NCBI GenBank assembly: GCA_001777915.1 | Contig: MFFN01000003.1 | Location: forward strand, 1 to 64,000 | Source of the DNA: Candidatus Edwardsbacteria bacterium RifOxyA12_full_54_48 | GTDB lineage: Bacteria > Edwardsbacteria > AC1 > EtOH8 | Reading direction: 5' to 3' | DNA: 64,000 nucleotides | Part shown: positions 1 through 64,000 of the stretch, in pieces | Position numbering within the stretch: position 1 is the first letter of the stretch | How the letters are laid out: each line of letters begins with the position of its first letter | Notes under the pieces: model-generated | Told to the model about the DNA's origin: nothing | Databases searched by the model: none | Seen by the model: the letters and a program-made list of their open reading frames with translations, nothing else | Translations under genes and position numbers: made by a program

Positions 1-283
1 AGACCAGAAGGCCGTTGATGGCATGGATGGCCACATTGACAACATGATAACCAAACACGTCCAGGCCGCCAAGGCGATAGTTAAGGGCAAAGGAAAGATT
101 CACCAGAGAACGGGGAATGGCCCTTAGAAGCGAGTGTGAATAGATCGAAAGCGACCTGATGCCGTGGTTCTCCACTATGGCGTGATAATCGTCCAAATGA
201 AATGGAGCCTGCAATGAATTGCCGTAAATTAAAATTGCGGCCAAAACCGCCGCCAGCAGGCTTATTTTTTTTAAAAGATTCAT
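1..283 (-). CDS. TMTC-like multi-pass membrane protein, N-terminal fragment (cut by window edge)
   Basis: The reading frame starts at an ATG at 283 and stays open to base 1, so only about 94 residues are visible. They begin with a positively charged start and a hydrophobic helix (about residues 7-20), followed by a loop containing HLDDYHAIVEN. The same arrangement (helix, then FDDYTLIV, then a stretch leading into a second helix) opens the complete protein at 10301-12034, so the two are probably paralogues of the TMTC/O-mannosyltransferase-like membrane family that often ends in TPR repeats. The ATG lies 4 bases after the stop of the preceding glycosyltransferase, indicating one operon. Function is not known; a role in surface glycosylation is inferred from context. 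Confidence 0.6.
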   Translation of the reverse strand, partial: MNLLKKISLLAAVLAAILIYGNSLQAPFHLDDYHAIVENHGIRSLSIYSHSLLRAIPRSLVNLSFALNYRLGGLDVFGYHVVNVAIHAINGLLV

Positions 284-287
284 TTGC

Positions 288-1124
288 CTAAATCGGAATT
301 TTTCTGTTTTTGTTTTTTACGATACGGCTGTCGATCCTGCGCCACAGGCGAATAGCGGGATACAGCCGCAGGATCCCGGCCAGGTCCCGCAATCGGATCA
401 GAAAGATATCCCGGTAAAGAATGGCCAGGGACCGAGCTCTGGGGATGCCGTGTGAAATTCTAATGGCGTGGCATTCTGCGGCGCTTTCTTTGGCCCGGGC
501 CTCGCTTATTCCCCCCTCCGACATGAAGGCCATGGTCCTGTCCAGATAGCGGAAGCTGGCCCCTTTCAGGTAAAACCTTGAGAATAGGTCGTAGTCGCCG
601 GCAATTTTGTAATTCTCGTTGTAGTAACCGTATTTCAAGTAGGCGTTCCGGGTGATAAAGGAACCGGGATGGTTCAACGTCATCTTGACGGTCAATAAAC
701 GGTAATCAATTTCCGGGAACAATGTCTCCTGATAGCCGCCCCGTCTGGAGACCAAACAGACATTGCCGTGATAAACATCGCCCTGGGGTGAATCCCGGCG
801 GGCTTCCACTAAAGCTGAGACGGCATCAGGTGGATAGCGGTCTCCGGCGTTCAGCATGCCTATCAGATCCCCACCGGCTTTGGCCAGGCCCTGATTCATG
901 GCCTGGTAGATGCCGGAGTCGGGCCGGCTGGACCAAAAAACCAGCCCGGCCTGGGCCTGCCGTATGATCTCCACGGTGCCGTCGGTGGAACCGCCGTCTA
1001 TAACAATATGCTCGAGGTTTTTATATTTCTGTTGCTGGACGCTGTCCAAGGTCCGCTGAATTTCACCGGCGGCATTGAACACCACAGTGATCACAGAGAC
1101 CCGGGGGGAGGAATTTTCAGACAT
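288..1124 (-). CDS. Family 2 glycosyltransferase
   Basis: 278 residues with a GT-A fold of the WcaA type. The N-terminus carries the nucleotide-binding strand VSVITVVFNA (about 9-18) and the diagnostic DGGSTDGT (about 43-50); LNAGDR near residue 91 is the metal/nucleotide-sugar binding acidic site. There are no membrane helices, so it probably acts on the cytoplasmic face on a lipid-linked glycan, using a nucleotide sugar that cannot be read from the sequence. It overlaps the upstream GT4 gene by 8 bases, a sign of translational coupling. Confidence 0.88.
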   Translation of the reverse strand: MSENSSPRVSVITVVFNAAGEIQRTLDSVQQQKYKNLEHIVIDGGSTDGTVEIIRQAQAGLVFWSSRPDSGIYQAMNQGLAKAGGDLIGMLNAGDRYPPDAVSALVEARRDSPQGDVYHGNVCLVSRRGGYQETLFPEIDYRLLTVKMTLNHPGSFITRNAYLKYGYYNENYKIAGDYDLFSRFYLKGASFRYLDRTMAFMSEGGISEARAKESAAECHAIRISHGIPRARSLAILYRDIFLIRLRDLAGILRLYPAIRLWRRIDSRIVKNKNRKIPI

Positions 1125-2379
1125 GACCAGCGCCTTCCCGCACCAACTCCCGGTAAAGGTTCAGATGGCTTTCTACCGTTCGCTCCAGGCCGAACTCCCG
1201 CAAGGCCTTTTCCCGGGCGGCAGTTTTCAGCTCCCCTCCCCCTTCAGACTTCCGCAGGATCCATTTGATGCCTTCAGCCAGGTCGCAGGCGTCGAAGGGC
1301 TTGGCCAGATACCCGTTTTCCATATTGTCTATCATGTCGGGCATGCCGCCGGTATTGAAGGCCGCCACAGGGGTCCCGCAGGCCAGCGATTCCAAAACGG
1401 TGTTCGGCAGATTGTCCTGCAGCGAAGGGACCACCTGCAGGTCGGCTGCGGAGTAAAGCAGGGCCATGGATTGGTCATCATGCAGATAGCCGGTAGTTGT
1501 AATATCGTAGCCGGCGCCACTGGAGCTGATGCCATCCCGATGGCCAAAGATCACGATTTCCAGGTCCCGGGGCTGGAAAGACCTCCTCAGGTAGGGCAGC
1601 GCCTCAAAGAACAGGGCCGACCCCTTGCGCTTGTCCCCTCCCGGGGAAAAGGCCCCGAAAAGCACTATTCTTTTGTCCTGCGGCAGGTTCAGAATTTCCC
1701 GCGCGGCCTTTTTATCCACCGGCTTGTATACTTCCGTATCAAGGCCGTAAGGTATAATTTCGATCCTGGCATTCTTCAAAACGTTGCTGGCCCCGGCCGA
1801 CCGGGCCATCCAGTGGCTGGGTGCGACAACGGTATATTTTTTGCTGAGCCAGGCCCGGCTTTTTGCCTTCCAGCCCCAGCGGCTGAGGTCGGAAGCCCGG
1901 CGGCTTTTTAGCTGGGGGCAGCCGGAGCATTGGGTTTCATATTTTCCACAGCCGCCGTCGTAATGGCATCCCCCGGTGAAGGGCCACATGTCATGAAAGG
2001 TCCATACCACCGGACATTTTATCCTGGATATGTCCGCCAGCGGGAGCATCCCGTTCCCCACCCAGTTCAAATGGCAGATGTCGGGATTCATCCGGTTGAT
2101 CCTGCCCGCCGCTCCGTTATAGAGCCAGTTAACCGACCAGTTCCCGAAATCCCGGCCGGGATACAGCCTGGTCGGCAGCAGATCGATCACCGGCCCCGTC
2201 AGCGACCAGACTTTCCCGATTTTTGAACGCGGGGCCGCGACCTGAGGGTCATCGGAGCTCTTCTGGCCTGCCAGCATCAGAGAATCCTGGCCGGCAGAGA
2301 GCAACCCGCGGTGCAGGCGGTAGGCCGCCTTGGCCGCTCCTCCCTTCAGATCGGAAAAACTAACGGACAGTATCTTCAT
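1117..2379 (-). CDS. Family 4 glycosyltransferase
   Basis: 420 residues, two Rossmann domains of the GT-B fold. The N-terminal donor/acceptor half begins MKILSVSFSDLKGGAAKAA, with the Gly-rich loop expected after the first strand. A C-terminal Glycos_transf_1 domain spans about residues 230-400 and contains the E-x7-E type signature in NTVLESLACGTPVAAFNTGG (about 328-347). Several cysteines near residues 140-155 (GGCHYDGGCGKYETQCSGCP) are typical of the WcaC-like subgroup. It probably transfers a hexose from a nucleotide sugar to a cytoplasmic lipid-linked oligosaccharide. It sits 6 bases after the upstream gene and overlaps the next. Confidence 0.88.
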   Translation of the reverse strand: MKILSVSFSDLKGGAAKAAYRLHRGLLSAGQDSLMLAGQKSSDDPQVAAPRSKIGKVWSLTGPVIDLLPTRLYPGRDFGNWSVNWLYNGAAGRINRMNPDICHLNWVGNGMLPLADISRIKCPVVWTFHDMWPFTGGCHYDGGCGKYETQCSGCPQLKSRRASDLSRWGWKAKSRAWLSKKYTVVAPSHWMARSAGASNVLKNARIEIIPYGLDTEVYKPVDKKAAREILNLPQDKRIVLFGAFSPGGDKRKGSALFFEALPYLRRSFQPRDLEIVIFGHRDGISSSGAGYDITTTGYLHDDQSMALLYSAADLQVVPSLQDNLPNTVLESLACGTPVAAFNTGGMPDMIDNMENGYLAKPFDACDLAEGIKWILRKSEGGGELKTAAREKALREFGLERTVESHLNLYRELVREGAGHV

Positions 2380-2385
2380 GCTTTT

Positions 2386-3339
2386 TTAAAACTCTTTTAT
2401 TACATTCATCATATACAACCGGTGCCTTATTTTCTGGTATAGGGACAGGGAGAAATGTTTCTGCTGGATCGCCTGGTCCATCTCATCATCCACCAGGATC
2501 GTTTCCGGGTGGATCAGGGGGAAATCCAGCGGTTCGGCCTGGGCGTTGGCCACCCTGATCCTTTTGCGGGTGTGGGTGGCCTCCCGGGAGAAACCGATAT
2601 TGCTCACCAGATTGGCCGATGGTATGGCTGTCAGCCCGCCGTTAAGCCAGCTGGAATAGGTCCAGCGGTAGGCCCAGGAGTGGTTCTGTTCCCGGTGGGT
2701 CTGATCGAATATCCTCTCCCAATACCGGACATGCCGGCGGTTCCCCAGGAGCCCATCCAGCCACCGGCTGTCGCGGAGCGATGGCCATCGGGACATGGAG
2801 AAATCGAATCTGTCCCAGGCCCTTTTCCAGGTGGCCCATCCCCAGATAAGGGGATATTTGGAAAAATGGTAACTGGTCCTGGACTTAGGACGGCTGTAAT
2901 GGAAGTTGTTTCCGGAGATGGTCATCACCCGCGGATCTTCCCGATATCTCTCCAGCAGGTCGCGGCAGAAAACAAAGAAATCCGGCGAGGGCAGGCAGTC
3001 GTCCTCCAGGATTATCCCGCTCTCCACCCGGCTGAAGAACCAGCCTATGGCCCGGCTGACAGATTTTTTCAAGCCCATATTCTTTTCATTGAACAGGGTC
3101 TCGACCGCGCATCCCCAGTCGGCGGCCTGGGCGTATTGCCTGACCCTGGCCACCTTTTCGGCGTCCTGAACAACCCCCTCCCGCGGTCCGTCCACCGCCA
3201 GAAACAGGCGCTGGACCCGGTTCTCCCGTAATCTCTCCAACACCCGGCCCGTCTCCTCCGGACGGTTGAATCCCAGCAGCAGGACCGGAGTGTCGTTTGG
3301 TTTGTTGTTCATCAGATCCCGAATGATTAGGTTGGCCAT
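2386..3339 (-). CDS. GT-A glycosyltransferase-like protein (HlpA-type)
   Basis: 317 residues. The start resembles GT-A enzymes that take family-2 donors (PVLLLGFNRPEETGRVLERL, about 18-37), and IILEDDCLPSPDFF (about 114-127) provides the acidic metal-binding motif. Proteins with this pattern are often annotated as 'hemolytic protein HlpA-like' but are glycosyltransferases. The ATG at 3339 has GGGGGAG just upstream but only about two bases away; an internal ATG at residue 10 is a possible alternative. Donor and acceptor are unknown. It lies between a flippase and a GT4 gene in the same operon. Confidence 0.7.
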   Translation of the reverse strand: MANLIIRDLMNNKPNDTPVLLLGFNRPEETGRVLERLRENRVQRLFLAVDGPREGVVQDAEKVARVRQYAQAADWGCAVETLFNEKNMGLKKSVSRAIGWFFSRVESGIILEDDCLPSPDFFVFCRDLLERYREDPRVMTISGNNFHYSRPKSRTSYHFSKYPLIWGWATWKRAWDRFDFSMSRWPSLRDSRWLDGLLGNRRHVRYWERIFDQTHREQNHSWAYRWTYSSWLNGGLTAIPSANLVSNIGFSREATHTRKRIRVANAQAEPLDFPLIHPETILVDDEMDQAIQQKHFSLSLYQKIRHRLYMMNVIKEF

Positions 3340-3354
3340 TACTCCCCCGGAATA

Positions 3355-4797
3355 TCAACCGGAGGGAATTAATACCTGCCGGACATCACGAATGAAGCTG
3401 TGATTGAATATCCGGCTGGTAAAATAATATATCAGCAGGAAAACGGCAGCAAACAGGGCAGCCCTCGGTCCGGGTGAAGGGATCCAAAAAACCACCCCGT
3501 ATGAAACAATGCCGCTGGCAGCCGCCAATAGTAGCGGCCTGCCCAACGATCTCCCGTAAGCACCATAACCTATGCTGGCAACCGGCCGTATCCAGAAGAT
3601 ATAATTCGGCAACAGGGCCAGCAGTTGCCCGGCCATCAAGCATAAGGCCACCCCCATGATCCCCCAGCGATACCCGAGCAATACTGTCGCCGGGATCAAC
3701 AGGAGCATCAGGCCGCTCCAATAAAAATGCAGGTCGGCCCTTCCCTTTGACAGCATTAATGTCCCCGAAGGCTGCCAGACCGATCTGGCCGCTGAATATA
3801 CCGCCAATATCCTCAGCAACGGAACCACGGAGCCCCATTTATCCCCCAGCAGCAGTCCCACTATCGGTTCGGCCATGATGCCGATCGCTGCGTAAATCGG
3901 AAAAGTGATGGAAGACAGGTTGTTTATAAAAGACAGATAGAGGTTGTTTTGTTTCGCGCGGTCCGACTGGTATTGGGAAAGGACCGGGTAAGCCACCCGG
4001 ATGACCGCCGGATTGATCAATTCAAGCGGTTTGAGGGCGATGTTTTTTGCCAGGCTGAAGAAACCCAGCAGCTCCGGTCCGAACAAACGGCCGATGATTA
4101 TAATATCCAACTGGAAGTTAAAATAGGACATAAGCCCTGAGGCGGTTTGGTAGAGCCCGAATTTTACATAAGACTGGACATCCCCCGGCGAAAAACCGGG
4201 CTGAATGCGGTAGGTCCTCAGGCCTAACAGCAGGAATAACACCGCGGACAGGACATACTGCGCCATGACCCCGGCCATCAGGGAATAAACACCGTGGCCT
4301 TTTACCGCCAAAAATATCGAAATGACCAGATTGCATAAAACAGCAGCCGTTTCTATGGCGGTGATAATTTTGAACCGCAGCTGCTTCTGCATCAATGCCG
4401 CGAACTGCAAGCCCAGCGGGACGACCAGGAACAGGGCCGAGGCCAATCGCAGCAGCTGCTGTAGTTTTAACTCCTGATAATATTTGGCCAGACCCAAGCT
4501 TGAAAGGTACAGAACGGCGGACACACAGATGCCGGACAGGATATTCATCCAGAACAGCGACGACAATTGGCTGGGTGAGATATCCTGACTAGAGATGATA
4601 AAATTGCTGGTTCCCAGATCGGTCACCAGCAGAGCCAGCCCGATCACAGCGAAGACGATGGCCATCAAGCCAAAGTCCGCCGGCTCCAGCAGCCGGGCCA
4701 GAACGGTCATCTGGATCAAATATATGGCCGCTTTTAAAACAGTCCCGGCGGTGCTCCAGCGGACACCCGATATGGCTTTTATTCTGAATTCTGCCAT
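3355..4797 (-). CDS. Polysaccharide flippase (Wzx/WzxC family, MOP superfamily)
   Basis: 480 residues, almost entirely hydrophobic with roughly 12-14 predicted membrane helices, as in the PST/MOP exporters that move undecaprenyl-linked repeat units across the inner membrane. The conserved N-terminus of the family (ISGVRWSTAGTVLKAAIYLI, then LLEPADFGLMA) is present. I place the start at the ATG at 4797, because the family begins there and this leaves one base to the upstream stop codon; the frame stays open 37 codons further but those overlap the upstream gene. It is the first of three flippases in the window, so this block likely builds its own glycan. Confidence 0.85.
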   Translation of the reverse strand: MAEFRIKAISGVRWSTAGTVLKAAIYLIQMTVLARLLEPADFGLMAIVFAVIGLALLVTDLGTSNFIISSQDISPSQLSSLFWMNILSGICVSAVLYLSSLGLAKYYQELKLQQLLRLASALFLVVPLGLQFAALMQKQLRFKIITAIETAAVLCNLVISIFLAVKGHGVYSLMAGVMAQYVLSAVLFLLLGLRTYRIQPGFSPGDVQSYVKFGLYQTASGLMSYFNFQLDIIIIGRLFGPELLGFFSLAKNIALKPLELINPAVIRVAYPVLSQYQSDRAKQNNLYLSFINNLSSITFPIYAAIGIMAEPIVGLLLGDKWGSVVPLLRILAVYSAARSVWQPSGTLMLSKGRADLHFYWSGLMLLLIPATVLLGYRWGIMGVALCLMAGQLLALLPNYIFWIRPVASIGYGAYGRSLGRPLLLAAASGIVSYGVVFWIPSPGPRAALFAAVFLLIYYFTSRIFNHSFIRDVRQVLIPSG

Positions 4798-4798
4798 T

Positions 4799-5956
4799 TT
4801 ACCCGTACAGTCCGATTGCCAGTGTTTCCATGGTCTTATTCCAGTTGAAAAGTCCGGCGTGTTTTCTGGCGTTTTCTGAGTACCGGCCGTACAGGTCTGG
4901 ATCCCCAAAAAACACGCTCAGGGCGCCGGCCAGAACCTGGGGGTCGCCTCCCTCGATCAAAAACCCTGTCTCCCGGTCCAGCACCGTCTCGGCCGGGCCG
5001 CCGGAGTTGACCGCCACCACCGGCAGTCCATGGGACATGGCCTCCAGCGGGGCCAGCCCGAATGGTTCATTGAGGGCAGCGCTTACGTAAACATGCGATT
5101 CGGCGTACAGCCGTTCAAGCTCTGACTGGCTGACGCTTCCCGAAAAACAGACGGCTTCCCCCAGTCCCAGCTCACCAGCCAGTCTTTCCAGATCTGCTCT
5201 CTCCTCTCCGTCTCCCACGATGTTCAGCCTCACCGGATGTCCCTGGTCCAATATTATCTTCAACGCCCTGATAACTGTCCCAATGTTCTTGAATTTCGTC
5301 AGCCGGCCGACCGTGATCAGGTTGAACGCCCCGCCACTGAAATTTTCCCGTTCCGGCTCTGCAGGCTGTTCCACGCCGATATATACCGTTTTGATCTTAT
5401 CTTCGGCATAGCCATACACCGCCCGGGCGTATTTCCGGGTGTATTCCGAATTGGCGATCACCCGGTCGGGCAGGGCGGCCAATTTTACATCAACAGCCTT
5501 CAGCAAGGGATTAAAGAACCCGGCTCCCAGGCGCATCAGGGGATCTTTGATGGAGGCTATCCACTCTTTGGAGTGGATGAAGGCCGATGGCTCCTGGCAC
5601 ATCCAGACCAGGCGGACCTTTTTGTGGAACAGCTTGTAAATGCCTCCCCACCAGTTGGCCGGAAAGACCTGGGAGAATAGAATAAAATCTTCAAATTTAT
5701 CAAGGACCCTGGATACTTTGATGTAAGACCAGGGAAAAAGAAACCAGAACCATGGGCTGGAGGACAGCGGGCCTCCGATATCGATGAAATCGATGTCCTG
5801 GCGGTGATCCCCCACCAGGGCCTCATCGGCCCTGATGGAGATGACCCTGACCCGGTGGCCCCGCTGGGCCATCCGGCGGCCCGACTCCAGCACGAAACGT
5901 CCGGCCCCGCCGTGGGCGGTGAAATGGGGATGCAGATATATAATGGTCTTGGCCAT
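4799..5956 (-). CDS. Family 4 glycosyltransferase
   Basis: 385 residues, GT-B fold. The N-terminal domain has the glycine-containing loop FTAHGGAGRFVLESG (about 13-27). The C-terminal domain (about 210-370) has a strand/loop VGRLTKFKNIGTVIRAL and the donor-binding signature EPFGLAPLEAMSHGLPVVA (about 297-315). The overall pattern is of mannosyl- or glucosyltransferases of GT4, but specificity cannot be assigned. The start is preceded by TGAGGC. It is immediately followed by the flippase gene (1-base gap), so flippase and transferase are probably coupled in one glycan pathway. Confidence 0.88.
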   Translation of the reverse strand: MAKTIIYLHPHFTAHGGAGRFVLESGRRMAQRGHRVRVISIRADEALVGDHRQDIDFIDIGGPLSSSPWFWFLFPWSYIKVSRVLDKFEDFILFSQVFPANWWGGIYKLFHKKVRLVWMCQEPSAFIHSKEWIASIKDPLMRLGAGFFNPLLKAVDVKLAALPDRVIANSEYTRKYARAVYGYAEDKIKTVYIGVEQPAEPERENFSGGAFNLITVGRLTKFKNIGTVIRALKIILDQGHPVRLNIVGDGEERADLERLAGELGLGEAVCFSGSVSQSELERLYAESHVYVSAALNEPFGLAPLEAMSHGLPVVAVNSGGPAETVLDRETGFLIEGGDPQVLAGALSVFFGDPDLYGRYSENARKHAGLFNWNKTMETLAIGLYG

Positions 5957-5959
5957 GCC

Positions 5960-6781
5960 TCAGGTCCCGCCGATAAGGTTCCACAGCCGGTAGACCGCGG
6001 TTGTCTTGACGATGTTGAACCGGTGTATCAATTTTAGCATCGGCCTTTTATCAAGATACCTCAAAGCGATCCGATATTCTTCCTCGAACTGGGCGCCGAA
6101 ACCGCCGCCGCTCTTGGACTGCCGGTACCAGCGAAAATCAGCCAGATGGTTCCGTATCACGTTTATCCGGTATTTGGAGGCCATCCGGCACCACATATCG
6201 TAATCCATGGCATAACGAAGCCCCTCGTCGAAATATCCCAGCTCTATATGAACATCCCGGCGCCAGAAGGTGGCCGGCTGGGAGATAAAATTCTCCTTTA
6301 AAAGATTTTTAAAGGAAGGAATCCCCAATAATATATTTTTGTACCAAGTGATGGCTTTCCTTATCTCGTGGCCGTCTTCATCTATAATCCGGCAGTACCC
6401 GGTCAGCAGTTTCTGGCCCGGATTTAACCGGAAGAAATCGCTGACCGTCTGAAGGCATCTCGGGGCCAGCAGATCATCAGCGTTCAGATAGGCCGCCACC
6501 TCTCCCCGGGCCATCCTCAGGCCCTTGTTGATGGCGTCGGACTGCCCCCGATCCTTCTCCGAAAACCAACGGAAACTAAAGCCGGCGCAGGCAGCTTTGA
6601 TCCGCCCGGCGGTCAGGTCATCCTGGCATCTTTTTAATATCTCCAGGGTGCCGTCGGTGGAACCGCCGTCGATGACCAGATATTCCAGCTCAAAATCCCC
6701 GGCCTGGGAGACCACCGAATCGATGGTCCGGGGCAGGAACCGGGCCAGGTTATAGCTGGGAGTGACTACAGATATCAGCAT
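5960..6781 (-). CDS. Family 2 glycosyltransferase
   Basis: 273 residues, GT-A fold. Visible motifs are VVTPSYNLARFLPRTIDSV at the N-terminus, DGGSTDGTLEIL (about 39-50), RGQSDAINKGL (about 78-88) and the acidic LNADDLLAP (about 98-106). The RGQSDAINKG/LNADD combination is characteristic of a WcaA/SpsA-like group in polysaccharide clusters. No membrane segment is visible. It is 3 bases from the GT4 gene downstream and 1 base from the DUF2304 gene upstream, so it belongs to the same transcription unit. Confidence 0.88.
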   Translation of the reverse strand: MLISVVTPSYNLARFLPRTIDSVVSQAGDFELEYLVIDGGSTDGTLEILKRCQDDLTAGRIKAACAGFSFRWFSEKDRGQSDAINKGLRMARGEVAAYLNADDLLAPRCLQTVSDFFRLNPGQKLLTGYCRIIDEDGHEIRKAITWYKNILLGIPSFKNLLKENFISQPATFWRRDVHIELGYFDEGLRYAMDYDMWCRMASKYRINVIRNHLADFRWYRQSKSGGGFGAQFEEEYRIALRYLDKRPMLKLIHRFNIVKTTAVYRLWNLIGGT

Positions 6782-6782
6782 C

Positions 6783-7151
6783 TCACTTGCCTTCCAGCAT
6801 CTCCCTGAGCCTTTCCTTGAGCAGGCCTATCTCCTGGGCCATTTTTTTGTTCTTCTCGGTCAGGTCCGAAGTGATGATGGAGAATTGGATCAGGATGACG
6901 AACAATGCCATCACCAGTATCAGCAGGAAGGCGGTGGGCGGGTAGGCGATGCCCATCAGATTGGCCATCACCTCCAGCCCCCGGCGCCATATCGAGAAGA
7001 ACATGAAGACCGCTCCGATGAACAGCCACAGCAGGGAATGGTTCTCCCGGATCCTTTTACGGCGGATCAACTCCAGGATGAACAGCAGCAGGCCGACGCT
7101 GCCGGCTATGGCTAAAAACTGGATGCGGTGGGGATCAAAAGACGTGAACAT
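6783..7151 (-). CDS. DUF2304 family small membrane protein
   Basis: 122 residues with three hydrophobic helices (about 8-24, 41-56 and 70-92) and a charged, coiled-coil-like C-terminal tail rich in Lys and Glu. Length and pattern match DUF2304, a family that is nearly always next to a dolichol-phosphate-mannose-synthase-like GT2, as here. It may anchor or modulate that enzyme at the membrane; this is inferred from association. I choose the ATG at 7151 because GGAGG lies about 5 bases upstream and it overlaps the preceding TGA as ATGA; a GTG directly in front is less likely. Confidence 0.8.
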   Translation of the reverse strand: MFTSFDPHRIQFLAIAGSVGLLLFILELIRRKRIRENHSLLWLFIGAVFMFFSIWRRGLEVMANLMGIAYPPTAFLLILVMALFVILIQFSIITSDLTEKNKKMAQEIGLLKERLREMLEGK

Positions 7152-7873
7152 CACTCCCTCCTTATTTTGGGCCGGATGGCGTTCATGGCCAGGGTCAACA
7201 GCACTTTTATCATGTAATAGGGTCCGATGATGCCGGACAGCGAAGAGGCGCCCTCCTTACGCTGTTCCATCTTCACCGGCACTTCGGTCATTACAAATCC
7301 GTTACGCCCCAGCAGCACCACCGCCTCGGGCTCGGGGAAATCATCGGGGTAAGTCTGGGCCAGAAATTTCAGGGCCCGGCGATTGTAAGCCCGGAAACCC
7401 GAGGTGTTGTCGGTGATCCGCTGTCCGATGAGCAGAGAGTTGACAAATTGGATCATCCTCATTCCCAGCCGCCGAAAGAAGGCCGTCTTATATTGATAGG
7501 GCCGGGTTAAAAACCTGGAACCGATCACCACCTCGGCCCGGCCGGCCAGAAGCGGGGCGATCAGGGCCGGGATCTCCCCGGCCAGGTGCTGGCCGTCCCC
7601 ATCGAACTGGACGGCGATATGGTAGCCGTTCCTTTGGGCATAGATGAAGCCAGTCTGCACCGCCCCCCCGATGCCCAGGTTCACCGGCAGGTCTATCACC
7701 CGGACGTTATGGGCCCGGGCAACGGCCGAGGTCTCGTCGGAGGAGGCGTCATTGACCACCAGGATATCGGCCTCCAGGCCGGATGATCCCAGGTCTTCCA
7801 GCACCCGTGCTATGTTCCCGGCCTCGTTGAAGGCCGGGATGATTGTCAGGATATCGTGTTTTTTTGGCATCAT
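7151..7873 (-). CDS. DPM1-like family 2 glycosyltransferase
   Basis: 240 residues. The motifs are those of polyprenyl-phosphate mannose/glucose synthases: IPAFNEAGNIARVL (about 12-25), VVNDASSDET (about 39-48) and the DxD-like QFDGDGQH (about 92-99). Unlike bacterial GtrB-type enzymes it lacks C-terminal membrane helices, and the adjacent DUF2304 protein could supply the membrane anchor. The likely reaction is transfer of a hexose from a nucleotide sugar to polyprenyl phosphate, giving a donor for periplasmic glycosylation, perhaps by the TMTC-like proteins in this block. The donor sugar is unknown. Confidence 0.82.
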   Translation of the reverse strand: MMPKKHDILTIIPAFNEAGNIARVLEDLGSSGLEADILVVNDASSDETSAVARAHNVRVIDLPVNLGIGGAVQTGFIYAQRNGYHIAVQFDGDGQHLAGEIPALIAPLLAGRAEVVIGSRFLTRPYQYKTAFFRRLGMRMIQFVNSLLIGQRITDNTSGFRAYNRRALKFLAQTYPDDFPEPEAVVLLGRNGFVMTEVPVKMEQRKEGASSLSGIIGPYYMIKVLLTLAMNAIRPKIRRE

Positions 7874-7883
7874 CCGAATTTGG

Positions 7884-8624
7884 TTATTTGTCCGGGGTTG
7901 CCCGGCCCGGGGCTTTAATGAAAGTATAGTTGCCCGGCCTTCCGATGCAGGCGATTGAATACCCGGCGGCGATCAATCCCTCTATCGATCCCTTGATCCT
8001 TTTAACATAGCCGCCGTCCAGGGGATTGAAGGTCTCGTCATATTCCACGCAAATGATCGAAACATCCAGCTTATCCTCCAGGATCGAATCCAGCACCCGG
8101 TATTCCGCCCCCTCAATGTCCAGTTTTAACAGGTCCAGCCGGCGGTGTCCGTTCCTCCCCATCAACTCGCTGAGCCTGGCGACCTCGGCCGTAAAATAGC
8201 TATCGGTCCCCTGCAGATTCAACAGGGAATGGGAGACATGCTCGGGGTTTAGGGGGGCGTAGAACCTGAGTTTATCCGCCCGGTCCCATAGTCCTATCCC
8301 CTGAAAATGGTAATTAGCCTCAGCTCCGGCCGTTCTTCGGACATATTCGATTGACCTGGGAGTGGGGTCGAAGGCATGGACCTGGCAGCCGAATTTTCGG
8401 ATCAGTCCCAGATCGAAGGAGATGTCCTCACCGCACCCGGCGCAATAGCAGACCGCTCCTTGATTGATCAAAGATACCGGGACCGCCCACCCTCCGTAGG
8501 GTGTGCCGATGAACTGGACGTCTCTCCGGGCCAATATCCGGCGCCCTGTCAGGGGATCGCGCCGCAGTGCTTTGTAGACGGCGCCCCGCACAAGGGCAGC
8601 CAATTTGGCTGCAAAATCAAGCAT
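7884..8624 (-). CDS. FkbM family methyltransferase
   Basis: 246 residues, class I SAM-dependent methyltransferase. The SAM-binding region is CAGCGEDISFDLGLIRKFG (about 61-79), followed by the acidic AFDPTPRSIEYV. The FkbM-specific post-II motif LLKLDIEGAEYRVLDSI (about 165-181) is clear. FkbM enzymes in polysaccharide loci O-methylate sugars. The ATG overlaps the stop of the upstream FkbM gene as ATGA. Although adjacent to another FkbM member the two proteins differ along most of their length, so they are not a recent duplication. Confidence 0.85.
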   Translation of the reverse strand: MLDFAAKLAALVRGAVYKALRRDPLTGRRILARRDVQFIGTPYGGWAVPVSLINQGAVCYCAGCGEDISFDLGLIRKFGCQVHAFDPTPRSIEYVRRTAGAEANYHFQGIGLWDRADKLRFYAPLNPEHVSHSLLNLQGTDSYFTAEVARLSELMGRNGHRRLDLLKLDIEGAEYRVLDSILEDKLDVSIICVEYDETFNPLDGGYVKRIKGSIEGLIAAGYSIACIGRPGNYTFIKAPGRATPDK

Positions 8625-9355
8625 CAGAGCGCTGCAGGAACATTGTCCCCCGCTGTTTTGGATCTATAAAGACAGTCATGGGCGGAAAACCTGTCCACCA
8701 AATCGTAACGATCTTTTAAAAATCCATTCACCTCATCGAAAAACCTGGCCTCCACTAATATATAGCGGGGACGGTATTTTTCAATGTTCAGCCCTTTTAA
8801 AACTTCAAGCTCGAAGCCCTCGACATCCAAAGAAAAGAGATCGATATCCGGCAGGTCGTCCTGTTCATCGAGGATGGATCCCAGTGTCCTGGCCGGAACT
8901 TCTATTTGGTACGTTCGGTCGAGATTCTGGATCTTCAGCCCGTTCTTTATATGTTCCTCTTGGGCTTCCTCTGTTTTCAATCCACCCTGGGCGACAGACA
9001 TCAGGTTGGCATAATGCATGGTCAGGGCGGGTTCACCGTATGAGCGGCTCACCAGCCCGCAGTTATACACCCGGGAATTGGGCCGCTCCCTCAGGCACTT
9101 TTGATAAAGCTCCGGGATGGCCTCGACCAGCACCCCGCGCCAGCCGAGCTTTTTCTCCAGGTAATAAGTGTTGCTCTGGGCGTATCCGTCGTTGGCCCCG
9201 GCCTCGATGAAAAATCCGTTCCGATAGTTGATATAGCGTGAAAGTTTTTTGTCTATATCATTGAGGGCTGGCCTGGGGTTTTTAGATATCCTTTGCTTAA
9301 GGCCATACAGAAAGTTCTTAATATTATTTTTTCGTGGGGAAAGCATATCCTCCAA
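8624..9355 (-). CDS. FkbM family methyltransferase
   Basis: 243 residues. A SAM-binding Rossmann fold starts with FIEAGANDGYAQSNTYYLEK (about 49-68), LVEAIPELYQKC supplies the acidic residue binding the SAM ribose, and LFSLDVEGFELEVLKGL (about 174-190) is the FkbM signature. It probably methylates a sugar hydroxyl in the surface glycan. The start is ambiguous: the frame opens with TTG at 9355, while an ATG at 9346 has GGAGG only two bases upstream. The 62 bases between this gene and the next upstream one show no obvious promoter. Confidence 0.83.
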   Translation of the reverse strand: MEDMLSPRKNNIKNFLYGLKQRISKNPRPALNDIDKKLSRYINYRNGFFIEAGANDGYAQSNTYYLEKKLGWRGVLVEAIPELYQKCLRERPNSRVYNCGLVSRSYGEPALTMHYANLMSVAQGGLKTEEAQEEHIKNGLKIQNLDRTYQIEVPARTLGSILDEQDDLPDIDLFSLDVEGFELEVLKGLNIEKYRPRYILVEARFFDEVNGFLKDRYDLVDRFSAHDCLYRSKTAGDNVPAAL

Positions 9356-9417
9356 ACTTACCTACGGTAATGTGTATCATTTGTATTGCCTTTCCTGGCA
9401 AAATTTAATGTTTGTTT

Positions 9418-10248
9418 TCATCTAGTGAACGAGAATCCTATGCCGGCCCCCGGATACCAATGCTTGGCTGGTTTTTCCTGGAAGAAAACAAAATGCCGGC
9501 CTCTCTTCAGAGAAAACTCAAGAAGCTTGTCAGTGCAATGGGCATTGTCCCCCAGGATCACCGCCTGCCGGGACAGCTTGTCCGCAATCACCCTGTATTC
9601 CTCGGCCTCATAGTCCGGAGAATGATCGCTGTCATTGATAAAAAGGTCTATCGTCCCGGTAAAATTTTTCAGGGATGTGATGGAATCGCCGTATAGTATA
9701 GACCCGTAGTTTGCATAATCCCCGGACATCAAATATCCCGCTCCGGGATCTATGTCGGTGCCCAAGTACCGGCCGGGGTGCCCCTCCCGGGCGTTGCGCC
9801 TGAGCGCCACCGCCAACAAGCATGCCCCCAGCCCTTTATCAACCCCGGTTTCGATGATCACCCCGGGCTTTAATATCCTGGCCAGGGCGTACCAGCCGAT
9901 CCTCCTCCCGTAACGCGCTTCCCGGTCGGCAATGAAGGCCGAACCGCTGGCCCGGGTCAACTGGTGGATATGCCGGCGCAGTTCATCGTCCTCCTTAAGT
10001 TCCCGGATATAGGACATAACCAGATCGTAGCTTTTATTTGTAATATCGGCAATCATCGACGCCAGATATCGTTCATTGGTCTCATCCAGGTCATAGGTAA
10101 AGTTGGATATCTCCCGGGATACGAACAACAGACGGAACAGGTTGGCCAGCGGTTCCCGAAAGTACCTCCAGGCCGTCCTGGCCCGGTAGATGACAAGCAG
10201 GGAACGGCCCAATAGCGGAGTTTTGGCGATGGTCATCAATGGTCCCAT
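9418..10248 (-). CDS. Class I SAM-dependent methyltransferase (CmcI/Methyltransf_24-like)
   Basis: 276 residues. A variable helical N-terminal half precedes a methyltransferase core with VIIETGVDKGLGACLLAVAL (motif I), YLGTDIDPGAG (acidic motif) and DLFINDSDHSPDYEAEEYRV, which resembles the Asp/His metal-site region of CmcI- and Methyltransf_24-type O-methyltransferases. I place the start at the ATG at 10248, which has GAGG five bases upstream; a longer frame begins at a TTG at 10320 and would overlap the TPR gene. The substrate is probably a glycan or glycolipid, inferred from the neighbours. Confidence 0.72.
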   Translation of the reverse strand: MGPLMTIAKTPLLGRSLLVIYRARTAWRYFREPLANLFRLLFVSREISNFTYDLDETNERYLASMIADITNKSYDLVMSYIRELKEDDELRRHIHQLTRASGSAFIADREARYGRRIGWYALARILKPGVIIETGVDKGLGACLLAVALRRNAREGHPGRYLGTDIDPGAGYLMSGDYANYGSILYGDSITSLKNFTGTIDLFINDSDHSPDYEAEEYRVIADKLSRQAVILGDNAHCTDKLLEFSLKRGRHFVFFQEKPAKHWYPGAGIGFSFTR

Positions 10249-10300
10249 TTGCACCTCATGGTTCCTTGTAAAGCCCGCCTCCGTTCCGGCCCGGCCGGAT

Positions 10301-12034
10301 TCAAGGCATATGTTTTTCAAGCTCCGGATTTTCCCCCGCGGCCCGCTTCAGATAATTTTCCGAACTGTCCCGCCGCCCCGTCTGCCGGAACAGGATGCCC
10401 AAATTGAACAAGGCTTGGGAGGCCTTCCCATCAATCGATAAAACCCTTTTATATTGGCGCTCCGCCTGCTGTAGTTTACCCTGCTGGTGGTAAAGCATCC
10501 CCAAGTTAAGTTGGGCCCTGATATTCTCCGGCCGGCTTAAAATTGCCAGTTTGTACTGTCTCTCCGCCCCGGCAGTATCGCCCCGCTGGTGGTAAAGGTA
10601 AGCCAGATTATACCTCAACGACGAGGAACGGGGCGCCAGTTCCAGGCCTTTTTTAAAACTGTCCTCAGCTTTTTCCCAATTCCCTTGAGACTCATACACC
10701 ACCCCCAGGCCGTGAAATATATTTTTGTTCTTGGGTTCCAGTGTAAGGGCTTTTTGGTAATACAGCTGGGCTTTATTATACTGGCCGGATTCGGTAAAGA
10801 TGTAGCCCAGATGCTGATATGATAGCGCAAGTCCGGGGGTCTTTTCAATCAAATTCAGCAGAAGACTGTTGTGATCGTAATATATCGGCAGACGAATAAT
10901 GGATAGGGCCGCAAATACCCCCAGAATGATCGCAGCCGCCGCAAAATTCGCCGTCTTGCGCCAATTGATCTCCCCCAAGACATTCATCTGGGAGAGCATC
11001 AAAACAAAGCCGAGCAGGGGAACATACAGCCGGTGCTCCAGGAAATTTACGAACTCGGCGCCCCTCAACAGGTGGGGCAGCAGGAACAGGACCAGGATCG
11101 AGGCCCCGGTATAGAATAAACCCTTATTCTTTAGCCCCCGCGCCGCGATGGCGGCAATTATTATAATGACGACAACAGCTCCATATAAAACCATATTGAT
11201 ACCAGGGATCGGGATCACCGACAGATTGAACGGCAATAATATCTTTCCCAGATATCCCAGCAGGCCCTGGACATTTTCCCAAAAACTGTTGAAGATCATC
11301 CTACCGGATTCGTTGCTTCCCCCTATCGCCGAGTTCCGCAATACAAACCAAAAGACCGATATACCGCCCCAGCCGATCATCAAGGCACATCTTGATTGCC
11401 GGGAAAGATCACCGGCCCGATAAAACATCATATAAACCAATCCCACCGCCGGCAATACCAGGGCCGCCTCCTTGATGAAAAGGGCCGACAGATAAAAGGT
11501 CAAATGAATGAACAGCCAGCCTCGCGATCCGGTCTGGGTGATCTTATATAACGATATCAGCCAGAGCAGGACAGCCAAGCCCAGCAGAGAGTCATTCCGG
11601 CCGGGGATCCAGGCCACCGCCGGGACCAGGGCCGGGTGGACCAGAAAAAAGATCGATAATAGCGTTGCCAGCCCGGCACCGACCTCAGATTTTTTCAGGA
11701 AGAAGAACAGCAGGCAGGCTGCCGTCAGATGTATGATGATGTTGCTCAGGTGGTATATCCAGGGCGAGGTCCCGCCGATCCTGGCGTCAATCATTAACGA
11801 GAGGGTAAGGAACGGCCGGTAGGCTACGGTTTCGGCCCGGAAGACATCCGAGCTGAATATCTTAAGAACATTATGAGCATTGGAGATGAATCCTGCATCC
11901 TGCACGATCAGGGTGTAGTCATCAAAATAGGTGTATTTGAAGAATACCGCCGGGGCATAGAGCAGCAGGCCCAGCAGGGCATATTGCCGCCAAAAAGGCA
12001 AGCGCCGGAGAAATGTATCCATATATTTTTTCAT
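10301..12034 (-). CDS. TMTC-like membrane protein with C-terminal TPR repeats
   Basis: 577 residues. About residues 15-385 hold some ten hydrophobic helices; the first large loop contains YFDDYTLIVQD, similar to the acidic loop of protein O-mannosyltransferase/TMTC-type proteins. Residues about 396-570 hold five consecutive 34-residue TPR units with the W/L-G-Y-A-F-P spacing (for example YNLAYLYHQRGDTAGAERQY and LNLGMLYHQQGKLQQAERQY). Such proteins are candidates for polyprenyl-phosphate-sugar-dependent transfer of a sugar outside the cytoplasm, fed here by the DPM1-like enzyme at 7151. That role is inference. No strong ribosome binding site precedes the ATG at 12034. Confidence 0.78.
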   Translation of the reverse strand: MKKYMDTFLRRLPFWRQYALLGLLLYAPAVFFKYTYFDDYTLIVQDAGFISNAHNVLKIFSSDVFRAETVAYRPFLTLSLMIDARIGGTSPWIYHLSNIIIHLTAACLLFFFLKKSEVGAGLATLLSIFFLVHPALVPAVAWIPGRNDSLLGLAVLLWLISLYKITQTGSRGWLFIHLTFYLSALFIKEAALVLPAVGLVYMMFYRAGDLSRQSRCALMIGWGGISVFWFVLRNSAIGGSNESGRMIFNSFWENVQGLLGYLGKILLPFNLSVIPIPGINMVLYGAVVVIIIIAAIAARGLKNKGLFYTGASILVLFLLPHLLRGAEFVNFLEHRLYVPLLGFVLMLSQMNVLGEINWRKTANFAAAAIILGVFAALSIIRLPIYYDHNSLLLNLIEKTPGLALSYQHLGYIFTESGQYNKAQLYYQKALTLEPKNKNIFHGLGVVYESQGNWEKAEDSFKKGLELAPRSSSLRYNLAYLYHQRGDTAGAERQYKLAILSRPENIRAQLNLGMLYHQQGKLQQAERQYKRVLSIDGKASQALFNLGILFRQTGRRDSSENYLKRAAGENPELEKHMP

Positions 12035-12109
12035 ATCGTGACGGGAATTATATCAGAACTAGGCTTTTGTATCTACCATTTATTACTTTGGCAACTAAAT
12101 ACATCTGCT

Positions 12110-12191
12110 CGTCATTCCCTCGAAAGAGGGCATCCAGGCCTGGATGCCCGTTCCCCGATCTATGCCGAGGACAAGTTTCAGGGGCATGACA
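12110..12191. repeat. Palindromic intergenic repeat (GTCATTCC type)
   Basis: An imperfect hairpin-forming element. The ends are CGTCATTCCC (12110-12119) and GGGGCATGAC (12181-12190), which are inverted relative to each other. Inside, 12128-12149 is a perfect 22-base palindrome (GGGCATCCAG-GC-CTGGATGCCC shape). This is the layout of the widespread 'GTCATTCC...GGAATGAC' REP/MITE-like elements found in intergenic regions of many bacterial genomes. It sits in the 299-base gap between the TPR gene and the pilin terminator; the rest of that gap shows nothing recognisable. Confidence 0.65.
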
Positions 12192-12278
12192 ACGAAGACT
12201 TCCGGAAAATGGATTGGGGTTATTGTCCTGTTTAATTGTCAAAGTAATAATAGATCCAAAATCAGCCCTGAAAATATA

Positions 12279-12316
12279 GAAACTAAAATAGGTAGGTTGC
12301 TTAACAACCTACCTAT
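12279..12316 (-). terminator. Rho-independent terminator downstream of pilin gene
   Basis: A perfect 12-bp stem (arms 12288-12299 and 12305-12316, sequence ATAGGTAGGTTG and its complement) with a 5-base loop begins 18 bases after the pilin stop codon. Read on the minus strand, the stem is followed by TTTTAGTTTC. This should end the transcript of the pilin gene and separates the pilus block from the glycan block. Confidence 0.75.
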
Positions 12317-12333
12317 TATACACGGAAAACAGC

Positions 12334-12753
12334 TTACAGGCTGATGCCGGGGGACAGGGTCAGGGTCAAGATGTCGGTCTTGCCTTCGCCGACGATGGTA
12401 TAGCCGGAGAATGCTCCGTCATAGGTGACTATGCCCGGAGTGGCAGTATGGGTTGCCGAATACTCAATCACGCTGCCCGGGGTCAAGGGATTCTTTAAGT
12501 TAACAGCGTCAATCAAGGCTGAGAAAAGAGTACCTGACGGGGTGGTGGAGGAGCCGTCCTCGGCATAAACGCCATCGTTACGGGTGGAGAAATCCTCGGC
12601 AGTCAGCTGAACGGTGTGCATGTTGGCCTTGATGGCCGATTCCTTGGCCCGGTCCTGCATGGACATAAAGTTGGGGATGGCGATGGCCGCCAGGATGCCA
12701 ATGATGACCACCACGATCATCAGCTCGATGAGGGTAAAACCTTTGCGGGACAT
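12334..12753 (-). CDS. Type IV pilin (PilA-like major pilin candidate)
   Basis: 139 residues. A 5-residue leader MSRKG is followed by the class III signal FTLIELMIVVVIIGILAA, so prepilin peptidase would cut between Gly5 and Phe6 and methylate Phe; Glu5 of the mature protein (residue 10) is present. The hydrophobic N-terminal helix runs to about residue 35 and the globular domain is short, with no cysteine pair. It closely resembles the pilin portion of the fusion protein encoded just upstream, including the SIKSNMHTLQL/AIKANMHTVQL region and the C-terminal L-TPG/L-SPG ending. AAGGAG lies 6 bases before the ATG. A sigma-54-type promoter is upstream and a terminator follows, so it can be transcribed alone at high level. 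Confidence 0.93.
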   Translation of the reverse strand: MSRKGFTLIELMIVVVIIGILAAIAIPNFMSMQDRAKESAIKANMHTVQLTAEDFSTRNDGVYAEDGSSTTPSGTLFSALIDAVNLKNPLTPGSVIEYSATHTATPGIVTYDGAFSGYTIVGEGKTDILTLTLSPGISL

Positions 12754-12816
12754 TTTGTTCTCCTTTTTAAAGTTAATTGATATGTCTGATAATTTAAATT
12801 GTTACTCTATAAATAA

Positions 12817-12832
12817 TGCAAGTCTGATGCCA
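12817..12832 (-). promoter_or_regulatory. Sigma-54 (-24/-12) promoter of the pilin gene
   Basis: On the minus strand the sequence reads TGGCATCAGACTTGCA, with the invariant GG and GC exactly 10 bases apart and matching the TGGCA...TTGCA consensus at all ten key positions. Transcription should start near 12806, giving a leader of about 50 bases before the ATG at 12753. A sigma-54 activator is encoded 1.4 kb upstream in the same cluster. Confidence 0.8.
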
Positions 12833-12902
12833 AAATAATTTATTATGCAGTATGTTAATTATCAAGCGGTTATAAGTTTTAGATCATATTGGTTTATATT
12901 AA

Positions 12903-12957
12903 GACCTTGCATTTGCTTATATTGTACCATATGACCTTGCATATTGCAAGGTCATAT
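12903..12957. promoter_or_regulatory. Palindrome with extra half-site, candidate activator (UAS) site
   Basis: Bases 12929-12941 and 12945-12957 form a perfect 13-bp inverted repeat (ATATGACCTTGCA / TGCAAGGTCATAT) around a 3-base centre. A third half-site GACCTTGCA is at 12903-12911. The group lies about 95-150 bases upstream of the predicted transcription start of the pilin gene, the usual distance of enhancer sites for sigma-54 activators. It overlaps the TGA stop (12952-12954) of the upstream gene, so it could also act as an RNA hairpin; no T-run follows it, which argues against a terminator. Confidence 0.5.
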
Positions 12958-14034
12958 TGACTGACCCGGAGTTAGTTCCAATGATAATAGCTCAATTTTT
13001 CCAAAACCTCTTATTTTATACCTATCAGCTCTGGTTCCAACACCATCTCCTATTATGGCCCCGGAAGTATCGTAGGTTGTATAAAATACCATACCGGGGT
13101 TTCCAGCAGGATCATCGTTATCCAAATAGGCTAAGGCGTTTTCCTCTTTATTGAAAGGATTGGCATAACCCAAATAGGGACAGATCAGAGAATTGACCGG
13201 GAAAGGTGGTTTATACACGCCTTCGGTAATAGATTTATCTACATTAAATTCGGGATTTACAGCAGAGATCCTAACCTCCAGATCAGCCGGATAAAAACCT
13301 CCGGTCCTGACATTGTAATCTTCCACCACCAATTGCAAAGTATGCATATTGCTTTTGATGGAAGCCTCCAAAGCTCTGGCCCGCATGCTCATGTAATTGG
13401 GCACCGCTATGGCCGCCAATACCCCTATAATCACCACTACGATCATCAGCTCTATCAGGGTGAACCCCTTCTGAGCCGTTTTATTGGCTTTCTGCTGGAT
13501 CCGGTTAAGCTTTTCTATGATCTCCCTATCCACCTTCTGCTCCTCCTTAAGTATGCGGGTGTACACCTCCAGCTCCGACAGTATGGACCTGGCTGTCTCC
13601 TGCTCCCCGGCCACCATCTTCCTGACGCTCTCGGTCATTACATTGAACTGCTGGGCCAGATGATGGCCCTCGTCACCCTTGCGGAATTTCATGGGCCTTT
13701 CAGGCCACCGGCCGCTCTCCAGGTCCCTCATGCCGTTGTTCAGCCTGACCAGCGGCCCGGCGATGCGATGCGAGATGATGATCGCTATCCAGCCCATGAT
13801 AACGATCAGAACCGGCACCACCACCATCAAGGTCTGATTGACCTGATCGAAGATGCTGATTATGGAGACCGCACCGCCGGCAAAATCCTGGCTGGTGATC
13901 CCGTTCCAGATTATCATATAGATAGCCCCGCCCACCAGCAATATCCCGCTGGCCACCATGGCCAAGATCTGGGCTACGATCCTGATCTGCATATCCTTGT
14001 GAGCCAGTATTTTTCGCCTTCTATTTTCAGCCAT
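12952..14034 (-). CDS. HAMP-domain membrane protein fused to a complete type IV prepilin
   Basis: 360 residues in one uninterrupted frame. Residues 1-18 are basic; helices at about 19-43 and 68-88 flank a short periplasmic loop; about 88-140 is a HAMP domain (HRIAGPLVRLNNGM at its start, RKGDEGHHLAQQFNVM in its second helix); about 141-187 is a charged coiled coil. Then comes a full prepilin: K189-G190 followed by FTLIELMIVVVIIGVLAA, with Glu195 as the mature Glu5, a third membrane helix (about 194-213) and a globular domain to residue 360 with a single cysteine. The topology is consistent: the prepilin cleavage site would face the cytoplasm, where prepilin peptidase acts. There is no ATG, GTG or TTG between Met140 and the pilin signal, so the pilin cannot be made separately. 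AAGGA precedes the ATG and a sigma-54 promoter lies upstream. Role (sensory pilin or regulated pilin) is inferred. Confidence 0.85.
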   Translation of the reverse strand: MAENRRRKILAHKDMQIRIVAQILAMVASGILLVGGAIYMIIWNGITSQDFAGGAVSIISIFDQVNQTLMVVVPVLIVIMGWIAIIISHRIAGPLVRLNNGMRDLESGRWPERPMKFRKGDEGHHLAQQFNVMTESVRKMVAGEQETARSILSELEVYTRILKEEQKVDREIIEKLNRIQQKANKTAQKGFTLIELMIVVVIIGVLAAIAVPNYMSMRARALEASIKSNMHTLQLVVEDYNVRTGGFYPADLEVRISAVNPEFNVDKSITEGVYKPPFPVNSLICPYLGYANPFNKEENALAYLDNDDPAGNPGMVFYTTYDTSGAIIGDGVGTRADRYKIRGFGKIELLSLELTPGQSI

Positions 14035-14067
14035 ACCCGATCCTTTTTTATATTGTCATATAATACA

Positions 14068-14083
14068 AGCAATTATCATGCCC
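14068..14083 (-). promoter_or_regulatory. Sigma-54 (-24/-12) promoter of the HAMP-pilin gene
   Basis: The minus strand reads GGGCATGATAATTGCT, with GG and GC 10 bases apart; only the first position departs from the TGGCAYG-N4-TTGCW consensus. The start site would be near 14057, about 23 bases before the ATG at 14034. Together with the match in front of the neighbouring pilin gene, this argues that both are controlled by the activator at 14162-16333. Confidence 0.75.
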
Positions 14084-14092
14084 GATAATACC

Positions 14093-14121
14093 ATAGCCCG
14101 GGTAATTGCGTCCCGGGCTAT
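14093..14121. repeat. Inverted repeat between regulator and HAMP-pilin genes
   Basis: A perfect 10-bp G+C-rich stem (ATAGCCCGGG, 14093-14102, and its complement, 14112-14121) with a 9-base loop. On the plus strand it is followed by ATTTTGTTTT and would look like a terminator, but no plus-strand gene ends here. On the minus strand no T-run follows. It lies about 40 bases after the regulator's stop and about 35-65 bases upstream of the predicted start of the HAMP-pilin transcript, so it could attenuate read-through or be a binding site. Confidence 0.45.
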
Positions 14122-14161
14122 ATTTTGTTTTCCAATCAGCTAAAAACCCCTGCCGGCCCTG

Positions 14162-16333
14162 TCAATCGGCACTAATATTATAGCTTTTCAGCTTGCGGTA
14201 CAGGGTGGCGTAATGGATACCCAGTTTTTTGGCGGCCAAAGATTTATTGTTTCCGCATTCCTCCAATACCCGGAGTATGGTCCGCTTCTCCTTGTCCTTA
14301 AGGCTCCCTCCCTCCTCCGGGGCCGATGCTTCCTTTTTCACCTCAGGACCGGGCCTCAGCAGCTCGTCCGGCAGGCTTGACCGCTCGATCACCGGGCCGG
14401 TCTCCAGGATGATGGCCCGCTCCAGGACATTCTCCAACTCCCGGACGTTGCCCGGCCAGCTGTACTGCATCAAAGCATCCCTGGCCGCGGCCGACAGCAG
14501 TTTTACCGGAAGGTTCTGCTTCCGGCAGTAATTGTCAATGATCTCCTCGGCCAGCAGCAGCACGTCGTCCTTCCGGTCCCTTAAGGGGGGGATGGTTATC
14601 TGGATCACATTGAGCCGGTAGAACAGGTCCATCCTGAATTTGTTGTTCTCCACCGCCTTGGCCAGGTCGCAGTTGGTGGCCGAGATCACCCGGACGTCCA
14701 CCTTGATGGGACGGGTGCCTCCCACCGGCACGATCTCCCTCTCCTGAAGCACTCGCAGCAGCTTCACCTGGATGGCCGGCGAGGTCTCCGACACCTCGTC
14801 CAGGAAAAAGGTGCCGCCGGAGGCCACCCGGAACAGGCCGTCCTTGTCGCGCATGGCCCCGGTGAACGACCCCTTGACGTGGCCGAACAGTTCCGATTCC
14901 AGCAGGGTCTCCGGCAAAGCGGCGCAGTTGATGCTGACGAAAGGCCCCTGCCCCCGGCCGCTCAGGCGATGCAGCTCCCGGGCCAGCAGCTCCTTGCCGG
15001 TGCCGGACTCCCCGCTGACCAGCACCGTGCTGTCGGTGGGAGCCACCTGCTGGACCATGTTCATGATCTCGACGAAGTTCGGGGACCGGCCTATAATCCG
15101 GCTGTCATATTCCCGGCCGGCCTGTTCGGCCTTATGGGCCCCGGGGATCTCGATATGGGCAAACCGGGCGAAATCGTCTATGGTCTTGCGGATGTACTCG
15201 GTCTTCTCCTTCACCCGGGAGATCTTGGAGATGATGACCGGGTCCACCTCATTTTCCCTCATCAGTTCGGAGATGGTGGCGTTTATCTCGGAGAGATAGG
15301 GATGCAGCAGCTTCAGCAGGGATTTGGTCAGCTCCTTGGAGGTCTCCAGCTGTTCCATCTCGATCATCCGGTTCTCCAGGGATTTGACCGCGCTCAGGTC
15401 CTGAAAGATGGCGATGACCCCCTCCAGCTTCCCCTGGCTGCCATAAACCGAGGTGGTGCTGACCCCCACCGGAATGCCCTCCTCCCGGCCCCGCGATATC
15501 TTTATCTCCATCCGCTGGGAGCGGTTCCCCGGCAGGCTATTCTCCGGGTTCAGCACGCTCCCCAGGGGCTCCAACCCCTCGACGGCTATCTGGGAGACAT
15601 TGCGGCCGATGATGTCCTTCTTTCCCAGCCCCAGTATCTGCAGGCCGGAAAGGTTGCAGTATACGATCTGTCCTTTTTCATTGATGGTCAGCAGGCCGCT
15701 GCCCATCTTCTCCAGAATATCGCCGGTGGAAAGCTTGAACTCCTCCAGGGCCCGGGTGGTGTCCTCCAGCTGCCGGCCTTTCAGCCTCAGCCTTTCGGCC
15801 AGGTAGCCGGAGAAGGCCGCCACCAGATAGAAGCAGATGGCATAGAGGTATCCCCGGAAAACAAATTCGGTGGTGAAGGCGGTCACGAATTCCTGATCCC
15901 GGCCCAGCAGCAGGCCGGTCCTCAGGCTGCGGTAATCCAGATAGATCAAAAAGGCCAGGGTCAGGCTGGACAGGGTGGCGGTGAAGATGGCCCCCCTGGC
16001 AAAACGGGCATTGGCGGCGGCGATGATGGCCAGGAAGAACAACAGGGTGAAGGGATTCTCCGCCCCGCCGGTCTTATGGATGAAGATGGCGATCCAGCCG
16101 ATGTCCAGCACCATTTGGGCATAATCCCACCGCCAGCCGGGCCATTTGTAATTCAGATACCTGGCCAGAATGGTCAGCAGCAGGTACATGACCGACAGCA
16201 GGATGATGGCCGCAAAAGAAAGGGGAAGCGCCCCCAGTGCCTTCAGCACCAAAGCGCTTCCCGTCATCAGGGCCATGATCGTCACCCGGCCCCACAGCAG
16301 GATCGGATTGTCCTTTAGGAAGGTTGCTCCCAT
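14162..16333 (-). CDS. Membrane-bound sigma-54 activator (PilS-like sensor fused to PilR-like AAA+/Fis output)
   Basis: 723 residues. Residues about 12-178 contain six hydrophobic helices in the style of the PilS sensor (NPFTLLFFLAI in the middle). A PAS domain follows (about 200-315, DILEKMGSGLLTINEKGQIVYC at its start). Residues about 320-395 are a helical segment where a kinase dimerisation domain would be (KLLHPYLSEINATI), but there is no kinase ATPase domain and no receiver domain. The AAA+ domain (about 412-645) has Walker A GESGTGKE (441-448), GSFTGA (488-493, in place of GAFTGA) and Walker B FFLDE (509-513). A Fis-type HTH ends the protein (about 684-718, NKSLAAKKLGIHYATLYRKL). It should activate sigma-54 promoters directly from the membrane; the two pilin promoters nearby are the obvious targets. 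Confidence 0.88.
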   Translation of the reverse strand: MGATFLKDNPILLWGRVTIMALMTGSALVLKALGALPLSFAAIILLSVMYLLLTILARYLNYKWPGWRWDYAQMVLDIGWIAIFIHKTGGAENPFTLLFFLAIIAAANARFARGAIFTATLSSLTLAFLIYLDYRSLRTGLLLGRDQEFVTAFTTEFVFRGYLYAICFYLVAAFSGYLAERLRLKGRQLEDTTRALEEFKLSTGDILEKMGSGLLTINEKGQIVYCNLSGLQILGLGKKDIIGRNVSQIAVEGLEPLGSVLNPENSLPGNRSQRMEIKISRGREEGIPVGVSTTSVYGSQGKLEGVIAIFQDLSAVKSLENRMIEMEQLETSKELTKSLLKLLHPYLSEINATISELMRENEVDPVIISKISRVKEKTEYIRKTIDDFARFAHIEIPGAHKAEQAGREYDSRIIGRSPNFVEIMNMVQQVAPTDSTVLVSGESGTGKELLARELHRLSGRGQGPFVSINCAALPETLLESELFGHVKGSFTGAMRDKDGLFRVASGGTFFLDEVSETSPAIQVKLLRVLQEREIVPVGGTRPIKVDVRVISATNCDLAKAVENNKFRMDLFYRLNVIQITIPPLRDRKDDVLLLAEEIIDNYCRKQNLPVKLLSAAARDALMQYSWPGNVRELENVLERAIILETGPVIERSSLPDELLRPGPEVKKEASAPEEGGSLKDKEKRTILRVLEECGNNKSLAAKKLGIHYATLYRKLKSYNISAD

Positions 16334-16355
16334 CAGCTTGCCAATGATAGGCCGA

Positions 16356-17567
16356 TTACTTGCCGCCCATCAGGGCCGAGGTCATGCTGAAGATGGGCAG
16401 GTACATGGCGATCACCATGCCGCCGATTCCCAGGCCCAGCACCACCATGATGATGGGCTCCATGGCGGCGGTCAGCCCCTCCACCGCCCCGTCCACCTCC
16501 TCGTCGTAGAAGTCGGCGATCTTGTTGAGCATCTCGTCCAGGCCGCCGGTGGCCTCGCCCACCGCGATCATCTGCACCACCATGGGCGGAAAGATCTTCA
16601 TGGTCTTCAGGGGGGCCGAGATGGTCTCGCCGCCGCCGATGGACTTGCGGGCCGACATGATGGCGTCCTGCACCACCCGGTTGCCGGCGGTCTTGGCGGT
16701 GATCTCCAGGGCGTCCAGGATGGCCACGCCGCTGGACAGCAGGGTGCCCAGGGTCCGGGCGAATCGGGCCACGGCCGATTTCTGCTGGAGGTTGCCCAGG
16801 ATGGGGATTTTAAGCATCAGGGTGTCCAGGTACAGCTGCCCCTTGTCGGTCTTGTACCAGCGCTGCAGGAAGATGATGGCGGCAGTTGCCACAATTATGA
16901 TGGGGATGATGAACTTCTGCAGGAATTTGGAAAGCCCCACCACGAACAGGGTTGGGCCGGGCAGCTTGGCCCCCATTCCGGCGAACATCTTTTCGAAGAT
17001 GGGGATCACGAAGATCAGCAGCACCGCCGCGGCCCCCACCGCCACGGTGATCAGGATCACCGGCATGATCATGGCCCTTTTGACCTTGGCCACCAGGGCC
17101 TCGGCCTTCTCCAGGTAGATGGCCAGGCGCATCAGGATGTTGTCCAGGATACCGCCGGCCTCGCCGGCCGCCGCCATGTTGATATACAGCTCGCTGAACA
17201 CATTCTTCTGCCGGTTCAGGGCCTCGGCCAGGGTGGAGCCGCCCTCCACATCGGTCTTGATGGTCTCCAGCACCTTCTTGAAGGTGGGATTCTCCTGCTG
17301 CTGGGCCTGGATCTCCAGGCAGGACACCAAAGGCAGGCCGGCGTTGATCATGGTGGCGAACTGCCGGGTGAAGATCGACAGGTCCTTGTTGCTGACCTTG
17401 GGCTGCATAAAACTGAGTTTGAGCTCCTTGGGCTTGATCCGCACCGAGGACACAATTATATTTTTCTTGCGCAACGCCTCGATGACCGCGCCTTCGCTTT
17501 CGGCCGTCAGCTCTCCGGATACCAAACCGGCTTTGGAATCGCGCCCTTTCCAGAGATATAGTGGCAT
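16356..17567 (-). CDS. pilC: Type IV pilus inner-membrane platform protein PilC
   Basis: 403 residues with the duplicated T2SSF (GspF/PilC) domain. The N-terminal YLWKGRDSKAGLVSGEL and KDLSIFTRQFATMINAGLPL (about 59-78) are typical. Membrane helices lie at about 165-190, 218-240 and 372-395, and the second repeat begins near residue 268 with VARFARTLGTLLSSGVAIL. PilC connects the cytoplasmic ATPases to the growing pilin fibre. AAGGAG stands 8 bases before the ATG. It lies 57 bases after pilT and 22 bases before the sigma-54 activator gene, all co-directional. Confidence 0.95.
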   Translation of the reverse strand: MPLYLWKGRDSKAGLVSGELTAESEGAVIEALRKKNIIVSSVRIKPKELKLSFMQPKVSNKDLSIFTRQFATMINAGLPLVSCLEIQAQQQENPTFKKVLETIKTDVEGGSTLAEALNRQKNVFSELYINMAAAGEAGGILDNILMRLAIYLEKAEALVAKVKRAMIMPVILITVAVGAAAVLLIFVIPIFEKMFAGMGAKLPGPTLFVVGLSKFLQKFIIPIIIVATAAIIFLQRWYKTDKGQLYLDTLMLKIPILGNLQQKSAVARFARTLGTLLSSGVAILDALEITAKTAGNRVVQDAIMSARKSIGGGETISAPLKTMKIFPPMVVQMIAVGEATGGLDEMLNKIADFYDEEVDGAVEGLTAAMEPIIMVVLGLGIGGMVIAMYLPIFSMTSALMGGK

Positions 17568-17624
17568 CGTTATTGCTCCTTGTAAATATTTATTTTTCTC
17601 TAAGGAAATATATTGCCGATTTGA

Positions 17625-18695
17625 TTACACCACCGCCTGGCGTTTCTTGATCATCTGGTCCAGTTCCTCAACGTTGGAGGTATAGTCGAAGGCGGTGTCC
17701 AGGGTGATCTTCTTCTCCAGGAACAGGTTCATCAGCGACTGGTTCATGGTCTGCATGCCGTATTTCTGTCCGGCCTGCATCGAGGAATATATCTGGTGGA
17801 CCTTGTCGTCCCGGATCAGGGCCTTGATGGCCGGAGTGCAGACCATCACCTCCAGGCACAGGGCCCGGCCGCCCCGGGTCATGGGGATCAGCTGCTGGGT
17901 GATCACCCCCTCCAGCACGAAGGCCAGCTGGGCCCGCACCTGGGGCTGCTGATAGGGAGGAAAGACGTCGACTATGCGGTGGATGGATTCGGCCGCCGAG
18001 TTGGTGTGCAGGGTGGCCAGGGTCAGGTGGCCGGTCTCGGAGATGTGCAGGGCCGATTCTATGGTCTCCAGGTCCCGCATCTCGCCCACCAGCACCACGT
18101 CGGGATCCTGGCGCAGGGCGTATTTCAGGGCGTTCTTGAAACTCTTGGTGTCCGATTCCAATTCCCGCTGGTTGATGATGCATTTTTTATGATGATGGAT
18201 GTACTCGATGGGATCCTCGACGGTGATGATATGCCCCCGCCGCTCGCTGTTGATCTTGTCGATCATGGTGGCCAGGGTGGTGGATTTGCCCGAGCCGGTG
18301 GGCCCGGTGACCAGCACCAGCCCCTTGGGTTTGTCGGCCAGGGCGGCGGCGATGGGCGGCAGGCCCAGGGCCTGGAAGGAGCGGATCTCCCAGGGGATCA
18401 CCCGCATGGCCATGGCCACGCAGCCCCGCTGCAGAAAGATGTTGCCCCGGAAGCGGGAAAGCCCCTGAATGCCGATGGACAGATCCAGCTCCCGCTCGGT
18501 CTCAAAGCGTTTCTTCTGGGTGTCCTTCAGGATGCTGTAGGCCAGCTGCTCTGTCATTTGCGGGGTGAGCGGCTCGTGGGAGGTCTGCATCAGTTCGCCG
18601 TCCACCCGGATCACCGGCGGTACGCCCACCGTCAGGTGCAGATCGCTCCCCTTCTTCTGGATCATCTCCTCCAGGAGTTGGGTAAGAGTCACCAT
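17625..18695 (-). CDS. pilT: Type IV pilus retraction ATPase PilT
   Basis: 356 residues, the usual PilT length, without the long N-terminal domain of PilB. Walker A is GPTGSGKS (131-138), the Asp box is HIITVEDPIEYIHHHKKCII, Walker B is VVLVGEMRDLETI and the His box is TGHLTLATLHTNSA. The C-terminal AIKALIRDDKVHQIYSSMQ corresponds to the AIRNLIRE retraction motif. It powers pilus disassembly and therefore twitching motility or DNA uptake. Upstream of the ATG the sequence reads AAGGATGGGC. It is 99 bases after the third PilB gene. Confidence 0.96.
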   Translation of the reverse strand: MVTLTQLLEEMIQKKGSDLHLTVGVPPVIRVDGELMQTSHEPLTPQMTEQLAYSILKDTQKKRFETERELDLSIGIQGLSRFRGNIFLQRGCVAMAMRVIPWEIRSFQALGLPPIAAALADKPKGLVLVTGPTGSGKSTTLATMIDKINSERRGHIITVEDPIEYIHHHKKCIINQRELESDTKSFKNALKYALRQDPDVVLVGEMRDLETIESALHISETGHLTLATLHTNSAAESIHRIVDVFPPYQQPQVRAQLAFVLEGVITQQLIPMTRGGRALCLEVMVCTPAIKALIRDDKVHQIYSSMQAGQKYGMQTMNQSLMNLFLEKKITLDTAFDYTSNVEELDQMIKKRQAVV

Positions 18696-18794
18696 GCTTT
18701 GCCCATCCTTATTTTATATTCATTTTAGCGCTGGAACAGGGGAATATTCGGGATCAGCCTTTTAGGTTTTGAATTTTACATTTTTATATTTGAA

Positions 18795-20558
18795 CTATCC
18801 CTCGGCGGTCTCGCGGAACATCTCCTCCACCGTGGTCAGGCCCTGTTTGACCTTGCCCCAGGCGTCCATCCGCAGGGTCAGCATGCCCTGCTCCACCGCC
18901 TTGGCCCTGATGGAGGTCACCGCCTCCCGGTTCAGTATCAGGTCCCTGATGTCGGGAGAGATGGGCATCACCTCGTAGAGGCCCACCCGGCCCTTGTACC
19001 CGGTGTTGTTGCAGATGGGGCAGCCCCTGCCCTTGTAATAAGTGACCCCGGCCACCTCCTCGGCTTTGAACCCCATGTCGATCAGGGACTGGGGATTGAT
19101 CTGAAATGGCTCCTTGCAGGCCTTGCATATCCGGCGCACCAGCCGCTGGGCCTGGATCAGCACGGTGGAAGAGGCCACCAGAAACGGCTCGATCCCCATA
19201 TCGATCAGGCGCGACACCGACGACGGGGCGTCGTTGGTATGCAGGGTGGACAGCACCAGATGTCCGGTCAGGGCGGCCTTGACCGCAATGGCGGCGGTGG
19301 GGCCGTCGCGGATCTCGCCCAGCATGATGATGTTGGGGGCCTGCCGCAGCATGGCCCGGAGGGCCACGTCAAAGGTAAAACCTATGCCCAGCTCGGCCTG
19401 GACCTGGTTGACCCCTTTCAGATTATATTCGATGGGATCCTCCACCGTCAGGATGTGCCGGTCCGGCGTGTTCAGCTGGGATAGGGCGGAATACAGGGTG
19501 GTGGTCTTTCCCGACCCGGTGGGGCCGGTGATCAGGACTATGCCGTAAGGGGCATGGATGGCTTTCATGAAATTCTTCAGGGCCAGCTCGGTAAAGCCGA
19601 AGTTGGCCAGGTCCAGGGTCAGCGATCCGGCGTCCAGGATACGCATCACCACCTTCTCCCCGAACAGCACCGGCAGGGTGGAGACCCGCAGGTCTATCTT
19701 CTTGTTAAGCACCTTGATGGCGATGCGGCCGTCCTGGGGCTTGCGGCGCTCGGTGACATCCAGCTTGGACATGATCTTGATGCGGGAGACCAGCGGGGCT
19801 TTCATCCGCATGGGCGGCTCCATCAGGGTCTGCAGCACGCCGTCCTGCCTTAATCTTATCCGGAAGACCTTCTCGTAGGGCTCCACATGGATGTCCGAGG
19901 CCCCGCGACGGACCGCCTCGGTCATGATGTAATTCACCATCTTGACCACCGGAGTGGAGGAGCCGGCCTGCTGGGCATCGGCCAGGTCCTCGTCCTGCTC
20001 CAGGTCATCCACCATCTCCATCTCGATGTCTTCCCCCAGCCCCTCCAGGGCCGTGTCCTCGGGCAGGCTCTCGATGGCCTCTTCCTTGACCTGGCTCAGC
20101 TGGCCGCCGGAGGCGATCACCTGGACGTCCTTGCCCAGCGGATAGTGCTGTTCCAGCAGTTTCTTGACGGCCGAATAGCTGGCCACCACCGGCTTGACAT
20201 CCAGCCCGGTGAGGAATTTGATGTCCTCCAGGGCGAAGATATCGGAGGGATCGATCATGGCCAGGGTCAGGGCCCGGCCCAGGCGTTTTATCGGGATCAC
20301 CATGAATTTGTTGGCGATGTCCGGCCGGACCAGCTTGATGACCGCCGACTCCACCTGGAAATTGCTCAGGTCCATGGCCGGGACGGTGAACTGCCGGGAC
20401 ATGAACTGCATGGCCACGTTCTCGGTGACCATCCCCATCCGGACCATGGTGGCGGCCAACGGCTCGTTGCTGTTCTTCTGCTCCAGGGCGGCCTGGTCGT
20501 ACTGGGCCTTGGTCAGGAGCCCCATCTTCAAAAGCATGTCGGCTATGTTTTGCGCCAT
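18795..20558 (-). CDS. pilB: PilB-type pilus assembly ATPase, paralogue 3
   Basis: 587 residues. An N-terminal MshEN-type region (1 to about 150) precedes the GspE/PilB ATPase with Walker A GPTGSGKTTT, Asp box ILTVEDPIEYNLKGVN, Walker B IIMLGEIRDGPTA and His box TGHLVLSTLHTNDA. Two CxxC pairs (CKACKEP and CPICNNTGYKGR) form the usual zinc site. The second MshEN motif is eroded: PLAATMVRMG replaces the RLGxxLVxxG seen in paralogue 2, so binding of cyclic di-GMP there is doubtful. An acidic linker (MEMVDDLEQDEDLADAQ) separates the domains. The ATPase looks intact. It is one of three tandem copies; which drives which pilus is unknown. Confidence 0.92.
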   Translation of the reverse strand: MAQNIADMLLKMGLLTKAQYDQAALEQKNSNEPLAATMVRMGMVTENVAMQFMSRQFTVPAMDLSNFQVESAVIKLVRPDIANKFMVIPIKRLGRALTLAMIDPSDIFALEDIKFLTGLDVKPVVASYSAVKKLLEQHYPLGKDVQVIASGGQLSQVKEEAIESLPEDTALEGLGEDIEMEMVDDLEQDEDLADAQQAGSSTPVVKMVNYIMTEAVRRGASDIHVEPYEKVFRIRLRQDGVLQTLMEPPMRMKAPLVSRIKIMSKLDVTERRKPQDGRIAIKVLNKKIDLRVSTLPVLFGEKVVMRILDAGSLTLDLANFGFTELALKNFMKAIHAPYGIVLITGPTGSGKTTTLYSALSQLNTPDRHILTVEDPIEYNLKGVNQVQAELGIGFTFDVALRAMLRQAPNIIMLGEIRDGPTAAIAVKAALTGHLVLSTLHTNDAPSSVSRLIDMGIEPFLVASSTVLIQAQRLVRRICKACKEPFQINPQSLIDMGFKAEEVAGVTYYKGRGCPICNNTGYKGRVGLYEVMPISPDIRDLILNREAVTSIRAKAVEQGMLTLRMDAWGKVKQGLTTVEEMFRETAEG

Positions 20559-20596
20559 ATATCAACAATCTATCTATGATGTGTTTGATTATCCTG

Positions 20597-22324
20597 CTAC
20601 TCGGCGGCGGCCACGGTCTCCTTGATGACCTCTTCGATGGTGGTTATACCGCTGCGGACCTTGTGGATGCCGTCCATCCGCAGGGTGGACATCCCTTCTT
20701 TCACAGCCTGGGCCTCTATCTTGAAGGTGGGGGCCCGCTCCAGTATCAGGTCCCTGATGGCCGGGCTAATCGGCAGGATCTCGGCCAGGCCGATCCGGCC
20801 CTTGTATCCGGTATTGCGGCACTCCGAACAGCCCTTGCCCCGGAAGGCGGTGAAACCGGCGATATCCACCTTGTCGCCCAGAAATTCGCGCAGCATCTTT
20901 TCCTCCGGTTTGTACTGCTCCTTGCAGTAGGAGCAGATCTTGCGGACCAGCCGCTGGGATTCCACCAGCAGCAGCGAAGAGGCGATCATGAACGGCTCCA
21001 CCCCCATGTCCACCAGCCGGGTGATGGTCAGCGAGGCGCTGTTGGTGTGGACGGTGGACAGCACCAGATGCCCGGTGAGCGATGACCGGATGGCGATCTC
21101 GGCCGTCTGCCGGTCGCGGATCTCTCCCACCATGATGATGTTGGGATCCTGCCTTAAAAAGGCTTTCAGGGCGGCGGTAAAGGTGGTGCCGCCTTCCTCG
21201 TGCACCGCCACCTGATTGACCCCCATCAGACTGTACTCCACCGGCTCCTCGGCGGTCATGATATTGGTGTCCGGATGGTTGATGGATTCCAGGCAGGCGT
21301 ACATGGTGGTGGTCTTGCCGGAGCCGGTGGGCCCGGTGACCAGCACGATCCCGAAGGGCGTCTGGATGGCCTTCAACAGATATTTCAGCGGCTCCGGCTC
21401 GAACCCCAGGGTGGGCAGGTCGAATGACACCGCGCTGCGGTCCAGAATGCGCAGGGCCACCTTCTCCCCGAAGGCGGTGGGGATGATGGACACCCGGATG
21501 TCTATCGGCTTGCCCTGGATGATCATCCGCAGGCGGCCGTCCTGGGGAAAGCGCTTTTCCTCGATCTTTAATTTGGCGATGATCTTTATCCGGGCCGCTA
21601 TGGAGCTCTTCATCCTTAAGGGGGGCGACATCACCTCGTGCAGCACGCCGTAGACCGACATCCGGACCCGGATCTCCTTCTCATAGGGCTCGATGTGGAT
21701 GTCGGTGGCATTGCGCTTGACCGCCTCGGCTATCAGGCCGTTGACCAGCTTGGCCGCCGGGCTGCTCTCGATGGCCGCGGCCATCTCCGAGGCGGAATCT
21801 CCGCCCGCCTCCTGCTGTTCCTCCAGGACCTCCAGGTCTCCGGCATCCACGTCGGCCTCGGCCTCATCCATGGCCTTCATCACATCCTCCAGCATGCCGG
21901 CCGACCCGTATTGCTTGTCGATGGCCGACCAGATGGCGGCCTCGGAGGCTATCACCGGACGGACCTCGAAACCGGTGGAGAATTTTATGTCCTCCATGGC
22001 CAGGACATCGTTGGGGTTGACCATGGCCACGGTCACGCTCCGTCCCAGGCGCGACAGGGGGATCAGTCCGTACTTCTGGGCTATATGGGGCGGTATCAGT
22101 TTAAGGACGGGCTCGTCGATCTTGTAATCGTTCAGGTTGACCGAGGGGACGTTGAACTGCTTGCTCAAGAAGGCCACCACCTCGTCCTCGGTGACAAATC
22201 CCAGTTTTACCAGCAGGGAGCCCAGCCTCTGGCCCGAGGTCTGCTGTTCCTTAAGGGCCTGCTCCAACTGCTCCGGGCTGATCATCCCGGCCTTGAGAAG
22301 CATATCTCCAACTTTTAACGCCAT
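20597..22324 (-). CDS. pilB: PilB-type pilus assembly ATPase, paralogue 2
   Basis: 575 residues. Both MshEN half-motifs are well kept: KVGDMLLKAGMISPEQLEQA near the N-terminus and RLGSLLVKLGFVTEDEVVAF (about 32-51), matching the known cyclic di-GMP binding pattern of MshE-like ATPases. The ATPase core has Walker A GPTGSGKTTT, Walker B IIMVGEIRDRQTA, His box TGHLVLSTVHTNSA and the CxxC pairs CSYCKEQ and CSECRNTGYKGR. It should energise pilin polymerisation at PilC, possibly under second-messenger control. Spacing to the neighbours is 35-38 bases. Confidence 0.94.
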   Translation of the reverse strand: MALKVGDMLLKAGMISPEQLEQALKEQQTSGQRLGSLLVKLGFVTEDEVVAFLSKQFNVPSVNLNDYKIDEPVLKLIPPHIAQKYGLIPLSRLGRSVTVAMVNPNDVLAMEDIKFSTGFEVRPVIASEAAIWSAIDKQYGSAGMLEDVMKAMDEAEADVDAGDLEVLEEQQEAGGDSASEMAAAIESSPAAKLVNGLIAEAVKRNATDIHIEPYEKEIRVRMSVYGVLHEVMSPPLRMKSSIAARIKIIAKLKIEEKRFPQDGRLRMIIQGKPIDIRVSIIPTAFGEKVALRILDRSAVSFDLPTLGFEPEPLKYLLKAIQTPFGIVLVTGPTGSGKTTTMYACLESINHPDTNIMTAEEPVEYSLMGVNQVAVHEEGGTTFTAALKAFLRQDPNIIMVGEIRDRQTAEIAIRSSLTGHLVLSTVHTNSASLTITRLVDMGVEPFMIASSLLLVESQRLVRKICSYCKEQYKPEEKMLREFLGDKVDIAGFTAFRGKGCSECRNTGYKGRIGLAEILPISPAIRDLILERAPTFKIEAQAVKEGMSTLRMDGIHKVRSGITTIEEVIKETVAAAE

Positions 22325-22359
22325 GTCATGTCTTATTTAAAGGTTAGATATTGTGATTA

Positions 22360-24054
22360 TCAATCTGAGGCCGTCTCCACGATGGCCGCCTCCATGGTGG
22401 TGATGCCTTTTCTGACCTTATCCAGGGCGTCCTCCCGCAAAGATTTCATCCCCAGCTTGATCGCCATCTCCCTGATCTCATCGGTGGAGGCCCGGGAGAC
22501 TATCAGCCTTCTTATCTCAGGGCCGATGGTCATCACCTCAAACACCCCCACCCGGCCCTTGTATCCGGTATTATTGCACTCCAGGCAGCCCTTGCCCTTG
22601 AAGAACTCCACTCCCTGGAAGCTGGCGGGATCGATCCCCATCTTGACCATCTCCTCCGGAGATATCTTCTCGGGCTCCTTGCATTTTGAGCAGACGCGCC
22701 TGACCAGGCGCTGGGCCTCGATCAGGTTTACCGTGGCGGCTATCAGGAAGGGCGGGATCTCCATATCCAGCAGGCGGTTCAGCGAACTGGGAGCATCATT
22801 GGTGTGCAGGGTGGACAGCACCAGATGTCCGGTCATGGCCGCGGTCATGGCGATCTCGCCGGTCTCCCGGTCCCGGATCTCCCCCACCAGCACGATGTTG
22901 GGGTCCTGCCGCAAAAAGGCCTTCAGGGCCTTGGCAAAGGTATAGCCGATCTCCGGGCGGACGTTGACCTGGTTGATCCCCACAATGTCGTATTCCACCG
23001 GATCCTCGGCGGTGACGATGTTGACCCCGGGTTTGTTCAGGCGGGAGATGCCGGAATACAGGGTGCGGGTCTTGCCCGAGCCGGTGGGACCGGTGACCAG
23101 TATCATGCCGGTGGGCCGGGTCAGGGCTTTCAAAATATCATCCAGGGCTTTGCCCTCGATGCCCAGCTGGGTCAGGTCGCCGCCCAGGCTGGTCTGCTCC
23201 AGCACCCGGATGACGATCTTCTCGCCGTATTTGATGGGCATGGTGGACACCCGCAGATCCACTGTCCGGTCGATAAGTTTGATGGAGAACCTTCCGTCCT
23301 GCGGCAGGCGCCGCTCGGTGAGGTTCAATTTGGAAAGCACCTTGATGCGCGAGGCCAGGGCCGCCGAGATCCGGCGGGGCGGCGACATGGTCTCCTGAAG
23401 AACCCCGTCTATCCGGTAGCGCACCCTCAGGATCTTTTCGTAGGGCTCTATATGGATGTCCGACGCCCCGCGCTTGATGGCGTCGATGACGATGCTGTTG
23501 ACCAGTTTCACCACCGGGGTGGATTCGATCTCGGCCTGGCTGGCCACCTCATCCATGTCCTTCTCCACCAGCTCCATGTCCTCGGCGGCGATCTCCTGCT
23601 CCACCGACTTCAGGGCCTCGGCCCGGGTGGTGCTGCCGTAATGCTTGTCCAAAGCCTTCTCCAGCGAGGTCTCGGCGCAAACCACCGGCTTGACCTCCAT
23701 CCCGGTGAGGAAGGCGATATTCTCCATGGTGAACACGTCGGCGGCGTTGGACATGGCCAGAAACAGGGTCCGCCCGGTCCGCTTGATCGGCATCACCTGG
23801 AATTTCTGGGCTATTTCCGGTGGGATAAGTTTTAGAACCTGGGGATCCAGTTCGGCGGTGGAAAGATTCACCGTGGGAAGGTTTAGCTGCTTGCCCAGGA
23901 ACTGGGTGATGGAGTCTTCGGTCATAAACCCCAGCTTTATAAGACTGGAGCCCAGCTTGGCTCCGGAGCTTTTTTGCTCGGCCAAGGCCTTGTCCAGCTG
24001 ATCTTTGGTTATCAACTCGGACTGCACCAGCATGTCGCCTAATTTCAAACCCAT
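22360..24054 (-). CDS. pilB: PilB-type pilus assembly ATPase, paralogue 1
   Basis: 564 residues from the ATG at 24054, chosen because GAGGGAG lies about 6 bases upstream and the protein then begins MGLKLGDMLVQSELITKDQ like its paralogues; a further in-frame ATG 15 codons upstream is unlikely. The second MshEN motif is KLGSSLIKLGFMTEDSITQF, close to consensus. Walker A GPTGSGKTRT, Walker B IVLVGEIRDRETG, His box TGHLVLSTLHTNDA and the CSKCKEP/CLECNNTGYKGR zinc pairs are present. It is the first gene after the predicted promoter at 24077-24106 and probably heads the operon running through pilC. Confidence 0.94.
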   Translation of the reverse strand: MGLKLGDMLVQSELITKDQLDKALAEQKSSGAKLGSSLIKLGFMTEDSITQFLGKQLNLPTVNLSTAELDPQVLKLIPPEIAQKFQVMPIKRTGRTLFLAMSNAADVFTMENIAFLTGMEVKPVVCAETSLEKALDKHYGSTTRAEALKSVEQEIAAEDMELVEKDMDEVASQAEIESTPVVKLVNSIVIDAIKRGASDIHIEPYEKILRVRYRIDGVLQETMSPPRRISAALASRIKVLSKLNLTERRLPQDGRFSIKLIDRTVDLRVSTMPIKYGEKIVIRVLEQTSLGGDLTQLGIEGKALDDILKALTRPTGMILVTGPTGSGKTRTLYSGISRLNKPGVNIVTAEDPVEYDIVGINQVNVRPEIGYTFAKALKAFLRQDPNIVLVGEIRDRETGEIAMTAAMTGHLVLSTLHTNDAPSSLNRLLDMEIPPFLIAATVNLIEAQRLVRRVCSKCKEPEKISPEEMVKMGIDPASFQGVEFFKGKGCLECNNTGYKGRVGVFEVMTIGPEIRRLIVSRASTDEIREMAIKLGMKSLREDALDKVRKGITTMEAAIVETASD

Positions 24055-24076
24055 AGCATCTCCCTCAATTTGAAAT

Positions 24077-24106
24077 AATATAGCATATGCAAGTTGCAAA
24101 TGTCAA
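24077..24106 (-). promoter_or_regulatory. Sigma-70-type promoter for the pilB-pilB-pilB-pilT-pilC run
   Basis: On the minus strand a consensus -35 TTGACA (24101-24106) is followed after 18 bases by TATATT (24077-24082). The start site would be about 24070, leaving a short leader that contains GAGGGAG before the ATG at 24054. The pilus motor genes therefore appear to have a housekeeping promoter, in contrast with the sigma-54 promoters of the two pilin genes. Confidence 0.6.
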
Positions 24107-24133
24107 GCAATTTGTCTTTTAACTTGATGGCCC

Positions 24134-24556
24134 TTAATGGTCTACAAATACATGTTCCCTGAGCCGGTTGAATTTTTTATGACCGATGCCCTTGACCTTC
24201 ATCAGGTCCTCGATTTTCTGGAAATCGCCGGATTCCCTCCTGAAATCAATTATTTTTTTGGCCATCGCCGGGCCGATGGCCGGAAGCTTCTCCAGGTCCC
24301 GCGGCCCGGCCCGGTTGAGGTCAATCTTTTCGGCCGGGACCTTTTTGGCGGCCCATCGATTTTTTGCGGCAGCCGGTTGTTCTTTCTGCCAGGGGGGCGG
24401 TTGTTCGATGGCCCGGGGCAGGTCCGGGCCGCCGTATTTAAGCTCCGGGGCAGCGCCCGGATGGCTTTTCTTGTAGAGCAGCACGGCATTGCCCAGCGCC
24501 AAGGCCACAATAAAAAAAATTATTACCTTTTTTTCATCCGGCGTTAACCCAAACAT
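24134..24556 (-). CDS. Membrane-anchored ComEA-like helix-hairpin-helix protein
   Basis: 140 residues from the ATG at 24556, preceded by GGTGGGG; an upstream in-frame ATG would overlap the sprA-like gene. Residues about 10-27 form one membrane helix (VIIFFIVALALGNAVLLY), then a Pro/Ala-rich linker, then tandem helix-hairpin-helix motifs: KIDLNRAGPRDLEKLPAIG (about 77-95) and EDLMKVKGIGHKKFNRL (about 117-133). This is the ComEA layout: a membrane-tethered periplasmic DNA-binding protein that pulls transforming DNA inward. The neighbouring type IV pilus genes make natural competence plausible, although ComEC is not in the window. Confidence 0.82.
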   Translation of the reverse strand: MFGLTPDEKKVIIFFIVALALGNAVLLYKKSHPGAAPELKYGGPDLPRAIEQPPPWQKEQPAAAKNRWAAKKVPAEKIDLNRAGPRDLEKLPAIGPAMAKKIIDFRRESGDFQKIEDLMKVKGIGHKKFNRLREHVFVDH

Positions 24557-24575
24557 ATTCCCCACCAACCAAGCG

Positions 24576-27500
24576 TTAAAACTTGATCTCCACCGAGGCA
24601 TTGAAGGCGGTTCGGTCGCTGTTATTGCTCCTGGCAATCTTGTCCTTGGTGAAGCTGTAGTCAACCGAGGCCGATCCGGTGATGCTTCTGGTGAAATTGT
24701 ACTTGGCGCTGGGCGACATGGTAAATGAGTGAACCAGCGAGGTGTAGCCCAGCTCGGTTATCTTTTCATAGCTGGTCTCGGCAAGCAGCTGTTTCAGGGC
24801 GGCTATCTCCCCTTCCGGGATCTCATTCCTGGCGCCGATGATGGAATAGCCGAACAGTGATGCCAGGCTGAGCTCGCTGTTGAATTTTATCCTCTTTTTG
24901 CCCAGCTTCCACAGGTTGAGCTTGAAACCCTTGGGGGCGCTGAAGGAATAGGAAACGGAACTGCTGGTCTTAAAGGTCTGGTTGTAGGTGTCCCGCCCCT
25001 GGCCGATAATGTCGTCGTTCTTCTGGCTGCTGTAATCAAAGGCCAGGCTGGTGCTGATGTTCTTCTTCCATCTCCCGGACATTGAAAGTATCGGGCTGAA
25101 ATTGTTCTTGGTGGAGATCCTGACCAGCGCCTTCTGGTTCTCCCAGGTCTTGTCGATGGTCCGGCTGTAAGAGGAGGTCAGGCTGGCGCTGGTCAGGGTC
25201 TTTTTCCACAGGCCCCATCTCTCCAGGCCGGCCAGGGTGGCCCTCAGCTCAGGCCAGGTGACGCTGCGGCTGGAGTTCTGGGCATCGCCCACAATGATGG
25301 TATCATCGCTGCGGCGGAAGGAAAGGTTCAGCGACAGCCTCATCAGCTCCAGGCTGGTGCCCAGGGAGTATGAGTTGCGGATGGTATTGCGGTCGGCGCT
25401 GGCCTGAAAATACCTGGGGATATCCGCCACCTGCTGCTTCAGGCCGAACTGGTACAACAGATCGGGGCGCCTCATCAGCAGGTTCGAGGCCTGGCTGGAG
25501 TTATCACGGCTGAACGAGGCCTGGACCCCTCCCAGCTTGTTGAACAGGTAATCGATCTTTGTCACCAGCCATCGGGGGCTTCCCACCTCGGCCGAATCGT
25601 CCCGGGCCTTGTTGCGCCAGCCGGTGACTTTGGCCAGCCATTTGCCCACCTCCAGGCTGCTGTTCAGGGACAGGCTGTTGGAATTGCTGACGTTCAGCAG
25701 GTGGAAGGTGTCCACGATGCTGGGCTTGGCAGCCAGGCTGTGGCCCTCGCTGTATTGGGTGGAGAAGGCCAGGCTGGGCTTGATGACCTTCAGCCAGCCC
25801 AGGGTGGTGCTGTAGTTCACCCTCTGGGAACGTGAGGTCTCGGACCCCAGGCCGAACTTTCTGGCCCATTCCCCCTGAAAGAACCGGTCCTTCAGGTTTC
25901 TGGTGGTGTTGAAGGAGTAACTCAACGAATTCATCAGCTGCCAGGAGAGCTGTCCCTGGCCGTTTCGGGTCTCCCCGCTGCCATTGTTGTTCTTGACACC
26001 GGTAAGCTTGTCCCAATACCAACGCTGGGTTTGGTTGCGGGACCATCCCAGGCCCAGGGAGCTGGGCAGATAATAAAATTGCCACCCCGGCCAGGTCTTG
26101 AAGGATTTTTTTTCTCCCGAGCTCCAGCCATAGCCCAGGCTCAGGCCGGTGGAGGTGTTGCTGTCCGCCGTGGTCCGGCTGTCGGAGACGCTGCGGCTCC
26201 AATTGAACCGGGGCGAGATCCGGTCGATGGTAAGATTGGTCAGCCACCATTGGGTCATGCTCTTGGAGAAGGAAACGTCAAACCCGGCATTCCGGGAGAA
26301 GGCCCTCTGGGCCCGGCTCTCCTCCTCGGTAAGCCTGATATCGTCAGCCCCGTATTCGCCATACTGCTGGGATTCGCCGTATCGGAAGCCGACGGGAAGG
26401 GCCAGCCCCAGCCGTTCCAGATACAGCTTATGGGCATTGAGGCTGCCGTTCAGGCTGTAGCTTATATTCTTGACCCCGGAGCCGGTGCCGTCGGTATCGA
26501 TCCCATACCAGTGGCTTCCGGTCTTGTTGTATGCGGCGTTGAGCGATAACAGGTCGGCAAAGTTGATCGAGGCGCTGGAGGCAATGGCGGTGCCCCGGTC
26601 CCGGCGGACATCGTCCAGCCGCAGTTCGTCGAACCAGACCTCGTCGCTGAAGATCCGGCCGGTGTCGTCATTGAAAATGCACAAAGCGATCCCGTTAAGT
26701 TCCTTCAAGCTGGGATTTCCCTTCAGGGAATAGTTGCCGCTGGTCCTTATCTTATTGGTGGTATCCGTCGGGAACGGCAGCTTCTTCAGGTCGCTGAAGG
26801 TTAGGACATCCATGATCATCTCCTGCCAGCCGGAAGACAGCGTTTGCTTGTATTGATAGTAACTGTTGGGATCGTTGCCGATCAGCCGCAGGGCGAACGA
26901 TTTCCTGACCCGGGTGGTGTCGTTGCTGTGGGCCCAGATCTTCAGGGTTTTATACCCGGTGTAATTATTCTCCTTATCCCGCAGTATTTTCCAGGCTTTG
27001 ACATAATGCCCGGAGCCCAGGCTGTCGATGTTGAAAACCAGGCTCTGCTCGAACTCCACCCTCCCTTGGTCGTCCTTCTGTTCGGTATTGGGGGGCAGAC
27101 TATAATCGGGATTATCCCGATTGTTCTTTACCTCTATGGTGAACTTTTCGGAGGAGGCCACGGCGTCGAGGGTGTCGTTGGAAAAAACCCCCTCCTCCTG
27201 CCAGCGGTTGCCGCTGACCTCTACCATGGCTATCTCAAAAGCGGTGCTGGCCGGACAGCTGTCCACCCAGATCCGGGCATACTGTATGGAACTCCAGCCC
27301 AGCTGGGGCCCCACCGGCTGGGCGGTATCCAGCAGAGCCGACAGCTGGTGCCAGCCATAAGCATTGGTATCACTTTTAGAGAGATCGAAACGGAAAGTGT
27401 AATAATTATTGCCCAGCTGGGGCACGTCCAGAGAATCCAGACCGTTCATCTTGAGATCCTCGGTATCGTAATAACCGTTGCCCTCGGTGCCGTTTATTTT

Positions 27501-30230
27501 GCTGTAATCCGGTTTGGTTATGTCAACCACATAATCATCGGCCCCGTCGTCGCCCGATGAGGCCAAATAAGTGCTGTCATTACCCTTCACCCGGTCCAGG
27601 CCGATATCGTGGGCATCCATTAATACCGGCTCCCGGTTGAGGTTCAAAGGCTCGCAGTCCACTTTATTATTCTGGGGATGCAAACCCTTCTTGGTCCACC
27701 ACACCTGATCCTCATCTATATTACGGCCGATATCTATATGGACTATTCCTTTACTATTTAAGCCCCTTATCCAGAGGTTCAGCAGTTTGCTCTGGCTTAA
27801 GTCCAGCCCGGTTTTGCTTAACAGCTGGGTGACCCCGGCCCAAGAGTTCAGAGTGTCCTGATGTCCGGCTTCATATATCAACCGCAATGTTCTGATGGTT
27901 TCGTTCCTCTGGGTCTCGTCGGTGATGGCGGGATTGATCTCCTTCATGGTGACCTGGGTGGTGGGGTTGTACCAGTAAAATGTTCTGGCCAGCATGGTGT
28001 CGGTCTTGCCCGGGGGGACGCTGGTGCGCACCCAGGCCGAGCGGCTGAGGTTGAACTCGTCGGACACCTTGCTGCCGTCCATATCGTCAATGTACACCTG
28101 GCCCTTGGTATTGGGGTTGGGAAAGTTGCCGGCGATCTCGCCGGTAAGCTTAAAGTTTGACGGGGCCTCGGTCTCCACCAGGGGCAGGGCATTGGTCCAG
28201 CTGGTGAGAAAATCGGGGGCGGCCTGGTAGCTTCCGTCCAGCCCGGCCACGATTATCCGGCGGGGCTCCTCGCCCAGCCGGGGCTTTTCATCCGGGGTCT
28301 GCTCGCTGCGGTACAGCCAGGTGCCTCCCAGCTGCCCGCTCTCCCCGAATTTATAGATGCCCCGCAGGCCGGCCAGGGTCTTGGACCCCAGAGCGAACGA
28401 CGGCAGGTACTGGTAATCTATCTTAAGGGCGGCGCTGCTGCCCTGGAGGATGGTCTTGATCCGGTCGTTGAAGGTGACGGTGCCCATATCGTAATCCACC
28501 GTATATTCGCTGGAAGAGACCGGTGATCCGTTCAGGGTGACGCTGACCGTCCCCTCCAGCAGACGGCCCGGGGCATTCAGGGCATACATTGCCACGGTGG
28601 ACTTATAGGTGATCAAAAAACGGAATTTGGCGGAATAATTGGTCAAATTCTTCACCCGGTAGATATCGGGGCAGCTGTCCGGCAGGGCCGGGGACAGGAA
28701 CGGTTGATCTTGAGGGAAGGAGAAATAGCCCTCCTCTTGATTGATATAATAATCATTAAGGTTTCCGTCAGATTCCAGGAACAGAAGCTCCAGGAATGTT
28801 TTCTGGCTGTCAAGATCATTCTCCAACCATTCATTCTCTTTGCGGTATTGCAGCTTTATGGTCAGGGTGGAGAAATCGATCCCTCGTCCATTTAACGAAT
28901 AATAATTTCTTTTTTCATAATTCCAACAGTAGCCGTTTATGGAATCCGGGGGCTGGCAGTTGGCCGGCTTCACCAGCATCAGGGTGTCCGAATTGTCGAA
29001 ATCATGCTTGCTGGGATAATAACCGCCGTTTTTGGTCTTGTAGGCCACCCCCAGCACCGATTGGTCATAGATGCCGTTGGTAAGGATTATCCGTCCGGTG
29101 ACGGGATTGTCCAGGATGAAATCGGTGATCTCGGTCTTGATGTCCATTTTAACCGGGCCGTAAATGGTATCCCGGGCAATTCCCCTGAAATCCCGCCAGC
29201 TCCGGTCCTTCAGATAATGGGGGATGGCATTGGGGGTGACGTAATCATTGCCCGACTTAATATATACTTTTATGGCCTCAATAGCATCGCCCCCCGCCAA
29301 TCCCCCGGGAATGATCTCATATACCGTATACTGCATGAATTCATTGTCCGGATGGGTGACGGAAGACGCTACGTTCGAGCCGGAGAAGGTGTTGGTCTGG
29401 TTCTGTCCCTCGTCCTTGCTGGCGATGGCCGTCAGCTCGAAGCCCCCCAGCCGGGCCACCCCTTTCAGCCCGAACAGGCCCTTGTGGACCGTGGTCAATC
29501 CGCCCACCAGCGAGGAGCCGCTCAGGGAAAATTCGGTGTCGCCGGCCTCCAGGCTCTGCAGCACCTCGTCCTCCTGGCCCTCGTACCGCAGACGGACCTT
29601 GCTGCGCTTGTCAATTTCGGCCTCGCTGTCGTAATCGATCAGAACATGGACCCGGTCCCCGATCACCCCCTCCAGGTTCACCCGTTGCTCCTGCTTGATG
29701 TTTATCTTGTTGTCGTCGGTGGTGGCATTGGCGTCCAGGTCCCGGCCGATCTGGTTATAAGTGGTCCGGTCGTATCCGGCGGTTATCTTCTGGTTGCCGC
29801 TGACCTTTATCTGGGCCCCGGAGCCGAAGGCCTTGCCCAGCCCCGGAATGGGTATCTGGATATCGGGGATCAAACCCTCCCCGGTCCTCTCCTGGGGCGG
29901 CTTTGACAAAAAGGCATAATTATTCTTTGACCAGACGCTGTCAGTTCCAGCAGTTCGCAGTTTTTCCCAGAAGGCGGGCAAGCTGTAATACCGGATGGCA
30001 AATGGCTGCTGAGAAACAAGCTCCTGTTCTATCATCAGCCCCAGCCGGTAGTCGATGCTATAGCTGCTGGTCTGGGCGCTTTTCCGGAAGCCTTCAGCAT
30101 TATAATCCGCCGTGATATCCTCCCATGGTCCGAATTCCTGGGCCCCGGCCTTTCCGGCGATGGTCAACGCCAGGGCCCCCATTACGGCAGCTAAAGATAG
30201 CGGATATATTTTGGATTTTCTATTGAGCAT
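24576..30230 (-). CDS. sprA: SprA-like giant outer-membrane beta-barrel (T9SS translocon homologue)
   Basis: 1884 residues with a signal peptide (about 1-31, ending GKAGAQ). SprA family hallmarks are visible in order: VNLEGVIGDRVHVLIDYDSE (about 200-220), VYIDDMDGSKVSDEFNLS (near 713) and VWFDELRLDDVRRDRGTAIA (near 1197), followed by a long run of alternating amphipathic strands and a C-terminal Phe typical of outer-membrane barrels. In Bacteroidota SprA is the roughly 36-strand pore of the type IX secretion system and is about 2400 residues, so this homologue is shorter. No other T9SS component (GldK-N, PorV, CTD cargo) is in the window. The gene is divergent from lptF across 83 bases and is followed after 19 bases by the ComEA-like gene. 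Confidence 0.85.
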   Translation of the reverse strand: MLNRKSKIYPLSLAAVMGALALTIAGKAGAQEFGPWEDITADYNAEGFRKSAQTSSYSIDYRLGLMIEQELVSQQPFAIRYYSLPAFWEKLRTAGTDSVWSKNNYAFLSKPPQERTGEGLIPDIQIPIPGLGKAFGSGAQIKVSGNQKITAGYDRTTYNQIGRDLDANATTDDNKINIKQEQRVNLEGVIGDRVHVLIDYDSEAEIDKRSKVRLRYEGQEDEVLQSLEAGDTEFSLSGSSLVGGLTTVHKGLFGLKGVARLGGFELTAIASKDEGQNQTNTFSGSNVASSVTHPDNEFMQYTVYEIIPGGLAGGDAIEAIKVYIKSGNDYVTPNAIPHYLKDRSWRDFRGIARDTIYGPVKMDIKTEITDFILDNPVTGRIILTNGIYDQSVLGVAYKTKNGGYYPSKHDFDNSDTLMLVKPANCQPPDSINGYCWNYEKRNYYSLNGRGIDFSTLTIKLQYRKENEWLENDLDSQKTFLELLFLESDGNLNDYYINQEEGYFSFPQDQPFLSPALPDSCPDIYRVKNLTNYSAKFRFLITYKSTVAMYALNAPGRLLEGTVSVTLNGSPVSSSEYTVDYDMGTVTFNDRIKTILQGSSAALKIDYQYLPSFALGSKTLAGLRGIYKFGESGQLGGTWLYRSEQTPDEKPRLGEEPRRIIVAGLDGSYQAAPDFLTSWTNALPLVETEAPSNFKLTGEIAGNFPNPNTKGQVYIDDMDGSKVSDEFNLSRSAWVRTSVPPGKTDTMLARTFYWYNPTTQVTMKEINPAITDETQRNETIRTLRLIYEAGHQDTLNSWAGVTQLLSKTGLDLSQSKLLNLWIRGLNSKGIVHIDIGRNIDEDQVWWTKKGLHPQNNKVDCEPLNLNREPVLMDAHDIGLDRVKGNDSTYLASSGDDGADDYVVDITKPDYSKINGTEGNGYYDTEDLKMNGLDSLDVPQLGNNYYTFRFDLSKSDTNAYGWHQLSALLDTAQPVGPQLGWSSIQYARIWVDSCPASTAFEIAMVEVSGNRWQEEGVFSNDTLDAVASSEKFTIEVKNNRDNPDYSLPPNTEQKDDQGRVEFEQSLVFNIDSLGSGHYVKAWKILRDKENNYTGYKTLKIWAHSNDTTRVRKSFALRLIGNDPNSYYQYKQTLSSGWQEMIMDVLTFSDLKKLPFPTDTTNKIRTSGNYSLKGNPSLKELNGIALCIFNDDTGRIFSDEVWFDELRLDDVRRDRGTAIASSASINFADLLSLNAAYNKTGSHWYGIDTDGTGSGVKNISYSLNGSLNAHKLYLERLGLALPVGFRYGESQQYGEYGADDIRLTEEESRAQRAFSRNAGFDVSFSKSMTQWWLTNLTIDRISPRFNWSRSVSDSRTTADSNTSTGLSLGYGWSSGEKKSFKTWPGWQFYYLPSSLGLGWSRNQTQRWYWDKLTGVKNNNGSGETRNGQGQLSWQLMNSLSYSFNTTRNLKDRFFQGEWARKFGLGSETSRSQRVNYSTTLGWLKVIKPSLAFSTQYSEGHSLAAKPSIVDTFHLLNVSNSNSLSLNSSLEVGKWLAKVTGWRNKARDDSAEVGSPRWLVTKIDYLFNKLGGVQASFSRDNSSQASNLLMRRPDLLYQFGLKQQVADIPRYFQASADRNTIRNSYSLGTSLELMRLSLNLSFRRSDDTIIVGDAQNSSRSVTWPELRATLAGLERWGLWKKTLTSASLTSSYSRTIDKTWENQKALVRISTKNNFSPILSMSGRWKKNISTSLAFDYSSQKNDDIIGQGRDTYNQTFKTSSSVSYSFSAPKGFKLNLWKLGKKRIKFNSELSLASLFGYSIIGARNEIPEGEIAALKQLLAETSYEKITELGYTSLVHSFTMSPSAKYNFTRSITGSASVDYSFTKDKIARSNNSDRTAFNASVEIKF

Positions 30231-30313
30231 ATGGTTAGTTTATCACAGCTTATGTTTCAACTTCAATAAAAATTCTTGCTTTTTGAGCAAATACCGTATA
30301 ACATTACAGGCCT

Positions 30314-31546
30314 ATGAAGATAATCGACCGGTATCTGATAAAGGGCCATGTCCTTCCGTTTATTCTGGCCCTGACCGTGCTGACCTTCGTTCTGCTGATG
30401 GACCGGCTGTTCGAGCTTATCAATATGATCATCCAGAAAAAGGTGCCGATCCTGATAGTCAGCAAGGTGTTTTTCCTGAGCCTCCCCTACATGCTGACCA
30501 TGACCATCCCCATGGCGGTGCTGGTGGCGGTGATCATGAATTACGGGCGCTTGGCCCAGGACAACGAGCTGACGGCCATAAGATCCAGCGGGACCCCCTT
30601 TATCAGGCTTATCATCGCTCCCTTCCTGGCCGGGATCATCCTGACCGCCGGGCTGTATTTTTTCAACGACCGCCTGATGCCCGAGACCAACCACATGGTC
30701 AAGAACCTGCTGATGGACATCTCCGAGACCAAGCCCACCCTGCAGCTCAAAGAGAACATATTCATCACCGACTTTCCCGATTACAATATCCTGATCCGGC
30801 GGATCGACCCCAAAACCTCGGAGCTGGGAAATATCACCATCTATGAGCAGAGGGGGAATTCCCAGCCCCGGACCATCCTGGCATCCCGGGGGAGGCTGAT
30901 GGTGACCCCCCAGGCCGCCTCGCTGAGGCTGGAACTGATGGACGGGGAGATCCACCAGCTGGACCCCGAGGACAAGACCCGCTATCACCGCATCAGTTTC
31001 AAAAAACATATTTTATATCTGCCCATGGACCCCCAGATCCAGCATCAGGTGCGGACCTACCGCAGCGATCGGGAGATGTCCTCGGGCATGATGCAGCAGG
31101 TGATCGCCGATATCCGGAAAGAATTGAGACCCCTGGAGGCCCAGCTGGCCGACAGCTCCGGTCTTCCGCCCCCCCGCTTGAGCCAGTTGTCTTCGGAGGT
31201 CCACAACCGGGTGTCGGAGATCCGGCGCTACCAGGTGGAGATCCAGAAGAAAATGGCCATCCCGGCGGCCTGCCTGGTGTTCATCCTGATCGGGGCCCCC
31301 CTGGGCATCATCACCCGCAAGGGCAACTTGGGGGTCAGCTTCGGGCTGTCCTTGGGATTTTTCGTCCTGTATTATATAGCCCTGATCGGCGGCGAGGAGT
31401 TGGCCGACCGGCAGATCCTTTCCCCGGTGCTGGCCATGTGGGCCGCCAACATGGTGCTGGGAGGCTGCGGCCTGATCCTGCTATTCTGGAAGAATTATGA
31501 ACTCAGATTCAAAAAGAACCGATATGCCGATAAAAATACTGGATAG
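30314..31546 (+). CDS. lptF: LPS export ABC permease LptF
   Basis: 410 residues. The N-terminus MKIIDRYLIKGHVLPFILAL is the typical LptF start, followed by LMDRLFELINMII and the coupling-region NELTAIRSSG (about 83-92). Six membrane helices are predicted, three before and three after a periplasmic jellyroll-type domain (about 125-300). With LptG and LptB it extracts lipopolysaccharide from the inner membrane into the Lpt bridge, so the organism has an LPS-bearing or similar outer membrane. First gene of the only plus-strand operon here. AGG sits five bases before the ATG. Confidence 0.93.
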   Translation: MKIIDRYLIKGHVLPFILALTVLTFVLLMDRLFELINMIIQKKVPILIVSKVFFLSLPYMLTMTIPMAVLVAVIMNYGRLAQDNELTAIRSSGTPFIRLIIAPFLAGIILTAGLYFFNDRLMPETNHMVKNLLMDISETKPTLQLKENIFITDFPDYNILIRRIDPKTSELGNITIYEQRGNSQPRTILASRGRLMVTPQAASLRLELMDGEIHQLDPEDKTRYHRISFKKHILYLPMDPQIQHQVRTYRSDREMSSGMMQQVIADIRKELRPLEAQLADSSGLPPPRLSQLSSEVHNRVSEIRRYQVEIQKKMAIPAACLVFILIGAPLGIITRKGNLGVSFGLSLGFFVLYYIALIGGEELADRQILSPVLAMWAANMVLGGCGLILLFWKNYELRFKKNRYADKNTG

Positions 31547-32612
31547 ATATCTCACTCGGGAATTCCTGAAATCGCTGATCTTTTCGCAGACCGCCTTTGT
31601 GCTGATCTTCGTGCTGGTGGATATCTTCGAAAAGCTGGATATGTTCATCGACCACCGGGCGCCCTATCATCTGGTGGCCCTGTTCTATATCTATCAGATA
31701 CCGTATATCATGATCCTGACCCTGCCGGTGGCCATGTTGTTGGCCAGCATGGCCACCATCAGCCAGATGGCGCGCCACCACGAGATCGTGGCCATGAAAG
31801 CCGCCGGGCTGAGCCTCTACCGGATATTCGCCCCCCTGTTCATATTGGGACTGCTGATAAGCCTGGCGGTGATGGCGGTGGGCGAGACCATCGTGCCGAT
31901 CACCAACCAGAAAAAAGGCAACCTGGAGAGGATCCGGATAAAGAAGCAGCTTTCCCAGGAGCCCCAGACCAGGTTCAACCTGCTGTACGACGGCAGCCAG
32001 GGCCGCCAGTTTTTCATCAAAAGATACAACGTGGAAAAAGCGGTGATGGATTCGGTCTCCATTTTCCAGGTCGACCAGCAGAACCGGATATTGCAGCGGA
32101 TAGACGCGGCCAAAGGCGTCTGGACCGGAAACGTCTGGCTGCTGGAAAAGGTCATAATCAGAAATTTCCGTCCCGACGGCACGGAGATCTCCGACAGCCT
32201 GCAGCAATTAAAACTCACCGGCTATGAGGAGGCCCCGGCTTCCTTCTCCAAGCGCGAGCTGCTGCCCGACGAGATGGGTTTCTTTGAATTGCGCCAGTTT
32301 ATCGATCGGCTAAAAAGATCCGGCAACCAGGTCCAGCAATCGGTGGTGGATCTGTACCTCAAGCTATCCTTCCCCTTCGCCAATTTTATCATCCTGCTGT
32401 TCGGGCTTCCCCTGCTGTCCAATTCCCGCAAAGGCAGCACGGCCTCGGGCTTTGCCATATCGTTGTTGACCTGTTTTGTTTTTTGGGGATTGCTGCAGAC
32501 CGGACGGGCCCTGGGGCACAGTGCCACACTTTCGCCCATCCTGGCGGCCTGGCTGCCCAACATCATATTCGGGGCCATCGGAGCCTTCCTGCTCTACCGG
32601 GCTCCCAAATAA
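31497..32612 (+). CDS. lptG: LPS export ABC permease LptG
   Basis: 371 residues with the same six-helix plus periplasmic-domain design as LptF: ILDRYLTREFLKSLIFSQTA at the start, then IVAMKAAGLSLYRIFAP as the LptB coupling helix. The ATG at 31497 has GGAAG four bases upstream and overlaps lptF by 50 bases; an ATG nine codons later (31524) begins exactly where the family usually starts and may be the true one. It forms the LptB2FG transporter with the upstream gene. Its stop codon abuts a 107-base inverted repeat and a strong terminator. Confidence 0.92.
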   Translation: MNSDSKRTDMPIKILDRYLTREFLKSLIFSQTAFVLIFVLVDIFEKLDMFIDHRAPYHLVALFYIYQIPYIMILTLPVAMLLASMATISQMARHHEIVAMKAAGLSLYRIFAPLFILGLLISLAVMAVGETIVPITNQKKGNLERIRIKKQLSQEPQTRFNLLYDGSQGRQFFIKRYNVEKAVMDSVSIFQVDQQNRILQRIDAAKGVWTGNVWLLEKVIIRNFRPDGTEISDSLQQLKLTGYEEAPASFSKRELLPDEMGFFELRQFIDRLKRSGNQVQQSVVDLYLKLSFPFANFIILLFGLPLLSNSRKGSTASGFAISLLTCFVFWGLLQTGRALGHSATLSPILAAWLPNIIFGAIGAFLLYRAPK

Positions 32613-32719
32613 AACGACCGATCCGGCCCAGCAATAACCACCGCCCCCGGACAGACATTGCCCTGGGGGTCCAGACTGACGAGGCTTCTGGCGGTTATTG
32701 CTGACGTTGATCGGTCGTT
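32613..32719. repeat. 107-bp inverted repeat directly after lptG
   Basis: The outer arms AACGACCGATC (32613-32623) and GATCGGTCGTT (32709-32719) are perfectly complementary. After a 6-base mismatch on each side, AGCAATAACC pairs with GGTTATTGCT, and the inner part can pair further (GGAC/GTCC, CCCC/GGGG). The whole segment could fold as one long interrupted hairpin in RNA or a cruciform in DNA. No open frame is present. It could be a non-autonomous mobile element or an RNA structure in the lptFG 3' end. Confidence 0.6.
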
Positions 32720-32745
32720 AAATATGCTCCGGCGAATTTTTATGG

Positions 32746-32782
32746 AATGCCTGACAGGCTCCGGCCTGTCAGGCATTTTTTT
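32746..32782 (+). terminator. Rho-independent terminator of lptFG
   Basis: A 14-bp stem (arms 32746-32759 and 32764-32777, core TGCCTGACAGGC) with a TCCG loop, followed by a run of seven T on the plus strand. It ends the lptF-lptG transcript just before the convergent ahcY gene. On the minus strand no T-run follows the stem, so it looks one-directional. Confidence 0.88.
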
Positions 32783-32796
32783 GATGACTGATTATT

Positions 32797-34077
<1,281 letters not shown>

Positions 34078-34114
34078 CTATTCAGCCTTACTTGTACCAT
34101 CGTTTCTCAAGATT

Positions 34115-34280
34115 GGCCACATAAAGCACATAAATCAGAAAACAAGATATTTTAATTGTATTTTTAGCTTGCAAGACGGAATGCCAATGCCCGCGGCGCG
34201 CTTAGATTCAAGTGCTTGGACATTTGCTAATCGGCCATTGCTTTCTCAACCATTTTGTGCCATCTGTGCCTTTTGTGGTT
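34115..34280. repeat. Degenerate inverted repeat pair in ahcY-metK intergenic region
   Basis: The 236 bases between ahcY and metK hold no gene. CCACATAAAGCACA (from 34117) on the plus strand and CCACAAAAGGCACA on the minus strand (34265-34278) are similar and inverted, flanking about 130 bases. Such CCACAAAGGCACA-like tracts recur in intergenic DNA of many environmental bacteria. I see no clear promoter and no SAH or SAM riboswitch core here. Confidence 0.3.
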
Positions 34281-34289
34281 GAAGAGTTG

Positions 34290-35435
34290 CTATTTCTTGG
34301 CTGCGGATTTCAGTTTGTCGGACAGGTCGGTCTTCTCCCAGGGGAAGCCCTCATCCTCCCGCCCGAAATGGCCGTAGGCGGCGGTCTTGCGGTAGATGGG
34401 CTGGCGCAGTTTGAGCATGTTGATGATCCCGTGGGGGGTCAGGTCGAAGTACTGCCTGATCAGCTTGGTCAGTTTGGCATCCTCCACCTTGCCGGTGCCG
34501 TAGGTCTCCACCATGATGGACACCGGCTCGGCCACCCCGATGGCGTAGGCCAGCTGGATCTCACAGCGGGCGGCCAGGCCGGCGGCCACGATGTTCTTGG
34601 CGATGTACCTGGCGGCATAGGCCGCGCTGCGGTCCACCTTGGTGGGGTCCTTGCCAGAGAAGCAGCCGCCGCCGTGGCGCCCGATGCCGCCGTAGGTGTC
34701 GACGATGATCTTTCGCCCGGTCAGTCCGGTGTCGCCCTGGGGCCCGCCGATCACGAACCGGCCGGTGGGGTTGACCATGATCTTGGTCCGGTCGTCCATC
34801 ATCTTGCTGTCCACCACCCGGTTGATGACATGCTTGATGATATCCCGCTTGACCTTGTCCTCGGAAACATTGGCGTCATGCTGGGTGGAGACCACGATGG
34901 TGTCCACCCTCTTGGGCACGCCGTTGACGTATTCGACGGTCACCTGGGACTTGCCGTCGGGGCGCAGGTAGTCCATGGCGCCCTTTTTGCGGACCTCGGA
35001 CAGCCTCTTGCACAGCTTATGGGCCAGGCTGATGGGCATCGGCATCAGCTCCGGAGTCTCGTTGCAGGCATAGCCGAACATCATCCCCTGGTCGCCGGCC
35101 CCGCCGGTATCCACCCCCATGGCGATGTCGCAGGACTGCTCCTGGATGGAGGTGATCACCGCGCAGGTCTCGTAATCGAACCCGCTCTTGGCGTCGGTAT
35201 AGCCGATATCCTTGATGGTCTCCCGCACCAGCCGCGGTATATCGATGTAACAATTGGTCGATATCTCGCCCGCCACCAGCACCATCCCGGTGGTCACCAG
35301 GGTCTCGCAGGCCACCCGGCCGTTTATATCCTGATCCAGGATGGCATCCAGTATCGCATCCGATACCTGGTCGCACATCTTGTCGGGATGCCCTTCGGTC
35401 ACCGACTCGGAAGTCAAAAGGTGTCTCTCCGTCAT
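34290..35435 (-). CDS. metK: S-adenosylmethionine synthetase
   Basis: 381 residues. Family signatures are [20 protein letters not shown] (about 10-29), [12 protein letters not shown] (about 119-130) and [19 protein letters not shown]-like loop, here with [19 protein letters not shown]. It makes SAM from methionine and ATP and supplies the glycan methyltransferases and the radical SAM enzyme encoded nearby. AAGGAG is seven bases before the ATG. Confidence 0.97.
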
Positions 35436-35469
35436 TTTACGCTCCTTGAATTTTATGATTTATATTTGT

Positions 35470-36447
35470 TTATGATAGATCCACTTCGGAGCCGTCCCCC
35501 ACGCTCAGCTTCCGTTGTTTGCCCTTGACCACGGCGTTATCGCCGATGATGGATTTTTTAAGCATGATCGAGTCCAGGCATACGTTCCGGCCGATGATGG
35601 TGTCGCTGATAAGGGCATTCTTTATATGGCTACCGGCGGCCACCGACACATAGGGCCCGATCACCGATTTTTCGATCCGGGCGGAGGGGTCTATGGATAC
35701 CGGGTTGTTGATGACCACCCCCTTGATTTTAACGGATTTTTGGAGATACAGGTCAAGCAGCTGCCGGTTGGTGTCCAGCAGGGTCTCCGGCTTTCCGCAA
35801 TCGTACCAACCGTCGACGGCGAAGGTCTCCATGGTCTGGCCCCGATCGATCAGCAGTTGCAGGGCGTCGGTCAGCTGATATTCGCCCTTGGTCCTGATGT
35901 TCTTTTCCATCAGGGTGCTGATGGCGCTATACAGCTTCGGCATGTCTTTGATCAGATAGATGCCGACGATGGCCAGATTGCTCCGGGGATGCTCCGGTTT
36001 CTCCACCAGTTTGGTGATCTTGCCGTGTTGATGCTCCACCACACCGAAACGCCGGGGATCGCTGACCTCCTTGACCCCTATCTGGCTGTTTTTTTTGGAT
36101 AGCAGCTTCTTAAAATCAGTGCTGAAAACGGTATCGCCCAGAATTATCAGGGCATCGTCCTTTTTCACCGCCTCCCGGGAGAGGTATATGGCATCGGCCA
36201 GGCCTTTGGCCTCCGGCTGAACGATGTACTTTACTTTGAATTTATAATGGCCGTCCACATATTCTTTGATCCGGTCGCCCATCTGGCCCACCACCATCAC
36301 GATCTGGTCTATCGGCAGGCCGACTAATTGATCCAGGATATGGCCGATCATCGGTTTTCCCGCCACCGAGATCAGGACCTTGGGGGTGGTATGGGTGTGG
36401 GGCCGCAGACGGGTACCGGCGCCGGCCACCGGAATTATCACCTTCAT
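35470..36447 (-). CDS. Sugar-phosphate nucleotidyltransferase with hexapeptide-like C-terminus
   Basis: 325 residues. The N-terminal pyrophosphorylase motif is GAGTRLRPHTHTTPK (about 9-23), with ILGDTVFSTDF as the metal-binding acidic site (about 97-107) and VEKPEHPRSNLAIVGIYL in the middle. Residues about 240-310 show a short left-handed beta-helix pattern (SIDPSARIEKSVIGPYVSV and similar). The family makes NDP-hexoses (dTDP-, UDP- or GDP-glucose/mannose) from NTP and sugar-1-phosphate; the specific nucleotide cannot be told. It overlaps the downstream end of the PGI/PMI gene by 4 bases, a fitting metabolic pair. Confidence 0.88.
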   Translation of the reverse strand: MKVIIPVAGAGTRLRPHTHTTPKVLISVAGKPMIGHILDQLVGLPIDQIVMVVGQMGDRIKEYVDGHYKFKVKYIVQPEAKGLADAIYLSREAVKKDDALIILGDTVFSTDFKKLLSKKNSQIGVKEVSDPRRFGVVEHQHGKITKLVEKPEHPRSNLAIVGIYLIKDMPKLYSAISTLMEKNIRTKGEYQLTDALQLLIDRGQTMETFAVDGWYDCGKPETLLDTNRQLLDLYLQKSVKIKGVVINNPVSIDPSARIEKSVIGPYVSVAAGSHIKNALISDTIIGRNVCLDSIMLKKSIIGDNAVVKGKQRKLSVGDGSEVDLS

Positions 36448-37517
36448 CTTCTTTCCTTAAGAACCGATTTCAAACGGTCGATCCTCTTGACCGGCATGGG
36501 ATCCACCTCATTTAAAAGCGCCAGATAATAGCTGATGAAATCAGCCAGATACAACAGGGAGAACATCCGGGCCAGCGGTGATCTGCCCTGGCTTTGAATT
36601 TTTATGATCCCGGCCGACTCAGTGGTAATTATATCCTGTAGCACATCAAAACGCAAGCGGTTCCTGGGATGATCGCCGGAATCCTGCAGGAGCAATATCT
36701 TGGCCCTCGACCCGACCTCCGGCAGCTTCTCCCACCCCACGATCTCGTTATGGCACAGCTCCGGCATGGCCGCCCAATAGGAAAGTATCTTGGCGTTCTC
36801 GTTCAGCTGGTTGGCCCAGCGCCGGGCCACCGGAGCCAGCAGGTCGGAGGAGGCGTAAACCACCGGCAGGTAACCGTAAATATCCCCGGCGATCTGTTTG
36901 GCTTTATTCTCCCTGCCGGGTTTGTCGGCCGAATAATCGCCGGATAACTTTTTCAGGATATCCATCGTCTCATCCAGAGCCCCCGACTGATCGGATACCA
37001 GGCCGCTAGATATGAACAATCCCAACAGGCTGAAAAAAGAGTAGCCCAAGGCGCCCCGGGGAGGCAATCCGCCCGGGATGGTTATGAACGGAAGGCCCCC
37101 AGACAGGCACCTTTCCTTCAATTTTCCCCCGGAGGTTATGGCCGCCACGGTGGATCTTCTTTTAAGGGCTTCCTCGAAATCAGACAGGGTTTCCTCGGTC
37201 TCTCCGGAATAGCTGCTGGCGATCACCAGGTCGTCCTGGCCCACCCACCCCGGCAGGCCGTAGTTGCGCTGGACAAGGATCGCCGAGGGGACCAGGTCCG
37301 CCAGGCAGGAAGCCAGGATATCCCCGGCTATGGCCGAACCGCCCATCCCGCAGATCACGATATTGCGGTAGGCGGTGCGGGGCAGCTTGACATCAGCTTT
37401 CCGGGCGATCTCGATGGCCTGGCGGCATTGCCCGGGAAAATCTGCGATAATTTTTCCCATGCCGGCAGGGTCGAGCCTGGCCAGCAGCGGTTGGTCAATT
37501 TTGTCCAGATCGGTCAT
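36444..37517 (-). CDS. Bifunctional phosphoglucose/phosphomannose isomerase
   Basis: 357 residues. Two SIS-type sugar isomerase folds; the first has [17 protein letters not shown] (about 53-69) and [18 protein letters not shown] (about 98-115), the phosphosugar-binding Ser/Thr loop. The C-terminal PMI-like domain covers about 200-350. This archaeal-type enzyme interconverts glucose-6-P, fructose-6-P and mannose-6-P and so can feed both glucose- and mannose-derived nucleotide sugars. It overlaps both neighbours by 4 bases (ATGA), indicating tight coupling in the sugar-nucleotide operon. Confidence 0.9.
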
Positions 37518-38092
37518 TGCAACTTTTCCACTAGATTTTCGTTTTGCTTTTTATAATGCCGGTGGCAAGCACTGCAGGTGCATTCGTCCGATTTATTGAA
37601 ATCCAGCCGCCCCCCGCATTCGCACATCCAGCCGATTATTTTGGCCGGCACCCCGGCCACGATGGCGTAATCGGGGACGTTGAAACGGGCCACTGAGCCG
37701 GCCGCCACAAAGGCATGCTTCCCTATGGTATAGCCGCAGACGATGGTGCAGTTGGCGCCCAGGCTGGCCCCGGTCTTGACCAGGGTGGGGATCCATTTGC
37801 CGCCCTTGGGGAAGGCCGCCCGGGGGTTCATATCATTGGTAAAGACCATGGAGGGCCCGCAGAAAACGTTGTCCTCCAGGGTGACCAGGTCGTAGATCGA
37901 GACGTTGTTCTGGATCTTGCAGTTATGGCCGATCTCCACCCGGCTGCCCACGTAAACGTTCTGCCCCAGCGAGCAGTTCTGCCCGATCCTGGCTCCTTGG
38001 GATACATGGCTGAAATGCCATATCTTGGTCCCGTTGCCGATCTCTGCCGGCTGGTCCACGTATGCGCTTTCGTGCACAAAATAGTCGCTCAT
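37514..38092 (-). CDS. WbpD/WlbB-like sugar N-acetyltransferase (hexapeptide repeat)
   Basis: 192 residues built from left-handed beta-helix hexapeptides (for example [20 protein letters not shown] and [20 protein letters not shown]). The His of KIWHFSHV and Asn of FTNDMNPR are conserved in the WbpD/WlbB family, which acetylates the 3-amino group of UDP-sugars. The C-terminal end has four or five cysteines ([20 protein letters not shown]) forming a probable zinc ribbon. It lies next to a DegT aminotransferase that would make its amino-sugar substrate. No WbpA/WbpB dehydrogenase is in the window, so the exact sugar is uncertain. Confidence 0.85.
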
Positions 38093-38103
38093 TTAAGCAC
38101 CTT

Positions 38104-39303
38104 TTATTTTATGTTATTGAAAATTATTTTTCTTACGGCGCAGACGACATCGTCCACATCGTCCGGCGTCAATCGGGTATACAACGGCAGGGTGACCTCC
38201 CTGGCCGACAGGTCCTCCGCCACCGGGAGATCGCCGGGCTTGAACCCCAGATGTTCGCGGTAGTAGGAGAACAGATGCACCGGCAGGTAATGCACATTGC
38301 TGCTGATATTCTCCTGCAGCAGCAGTTCGATGAAACGATCCCGGCCGATCTTCAATTTATCGAAATCTATCAGCAGCGGAAAAAGATGCCAGCAGTGGCG
38401 GCCGTCGACGGGATCCCCGGGCAACACGATCTGAGGAATGCCGGACAGCCCGTTACGGTATCGATCAACAATATTTTTCCGCTTGACCAAGTTGCCTTCC
38501 AATTTGCGCAACTGGTGGATGCCCAGGGCCGCCTGCAGGTCCATCATGTTATATTTATAGCCCGGAGCGACGATATCGTACTGCCACTTACCCCCGGGGG
38601 CGAATCTTTTCCAGGCATCCTTGTTCATCCCGTGCAGGGCCATGGCCCGGAGCCGGTCGGCCATTCCCCCGTCTCCGGTGGTCACGGCCCCGCCCTCCCC
38701 GGTGGTGAGATTCTTGACCGCATGGAAGCTGAAAACGGTGAAAGGGCTTATGGAACCAATCTTCCGGCCCCGGTATTCCGCCCCGATGGCGTGGGCGGCA
38801 TCCTCGATGACCGCCAGATCATGTTTTTGGGCGATGGCGCCGATGGCATCCATGTCGCAGCTTCGGCCGGCGAAATGCACCGGGATCACCGCCCTGGTCC
38901 TGGGGGTCACCGCCTGCTCGATCCGGACCGGGTCCAGGTTGAAATCCTCCCGGCGGACATCCGCCAGAACAGGAAGCGCTCCGACATGCAGGATCACGTT
39001 GACGGTGGCGGCAAAGGTATAGGGGGTGGTTATCACTTCATCGCCCGGGCCGATGCCCAGGGTCTTGAGGCACAGGAACAGTCCGGCGGTGGCGGAGTTC
39101 AAGGCGATGACATTATCGCACCCCAGGTACCCCCCCAGCTCCTGTTCAAACCTGGCGGTCTTGGGTCCGGTGGTTATCCACCCGGAGCGCAGGGAATCCA
39201 CCACCTCATCTATCTCCTCCTGCCCGATATCGGGCGGTGAGAACGGCAGCATGGTTTCCCGCCGGGGCCGGTTTGAATATCTTTCATCCTGCATTTTAGG
39301 CAT
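38104..39303 (-). CDS. DegT/DnrJ/EryC1/StrS PLP-dependent sugar aminotransferase
   Basis: 399 residues. The PLP lysine is Lys197 in FSFHAVKNLTTGEGGAV; other family landmarks are LNSATAGLFLCLKTLGIGPG (about 68-87), VIEDAAHAIGAEYRG (about 165-179) and GYKYNMMDLQAALGIHQL. It transaminates a keto-sugar nucleotide, most simply the product of the WbpM-like dehydratase whose gene it overlaps by 8 bases. The acetyltransferase gene follows. The start at 39303 is the first ATG; MLPFSPPDIG at residue 18 is an alternative that fits the family start better. Confidence 0.92.
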   Translation of the reverse strand: MPKMQDERYSNRPRRETMLPFSPPDIGQEEIDEVVDSLRSGWITTGPKTARFEQELGGYLGCDNVIALNSATAGLFLCLKTLGIGPGDEVITTPYTFAATVNVILHVGALPVLADVRREDFNLDPVRIEQAVTPRTRAVIPVHFAGRSCDMDAIGAIAQKHDLAVIEDAAHAIGAEYRGRKIGSISPFTVFSFHAVKNLTTGEGGAVTTGDGGMADRLRAMALHGMNKDAWKRFAPGGKWQYDIVAPGYKYNMMDLQAALGIHQLRKLEGNLVKRKNIVDRYRNGLSGIPQIVLPGDPVDGRHCWHLFPLLIDFDKLKIGRDRFIELLLQENISSNVHYLPVHLFSYYREHLGFKPGDLPVAEDLSAREVTLPLYTRLTPDDVDDVVCAVRKIIFNNIK

Positions 39304-41167
39304 CCCTGAAGTTGGGGATTATCTTCCTGATGGATCCCACCACTTTATCATGTTCGCCGGATATTGCGGCCTTCTGCAAGGCCGGCAAAATTTTCGACAG
39401 TTCCTTCAGCCTGGCATGTTTCCCCCTGACCATGAAGATCTGGGCATGCTTGGTGGCTCCCACTCCCTCCTCGGCCGTTAACAGCTCCTCGTAGAGCTTC
39501 TCCCCCGGCCGCAGACCGGTGAATTCGATCTTAATCTCCGAATCGGGTTCGAACCCCGAAAGCTTGATCATATCCCGGGCCAGGTCCACTATCTTTACCG
39601 GCTGGCCCATGTCCAGCACGAACACCTCCCCGCCCTTCCCCATGGCCCCGGCCTGGATAACCAGCTGGACGGCCTCGGGGATGGTCATGAAATACCTTTC
39701 CATATCCGGATGGGTGACGGTGACCGGCCCTCCGGCGGCGATCTGTTTTTTGAACAAGGGAACCACGCTGCCGCGGCTGCCCAGGACATTGCCGAAACGC
39801 ACCGCCATGAATTTGGTATTGTCCCGGCCCACCAGGGCCATTATCACCTTTTCCGAGATGCGCTTGGTGGCCCCCATGACGCTGGAGGGATTGACCGCCT
39901 TATCGGTGGAGATCAGGACGAATCTCTCGGCTTGGTGCTTCATCGCTGCCTCGGCCACCGCCTTGGTGCCGAAGATGTTGTTCTTGACCGCCTCGCCGGG
40001 ATTATGTTCCATCATCGGGACATGCTTATGGGCCGCAGCATGAAAAACCACCTGGGGTTTGTATTTGGCGAATATATGATCCACCCTTTTGATGTCAGCC
40101 ACATCGCAGATCAGGGTCTCCACTTGTTGCGCCGGATGACTGCGGGTAAGTTCGGTGGCGATCTCATAAAGGCTGTTCTCGCCCTTGCCCAGCAGGATCA
40201 GCGACTTGGGGTTTAAGAGAACGATCTGGCGGCAAAGCTCCGAGCCGATGGAGCCGCCGGCCCCGGTGACCACCACGGTCCTGTTGGTCAGATAGCCGGC
40301 GATCTCGTCCAGGGCGACATTCACCGGCGGCCGCCGCAGCAGATCCTCCAGTTCGATATCCCGGATCTGGTTGATGCTGACCCCGCCTTCGATTATCTCC
40401 TTTATCCCCGGGACGATCTTGAACTTCAGTCTGGCCGAATGGCACTGCTCGACCACCTCCCTGACCACCGAGCCCGGCGCCGAGGGAATGGCGATTATTA
40501 TCTCCTGGGCCTTATTTTCCTCCGCCAAACGATCGATGTCCGCCCGACCGCCCAGAATGGGGATCCGATGGATCTCCCGGCCCCTTTTCTTGGGGTCATC
40601 GTCGATGAAACCTACCGGTTGATAGCCGTACTCCGGATGGGCCATCATCTGGCGGACCACCATCTCCCCGGCATCGCCGGCGCCTACTATCAGGATCCTT
40701 TTACGCTCTATATTTTTCGAATGAACATCCGATTGATATTGGTTGAACATCCTCAATCCCAGACGGAGCCCTCCGATCATGATGATGTCGCCCAGCCATT
40801 CTGCCACCATCACGCTCAGGGGATATCCGTCCAGCCATTCCAGGCCCATCACCACCCGGGCGAAATATACCCGGCGCACCAAAAATGAGGAAACAGCTAT
40901 AAGCAAAGTGCCCAGGGTGATTGCCTTGAAAATATTGACCAGGTCATTGACCCCGATATATCTCCAGACCCCCCGGTAGATCCCGGAGAAGAACAGCAGC
41001 AGAACCCTCAAGGTGGTGATGAACAGCGCGATCCGGAAATACTCGGCCCGGTAATACTGGGGGATGGTCCAGTCGAACCTGAGGCTGAAAGCCAGCCATA
41101 ACGACAGGTTCAGCAGCAGGACATCCGCCAGGAGCATCCACAGGCGTTTTTTCTCTATATATCTCAT
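39296..41167 (-). CDS. WbpM/CapD/PglF-like UDP-sugar 4,6-dehydratase, membrane type
   Basis: 623 residues from the ATG at 41167 (AAGGA six bases upstream; a longer frame would overlap the methyltransferase gene). Four membrane helices occupy about the first 130 residues. A first Rossmann fold has VGAGDAGEMVVRQM, and the catalytic SDR domain begins VVVTGAGGSIGSELC. The active-site region is STDKAVNPSSVMGATKR, with Met in place of the usual Tyr of the Y-x3-K motif, as known for WbpM and FlaA1. It probably converts UDP-GlcNAc to the 4-keto-6-deoxy sugar used by the adjacent aminotransferase. Confidence 0.92.
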   Translation of the reverse strand: MRYIEKKRLWMLLADVLLLNLSLWLAFSLRFDWTIPQYYRAEYFRIALFITTLRVLLLFFSGIYRGVWRYIGVNDLVNIFKAITLGTLLIAVSSFLVRRVYFARVVMGLEWLDGYPLSVMVAEWLGDIIMIGGLRLGLRMFNQYQSDVHSKNIERKRILIVGAGDAGEMVVRQMMAHPEYGYQPVGFIDDDPKKRGREIHRIPILGGRADIDRLAEENKAQEIIIAIPSAPGSVVREVVEQCHSARLKFKIVPGIKEIIEGGVSINQIRDIELEDLLRRPPVNVALDEIAGYLTNRTVVVTGAGGSIGSELCRQIVLLNPKSLILLGKGENSLYEIATELTRSHPAQQVETLICDVADIKRVDHIFAKYKPQVVFHAAAHKHVPMMEHNPGEAVKNNIFGTKAVAEAAMKHQAERFVLISTDKAVNPSSVMGATKRISEKVIMALVGRDNTKFMAVRFGNVLGSRGSVVPLFKKQIAAGGPVTVTHPDMERYFMTIPEAVQLVIQAGAMGKGGEVFVLDMGQPVKIVDLARDMIKLSGFEPDSEIKIEFTGLRPGEKLYEELLTAEEGVGATKHAQIFMVRGKHARLKELSKILPALQKAAISGEHDKVVGSIRKIIPNFRDA

Positions 41168-41184
41168 TTCGATCCTTGGTGGTT

Positions 41185-41877
41185 CTAGCCGGGCCCGGGT
41201 TTTATCACCGCCAGGTGATGGGTGCACAGCGGCCCGATGCCGGACAGGAGTTCGCACAGCAGCCAGCTGAATCCGGCCAGCCGGCGTGACAGGGGCGGAG
41301 CCAGGGTGGTTGTTTTGAGATCAAGCTCGCAGCCGGGGAACAAATTTACGATCTCGCTTCTTTTTATCCCCTGGACGTCGGGGTTGCCGGGATTATCGTA
41401 CCTGAAATCGTACCACAGGATGATCCCGTCCCGGCGCACCACCCGGAGCATCTCGGCAGCGATGTTCCTTCTCATCTCGGCCGACAGTATGGAGGTGAAT
41501 ACCGTGCTCTGCAGGACGATGTCAAATTCCTGGCCGGGAAAGGCCAGGATTTCGCAGTTCCCCTGGGTGATGTTGATGTTGGGGTACAGGCTTCTGGCCC
41601 TGGCCACCCTTTCGGGCAGAAGGTCCACCCCGTAAAGATTGGCCGGGATGGCCCCGTATCTCATCAGCTCCCTCAGCCAGAATCCCTCCCCGCAGCCCAC
41701 CTCCAGTATTTTATAACCGCCGAAATTCCGTTTGCCGTTCTTTTCCAGAAGTTTCAGCAGGACCCTTTCCCTCTGTTGCAGCATGAACAGATTGCCCCGG
41801 TTGAACAGGCTGTACCGGTCGCCGGTGGAATTTTTCCGGGATTGGTATCTTTTTTTTATTTGAGCCACCTCATCCAT
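41185..41877 (-). CDS. Class I SAM-dependent methyltransferase
   Basis: 230 residues, Methyltransf_11/25-type. Motif I is YKILEVGCGEGFWLREL (about 55-71), the acidic residue follows in LYGVDLLPERV, and later motifs are FDIVLQSTVFTSIL and VVRRDGIILWYDFRY. No domain suggests the acceptor; a sugar or lipid of the glycan is likely because it lies between the dehydratase and the initiating sugar-phosphate transferase. The C-terminal 40 residues are hydrophobic and could associate with the membrane. Confidence 0.82.
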   Translation of the reverse strand: MDEVAQIKKRYQSRKNSTGDRYSLFNRGNLFMLQQRERVLLKLLEKNGKRNFGGYKILEVGCGEGFWLRELMRYGAIPANLYGVDLLPERVARARSLYPNINITQGNCEILAFPGQEFDIVLQSTVFTSILSAEMRRNIAAEMLRVVRRDGIILWYDFRYDNPGNPDVQGIKRSEIVNLFPGCELDLKTTTLAPPLSRRLAGFSWLLCELLSGIGPLCTHHLAVIKPGPG

Positions 41878-41907
41878 ACCTGTCGTCCCTATCTTTTGCG
41901 GACTGGA

Positions 41908-42462
41908 TCAAAATGCCCCTTTGCCGCTTATCACAGCGCTGATCGTTCTGAACAATATCCACAGGTCGAAGCAGAAGGTTCTCCTTCTGATGTAATATAT
42001 ATCCAGCCGGATCTTCCGGTCCATATCCAGTTCGTCCCGGCCCATCACCTGGGGAAATCCTGTCAGGCCCGGCTTGACCGACAACACCTTATTCTGCCAG
42101 GCTGAGTAGGTCTTGACCAGCGGCGGTATCTCCGGACGGGGACCCACCACCGCCATATCCCCCTTGATGATGTTGAACAATTGCGGTATCTCATCCAGGC
42201 TCCAGCGCCGCAAAAATCCGCCCGCCCGGGTGACCCTATGGTCCCCCTTTACCGCCAGCAGCGGGCCCTTGCTTTCGGCATCGGGCACCATGGTGCGAAA
42301 CTTGTAGATCTTGAAGGGTCTTCCGTTTCGCCCTATCCGGTCCTGCATAAAAATGGCCGGCCCCCTGGAATCAATAACAATCACCATAGCCAATAACACC
42401 ATCACTGGCAAGGAGATAACAATTGCCAGGATAGCTAATATTATATCACATGGACGATTCAT
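41908..42462 (-). CDS. Initiating sugar-phosphate transferase (PglC-type, monotopic)
   Basis: 184 residues, the minimal PglC/WecP-like catalytic unit. One re-entrant hydrophobic helix at about 6-30 is followed by QDRIGRNGRPFKIYKFRTM (about 40-58), then RWSLDEIPQLFNIIKGDMAV (about 86-105), which carries the catalytic Asp-Glu pair, and VGPRPEIPPLV. It transfers a sugar-1-phosphate from UDP-sugar to undecaprenyl phosphate to start a repeat unit. The nearby dehydratase/aminotransferase/acetyltransferase set would be compatible with a bacillosamine-like substrate, as for PglC; that is inference. Confidence 0.92.
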   Translation of the reverse strand: MNRPCDIILAILAIVISLPVMVLLAMVIVIDSRGPAIFMQDRIGRNGRPFKIYKFRTMVPDAESKGPLLAVKGDHRVTRAGGFLRRWSLDEIPQLFNIIKGDMAVVGPRPEIPPLVKTYSAWQNKVLSVKPGLTGFPQVMGRDELDMDRKIRLDIYYIRRRTFCFDLWILFRTISAVISGKGAF

Positions 42463-42468
42463 TGTCTA

Positions 42469-43662
42469 TCAAATATTGCATTTTGGTTTTGATGTAAATG
42501 TTTCGCTCATCGCAACCGAGAGGCCCACCAGGAACCAGATTATGGTGACGACCTCCGAGTCGCCGAAATTCCATTCCGCCATCCCGTTGGTCAGAAATCC
42601 GATGACCGCCGCCAGCAGGGCCAGGGCCAGCAATTTATGGCCCGGCGGGGATTTGGCTATGGTGCCGATCATCTGTCCGATCACCATCCACCATAAAAAA
42701 AGGAACGACAGCAGTCCCGCCAGCCCCATGGTGGCCGCGATGTGGATAAAATTATTATGCAGATGGCCCAGCCTTCGATTGTTCCCATGCAATCGGATGT
42801 CCTCCGACGAGCGCTTGGCCTGGTACAATTCGCCCAGGTCGATCAAACCGGTGCCCAGGACCGGCCTTTCTTTTATCAACTGCCACCCTATCCTCCAGAT
42901 GGTCAGCCGGGCCTCCCAGGTGTTGTCCTTTTTGTAGGTCATAAACCTGTCCGAGGCGGGATTGAAAACGAACAGGCCTGCGCCCAGGGTCGCGGCCGCC
43001 AGCAGGATGATGATCAGATAGCGTTTTTGGAAAAGCAGAATGGATACTATCCCGGCCACCCAGCCCAGCCAGGCGCTGACCGTCTTGGTCAGGACCAGGC
43101 TGATAAAAGTTATGGCATACAAGGCGGGAAATAGATATCGTTTGAAGCCCGGTTGGTTCAAATAAAAGGCCGCCAGCGGCAAGAACAATATTCCGGCCAT
43201 CATGAATATCCCCCCGGAGGTCATGGCCATCCCCTGAACGGCCAGCAACCTGGACTGCAGTCCGGCCAGATTCATGATCAGACCGAATATGCCGGTCAAT
43301 GCCGTCATCAATGCCAGCAATTGAACCAGCTCAAATATTCTCTTGATGCCCTGAGTGTTGAAAGCCACCAGATATACCGCCGAAAGCAGATAGAATTTCT
43401 TCAAGCTGATGAAACTCTCCGCCGGTTTAAGGGAAAAGGCCGAGACCAAAAGCGATAGCAAAAAGAACCCCAGAAAGGGGGTATCCAGTACCGTCCGGTA
43501 TCCCAGCCATCTCTTGGTGACGATCGATCTGGCCAGGAACGCCAGCCACCCGATTCCCAGCGATATCTGGCAAAAAGCTATGGAGACCGGCATGGAGCCG
43601 ACAAACCCCACTAGCGATGCCTGTATTACCCGGTCCAGCATCAGGACGGTCTTATCATTCAT
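42469..43662 (-). CDS. O-antigen ligase/polymerase family membrane protein (WaaL/Wzy_C)
   Basis: 397 residues with about 11-12 membrane helices. A large periplasmic loop (about 255-315) contains ERPVLGTGLIDLGELY and HLHNNFIHIAATMGLAGLL; the H-x-HN element followed by a helix is the signature of WaaL-type ligases and related polymerases. It either polymerises lipid-linked repeats or joins them to a lipid or protein. It overlaps the upstream GT4 gene by 8 bases and lies 6 bases before the initiating transferase. Confidence 0.82.
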   Translation of the reverse strand: MNDKTVLMLDRVIQASLVGFVGSMPVSIAFCQISLGIGWLAFLARSIVTKRWLGYRTVLDTPFLGFFLLSLLVSAFSLKPAESFISLKKFYLLSAVYLVAFNTQGIKRIFELVQLLALMTALTGIFGLIMNLAGLQSRLLAVQGMAMTSGGIFMMAGILFLPLAAFYLNQPGFKRYLFPALYAITFISLVLTKTVSAWLGWVAGIVSILLFQKRYLIIILLAAATLGAGLFVFNPASDRFMTYKKDNTWEARLTIWRIGWQLIKERPVLGTGLIDLGELYQAKRSSEDIRLHGNNRRLGHLHNNFIHIAATMGLAGLLSFLFLWWMVIGQMIGTIAKSPPGHKLLALALLAAVIGFLTNGMAEWNFGDSEVVTIIWFLVGLSVAMSETFTSKPKCNI

Positions 43663-44893
43663 AGTTACCGTCGTTCTGGCGGGATTCGAGTTGGTTCAAC
43701 CATTCTCCCACGATCCTCTTCCAACTGAGATATTTCAGGGCATAGTCCCTGCCGTTAAGCCCCATTTGCTTTGAGGTTTCTCCATCCCCGGCCAGATCGG
43801 CTATCGCTTTGGCCAGGGCCGTCGGATCCTCGGGGGAAACCACCACCCCTCCCTTTGAGTCATGGACCAGTCTGGCTCCCTCGCCCCGGCCGCAGAAGAT
43901 GACCGGCTTGCCGCAGCTCATAATGGGAAACATTTTGGACGGCCTGGCCCCCCGGAAAAGCTCCAGGTCCTTCAAGCAGACCAGCCCGGCCAGGGAGATA
44001 GAGAGATACTTATTGATCATCTCGGGAGGCACCGGGTCAAGGAACCTGACGTTATCCAGGTTTCGTTCTTGGGCCATCTGCTGCAGCTTATTGCGTTCCG
44101 ACCCGCTGCCCACCATCAGCAGAACCATCTGCCGATGGGAGTCCCTTATTATTTGGAACGCCTCCAGCACCGAGCCCAGGCCCTGGGCAAACCCCAGGGT
44201 GCCGGAATACAGAATGATATCTTTCCCAGCCAGCCCCAGATCTGCCGCCAGCTGCATATCAACCGGTGAAGGGCGAAACATCTCCGTATCCACCCCGTTG
44301 GGAAGATACAGTATTTTCCGGGCCGGAAGTCCTTTGCTATTTATCAGCCGGTCCCGGATGCCCTGAGTTACGGCAATGACATATTTGGCTCGGTTATATA
44401 TCGCCCTTTCGGCCATATATAGCATTCGGGCCGCAAGACCGTTCCTCATCAATCCCAGGTCGATTATGGAGTCGGGCCACAGGTCGGCGATGTTGAAGAT
44501 GAACGGCACTCGGCGAAAGCAGGAATAGACCATGGCCGTCCAGCCCAGGAACAGGGGCGGTGATTCCACCCAGACAAGGTCGGGTCTTCCCGCTTTCATC
44601 ATCCCCCAGAAGGACGACAGGGTGAAAGAAAGATAATTGAAAATCCGCTTCAACCCCGCACCGATCGCCGGATATATCCAGGTCCGGTGTATCTTTATCC
44701 CCTGCGATATTTCCCAGGAGTACATCCGGCTTTTATATCCCGGGAAATACCGTCCCAGCGGATGGTTGGGAATGGCCGTAACCACCTCCACCTGGTGTCC
44801 CTTGGCCACCAGCTCCCTGATCATGGCCTGTAGACGGACCTGCGGCGCCCCGACCTCCGGCGGGTAATATTGGGTCAGTATCAAAAATTTCAT
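43655..44893 (-). CDS. Family 4 glycosyltransferase (WbuB-like)
   Basis: 412 residues. The N-terminus, MKFLILTQYYPPEVGAPQVR with VVTAIPNHPLGRYFPGY, is characteristic of the WbuB/WbjE-like group of GT4 enzymes, several of which transfer N-acetylfucosamine-type sugars. The C-terminal domain has LYSGTLGFAQGLGSVLEAF and the donor-binding ARPSKMFPIMSCGKPVIFC. Residues about 85-125 contain hydrophobic stretches that may dip into the membrane. Acceptance of a 6-deoxy amino sugar would agree with the WbpM-like pathway nearby but is not proven. Confidence 0.87.
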   Translation of the reverse strand: MKFLILTQYYPPEVGAPQVRLQAMIRELVAKGHQVEVVTAIPNHPLGRYFPGYKSRMYSWEISQGIKIHRTWIYPAIGAGLKRIFNYLSFTLSSFWGMMKAGRPDLVWVESPPLFLGWTAMVYSCFRRVPFIFNIADLWPDSIIDLGLMRNGLAARMLYMAERAIYNRAKYVIAVTQGIRDRLINSKGLPARKILYLPNGVDTEMFRPSPVDMQLAADLGLAGKDIILYSGTLGFAQGLGSVLEAFQIIRDSHRQMVLLMVGSGSERNKLQQMAQERNLDNVRFLDPVPPEMINKYLSISLAGLVCLKDLELFRGARPSKMFPIMSCGKPVIFCGRGEGARLVHDSKGGVVVSPEDPTALAKAIADLAGDGETSKQMGLNGRDYALKYLSWKRIVGEWLNQLESRQNDGNYE

Positions 44894-44967
44894 GATCGCC
44901 GATGCCTGTCCTCAAGAATTGATTTCTAGTCGCCGCCGTTCAGGGATGGTACCGGTTTATTCAACTG

Positions 44968-46062
44968 TCAATGCTTTCCGATACGCTGGTAAAAGGCGCT
45001 TAGTTTTCGGCCCTCGGCCGGCCAGTTGTATTTGTTTTTCACGGCCTCCCTTCCGTTGGCCCCCATTTTCCTGGCCTGGCCGGGATTGGCCAGTATATAT
45101 TCGATGGCCCGGGCCAGCCCGTCGGGATCCAGCGGATCGACGCATAACCCGCATTTGTTGCCCTCCACAATGCTCCTCCACAGGGGGAAATCGGAGGCGA
45201 TCAGAGGAAGGCCGGCCGACATGTATTCGAATATCTTGTTGGGCTGAGCATCGATATGGTTGGGCAGCGGGTGAAAGGTGACCACCCCGGCCGATGATCG
45301 GGACATTATCCTGGAGATCTCATCCCGGGAGCACCATCCCAGGTAATTCACCTTTTCCCATCCCCTGACCCCCTCCAGATGCTGCCGGTATTCCGGGGGA
45401 TCGAACTCTCCGGCCAGGTTCAGCCGGATGTCCCGGTTTACCAACCCCAGGGCAGTTACCAGTTCGGTATTGCCCCGGATCTGAGAGATGCCCCCGATGT
45501 AGCATATCTCATCATTGGCAGCATAGGGGCCGTCAACGATGCCGCTGGGGTAATTGTTGACGTTTACGACATTCTGGTTTATCCGGGCGAACCGGGAATT
45601 GATCTGGGGGGTGGCGGTGACGATCCCGGATAGTCTTCCGGCCGCCCGGTTCTCAAATGATTCGACAAGCCGGCTAAGTATTTTACGCAGCGGTTTGGGT
45701 ATCCAGTACCGGCCGTAAAGGGCCCGGGGCATATCCTCATGCACGTCGTAGATGACCGTCCGGCCCTTGTGTCTCATCAGCCAGGCGTACGGCAGGAACT
45801 CGATGTCGTGGAAGTGATAGATATCGGCCCCTTGGGCCATCGCCGTCCGGTAGGCGGCCAGGTTGGCGATCAGGAAACGCTTGATCCTCGGCAGGTCGAC
45901 ATCGGACAGGCCGATGATCTCAACGCCATTGGCCTTTTGGCTCACGGCCTTCCATACTATGAAGATCACCCGGTGGCCCTGGGCCGCCAGCCAGCTGCAT
46001 TCCTTTTCAAAGATCCGCACGTCGGTGGGCTTATGAACGGTGGTTATATGGCAGATAACCAT
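44968..46062 (-). CDS. Family 4 glycosyltransferase
   Basis: 364 residues from the ATG at 46062, which overlaps the stop of the upstream gene as ATGA; the frame remains open 66 codons further upstream but that stretch is Arg/Gly/Gln-rich shadow of the neighbouring gene. N-terminal MVICHITTVHKPTDVRIFEK and YDVHEDMPRALYGRYW are typical of GT4 enzymes related to teichuronic acid and capsule transferases. The donor site is HIDAQPNKIFEYMSAGLPLI (about 291-310). Acceptor and donor unknown. A 74-base gap follows before the next gene. Confidence 0.86.
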   Translation of the reverse strand: MVICHITTVHKPTDVRIFEKECSWLAAQGHRVIFIVWKAVSQKANGVEIIGLSDVDLPRIKRFLIANLAAYRTAMAQGADIYHFHDIEFLPYAWLMRHKGRTVIYDVHEDMPRALYGRYWIPKPLRKILSRLVESFENRAAGRLSGIVTATPQINSRFARINQNVVNVNNYPSGIVDGPYAANDEICYIGGISQIRGNTELVTALGLVNRDIRLNLAGEFDPPEYRQHLEGVRGWEKVNYLGWCSRDEISRIMSRSSAGVVTFHPLPNHIDAQPNKIFEYMSAGLPLIASDFPLWRSIVEGNKCGLCVDPLDPDGLARAIEYILANPGQARKMGANGREAVKNKYNWPAEGRKLSAFYQRIGKH

Positions 46063-47123
46063 CAGCCGGCCCTTCCGGCTTTCAGCAGTTCGGCATAAAT
46101 GCCGGCAAATATCTCCCGGTTGACGGCCACGGTGGCTTTCCGGCCGATGATCTCCCGGTTGATATTGGCCGCGGCCGCCGGATCGATCGACAGAGCTTGA
46201 TCGATCACGCCGCTCTCCCCTTCGTTGACCACTTTGCCGTTGACCCCGTCGCTGATCCATTCCCGGTTGGCCGGCAGGTCGGAGACCACCGGAAGGCAGC
46301 CGCAGGCCATGGCCTCCAACAGGCTCACCGAGGTGGCGTCGCTCCGGGGGACGGATATGAATATCCTGGCCCGGTTGTAATAAGCCCCGTTTTCCCTGGA
46401 CCCCAGAAGCCCCACAAAATCAATCTTGTCTCGCAGACCCAGGTCCTGCACCTGCTGCTTTAGCTGTCCGGTCTCAGTCCCTTGCCCGGCGATCACCAGA
46501 CGCCAATCTTCTTTGGCGGTGTTCATAAATTCATGGAAATATTCTATTACTTTATCGATCCGATATAACTTACCATGCATGCGGTTTGAATATATGAGGT
46601 TCTCCTTTGGTATCCCCCGGTTAGGTTCAACCCCTATTCCCAGGTTGGCGATGACTATCTTCATCCGTTTACTCCCGGCCAGGTCCTCCATGGCCTTGGC
46701 CATATACAGCGAATCGGAGGTGCAGATATCAGCCCGGCTGATATTATACCTTACCATCTGCCGATAAAATAACCCCTGTTCGGGGGTCGCCAGGATATCG
46801 CTTCCCAACGCCGTCAGAACTTTGGGGACCTTATATCGTCCGACGGCCAGGATAGTGGCGGTGGCGGTAGTGTTGGCCTGCATGATATGTACTACCTCCG
46901 GCCGGTACTTTTTATAGATTTTGCGAATGGCGCCCACTGTCCTCAGAAAGGAGAAGGGATTCCTGACGGAAAAATCAACCGTCATTATTTCCGTCGCACA
47001 GCATTCGCCCTCTCCCGAGGGGCCGTTGGTAACAACTATGACCGTTTCGAACTGGTCCTGGACCATCCGGCAGAATCGCCACAGATGGCAGGAATCGGCG
47101 CCCACCAGCAGCAGACCCTTCAT
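46062..47123 (-). CDS. Family 4 glycosyltransferase
   Basis: 353 residues, GT-B. It begins MKGLLLVGADSCHLWRFCRM, then VVHIMQANTTATATILAVG and VLTALGSDILATPEQGL, the last being a conserved acceptor-domain loop in this group. The C-terminal signature is PRSDATSVSLLEAMACGCLP (about 267-286). Proteins of this layout occur in O-antigen and capsule loci of diverse anaerobes. It overlaps both neighbours by 1-4 bases. Confidence 0.86.
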   Translation of the reverse strand: MKGLLLVGADSCHLWRFCRMVQDQFETVIVVTNGPSGEGECCATEIMTVDFSVRNPFSFLRTVGAIRKIYKKYRPEVVHIMQANTTATATILAVGRYKVPKVLTALGSDILATPEQGLFYRQMVRYNISRADICTSDSLYMAKAMEDLAGSKRMKIVIANLGIGVEPNRGIPKENLIYSNRMHGKLYRIDKVIEYFHEFMNTAKEDWRLVIAGQGTETGQLKQQVQDLGLRDKIDFVGLLGSRENGAYYNRARIFISVPRSDATSVSLLEAMACGCLPVVSDLPANREWISDGVNGKVVNEGESGVIDQALSIDPAAAANINREIIGRKATVAVNREIFAGIYAELLKAGRAG

Positions 47124-48334
47124 TGTCCCAACACTCCATCAGAATATTCCCGGATCTGATGATAGCTCAGTCCGCAGAGCATTGCATATAGGGATAGGAA
47201 CCTGGCATCGGTAAGCGGGTTGTTGGAAAAAGCCGCCAGCAGGATGATGACCGAAAACAAAATCAGCATTTTGGGGTATGGCAGGCTCCGGTAACGCCAG
47301 CCGTGAATGACCGGGATCAGCACCTGACCCAGGTACATGGCCAATCCAATCAGTCCGTAGCGCCAGGCCATCAAAAAATATTCGCTCTCGGAGTACAGAT
47401 GGTTCTGGTAAAAGTAATCCTTGTTGGGCCCGTAGCCTATCCAGGGAGATCGCCTTATCATTTCGGCCAGATGATCCCATATCTCCAGACGGTTCATAAA
47501 GGACATATTGCTTGCCAAGTCCGTCCTCCAGAGAGAGGATATATAGCCGATATTGAACAACGCCACCGCTCCCAGCATTATACCGCCGGATGTCAGCAGG
47601 ATCGCCGCACTTTTCAGGGAAAATTTCTGCATCTGCCAATTGACCAGCAACATGGCCAGCAATGCCAGGGCTGCCGTCTTGGATCCGGTCAGCATCACCA
47701 TCGTCACCGAGACCAGGCCAAAAAGAACAACCCATAGGTTCTTTTTGGCCGACAGGAAATAAGCCGCGAAGAATGACCAGAGGATGGCATTGTTGTTGGG
47801 ATTGCCCATCACCCCCAGCAGTCTTTTAGGGGCCGAGCGCCCCAGACTGTCAAGTCCGAACCCGGCCAGGCGGGCGCTGTCGGCATAAAATGGCATCACC
47901 CATTTATTGAAATCGAACAGGTTGAGATAATTCAAGATATTGAAGGCCAGCAACAGTCCGAATACCGGCCGGGCCAGTTTTTCCCATCCATTGGGGGCCT
48001 GGTCCTTTAACAGCAGGCAGACGAAGACGATAATAACAGCATACTTGAACAGTTTATAATATTCAAAATAATCCCTCAGGACAAAAAAACGGCCGTTGCC
48101 CAGCATGCAGGCCAATATCCATACCGCAAAGAGGTTGATATAAATTAAATAGGCCGCCAATCCTTTGGAAAGCGGCAGAGGACGTTTGATGTTGAATATC
48201 AACACCAGGGTCATCAGATACACCGCCAGGTCCTCGGACCTCAGCAAAGGAACTCCTCCGCCCAGGCTGATGTTGGGCAGGAGAAACAGGCCCCCGACAA
48301 AAAAAGCCGCTATGACGTTATAGGCCCTTTTCAT
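47120..48334 (-). CDS. O-antigen polymerase-like membrane protein (Wzy candidate)
   Basis: 404 residues with about 11 membrane helices. The large periplasmic loop around 285-325 contains MIRRSPWIGYGPNKDYF and NHLYSESEYFLMAWRYGLIG, the usual Wzy/Wzy_C pattern of a G-x-G before a loop and an aromatic helix after. Because another ligase/polymerase (42469-43662) lies in the same operon, one of the two may polymerise and the other ligate. Sequence alone does not settle which. Confidence 0.78.
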   Translation of the reverse strand: MKRAYNVIAAFFVGGLFLLPNISLGGGVPLLRSEDLAVYLMTLVLIFNIKRPLPLSKGLAAYLIYINLFAVWILACMLGNGRFFVLRDYFEYYKLFKYAVIIVFVCLLLKDQAPNGWEKLARPVFGLLLAFNILNYLNLFDFNKWVMPFYADSARLAGFGLDSLGRSAPKRLLGVMGNPNNNAILWSFFAAYFLSAKKNLWVVLFGLVSVTMVMLTGSKTAALALLAMLLVNWQMQKFSLKSAAILLTSGGIMLGAVALFNIGYISSLWRTDLASNMSFMNRLEIWDHLAEMIRRSPWIGYGPNKDYFYQNHLYSESEYFLMAWRYGLIGLAMYLGQVLIPVIHGWRYRSLPYPKMLILFSVIILLAAFSNNPLTDARFLSLYAMLCGLSYHQIREYSDGVLGQ

Positions 48335-48350
48335 GGCCGCTGAGCGGACA

Positions 48351-48587
48351 TCAGATGCCGGAAGCCCCGGCCTGGGCCAGCTTTTCTCTCAGCTGTTTCA
48401 GGGTCAGATCCCCGGTCATCTGAAAAGCACTCAGATCGAGGCCCAGGATGGTTTCCAGCTCCAGCTGCAGATTGATGACATTCATCGAATCCCACCCGGG
48501 GATATCGTAAAGCTTCAGCCCGTCGACCACCTGTTCGTCCTTCAGCTCGGGGAAAACATTCTTCAGGGCGGTTCTGATCTTCTCCAT
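48351..48587 (-). CDS. Acyl carrier protein (specialised)
   Basis: 78 residues, one ACP domain. The phosphopantetheine attachment serine is Ser34 in the context PGWDSMNVINLQLELE, which differs from the DSL of fatty-acid AcpP and resembles ACPs of accessory pathways. AGGAGG is placed ideally before the ATG. Immediately upstream are a ketoacyl synthase III-like gene and a hexapeptide acyltransferase, so it probably carries an acyl group destined for a sugar of the surface glycan. Confidence 0.88.
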   Translation of the reverse strand: MEKIRTALKNVFPELKDEQVVDGLKLYDIPGWDSMNVINLQLELETILGLDLSAFQMTGDLTLKQLREKLAQAGASGI

Positions 48588-48596
48588 CGTAACCTC

Positions 48597-49574
48597 CTAT
48601 AATTTAATTAAGGCGGCACCCCAGGAAAGGCCCCCGCCAAAGGCCACCAGCAGCACCTGATCCCCGGGGCCGGCCGACCCGCTGGCCACCACCTCGCTCA
48701 GGGCTATCATCACTGAAGCCCCGGCAGTATTGCCGTAATTGTAAAGATTGACATAAAATTTGGAGCGGGGTATGCCCGAATTAACCGCTATGGCGTCGAT
48801 GATGCTGATATTGGCCTGATGGGGCACCACGACCTTCAACTGCGATCTATCGACCTGGTATTTGGCCAAAATCTCATCGATGATTTCGCTGCCCCGGGCC
48901 ACCGCAAAATCGTACACCTCCCGCCCTTTCATGGTGAAATACCAGTCCCGGGGGTTGCTTACCTGGGGCCCCGGCAACATGGTCCCGCCCCCCGGGACCT
49001 GGATGACATCGTGCCCCCGGCCGTCGGTTTTGATTATCGATCCGATGATGCCGGGCGAGGCCGGATCGCTGCCCAGCAGGACCGCCGCGGCGCCGTCGCC
49101 GAAATAAGGAAAGGTTGCAAAATCGCTGGGATTCAGTATTTTGGAGTAAAGTTCGGAAGCGATGACCAGAATGTTGTCGTATTGGCCGGATCTTATCAGG
49201 CAGTCGGCGAAATGCAAAGCATATATCCCGCCGCTGCAGACGCTGTTGACATCGACTGCGAATGCTTGGTCGGCATTAAGCAGGGCCTGGACCCTGGCAG
49301 CGGTGGCGGGCTGGATCCGGTCCGGAGAGGAGGTGGCCAGAATTATCCCCTGCACTTTGCCGGGATCGAGGCCGGCCTTGGCCAAACACTCCCTGGCGGC
49401 CAAATAGGCCAGGTCGGAGGTGCACTGCTCCGGGGCCGCGTAATGCCTGGCCTTTATTCCCGTCTTCTGCTCGATCAGGGGAATGGCGTTGGACGGAAAC
49501 TGCTTCAGGTCGGAATTTCTCACCTCCGCTCCGGGGATGTGGTGGCCGGTGGATATTATCCTGCTATGCATCAT
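48597..49574 (-). CDS. 3-oxoacyl-ACP synthase III-like enzyme (FabH family)
   Basis: 325 residues, thiolase fold. The catalytic triad is visible: Cys113 in DVNSVCSGGIYAL, His252 in VVPHQANISI and Asn282 in YNYGNTAGAS. GDGAAAVLLGS (about 159-169) is also conserved. It should condense an acyl-CoA starter with malonyl-ACP, or transfer an acyl group in the style of the FabH relatives in antibiotic and sugar pathways. It sits between the ACP gene (9-base gap) and the acyltransferase gene (11-base overlap), which points to a dedicated acyl-modification cassette rather than general fatty acid synthesis. Confidence 0.9.
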   Translation of the reverse strand: MMHSRIISTGHHIPGAEVRNSDLKQFPSNAIPLIEQKTGIKARHYAAPEQCTSDLAYLAARECLAKAGLDPGKVQGIILATSSPDRIQPATAARVQALLNADQAFAVDVNSVCSGGIYALHFADCLIRSGQYDNILVIASELYSKILNPSDFATFPYFGDGAAAVLLGSDPASPGIIGSIIKTDGRGHDVIQVPGGGTMLPGPQVSNPRDWYFTMKGREVYDFAVARGSEIIDEILAKYQVDRSQLKVVVPHQANISIIDAIAVNSGIPRSKFYVNLYNYGNTAGASVMIALSEVVASGSAGPGDQVLLVAFGGGLSWGAALIKL

Positions 49575-50160
49575 CGTTCCCTTCTGCCCATTGACTATAC
49601 AGAGGCTCCAGCTCCGGGTATTTTCTCAGGAAAGCCTGGTCGGTCTTCCTGGTGTCGCCGATGACCTTGGCGGGATTGCCTCCGATGATGGCAAAATCCG
49701 GGAACTCCCCCCGGACGTAGCTGTGGGCGGCCACGATCGACCCCTTCCCTATGCTGGTGTTCGGCATCAGTATCGAATGCGGCCCGATAAAACTGTACTT
49801 TCCTACGGTGACCGGCCCGGTGATGTAACCTTTGAGCTGATGGTGATCGCTGTATTTCTCCCCGTAAAGCCTTATGGAGATATGGCTGGAATGGGTGAAT
49901 ATCCCCACCCAGCCTCCTATCTGGCAGCCCTCTTTGATGGTCAGGCCGTGGGAGGCATCCAGGATGGAGTAATGGAAAACGAACACGTTGTCCTCCAGCA
50001 CCAGCCCCCCCGGGGAAACGATCACCGCGGTATTGCTGATCCGGGTGTTCCGGAGAACTTTCCGGCCAGGCCCCCGCTTGACCCTCACCATCTGGGGCTG
50101 ATACAGCCGGCTGATCTCCGATATCACCCTGGCCCTTACCCGGCCGATTATGTTACCCAT
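49564..50160 (-). CDS. Hexapeptide-repeat acyltransferase (WbbJ/LbH family)
   Basis: 198 residues with left-handed beta-helix repeats (for example ISNTAVIVSPGGLVLEDNVF and VTVGKYSFIGPHSILMPNTS). The catalytic His is likely in IFTHSSHISIRLYGE, the position used by NodL/LacA/WbbJ-type O-acetyltransferases. The neighbouring ACP and ketoacyl synthase suggest that it may use an acyl-ACP donor; acetyl-CoA is the alternative. It overlaps the flippase gene by 8 bases. Confidence 0.82.
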   Translation of the reverse strand: MGNIIGRVRARVISEISRLYQPQMVRVKRGPGRKVLRNTRISNTAVIVSPGGLVLEDNVFVFHYSILDASHGLTIKEGCQIGGWVGIFTHSSHISIRLYGEKYSDHHQLKGYITGPVTVGKYSFIGPHSILMPNTSIGKGSIVAAHSYVRGEFPDFAIIGGNPAKVIGDTRKTDQAFLRKYPELEPLYSQWAEGNDDA

Positions 50161-51457
50161 AGGCCTCCGATCTCTTTCCGGATATTTTATAGAGCCACAC
50201 CAGGGCCCCGCTTAGATAGGCCAGTTGGGTGGCCGAAAGCATATACAGCCCGGCCTGGATGCTATGGGCCACCACTGCTCCGTATAAAACAGACAGCACC
50301 AACAGCAGGTTGCCGAACAGCCCCAGATACAGCACCTCCTTCTGTTTGTTCACTATGATCGGGATCTGGGACAGGGGCGACACGATAAAGTTCAGGAACA
50401 GCCAGGGGGATAATATCCGGGCGTACTCCCCGGCCGCCTGCCAGCGCCCGCCGAAAACCATCGAGAACAGCGCCGGAGAAAAGAGATATATCAGGATAAA
50501 AATCGGCAGGGCCGCCAGAAACAGCCCGGCGATGGTCCTCCCCACCAGTTTTTGGAGGTCCTGACCGCTATTATAGGTTTCCGCCGCCTTCTGCAGAAAG
50601 ACCTGAGACAGCGAAGCCCCCATCAGGGTAAGCGGGGCCCGCAGGATCCTGACGGTCAGGGTGTACAGCCCCAGGGTGACGCTGCCGAAATAAAAAGTGA
50701 TCAGGAAATTCGTGCCGGAGAGCTGCAGCATATCCATGAAAGCGTGCAGCGAATTGATCAGGGGGAAATCTTTGTATCTCCTGGCGTTGGATTTTATTTT
50801 TTCCCAGCTGATGGCACCGGGGATGCGGTTTTTATCCCTCCATATCTGGTATCCCAATATCCCGGTAGCCACGCTTTGTCCCAGGACCCCGCCGCCGATC
50901 AGTCCTCCAACCCCCCACCCCCCCAGGCCCATTCCGATATTGGCCAGGGAGGATGATCCGTATTGGAACACCCGGGAGGCCGAGAGCCTTTTATACTGTT
51001 TGTTGCGGTTCGACCAGTAATTGAATATCTGATAGGCCCCGGTCAGTACTATGGAACAGGGGACCAGATACAGCCAGGGGGCCAGCTTCAGGTCCCCCAG
51101 AGCCAGGGCGATCCTGTTTTTTGCCAACACCACGGCCAGCAGGGAAAGTCCGCTTACGGCGATGGTGATCAGGCCCGACAGGGCCATGATGTTGAGGGCA
51201 TCGTCATCTCCGGCCGGAAGCATGATGGCCATCTCGTAACGGCCGGTGGCGATAATGCTGAACAGGGAGACCACGGACAGGTACAGGGCAAACATCCCGA
51301 ATTCCGACGGCGAATAGATCCTGGTCAGTATCGGAGAGATGCCCAGCTGAATGGCCTGGGCGATTATGGTCCCGGTCATCAGGGTGGCTACGTTGACGGC
51401 GAACTTTCCGCGAGCGTAGTTTTTGATATTGACATTGTCGTTAAAAAAATAACCCAT
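50153..51457 (-). CDS. Polysaccharide flippase (Wzx/PST family)
   Basis: 434 residues, about 12 membrane helices, lipopolysaccharide-type exporter of the MOP superfamily. N-terminal landmarks are GTIIAQAIQLGISPILTRIY and SPSEFGMFALYLSVVSL. The soluble loops are short and basic. This second flippase lies within the second glycan block beside Wzz and a second initiating transferase, so it probably exports that block's repeat unit. The start at 51457 has weak ribosome-binding potential; the next upstream gene ends 21 bases away. Confidence 0.86.
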   Translation of the reverse strand: MGYFFNDNVNIKNYARGKFAVNVATLMTGTIIAQAIQLGISPILTRIYSPSEFGMFALYLSVVSLFSIIATGRYEMAIMLPAGDDDALNIMALSGLITIAVSGLSLLAVVLAKNRIALALGDLKLAPWLYLVPCSIVLTGAYQIFNYWSNRNKQYKRLSASRVFQYGSSSLANIGMGLGGWGVGGLIGGGVLGQSVATGILGYQIWRDKNRIPGAISWEKIKSNARRYKDFPLINSLHAFMDMLQLSGTNFLITFYFGSVTLGLYTLTVRILRAPLTLMGASLSQVFLQKAAETYNSGQDLQKLVGRTIAGLFLAALPIFILIYLFSPALFSMVFGGRWQAAGEYARILSPWLFLNFIVSPLSQIPIIVNKQKEVLYLGLFGNLLLVLSVLYGAVVAHSIQAGLYMLSATQLAYLSGALVWLYKISGKRSEAYG

Positions 51458-51478
51458 TCCGCTATAAAAACTTCAGGT

Positions 51479-52351
51479 TCAGCACGATCGGTCCCTGACC
51501 GCCCCTTTGATGAACACCGCCAGCAGTCCCAGCATCAGCCCCAGAGCCAGAGACATCAATACAGTGGAAAGAACTTTCGGCCTTATGGGGTCCGTCCCGG
51601 CCACCGGCTTTCCAATGATCCGGTAGCCGGTCAGGTTCTCCAGGCTGTTGCGAAGATTATTGATCTTCACTTTGAAATCGTTGATCGAGGTCTCCAGCTC
51701 GGCCGGATTGAAGTTGGGGTTCTGCCGGAAACTGCCGGATCTCTGCAGGCCTTCCCTGATCAGCAGGGCCTTCTGCAGATTCTCTTCGGTGTCCCTGATG
51801 CTTTGATCCAGGGACTTCCGTTCTTCTTCTATCTTCTGCTTGATGAACAGATTGTCATTTAAATGGGCGATGGCCCCCAGCAAGGCCTTCTCAGCCGGCG
51901 GCCCCGGTTGTCTGGTCTGCACTACCAACCTGAATATATTCTCCGATCCCTTTATCTCCTCGCACCTTATCCCCTCGATGATCGCAGCATCGCCTGGGGG
52001 GAACATTGTCCCCGGCGGGCCCGATTTGATACGGTCCCATAGCTGGTTTATCATGGCCTTGGTCTCGGGGATGTTGACCAGAGAGACGGTGGTGGGCTTT
52101 GATTTAAGGGGACTGGTCCCCCCCACATTCACCAGGACGAACAGGGTTCCTTTGGATTCGGAGGAGATGGCCGCCAGTTTGCCGCTTTCCGGAACGGCCG
52201 CCAAGGCTTCGGCCTGGTATATTTTGGGGGAGGTCAATGAGAATATCAGCCCCGCCAGGGCGGCCAGGATCATAGCAGATCCGATGATCCTCCAGCCCCG
52301 GAATACCTGTTGCCACAGGTCCTTTAGCTCCCGGTCGTTCGGGTTATCCAT
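51479..52351 (-). CDS. Wzz-like chain-length determinant / polysaccharide co-polymerase
   Basis: 290 residues from the ATG at 52351 (GGAGG six bases upstream). Membrane helices lie at about 21-42 and 262-283, with a periplasmic domain between that includes a coiled coil (about 170-250, KQKIEEERKSLDQSIRDTEE). The pre-helix proline region PKVLSTVLMSLALGLMLG resembles the Wzz TM2 motif. There is no C-terminal tyrosine kinase domain. It probably sets the length of the polymer made by one of the Wzy-like proteins. Confidence 0.85.
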   Translation of the reverse strand: MDNPNDRELKDLWQQVFRGWRIIGSAMILAALAGLIFSLTSPKIYQAEALAAVPESGKLAAISSESKGTLFVLVNVGGTSPLKSKPTTVSLVNIPETKAMINQLWDRIKSGPPGTMFPPGDAAIIEGIRCEEIKGSENIFRLVVQTRQPGPPAEKALLGAIAHLNDNLFIKQKIEEERKSLDQSIRDTEENLQKALLIREGLQRSGSFRQNPNFNPAELETSINDFKVKINNLRNSLENLTGYRIIGKPVAGTDPIRPKVLSTVLMSLALGLMLGLLAVFIKGAVRDRSC

Positions 52352-52373
52352 GGCGCCCTCCGTTATAGGTTTA

Positions 52374-53789
52374 TCAATAAGCATTCCGGGGGAATATCAC
52401 CTGAAGCACGGTCCGGATCAGTATCTTGACGTCCAGGAACAGCGACCAGTTCTCGATGTAGAAGATGTCGCACTTGGTGCGTTCCACGATCGAGGTGTCC
52501 CCCCTCCAGCCGTTGACCTGGGCCCAGCCGGTGACGCCGGATTTCATCTTGTGCCGGGAGGCATAGCGCGGGATCTGGTCCTTGAATTTCTCCACGAAGA
52601 ACGGCCGTTCCGGACGGGGCCCCACCAGGCTCATATCCCCCATGATGACATTGAAAATCTGGGGCAGCTCGTCCAGGCTGTATTTGCGCAGAAAGGCGCC
52701 CAGCGAGGTCCGGCGGTCGTCGTTGGGCTTGGCCCACACCGGCCCGGTCCTGTCCTCGGCCCCCATCCGCATCGAGCGGAATTTCAGCATGTTAAAAGTC
52801 TCTCCGTCATACCCCACCCGCTCCTGGGCGTAGAATACCGGCCCGGGGGAGGTAAGTTTGATCAGCCCGGCCAGCAGCAGGTACAGCGGCGAAAGGACCA
52901 CCAGTCCCAGGGTGGCGGCGGCCAGATCGAAGATCCTTTTATTGATCAGGTCCCATTCCGTCAGCGGGATCTCCCGCAGGCCGATCACCGGTATATTGCC
53001 CAGCTGGGAGATGCTGGTGTCCCGGCCGATCATATCCATCAGGTCGGGCACGAATTTCACCTCCACCGGCCGGTGTTCCGCGGAGTTGACTATCTCGTTG
53101 AGGTCGGACTGCATATCATGCGGCAGGACTATGAACAGGGCATCCAGCCGGTATTCGTCTATCAGCCGGGATATCTCGCTGTATTTTTTTACCTCCAGTT
53201 GCTTGACCGCTGTCTCGCCCAAGACCGGTTCGTCGGCTCCGTTGGCCGAGATCAGGCATTCAATCCCGTAGCCATACTCGGGATTGAATTTCAGCTGTTC
53301 GATGATCTTAAGGGCGATGTCCCCGCTGCCGATGATGGCGGTCCTTTTCAGTCCGACGCCATGTTTGGCCACGATCCGTCTGAAAATGCTTACCGCCATG
53401 ATCCGCTGGGCCGAAAGCAGGAAGAAGGACAACACCGTCGCCATGGCCAGCACCAGCCGGGACCAGACCACCTCCCGGTAGAAAAAGGAAAAGGCCATGA
53501 TGGCCACGATCCCCACAAAAGTGCCCTTGGCCACCCGGTAGATCTCCTCGTCGGGAGCGAACCGGCTGCGGTTCTCATACAGCCCCAGCAACCAGAAGAT
53601 GCTGACCCATAAAAAGGCCACCACCAGGGACCCGACAAAATACGGCCTGAAAGGCGGACGGCCCAGAGGAATGGGAAACAGATGGGAATCGAACCGCACC
53701 CAGAATGAAAGGATGAATGCCAGTGCGATGACCAATACATCGGCGGTCATGATCATCCCGGAATATGTCAGCTGCCATCTGCGGTTCAT
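52374..53789 (-). CDS. Initiating hexose-1-phosphate transferase (WcaJ/WbaP-type)
   Basis: 471 residues. Four N-terminal membrane helices (about 10-115), a CoA-binding-like/Rossmann middle domain beginning KRTAIIGSGDIALKII, a fifth helix near 282-303, and a C-terminal transferase domain with AQERVGYDGETFNMLKFRSM, SLDELPQIFNVIMGDMSLVG and a conserved VTGWAQVNGWRGDT. It transfers hexose-1-phosphate (often glucose or galactose) from UDP-sugar to undecaprenyl phosphate. It is the second initiating enzyme in the window, 10.5 kb from the PglC-type one, which suggests two different repeat units. Confidence 0.92.
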   Translation of the reverse strand: MNRRWQLTYSGMIMTADVLVIALAFILSFWVRFDSHLFPIPLGRPPFRPYFVGSLVVAFLWVSIFWLLGLYENRSRFAPDEEIYRVAKGTFVGIVAIMAFSFFYREVVWSRLVLAMATVLSFFLLSAQRIMAVSIFRRIVAKHGVGLKRTAIIGSGDIALKIIEQLKFNPEYGYGIECLISANGADEPVLGETAVKQLEVKKYSEISRLIDEYRLDALFIVLPHDMQSDLNEIVNSAEHRPVEVKFVPDLMDMIGRDTSISQLGNIPVIGLREIPLTEWDLINKRIFDLAAATLGLVVLSPLYLLLAGLIKLTSPGPVFYAQERVGYDGETFNMLKFRSMRMGAEDRTGPVWAKPNDDRRTSLGAFLRKYSLDELPQIFNVIMGDMSLVGPRPERPFFVEKFKDQIPRYASRHKMKSGVTGWAQVNGWRGDTSIVERTKCDIFYIENWSLFLDVKILIRTVLQVIFPRNAY

Positions 53790-54799
53790 ATTCTATTATC
53801 CCGTTGATCTGCTGTTGATTTAGACTTCCGCACCAGGTACCAGTCGATCAGACCCCTAAAAACCCCGGCGAACTGGGCCGCCGCCCGGCCCAGCAATATA
53901 AGCGGCGAAAGAGATCCCACCACCGGATCCTTTGCCAAAGCCTTCAAAGTGAAAGGCAGTGATATCAACAAAAATGCCAGTGCGGCAAAGACAGAGCCAT
54001 AGACGAAAACCCTGCCGAACAGTCCCAGCAGCAAAAGGGCAATTATCATCGGAGCCAGCAGCAGCTGCAGCTTCATGACCTGCGGGGTGTGTGAATCGGA
54101 GACCAGCTTGTTGGGATTCTTCCTGACCGCCAGCATCCGCCAGTAGGCAAATTTAAATTTTTTCCTGAAATAGGCCGCCAGGGTCGCCGGATGAAGGTGA
54201 TAAACCAAAGCCTGCGGGGCGAAGATCATCCTATGGCCGGCATTGTGCATCCGGTATGAGAGTTCGACATCCTCGGCACAGGCCACCTTGAAGCTGGTAT
54301 CGTAACCCTTGAACTGGAGGAAAACATCCCGCCGGAAGGCGGCCGAATAGGTGTCTACGAAGTCTATATTTTCCCTTTTCCTTAAAAGATCGTATTTATC
54401 CTCATATTCCAGCTGAACGAACCTGGCGGCGATCTGATGCTGTTTGGTGCGATAGGCCCCCTTGACCGCAGTTACATTCGGGTCGGCTTCCAAAGGACCG
54501 ATCATCTTTTCCAGCCAGTCCGGCTGGGGAACGCAGTCGGAATCGGTGAACACGATCACCGGGGCCTCGGCCTGGGAGACGCCGTTATTCCTGGCTGCCG
54601 CCGGGCCGGCATTGCCTTGTTTTATCGATTTGATGTCCTGATGTCTGGCGACAACCTCGGCGGTTGCATCATTGGAGCCATCGTCCACCACAATGATCTC
54701 ATATTCCGACCGGCCTATGGTCTGATCGGCCAGAGCATCTAAACACTGTCCTATGGTCTTCTCTGCGTTATATGCAGGGACAATGACCGAAGCCCTCAC
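53786..54799 (-). CDS. Family 2 glycosyltransferase with C-terminal membrane helices
   Basis: 337 residues. SVIVPAYNAEKTIGQCLDAL at the start, VVDDGSNDATAEVVARHQ (about 37-54), the acidic FTDSDCVPQPDWLEKM (about 84-99) and, later, AEDVELSYRMHNAGH mark a processive-type GT2. Two or three helices near 248-300 anchor it. The start codon is GTG at 54799, overlapping the preceding TGA as GTGA. It probably extends the lipid-linked glycan on the cytoplasmic face. Confidence 0.86.
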   Translation of the reverse strand: MRASVIVPAYNAEKTIGQCLDALADQTIGRSEYEIIVVDDGSNDATAEVVARHQDIKSIKQGNAGPAAARNNGVSQAEAPVIVFTDSDCVPQPDWLEKMIGPLEADPNVTAVKGAYRTKQHQIAARFVQLEYEDKYDLLRKRENIDFVDTYSAAFRRDVFLQFKGYDTSFKVACAEDVELSYRMHNAGHRMIFAPQALVYHLHPATLAAYFRKKFKFAYWRMLAVRKNPNKLVSDSHTPQVMKLQLLLAPMIIALLLLGLFGRVFVYGSVFAALAFLLISLPFTLKALAKDPVVGSLSPLILLGRAAAQFAGVFRGLIDWYLVRKSKSTADQRDNRI

Positions 54800-56259
54800 G
54801 GCCTAGCTCCTCCATATGTTCCCTTAAAAATATGTTTGCCCAGGGTCAGTCCCCCTTTGGCCAGACGCTTGAACTCCCGGGGATCGGTCAAGCCGTCCAG
54901 CAATTTGCGGAGGATATATGACGGCCGCATGTAGAATTCTTTTCGGGCCCGGTCGCAGAACTCCACCAGCTCGGTATTGGAAAGCCCCGGCCGGCTGACG
55001 ATGCTGTTATGCATCCCGTCAGGCGTCAGCCACTCCCGGAAATCGCCGGTGGTCAGGTAGCCGTTGCTCTTGGCCCACTGGTAGGCCTCGGTCCCCGGGT
55101 ATACCATTATCGGGAAGAACTGAGCGGTATCCGGATTGAGCTCCTTGGCGAATTTCAGGGTGGTCTCCAGGGTATCCCTGGTCTCGCCGGGGTTGCCCAC
55201 CATAAAACAGCCGTGCAGTTTGATGCCGGCCTTTTTGGCGTCCCGGAAGAACTGCCGGACCCGCTCCACCTTCATGGATTTTTTCATCTGGTCCAGCACA
55301 TTTTGATCGCCGCTCTCCACCCCCACGCAGAACAGACGGGCCCCGGCCTTCTTAAGCATTTGCATCGTCTCCAGGTCGACGTCGCAGCGGGAATTGGCCG
55401 ACCACTTGATCTTGATGCCGCGCCGGATGATCTCTTCGGCAAACTCCAGGCACCTTTTCTTGTCGAAGGTCAAAGTGTCGTCCTCGAACATCAATTCCTC
55501 GACGTCGGGAAAGTTTTCCAGGATGTATTCTATCTCGTCCGCCACATTGGCGATGGAGCGCAGGCGGGGCTTGCGGCTGCAGAACACCTGGGGGTAGACG
55601 CAGTAGACGCACTGGTAGGGGCAGCCCCGGCCGGTGATGATGGTGATTATGGGATACTGGCTGTGGGCGTAAAAATAATCCTTGTAGTTAAGGTGCTTGC
55701 GGTAGGCCTGGCTGACAAAGGGCAGGGAATCGATGTCGTCCCTCAGTTCCCTTTCACCGGTATTAATAAGCTTGCCCTTATGTCTTAGCACCATTCCCGG
55801 AATATTATCGATTGGTTGCCCTGATCCCAAATTCCCGGCCAGCTCAGCCAAAGTGTCCTCATACTCCCGTAAAGCCACGGCATCGATGGCGTCATTGATC
55901 CCCAGACTTTCCTCCGGCAGGGCCGAAACATGCGGGCCGACCAATATCACGAACGAATCGGGGAGCATTGCTTTGATTTTGGCTCCGGTCTCGACGTCGC
56001 TGAAGATGCTGGGGGTGCTGGTATCGATGACCACCAGGCTTGGGCCGAATTCCCTGATTATCGGCACCAGCTGCTCCCACTCCATGCCCGAGGCCGGGCA
56101 GTCCAGCAGTTTGACCTGGTGGCCCTTCTGGTCCAGCACCTCGGCGGCGAAGGCCAGCCACATGGGGTAATAGAAGGTGCCGCTCTTGGTGACGGCCGGG
56201 CTACGTTGTTCGCGGGAGAATTTGGCGAGGAACGGGGGGTTTAGTAGTAATATATTCAT
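54796..56259 (-). CDS. B12-binding domain radical SAM protein
   Basis: 487 residues. The first about 160 residues form a cobalamin-binding-like Rossmann domain (FGPSLVVIDTSTPSIFS, VILVGPHVSALPEESLG) but lack the DxHxxG motif of base-off B12 proteins. The radical SAM cluster is Cys213, Cys217 and Cys220 in ITGRGCPYQCVYCVYPQV. FEDDTLTFDKKRCLEFAEEI is typical of the BchE/MiaB-like group. Related enzymes methylate or rearrange lipids and sugars. In this operon it may modify the glycan or its lipid carrier; substrate unknown. It overlaps the DUF362 gene by 4 bases. Confidence 0.85.
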   Translation of the reverse strand: MNILLLNPPFLAKFSREQRSPAVTKSGTFYYPMWLAFAAEVLDQKGHQVKLLDCPASGMEWEQLVPIIREFGPSLVVIDTSTPSIFSDVETGAKIKAMLPDSFVILVGPHVSALPEESLGINDAIDAVALREYEDTLAELAGNLGSGQPIDNIPGMVLRHKGKLINTGERELRDDIDSLPFVSQAYRKHLNYKDYFYAHSQYPIITIITGRGCPYQCVYCVYPQVFCSRKPRLRSIANVADEIEYILENFPDVEELMFEDDTLTFDKKRCLEFAEEIIRRGIKIKWSANSRCDVDLETMQMLKKAGARLFCVGVESGDQNVLDQMKKSMKVERVRQFFRDAKKAGIKLHGCFMVGNPGETRDTLETTLKFAKELNPDTAQFFPIMVYPGTEAYQWAKSNGYLTTGDFREWLTPDGMHNSIVSRPGLSNTELVEFCDRARKEFYMRPSYILRKLLDGLTDPREFKRLAKGGLTLGKHIFKGTYGGARP

Positions 56260-57533
56260 AAAATATCATTCACCTGAATTATTTTTTTTTGCACGACGAC
56301 CCTGATAATATCATCGTATTGCTTGATTTGCTCTTCAAAAAAACCCAGCTCTCCATTAACACTGATTGCCCTCTGCGGACAGCATGAAAAACAATACAGA
56401 CATCCAATGCAGTTCTCCGAGAATTTATCTGGCTCCGGTTTGCCCATTGGGCAATATTCTTTACAATAACCACATTTAATGCACCTTGAATGATTATGAT
56501 TCAAAAGGACCGACCCCATTTCATTGTTTATCATAACTTCTTGAGTTACCCCTAGCCTAAAGAGCAATTTATTGCCCAAACCTTTATCGAAAAGACTACC
56601 AATACCTGGTGCATGTCGTATTTTTTGAAAATATTTTTGCAGTTTTTTATGCGTAACCAAAGCCGTTAGCCAAGATATTTGAGGTCTTTTGAAGGCTGTC
56701 GAAAAAGACCCCAATCCAAGTGTTTCTAAATATTCTAAGTCTTTGCCGTTTAATTTCCCGCGTTCCTTCGCTTCTTTCAATACCGGGACATCATTGATTG
56801 GTACATGGGCTATTATTGCTGCTGCTGCGTCAATCAAATAAGGGTTAGAACCAGCTACGATCAATCCACCCTTGATTGGTGTTCCAGTGGTTGGACCAGT
56901 CCCCTCCATTGCTATAACAGCATCCAGTATATGTAAATTTGGTTTGATCTGGTCATTTAAATTGCAGATGTTCTTTATTAAACTATAATGGGTTTTTTGT
57001 TTGTTTTTCATACCAGCAAGACAACCGATGAGGCTTTTCAAGCAAGCACTCATTTCAGTCTCATAATGCATTTTCAATTTTGGCAAATTTATAAAATAAT
57101 CTGCCTCAAAAAATATTTTTGCAGCCATGGCCACCACCCCGTCTTCAAACACCACATCCCGCGCGTCAACCGAATTGGTGTCCAAGTATTTTATTCCCAA
57201 TTTGTCCGACAAAACGTCAACCTTCAATCTTTTTATAACATCTATACCCTGGCGATGAAATCCAGAATTAGTCCCCTCTGCTATGGTTATGTTTTTGTAC
57301 CCCTTGCTATGTAATATTTTCACTACTGCTACTATTATACGCAGGTCAGTAGTGTTGCCGGTAAGTGCATTCATATTGCTGTTTAAATTCGGCTTAAGAA
57401 CAATAGCCGCATCTTTATTAACCGGCAGATGATTGTCGTATTGAGTTATAATCTCTTCTACCGATTTATATATCCCACCAGCGGTATCTGCCCGTTTGAT
57501 GATTATTTCATTTTTATATATATCAACCGACAT
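56256..57533 (-). CDS. DUF362 domain protein with two [4Fe-4S] ferredoxin motifs
   Basis: 425 residues from the ATG at 57533; the open frame extends 37 codons upstream but these lie inside the preceding gene. The DUF362 region covers about 38-255 (VLKPNLNSNMNALTGNTTDL, FINLPKLKMHYETEMSACLK, ILDAVIAMEGTGPTTGTPI). Ferredoxin cysteines are 351, 354, 357, 361 and 375, 378, 381, 385. The biochemical role of DUF362 proteins is poorly known; they are thought to be redox or iron-sulfur partner proteins. Its overlap with the radical SAM gene suggests it could donate electrons to that enzyme. A+T-rich codon use begins with this gene. Confidence 0.85.
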   Translation of the reverse strand: MSVDIYKNEIIIKRADTAGGIYKSVEEIITQYDNHLPVNKDAAIVLKPNLNSNMNALTGNTTDLRIIVAVVKILHSKGYKNITIAEGTNSGFHRQGIDVIKRLKVDVLSDKLGIKYLDTNSVDARDVVFEDGVVAMAAKIFFEADYFINLPKLKMHYETEMSACLKSLIGCLAGMKNKQKTHYSLIKNICNLNDQIKPNLHILDAVIAMEGTGPTTGTPIKGGLIVAGSNPYLIDAAAAIIAHVPINDVPVLKEAKERGKLNGKDLEYLETLGLGSFSTAFKRPQISWLTALVTHKKLQKYFQKIRHAPGIGSLFDKGLGNKLLFRLGVTQEVMINNEMGSVLLNHNHSRCIKCGYCKEYCPMGKPEPDKFSENCIGCLYCFSCCPQRAISVNGELGFFEEQIKQYDDIIRVVVQKKIIQVNDIL

Positions 57534-58662
57534 ATTTCGATCGGTTCTTTTTTGCAAGTTCATACACTTCATCTGCCTTCTTTGCATAATTGGTCCATGT
57601 ATATTGGGCCGAACGTCTGGGCCCCGCACTGCCCATCTTTTCAAGAAGTGCGTTATTATTTATTAATTCATTTAGCCTTGCATTGAATTCTTCTTGTTTG
57701 TCTGGATTGAACATTTCCGCCACCCCTTCGGCAATTTCTGGCAATGCTGTTTTATTGGAACATAAAACAGGTGTTCCGCAAGCCATGGCCTCCAACACAG
57801 GCAGCCCAAATCCCTCACCGAAAGAAGGAAACACAAACAACTTTGCACCATTGTAAAGTGATATAAGTTCTGCAATACTTACCTGACCCGTGAAAATAGT
57901 TTTTTTATCATCGCAGGTAAAACCACGCCCGGCAATATTAATGCTTTCGTCCACGAACTTGGGATCTTGGGCACCAACAATAACTAAGGATATCTCTTTA
58001 TTGTTTTGAATTAGATCATTAAAAGCCTTTAACATTCCTGATAAATTTTTTATCGGTGCAGTTCTACCAACGCAAAGTATGTAAGGAGTGTTTATCCCAT
58101 ATTTCTTCAACGTCCGCCTTACAACAATATATTCAATTTTCTTAAACAAAGGCGATACCCCGCATGGTATCACATGGACTTTTTCTGGACTAACACCGTA
58201 TCTGCTAACAATCTCTTTTTTGGAATATTCCGATATCGTTATAACCTGATCAGCATTACGAGCGCTTCTTCTCACCAACAGCTTCATCTGTAAAGTTCTT
58301 AAACGTCCGAAATAATTGGGATATACTTCGTAAAGAATATCATAGATCCCTACCACGGTTGCACACGGCATCATATAAGGCAGAATATAATGGGATTGGA
58401 ACACATCCAGTTTATCCCGACGGGCCAAAATATTAAAACCGACGAGATAGTTGAATTGGCCGGCATTTGTAAACAGCTCCCGGTGTTGCGCGTAATCTTG
58501 CATATGTCTGCCGACTCCGGCATTTTTATGGTACAGGTAATAATGACTATTTTTGATTATCCCTCGGCCGGCAACGATCTGGTTTTCCACGATGGATTTT
58601 ACACCCTGGTCTATGCCGTCCAAGTAATGGGCATCTATGCCTATGTTCAGAGGAGACGGCAT
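57523..58662 (-). CDS. Family 4 glycosyltransferase (mannosyltransferase-like)
   Basis: 379 residues, GT-B. NIGIDAHYLDGIDQGVKSIV at the start resembles the WbaZ/MtfB-like mannosyltransferase subgroup, with QVITISEYSKKEIVSRYGV (about 138-156) and ILCVGRTAPIKNLSGMLKAF. The C-terminal signature is EGFGLPVLEAMACGTPVLC (about 283-301). The gene is A+T-rich compared with the first 56 kb. It overlaps the DUF362 gene by 11 bases and follows another GT4 gene by one base. Confidence 0.87.
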   Translation of the reverse strand: MPSPLNIGIDAHYLDGIDQGVKSIVENQIVAGRGIIKNSHYYLYHKNAGVGRHMQDYAQHRELFTNAGQFNYLVGFNILARRDKLDVFQSHYILPYMMPCATVVGIYDILYEVYPNYFGRLRTLQMKLLVRRSARNADQVITISEYSKKEIVSRYGVSPEKVHVIPCGVSPLFKKIEYIVVRRTLKKYGINTPYILCVGRTAPIKNLSGMLKAFNDLIQNNKEISLVIVGAQDPKFVDESINIAGRGFTCDDKKTIFTGQVSIAELISLYNGAKLFVFPSFGEGFGLPVLEAMACGTPVLCSNKTALPEIAEGVAEMFNPDKQEEFNARLNELINNNALLEKMGSAGPRRSAQYTWTNYAKKADEVYELAKKNRSKYVG

Positions 58663-58663
58663 A

Positions 58664-59902
58664 TCACATCGCTATACCAGCATTACGTCTGCGGAATTTT
58701 TGCTTTGCAGAATCAACAACGCCAACCAGCTTTGCGCCGGTAGCTTCCCAGGAGTGGTGCTTCTTCGCGAAATTATAGGCATTATGACCGAGAGAACAAA
58801 TAAGTGCTTTATCGGCCAGGACCTTGATGCAGGCTTCTGCGAAATCAACATCATTGTCTGCTATCATCGCTTCCTTATTATTGGTTATTTTCACCCCAGC
58901 GGCACCGGCCGAAGTGACCACTACTGGCATTCCCCGCCCCAATGCTTCCAGGAACTTCATTTTGACCCCGCCTCCAGACCTCATGGGAATGACTACCATG
59001 CTGGACTGATTATAATAGGGTTCTACATCTTCGACGAAGCCCGTGACCATGATTCCCGGTAGTTTCGAAAGCTCCCGCACTTTCGAAGCGGGATTGGCCC
59101 CGACAATGGTAAATGTTGCCGTCCCCAGGCGTTTCCTTATCCTGGGGAATATGTTACGTGAAAAATAGTTCACAGCATCTATGTTGGGGCCATAAGCCAT
59201 ACTGCCAACGAATAATATGCTGTTGCCAGCCACTTCTTTCCCTTCTTGCTGCATATGACACTCTGTGCCCCTTTCCAACACAGATATTTTGCCAGCATGC
59301 TTCTTCGCTGTTTTTGCCACCAATTCCGCTCTGTCTTCATCGGTTATGACTGTTACGTGGTCAAATGCCTCGACCATTCTTTTTTCCCAACCGATCCAGC
59401 AGATTTCCTCCCTTTTCCATAAAACCTTTCTGAACCCCGATCTTTCATGCAGCATTTCCCTTTTGGCCAGCCCGGATTCAATATTTTGCATGTTGATGAT
59501 CTTTGGGACATTTAGGTTCCAAGCCAAATGGACCATATATCCATGCTCAACAAATACAGCTGCGATATTGCATTCCTTCGAAATATTCTCAATTGCCTGC
59601 TTCATCTCACCGCTTTTATTCCTGGCCGTTTTATAGGGCAGATTGCCAGACCAACTTTCCATCAAGGCCAAGGCTTTATTTTCGTGGTCCCTGTTAAAGA
59701 GCCGTATCTTGACGTTTTCCGGCAATGCTGCTATTTTTTCCACTTCTTTTAAAAGGTTTGAATGGAAGCAAAAGACTTCAATGTCATAGGTTTTTGACAG
59801 CTGACGAAAACAATGAGTAAGACTGATTGAGCCCCCGGAGTACAACGTCGGCGGTTCAGGTGCTAGCCAAAGTATCAATTCCCGTGACTTATCTGATATC
59901 AT
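58664..59902 (-). CDS. Family 4-like glycosyltransferase (GT-B)
   Basis: 412 residues from the ATG at 59902, which leaves two bases after the upstream stop; a GTG at 59920 is an alternative start. The N-terminal part has LWLAPEPPTLYSGGSISLTH, and the C-terminal half has ILFVGSMAYGPNIDAVNYFS and the donor-site SGGGVKMKFLEALGRGMPVV. This is the Glyco_trans_1_4 pattern, in which the SMxYxPN motif and GGxxxKxLE replace the canonical E-x7-E. Substrates unknown. Confidence 0.85.
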   Translation of the reverse strand: MISDKSRELILWLAPEPPTLYSGGSISLTHCFRQLSKTYDIEVFCFHSNLLKEVEKIAALPENVKIRLFNRDHENKALALMESWSGNLPYKTARNKSGEMKQAIENISKECNIAAVFVEHGYMVHLAWNLNVPKIINMQNIESGLAKREMLHERSGFRKVLWKREEICWIGWEKRMVEAFDHVTVITDEDRAELVAKTAKKHAGKISVLERGTECHMQQEGKEVAGNSILFVGSMAYGPNIDAVNYFSRNIFPRIRKRLGTATFTIVGANPASKVRELSKLPGIMVTGFVEDVEPYYNQSSMVVIPMRSGGGVKMKFLEALGRGMPVVVTSAGAAGVKITNNKEAMIADNDVDFAEACIKVLADKALICSLGHNAYNFAKKHHSWEATGAKLVGVVDSAKQKFRRRNAGIAM

Positions 59903-59904
59903 TT

Positions 59905-60468
59905 TTATCTTACCCACCACCTATACCAAAAAGGATTGTTGCGACTAAGATTTTCCCAATTAATTTCCACAGGTGTCAGACCATCCAATAAAAGAAGATG
60001 TTTAATATCATCCCCACAATCCATTTTTGCCAGTTCAAAGGACACAACAATGCAATTTGAGTCCGGGAACTCTGGGGTCCGGTCCCACAATGACATATAC
60101 AATGCGTCATCCTTGATCGCATCGCTACTATCTGATGTCTGCCACACCCACACCACCCCTATTTTGTCTGTGGCCCTGTGCTTGCTGCTGTCATGCGGGC
60201 TGCAGTCCAATGTCTCCCGGCCCCTAAATATTGCGCTCTTTTCTGGAATAAGCTTTTTATAATGGCGTTCCTCGATCGAAGTGTCTGAAATAGATCTACA
60301 GTTATCTGGCAATAGTTGATAAATCTGGATATGATCGATTAATTCCAACAAATTAGCTTGGTGCAGAACAACTTGATTCTGACACAAAGCAGAATTCACA
60401 AATTGGCGCAGTGGGATCACTATAGTTATTATAGCTAAAAGCAGATATTTATATATTTTTGCGGACAT
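59905..60468 (-). CDS. Unrecognised secreted or membrane-anchored protein
   Basis: 187 residues that I do not recognise. A hydrophobic N-terminal segment (about 7-27, IYKYLLLAIITIVIPLRQFV) could be a signal peptide or anchor; the remainder is soluble and contains five cysteines (29, 57, 89, 138 and 150, by rough count) and a Trp-rich C-terminus (FWYRWWVR). KIGVVWVWQTSDSSDAIKDD and ELAKMDCGDDIKHLLLLDGL look like strands and turns of a small alpha/beta domain. It overlaps the next gene by 20 bases and sits between glycosyltransferase genes, so expression is linked to the glycan locus. Confidence 0.6.
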   Translation of the reverse strand: MSAKIYKYLLLAIITIVIPLRQFVNSALCQNQVVLHQANLLELIDHIQIYQLLPDNCRSISDTSIEERHYKKLIPEKSAIFRGRETLDCSPHDSSKHRATDKIGVVWVWQTSDSSDAIKDDALYMSLWDRTPEFPDSNCIVVSFELAKMDCGDDIKHLLLLDGLTPVEINWENLSRNNPFWYRWWVR

Positions 60469-61378
60469 ACTTTATAAACCTTTTGAAGATAAATAGATAA
60501 TATATCTGGCGATTGGGGTTGGTTTTCAACCAATGAATGATATTGCAAACGAGCCGCGGAACGAATCTGTCCATCTGGTGTAGGATTCCAATTGTCCTGA
60601 TATCAACAAAAAAAGAATCACTTGATAATGCATATGGCCCGAGGAGTTTCTCGCATAAAAGGACCCTTGCCTTAATCCGAAAGTGCTGATATGTTTCACG
60701 GGCAAGCACAAAACGAGAATGCCAAATATACTTGGGATCTTCTTCTTTTTCAGGGCAAAGATACGTCAATATGTGCTTTTGCAGAGATCGGGACACTTGA
60801 TCTGAGAATATATTTTGTTCGTTGTATTCCGGTGATATCATGTTATTTGTTGCTTCATTCACAGATTTCATTATTTTTCGAACATTATATGGCATAATCA
60901 TAAAATTAGATCTGACCCAGTAATTAAAAGAACACCCTCCTATTCTATATTCATCCGGACGCAGAACGAAATATCTCCTCCAATCCCGGTAATTTGAATT
61001 ATAAATAACGCCTGCAGAGAGATTATATTTCTTCAAAATATAAAACAGATTGCTGTTTAAACATCCTTTGTACTCGTTAATATTTAAGGGATATGAGTCA
61101 TTGGCAAATATTATTAAATCATATTTTTCATTTCGGCCATCTATCCACTGGACACCCTTTTGCCAGCCACTGAAATCGTAAATAGAATTATCTCCGCCTA
61201 TTAAAATTGTACCGTCAGCTAAAGTTTCCGGGAACTTGTTTCCTATTTTATTATCGATTATAACAAAACGAAAATCGTGTTGTATTCGATCTAGCATACC
61301 ACGGAAAAAGGACAGTGAACCATTATGCTTTTCGGGTTCATATTGAACATAAATAACAGCAACAGATAACTTATGCAT
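60449..61378 (-). CDS. Putative glycosyltransferase (rhamnan synthesis RgpF-like pattern)
   Basis: 309 residues. The pattern VAVIYVQYEPEKHNGSLSFF at the start, then IYDFSGWQKGVQWIDGRNEK and YDLIIFANDSYPLN (about 85-98), with an NDS acidic motif, resembles the glycosyltransferase-like domains of the RgpF/rhamnan synthesis family. Assignment is by pattern only. The C-terminal 60 residues are basic (RQIYYLFIFKRFIKYVRKNI), which suggests membrane association. No strong ribosome binding site is visible. Confidence 0.55.
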   Translation of the reverse strand: MHKLSVAVIYVQYEPEKHNGSLSFFRGMLDRIQHDFRFVIIDNKIGNKFPETLADGTILIGGDNSIYDFSGWQKGVQWIDGRNEKYDLIIFANDSYPLNINEYKGCLNSNLFYILKKYNLSAGVIYNSNYRDWRRYFVLRPDEYRIGGCSFNYWVRSNFMIMPYNVRKIMKSVNEATNNMISPEYNEQNIFSDQVSRSLQKHILTYLCPEKEEDPKYIWHSRFVLARETYQHFRIKARVLLCEKLLGPYALSSDSFFVDIRTIGILHQMDRFVPRLVCNIIHWLKTNPNRQIYYLFIFKRFIKYVRKNI

Positions 61379-61437
61379 CTTTTGTTTGTGCTATTTGATT
61401 TGTATTGGATATTTGCCGTGGTTGAATAAATAATATT

Positions 61438-62397
61438 CTATGGCTTTCTTATGTAGGCAATAACTTGATCACCCCGCTCCTCTTTATTTAATAGCCTTGA
61501 AAGAGACTTGAATTTACCCATTTGTCGTCGGGTGATAAATGAATTTTTGGGGTTTACCAAATATGAATCCCCTGAATAAAGCGGTACCCTTCTCATGTAC
61601 TGTTCGCTGCCCCAGAATTGAAATTCAGTCGAGTCATAAATTACGTCATAAATATTCATACCAACATTATTTACAAGTATTCCCAGACTTTTCAAGGAAA
61701 AGACATGGACATGCCTTGGGGCATCGATCTGCACCCACTCTGTTCCGTATTTCTCCCAAGCAAAAGTATCTGCCACAGGGGTTCGGATAATAATCACGCC
61801 CGTTTCATGCAGTTTATCCTTTGCTTTTAATAGAGCCTCCAGTGGGTCTAATATGTGCTCCAGCGAATGATTGAACATAATTATATCCCAGCAGCACTTC
61901 GTTTGCCCAATATCCACCTTTTTGATTTGCAATCCGTTATCATATGTGATATCTCTATTTATAAACGGATCAATTCCGAGAATATTATCCAAACCAATTT
62001 CTTTCAACTCATACAAAAGTTTTCCATCACCGCAACCGACATCCAATATCGAAGTATCATTATTTATGGCGACTTCGGATAAAAAAGCAAGCTCTTTATT
62101 TGGCACAATATCGTTTATAACTTTACCAATTCCTTTTTTTTTAAACACTGCGCTCTGATTTCTTTTTCTTCTTATGAACCTGCCTATTCTGCCGTGTTTC
62201 GCTTTTGAGCTTTGCATGTTATAACTGTAATAATTGGGTGGATACTTAAAATCAAGATCTTTTGTCATCTCGGATATTTGTAAACATTTACAGACTGAAC
62301 ATTGGAAATAATCATATATATCACCCAAACCAAACATCATATCCCGAACATTATATGATGCATTTTTTTGACCATTACCACATATTCTACATTTCAT
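61438..62397 (-). CDS. SAM-dependent methyltransferase with N-terminal zinc ribbon
   Basis: 319 residues. The N-terminus has CRICG (3-7) and CSVCKC (33-38), a probable zinc ribbon common in methyltransferases of sugar-modifying clusters (Methyltransf_23 and related). Motif I is SILDVGCGDGKLLYEL (about 115-130), then ILGIDPFINRD and IIMFNHSLEHILDPLEALLK (about 170-189). It probably methylates a nucleotide sugar or glycan. The 59 bases on its 3' side and the 86 on its 5' side contain nothing recognisable beyond A+T-rich DNA. Confidence 0.82.
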   Translation of the reverse strand: MKCRICGNGQKNASYNVRDMMFGLGDIYDYFQCSVCKCLQISEMTKDLDFKYPPNYYSYNMQSSKAKHGRIGRFIRRKRNQSAVFKKKGIGKVINDIVPNKELAFLSEVAINNDTSILDVGCGDGKLLYELKEIGLDNILGIDPFINRDITYDNGLQIKKVDIGQTKCCWDIIMFNHSLEHILDPLEALLKAKDKLHETGVIIIRTPVADTFAWEKYGTEWVQIDAPRHVHVFSLKSLGILVNNVGMNIYDVIYDSTEFQFWGSEQYMRRVPLYSGDSYLVNPKNSFITRRQMGKFKSLSRLLNKEERGDQVIAYIRKP

Positions 62398-62483
62398 ATA
62401 TCTCCATCGTTAATATATTTATAAGATCAGTAACGATTTATGTTTTCGGTTATCGCCAATATTAAGGGGCATTTATTAATGGG

Positions 62484-63785
62484 TTAAAAGGTTTTTGCAT
62501 ATTGTTTATGCGCAGCGAATAAATTCGAAATTGAATAACCCAGCCTATGTGCGGGAATGACCATCATAAACATGATTACCATTTCAGTCGAAATGACTAC
62601 AATTGCAGCGCCATTTAAGTTCCAATAAGGGATTACAATGAACGACAAGATCATGGACACAATACTGCCAGACAACAAGGCTCTCATATACTTGTTTTTG
62701 TGCCCAATATTCAAAAGAATCTGAGTCCCAAATATATTGTCTATAAAAACCATTAACGGCATCAAAGACATGATTTTAATTAGGCTTGAAACTTCCGGCA
62801 GCCGCTCTCCAGCAATAAGTAACACTAAATAGTCGGACGCGGCCCATAATCCAATCGATAATAAAACAAATGCGACCAAACCAACAAATAGCACCTTGCG
62901 CAACAACATGAGCGCTTGTAATTTTGCGGTGTGAAACAACAATCCTACCCTGGGAAATAAAGCTGCCGAAATGGGATTGCACACATTGACTGCTGCGGAT
63001 ATGATTTTTTGGGCGATAGAATAATATCCAACAATTTGATAAGAGGCAAACATTCCAAGTGTTATTATCGGGCTGTTACTATATATTATCATTGATATTT
63101 GGGATACAAATACGTGCCAACCGTCAATTAATTGATCCTTTATTTCCCTTACTGTTGGTATCTGCAATTTGATCTGATACTTGGTAACACAATGGACCAT
63201 AGAAACGATTCCCGGAATAATAATACCGCAAACCTGAATAATTATTGCCAACCTGTAATCACTTTCCCCTCTAATAAATACAAATATCCCGAGCGTGGAT
63301 AACACCTTTCCAGATAAATTAAATAACGCAATGTACTTCATTTTTTCAATGCCTTGGTAAAACCATTGAGGCAATAATACATTTCCGATGACTGCGCCAA
63401 AAGCAATTGAATACAAAAACCAATTTTCATGTAATTTGGGTATTAATAATACCAATAACGCAACGACTATGCCGCAAATAAACATCAACAATGTTTTAAC
63501 AAACAGCACTTCATTGAATATTTTCAATATCTTTGCCGGATCAGATCTATTAACAGCTATCTGTTTAGTAGCGGTAAGATTAAATCCATAATCTACAATA
63601 ACCACAAAATAATATATGAATGCAAATACAAATGCCATCAAACCAAAGTTTTTCGGACCCAACATACGCACTAAAAATGGGAACGTTATAAATGGTAACA
63701 CATAGTTGGCTATCTGGACAACATACAAATAAAAAAGATTCTCGATTAATACTTTCCTCAAGACATCACCACTCCTATCCTTCAT
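62484..63785 (-). CDS. Polysaccharide flippase (Wzx, MOP superfamily)
   Basis: 433 residues from the ATG at 63785, which overlaps the upstream stop as ATGA; a GTG two codons earlier is less likely. About 12 membrane helices. ENLFYLYVVQIANYVLPFIT and MLGPKNFGLMAFVFAFIYYF near the N-terminus are hallmarks of Wzx transporters. It is the third flippase in the window and the only one in the A+T-rich part, indicating a separate glycan or a replaced module. Confidence 0.88.
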   Translation of the reverse strand: MKDRSGDVLRKVLIENLFYLYVVQIANYVLPFITFPFLVRMLGPKNFGLMAFVFAFIYYFVVIVDYGFNLTATKQIAVNRSDPAKILKIFNEVLFVKTLLMFICGIVVALLVLLIPKLHENWFLYSIAFGAVIGNVLLPQWFYQGIEKMKYIALFNLSGKVLSTLGIFVFIRGESDYRLAIIIQVCGIIIPGIVSMVHCVTKYQIKLQIPTVREIKDQLIDGWHVFVSQISMIIYSNSPIITLGMFASYQIVGYYSIAQKIISAAVNVCNPISAALFPRVGLLFHTAKLQALMLLRKVLFVGLVAFVLLSIGLWAASDYLVLLIAGERLPEVSSLIKIMSLMPLMVFIDNIFGTQILLNIGHKNKYMRALLSGSIVSMILSFIVIPYWNLNGAAIVVISTEMVIMFMMVIPAHRLGYSISNLFAAHKQYAKTF

Positions 63786-64000
63786 TTCCACTTAACGATA
63801 CCTGTATTATTATCGATTTCACAGTCTATCATTTTATTAAACAATGCATATAATATCCAGAAAATAGCACCGTACGCAAATGAAGTGATCACGATCTCAA
63901 CCGAACTGTTTATTATTGATAAAAGAAACACCGGCAATAATAAGGAGCCAAAGGGTATAACATCTTTTTTGTTAATTTTACTTCTCCGTGCTATTTTAAT
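63782..64000 (-). CDS. Membrane protein, C-terminal fragment (cut by window edge)
   Basis: The frame is open from base 64000 to a TGA at 63782-63784, giving 72 residues. Two hydrophobic helices are visible (IPFGSLLLPVFLLSII and VIVITSFAYGAIFWILYALF-like region) before a polar C-terminal tail ending NNTGIVKWK. It is translationally coupled to the flippase by ATGA. An O-antigen polymerase or similar multi-pass protein would be usual beside a flippase, but the fragment is too short to decide. Confidence 0.6.
   Translation of the reverse strand: MKIARRSKINKKDVIPFGSLLLPVFLLSIINSSVEIVITSFAYGAIFWILYALFNKMIDCEIDNNTGIVKWK

Follow-up and report, generated by a model that had tools for sequence, protein, structure and literature searches.

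Three tandem PilB-type ATPases, one with a lost c-di-GMP motif, upstream of pilT and pilC in an uncultured Edwardsbacteria genome

The window analysed here is a stretch of 64,000 nucleotides (positions 1 to 64,000 of contig MFFN01000003.1) from the 2.7 Mb, nine-contig genome of the uncultured Candidatus Edwardsbacteria bacterium RifOxyA12_full_54_48. Its minus strand carries three pilB genes, pilB1, pilB2 and pilB3, arranged head to tail and followed by pilT and then pilC, all co-directional (Table 1). The intergenic gaps measure 35 and 38 bases within the pilB trio, 99 bases between pilB3 and pilT, and 57 bases between pilT and pilC. The three open reading frames, referred to as B1, B2 and B3, contain no internal stops, and each product comprises an MshEN and a T2SSE domain, so that the three consecutive intact PilB-type ATPases reported in a preliminary description of this DNA are confirmed. 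At least two pilin genes lie 3' of the motors. An alternative start of B1 at TTG 24099 is possible, ATG 24054 being favoured by homologues. The family was sampled with ten genomes from four genera, namely the present genome (G000) and nine relatives (G001 to G009), which are mostly metagenome-assembled drafts and of which the nearest are 92-95% identical in B2. The order pilB1-pilB2-pilB3-pilT-pilC is kept across this family wherever contigs span the locus. Since the three genes recur in the same order in family genomes, the triplet is not a chance arrangement.

Table 1. Features of the pilB1-pilB2-pilB3 locus, in window coordinates. Fractions in the MshEN_N rows are key motif positions kept.
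Feature	Position	Strand	Remarks
pilB copy 1 (B1)	22360..24054	-	564 aa; c-di-GMP motif kept; known only from Edwardsbacteria
pilB copy 2 (B2)	20597..22324	-	575 aa; c-di-GMP motif kept; orthologue is the upstream copy of tandem pairs in other phyla
pilB copy 3 (B3)	18795..20558	-	587 aa; motif lost, ATPase intact; orthologue is the downstream copy of tandem pairs in other phyla
B1 MshEN_N motifs I and II	23887..24045	-	KLGDMLVQSELITKDQLDKALAEQ / KLGSSLIKLGFMTEDSITQFLGKQ; 20/22
B2 MshEN_N motifs I and II	22157..22315	-	KVGDMLLKAGMISPEQLEQALKEQ / RLGSLLVKLGFVTEDEVVAFLSKQ; 20/22
B3 MshEN_N motifs I and II	20391..20549	-	NIADMLLKMGLLTKAQYDQAALEQ / PLAATMVRMGMVTENVAMQFMSRQ; 13/22; Ala at both key Gly
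pilT, retraction ATPase	17625..18695	-	TIGR01420 491 bits, cut-off 319
pilC, T2SSF platform gene	16356..17567	-	sole T2SSF gene found in genome
Single protein with PilS-like membrane region, PAS, sigma-54 activator and Fis-type HTH	14162..16333	-	
HAMP membrane protein, in-frame fusion to type IV pilin	12952..14034	-	
Type IV pilin	12334..12753	-	
Promoter-like site TTGACA-18-TATATT just upstream of B1	24077..24106	-	11/12, TG before -10; consensus match only
ComEA-like helix-hairpin-helix protein	24134..24664	-	syntenic upstream of pilB genes; in TA06 too

All three copies present the Walker A motif GPTGSGKT, an Asp box, the Walker B motif GEIRD, a His box and the CxxC pairs; the Asp box of B2 reads EEPVE, not EDPVE. 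Scores against the PilB family TIGR02538, whose equivalog cut-off is 675.65 bits, are 692.9 bits for B1, 675.5 bits for B3 and 672.8 bits for B2. B1 thus lies above the cut-off and B3 and B2 fall 0.2 and 2.9 bits short of it, although no other family comes close to PilB for either of them. The linkage to pilT and pilC expected of PilB is present for all three copies. Against the GspE family TIGR02533 they obtain 564.6-569.5 bits, none of them reaching the cut-off of 630.25 bits. Identity between the copies is only about 50%. A single pilB was found at 71 of the loci of the 80 best relatives, a tandem pair at 5 and a triplet at 4 (some contigs end early), so that this independent sample agrees with the initial statement that most loci have one PilB. 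The four triplet loci all belong to Edwardsbacteria.

MshEN domains bind cyclic di-GMP (c-di-GMP) via two motifs of the form RLGxx(LVI)(LVI)xxG(LVI)(LVI)xxxxLxxxLxxQ, in which the RLG glycine is critical (PMC5013675). In MshE, Leu10, Leu54 and Leu58 form the cluster that holds the bases (PMC5013675), and Gly11 is required for c-di-GMP binding (PMC5013675, PMC7096442). The arginine at the first motif position tolerates replacement by lysine or leucine (PMC11731258), and B1 and B2 were therefore counted as intact. Motifs were scored by a scheme of our own, with 11 key positions in each of the two motifs (22 in total) and R, K or L accepted at the first place. The second-motif strings RLGSLLVKLG (B2), KLGSSLIKLG (B1) and PLAATMVRMG (B3) are exactly those first quoted, but the graded loss that had been read from them gives way to two states, with 20 of the 22 key positions kept in both B1 and B2 and 13 in B3. 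Across the family these values are 19-21 for B1, 19-20 for B2 and 11-14 for B3. The NCBIfam model of the c-di-GMP motif, NF053729 (cut-off 38 bits), does not depend on this scheme and agrees with it, giving 72.7 bits for B2, 69.2 bits for B1 and 36.3 bits for B3. As far as sequence goes, the expectation that the copies answer differently to c-di-GMP is therefore upheld, though not as a graded order, since two copies keep the motif and one has lost it.

B1 and B2 exceed the NF053729 cut-off and have the RLG-type glycines of both motifs in all complete family copies, and B3, below the cut-off, is altered at the critical glycine of each motif and over most of the leucine cluster. Within the family, some genera have Ala or Ser in place of the B3 motif I glycine and others retain it. 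At the motif II glycine every one of the ten copies has Ala or Val, and at the motif I Leu (B2 position 20) every one has Tyr or His. As these two positions are changed in all ten copies, the motif loss is ancestral to the family. The residues of B3 equivalent to L10, L54 and L58 of MshE are I, A and M; B2 has V at the equivalents of L10 and L54. Of the 11 motif positions that single-copy PilBs conserve best, four deviate in B3 and none in B1 or B2 (Fisher p 0.008 for B3 versus B1 and B2 together). Deviations in the ATPase domain are fewest in B3, at 38/218 versus 45 and 57 in the other two copies, and relative to this domain of its own the B3 motif is not significantly enriched in deviations (4/11 versus 38/218, p 0.12). 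In this genome motif I of B1 has SE for xG and thereby lacks the turn glycine, and motif II of B1 reads MK for xG in some relatives, so B1 may bind c-di-GMP more weakly. From these comparisons we infer that B1 and B2 are c-di-GMP binders and B3 is a non-binder. Fourteen GGDEF matches in the genome suggest that c-di-GMP can be made.

B3 is not decaying, since among the three ATPase domains its own is conserved best (82-86% identity across genera versus 72-79% for B1 and B2) and its N-domain is still predicted to adopt the MshEN fold. A model of this N-domain built from family sequences has a pLDDT of 89.3, and its best match in the PDB is MshE (5htl, TM ~0.7). The N-domain also has invariant residues of its own, namely E32, P33, A36, R40, T45-V48 and S54-Q56. 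dN/dS in the ATPase domain of B3 is 0.12-0.21, and all three pilB copies are under purifying selection. Pseudogenisation of B3 is ruled out by dN/dS and by the intact catalytic motifs.

This genome and each of eight other family genomes yielded a single T2SSF (PilC) gene; the contig of the ninth relative (G005) ends before pilC. In contig C7 of the present genome the first 20 kb read as N, and the eight relatives give the same count. With one PilC per genome, it would appear that the three PilBs use a common platform. Partners of a type II secretion system (a separate GspF or GspD) were not found in this genome, whose only T2SSF gene is the pilC of the locus, nor were a secretin or PilM seen, in both cases with the first 20 kb of C7 as N; for that reason negatives drawn from this genome by itself are weak. 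The missing secretin and PilM are probably an artefact of that gap, because PilQ is present in all nine other family members, with a complete pilMNOPQ operon in G002. A separate type II secretion system was rejected on the PilC count, taken over this genome and eight relatives, and on the GspE scores. The preliminary description had named copies from such a system, with no shared history, as what would speak against its reading, and this is not what was found.

We propose, with a probability of roughly 0.6, that the locus encodes the motors of a single type IVa pilus machine, whose extension motors, some gated by c-di-GMP and some not, are interchangeable. B1 and B2 would bind c-di-GMP through MshEN_N and be turned on by it, like MshE of V. 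cholerae. B3 would be unable to bind c-di-GMP, would drive pilus extension independently of it, and would supply basal extension when its level is low. The three motors would dock in turn on the same PilC, and the cell would alter its pilus output by swapping motors, not by modifying one motor. An MshE variant with L10A, L54A and L58A is without c-di-GMP binding and yet behaves as constitutively active (PMC5013675, PMC7096442). MshE G11 variants are inactive and not constitutive, so that activity of B3 does not follow from motif loss by itself. PilB2 of C. perfringens, which binds c-di-GMP with an unchanged ATPase rate (review PMC11656802), counts against gating.

This arrangement can be compared with several known systems. 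MshE of V. cholerae has an N-terminal domain with two 24-residue motifs, as kept in B1 and B2, but it is the one extension motor of its machine and its c-di-GMP-blind form is an engineered mutant, whereas B3 is a natural copy predicted to be blind beside copies predicted to sense. In the Myxococcus-type locus the order is pilB-pilT-pilC-pilS/R-pilA. The present locus has the same order and orientation, and single-pilB loci of this kind are found among the 80 best relatives; it differs in having three pilB genes in place of one, and a single PilS-like and sigma-54 protein as its regulator. Thermus PilF, with three GSPII domains, also contains several MshEN-like modules with differing c-di-GMP affinities, one of them non-binding, but these belong to one polypeptide and are here distributed over three separate ATPases. 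Like PilB of Xanthomonas and Pseudomonas, which acts with PilZ-FimX, B3 has an MshEN-like domain devoid of the c-di-GMP motif; a sister motor that binds c-di-GMP and works on the same platform has not been described for those systems. In A. baylyi, PilB and TfpB are two extension motors of one pilus (PMC8213720). More than one extension ATPase per type IV pilus is thus a shared feature, and the present genome too encodes a TfpB-like ATPase, a fourth extension-type ATPase at C2:234326 (NF053534 646.8 bits, cut-off 850, versus 524.5 for PilB). The A. baylyi motors come from families that are far apart, and PMC8213720 makes no mention of c-di-GMP, whereas the motors here are three clustered PilB paralogues with differences in the c-di-GMP motif. 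Six PilT-family ATPases occur elsewhere in the genome, all above the TIGR01420 cut-off, which makes seven with the pilT of the locus. The use of several extension motors by one pilus (A. baylyi) and PilBs devoid of the motif (Xanthomonas, Pseudomonas) are therefore already known; tandem PilB paralogues differing in the c-di-GMP motif on one platform, or their recurrence, were not found in the open-access literature searched. The locus offers a natural set of such paralogous motors, apparently on one platform.

B3 could also sense c-di-GMP without binding it directly, via a PilZ/FimX-type adaptor as in Xanthomonas and Pseudomonas PilB, which we consider unlikely although it is the strongest of the alternatives. 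PilB of X. citri has no MshEN motif and binds PilZ (PMC8389850), and the B3 N-domain, which keeps the MshEN fold and its own invariant residues, matches the PilZ-bound N-domain of X. citri PilB (7lkm/7lko) with a TM of ~0.65. Such a match would however be expected of any MshEN fold, and no PilZ or FimX gene was recognised among the annotated pilus-operon genes. Rather more doubtful is the formation of mixed hexamers by the copies, in which the ratio of binding to blind subunits would tune the response of one ring. Only homomeric hexamers are known among the solved PilB structures, and the low identity between the copies also argues against this assembly. It would be consistent with adjoining, co-directional genes at such short spacing, with Walker, Asp and His boxes and CxxC pairs that are intact in all subunits, and with reported two-hybrid cross-interactions of extension ATPases (PMC11656802). 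That the copies serve different pilins or machines, a type II secretion system included, had been suggested at first and now appears improbable: a second secretin-like protein in at least 4 of the 9 relatives and the pilin genes that follow the motors would fit it, but this genome and eight relatives have one PilC each, all three copies miss the GspE cut-off, and the three share a locus throughout the family. It is the separate machines that find no support; different pilins may still be served by the copies. We give least credit to the motif loss in B3 being relaxed constraint after duplication without regulatory meaning, since MshEN_N dN/dS among close relatives, although somewhat higher in B3 than in B1 and B2 (0.08-0.20 versus 0.01-0.08), is well under 1, the N-domain has its own invariant residues and retains its fold in the model, and the loss recurs in the downstream copy only, in about four lineages.

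The reading of gated and ungated motors on one pilus machine may extend beyond this family. Trees were built without the MshEN_N columns, to keep the trait from shaping the tree. B1, B2 and B3 of Edwardsbacteria each form one clade (100/100), and B2 groups with the upstream copies, and B3 with the downstream copies, of tandem pairs from TA06, Cloacimonadota, Stahlbacteria and others (100/98, 87/93). In the AU test, a single clade of B1, B2 and B3 was rejected (p-AU 0.0016), as was a clade of B2 and B3 (p-AU 0.0007). A recent triplication confined to Edwardsbacteria is thereby ruled out, and the B2/B3 duplication is older than these groups, or else the two genes were transferred together. The phylogeny that had been called for to date the multiplication thus points to an ancient B2/B3 duplication.

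Tandem B2-like/B3-like pairs ahead of pilT-pilC recur in other phyla. Among tandem pairs with pilT-pilC downstream, the set used to count the asymmetry, motif loss in the downstream copy is found in Edwardsbacteria, Stahlbacteria (L035) and the phylum of G039 (4 genomes); G027 and the phylum of G038 (4 genomes between them) show it as well, after a duplication of their own. The downstream copy has kept the motif in TA06, Cloacimonadota, L022, L075, G118 and G033. Motif loss in the upstream copy was seen in none of the tandem pairs examined. Parsimony over the tandem rows gives 4 changes, and the resulting count of about 4 independent downstream versus 0 upstream losses (one-sided sign test, p 0.06) is no more than suggestive of a bias of motif loss towards the downstream copy across lineages. 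The asymmetry seen in this locus has thus arisen repeatedly in other phyla too. It is tempting to speculate, at less than even odds, that tandem extension ATPases on a single platform are a recurrent and ancient regulatory design in several little-known phyla, with one or more gated upstream copies, a pilT-proximal copy that repeatedly becomes blind, and c-di-GMP picking the motor. B1 is known from Edwardsbacteria only; TA06, although without B1, carries SprA-like and ComEA-like genes at the same upstream place.

The pilus locus includes a gene for a 360-aa protein in which two transmembrane segments, a HAMP domain and a coiled-coil-like stretch precede a complete type IV pilin. The match to the HAMP domain has an E-value of 1e-4, slightly under the Pfam cut-off, and the prepilin motif GFTLIEL begins at residue 190. 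The same unbroken fusion was found in three relatives from two genera (G002, G003 and G006); in each the motif again begins at residue 190, and the HAMP half is 50-69% identical. It is thus likely, as judged from these sequences, that the pilin really does carry a membrane "leader" of 189 residues. Another relative, G001, carries a pilin without the HAMP part. A limited literature search found no paper describing a HAMP-pilin fusion.

Sigma-54-like -24/-12 sites were observed upstream of both pilin genes. Since such matches are no more frequent across the whole window than expected by chance, the position of the two sites is their sole support. A sigma-54 activator gene lies close by.

Features of the pilus locus and related loci
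Feature	Location	Strand	Remark
HAMP-pilin fusion protein, 360 aa	window 12952-14034	-	domain matches and prepilin motif
Sigma-54-like site, 1 mismatch	window 12817-12832	-	directly upstream of pilin gene
Sigma-54-like site, 2 mismatches	window 14068-14083	-	directly upstream of HAMP-pilin gene
ComEA-like DNA-binding protein	window 24134-24664	-	directly upstream of pilB genes
SprA_N protein, 1884 aa	window 24576-30230	-	adjoins pilus locus
TfpB-like fourth extension ATPase	source genome (G000) C2:234326-235873 (L107)
Seven PilT-family ATPases	G000 C1, C2, C4 (two), C5 (two); window 17625-18695
Apparently exported protein, 1429 aa, sorting-type C-terminal end	G002, L097:9991-14280		between pilB1 and pilB2

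The ComEA-like gene occupies the same position in most family members, in TA06 and in loci of the type seen in G039. This placement hints that the pilus may take up DNA. The neighboring SprA_N protein is related to the translocon that the type IX secretion/gliding system has in the outer membrane, and its synteny with the pilus locus is kept in the family and in TA06.

Elsewhere in the source genome, the TfpB-like ATPase is kept in most family genomes and lies beside FtsK and HD-domain genes, without a pilC nearby. The seven PilT-family retraction ATPases, which include two tandem pairs, contrast with a single PilC. The pilMNOPQ genes were not seen in this genome, probably because C7:1-20000 (L167) consists of N throughout.

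In one relative, G002, the gene for the 1429-aa protein separates pilB1 from pilB2.
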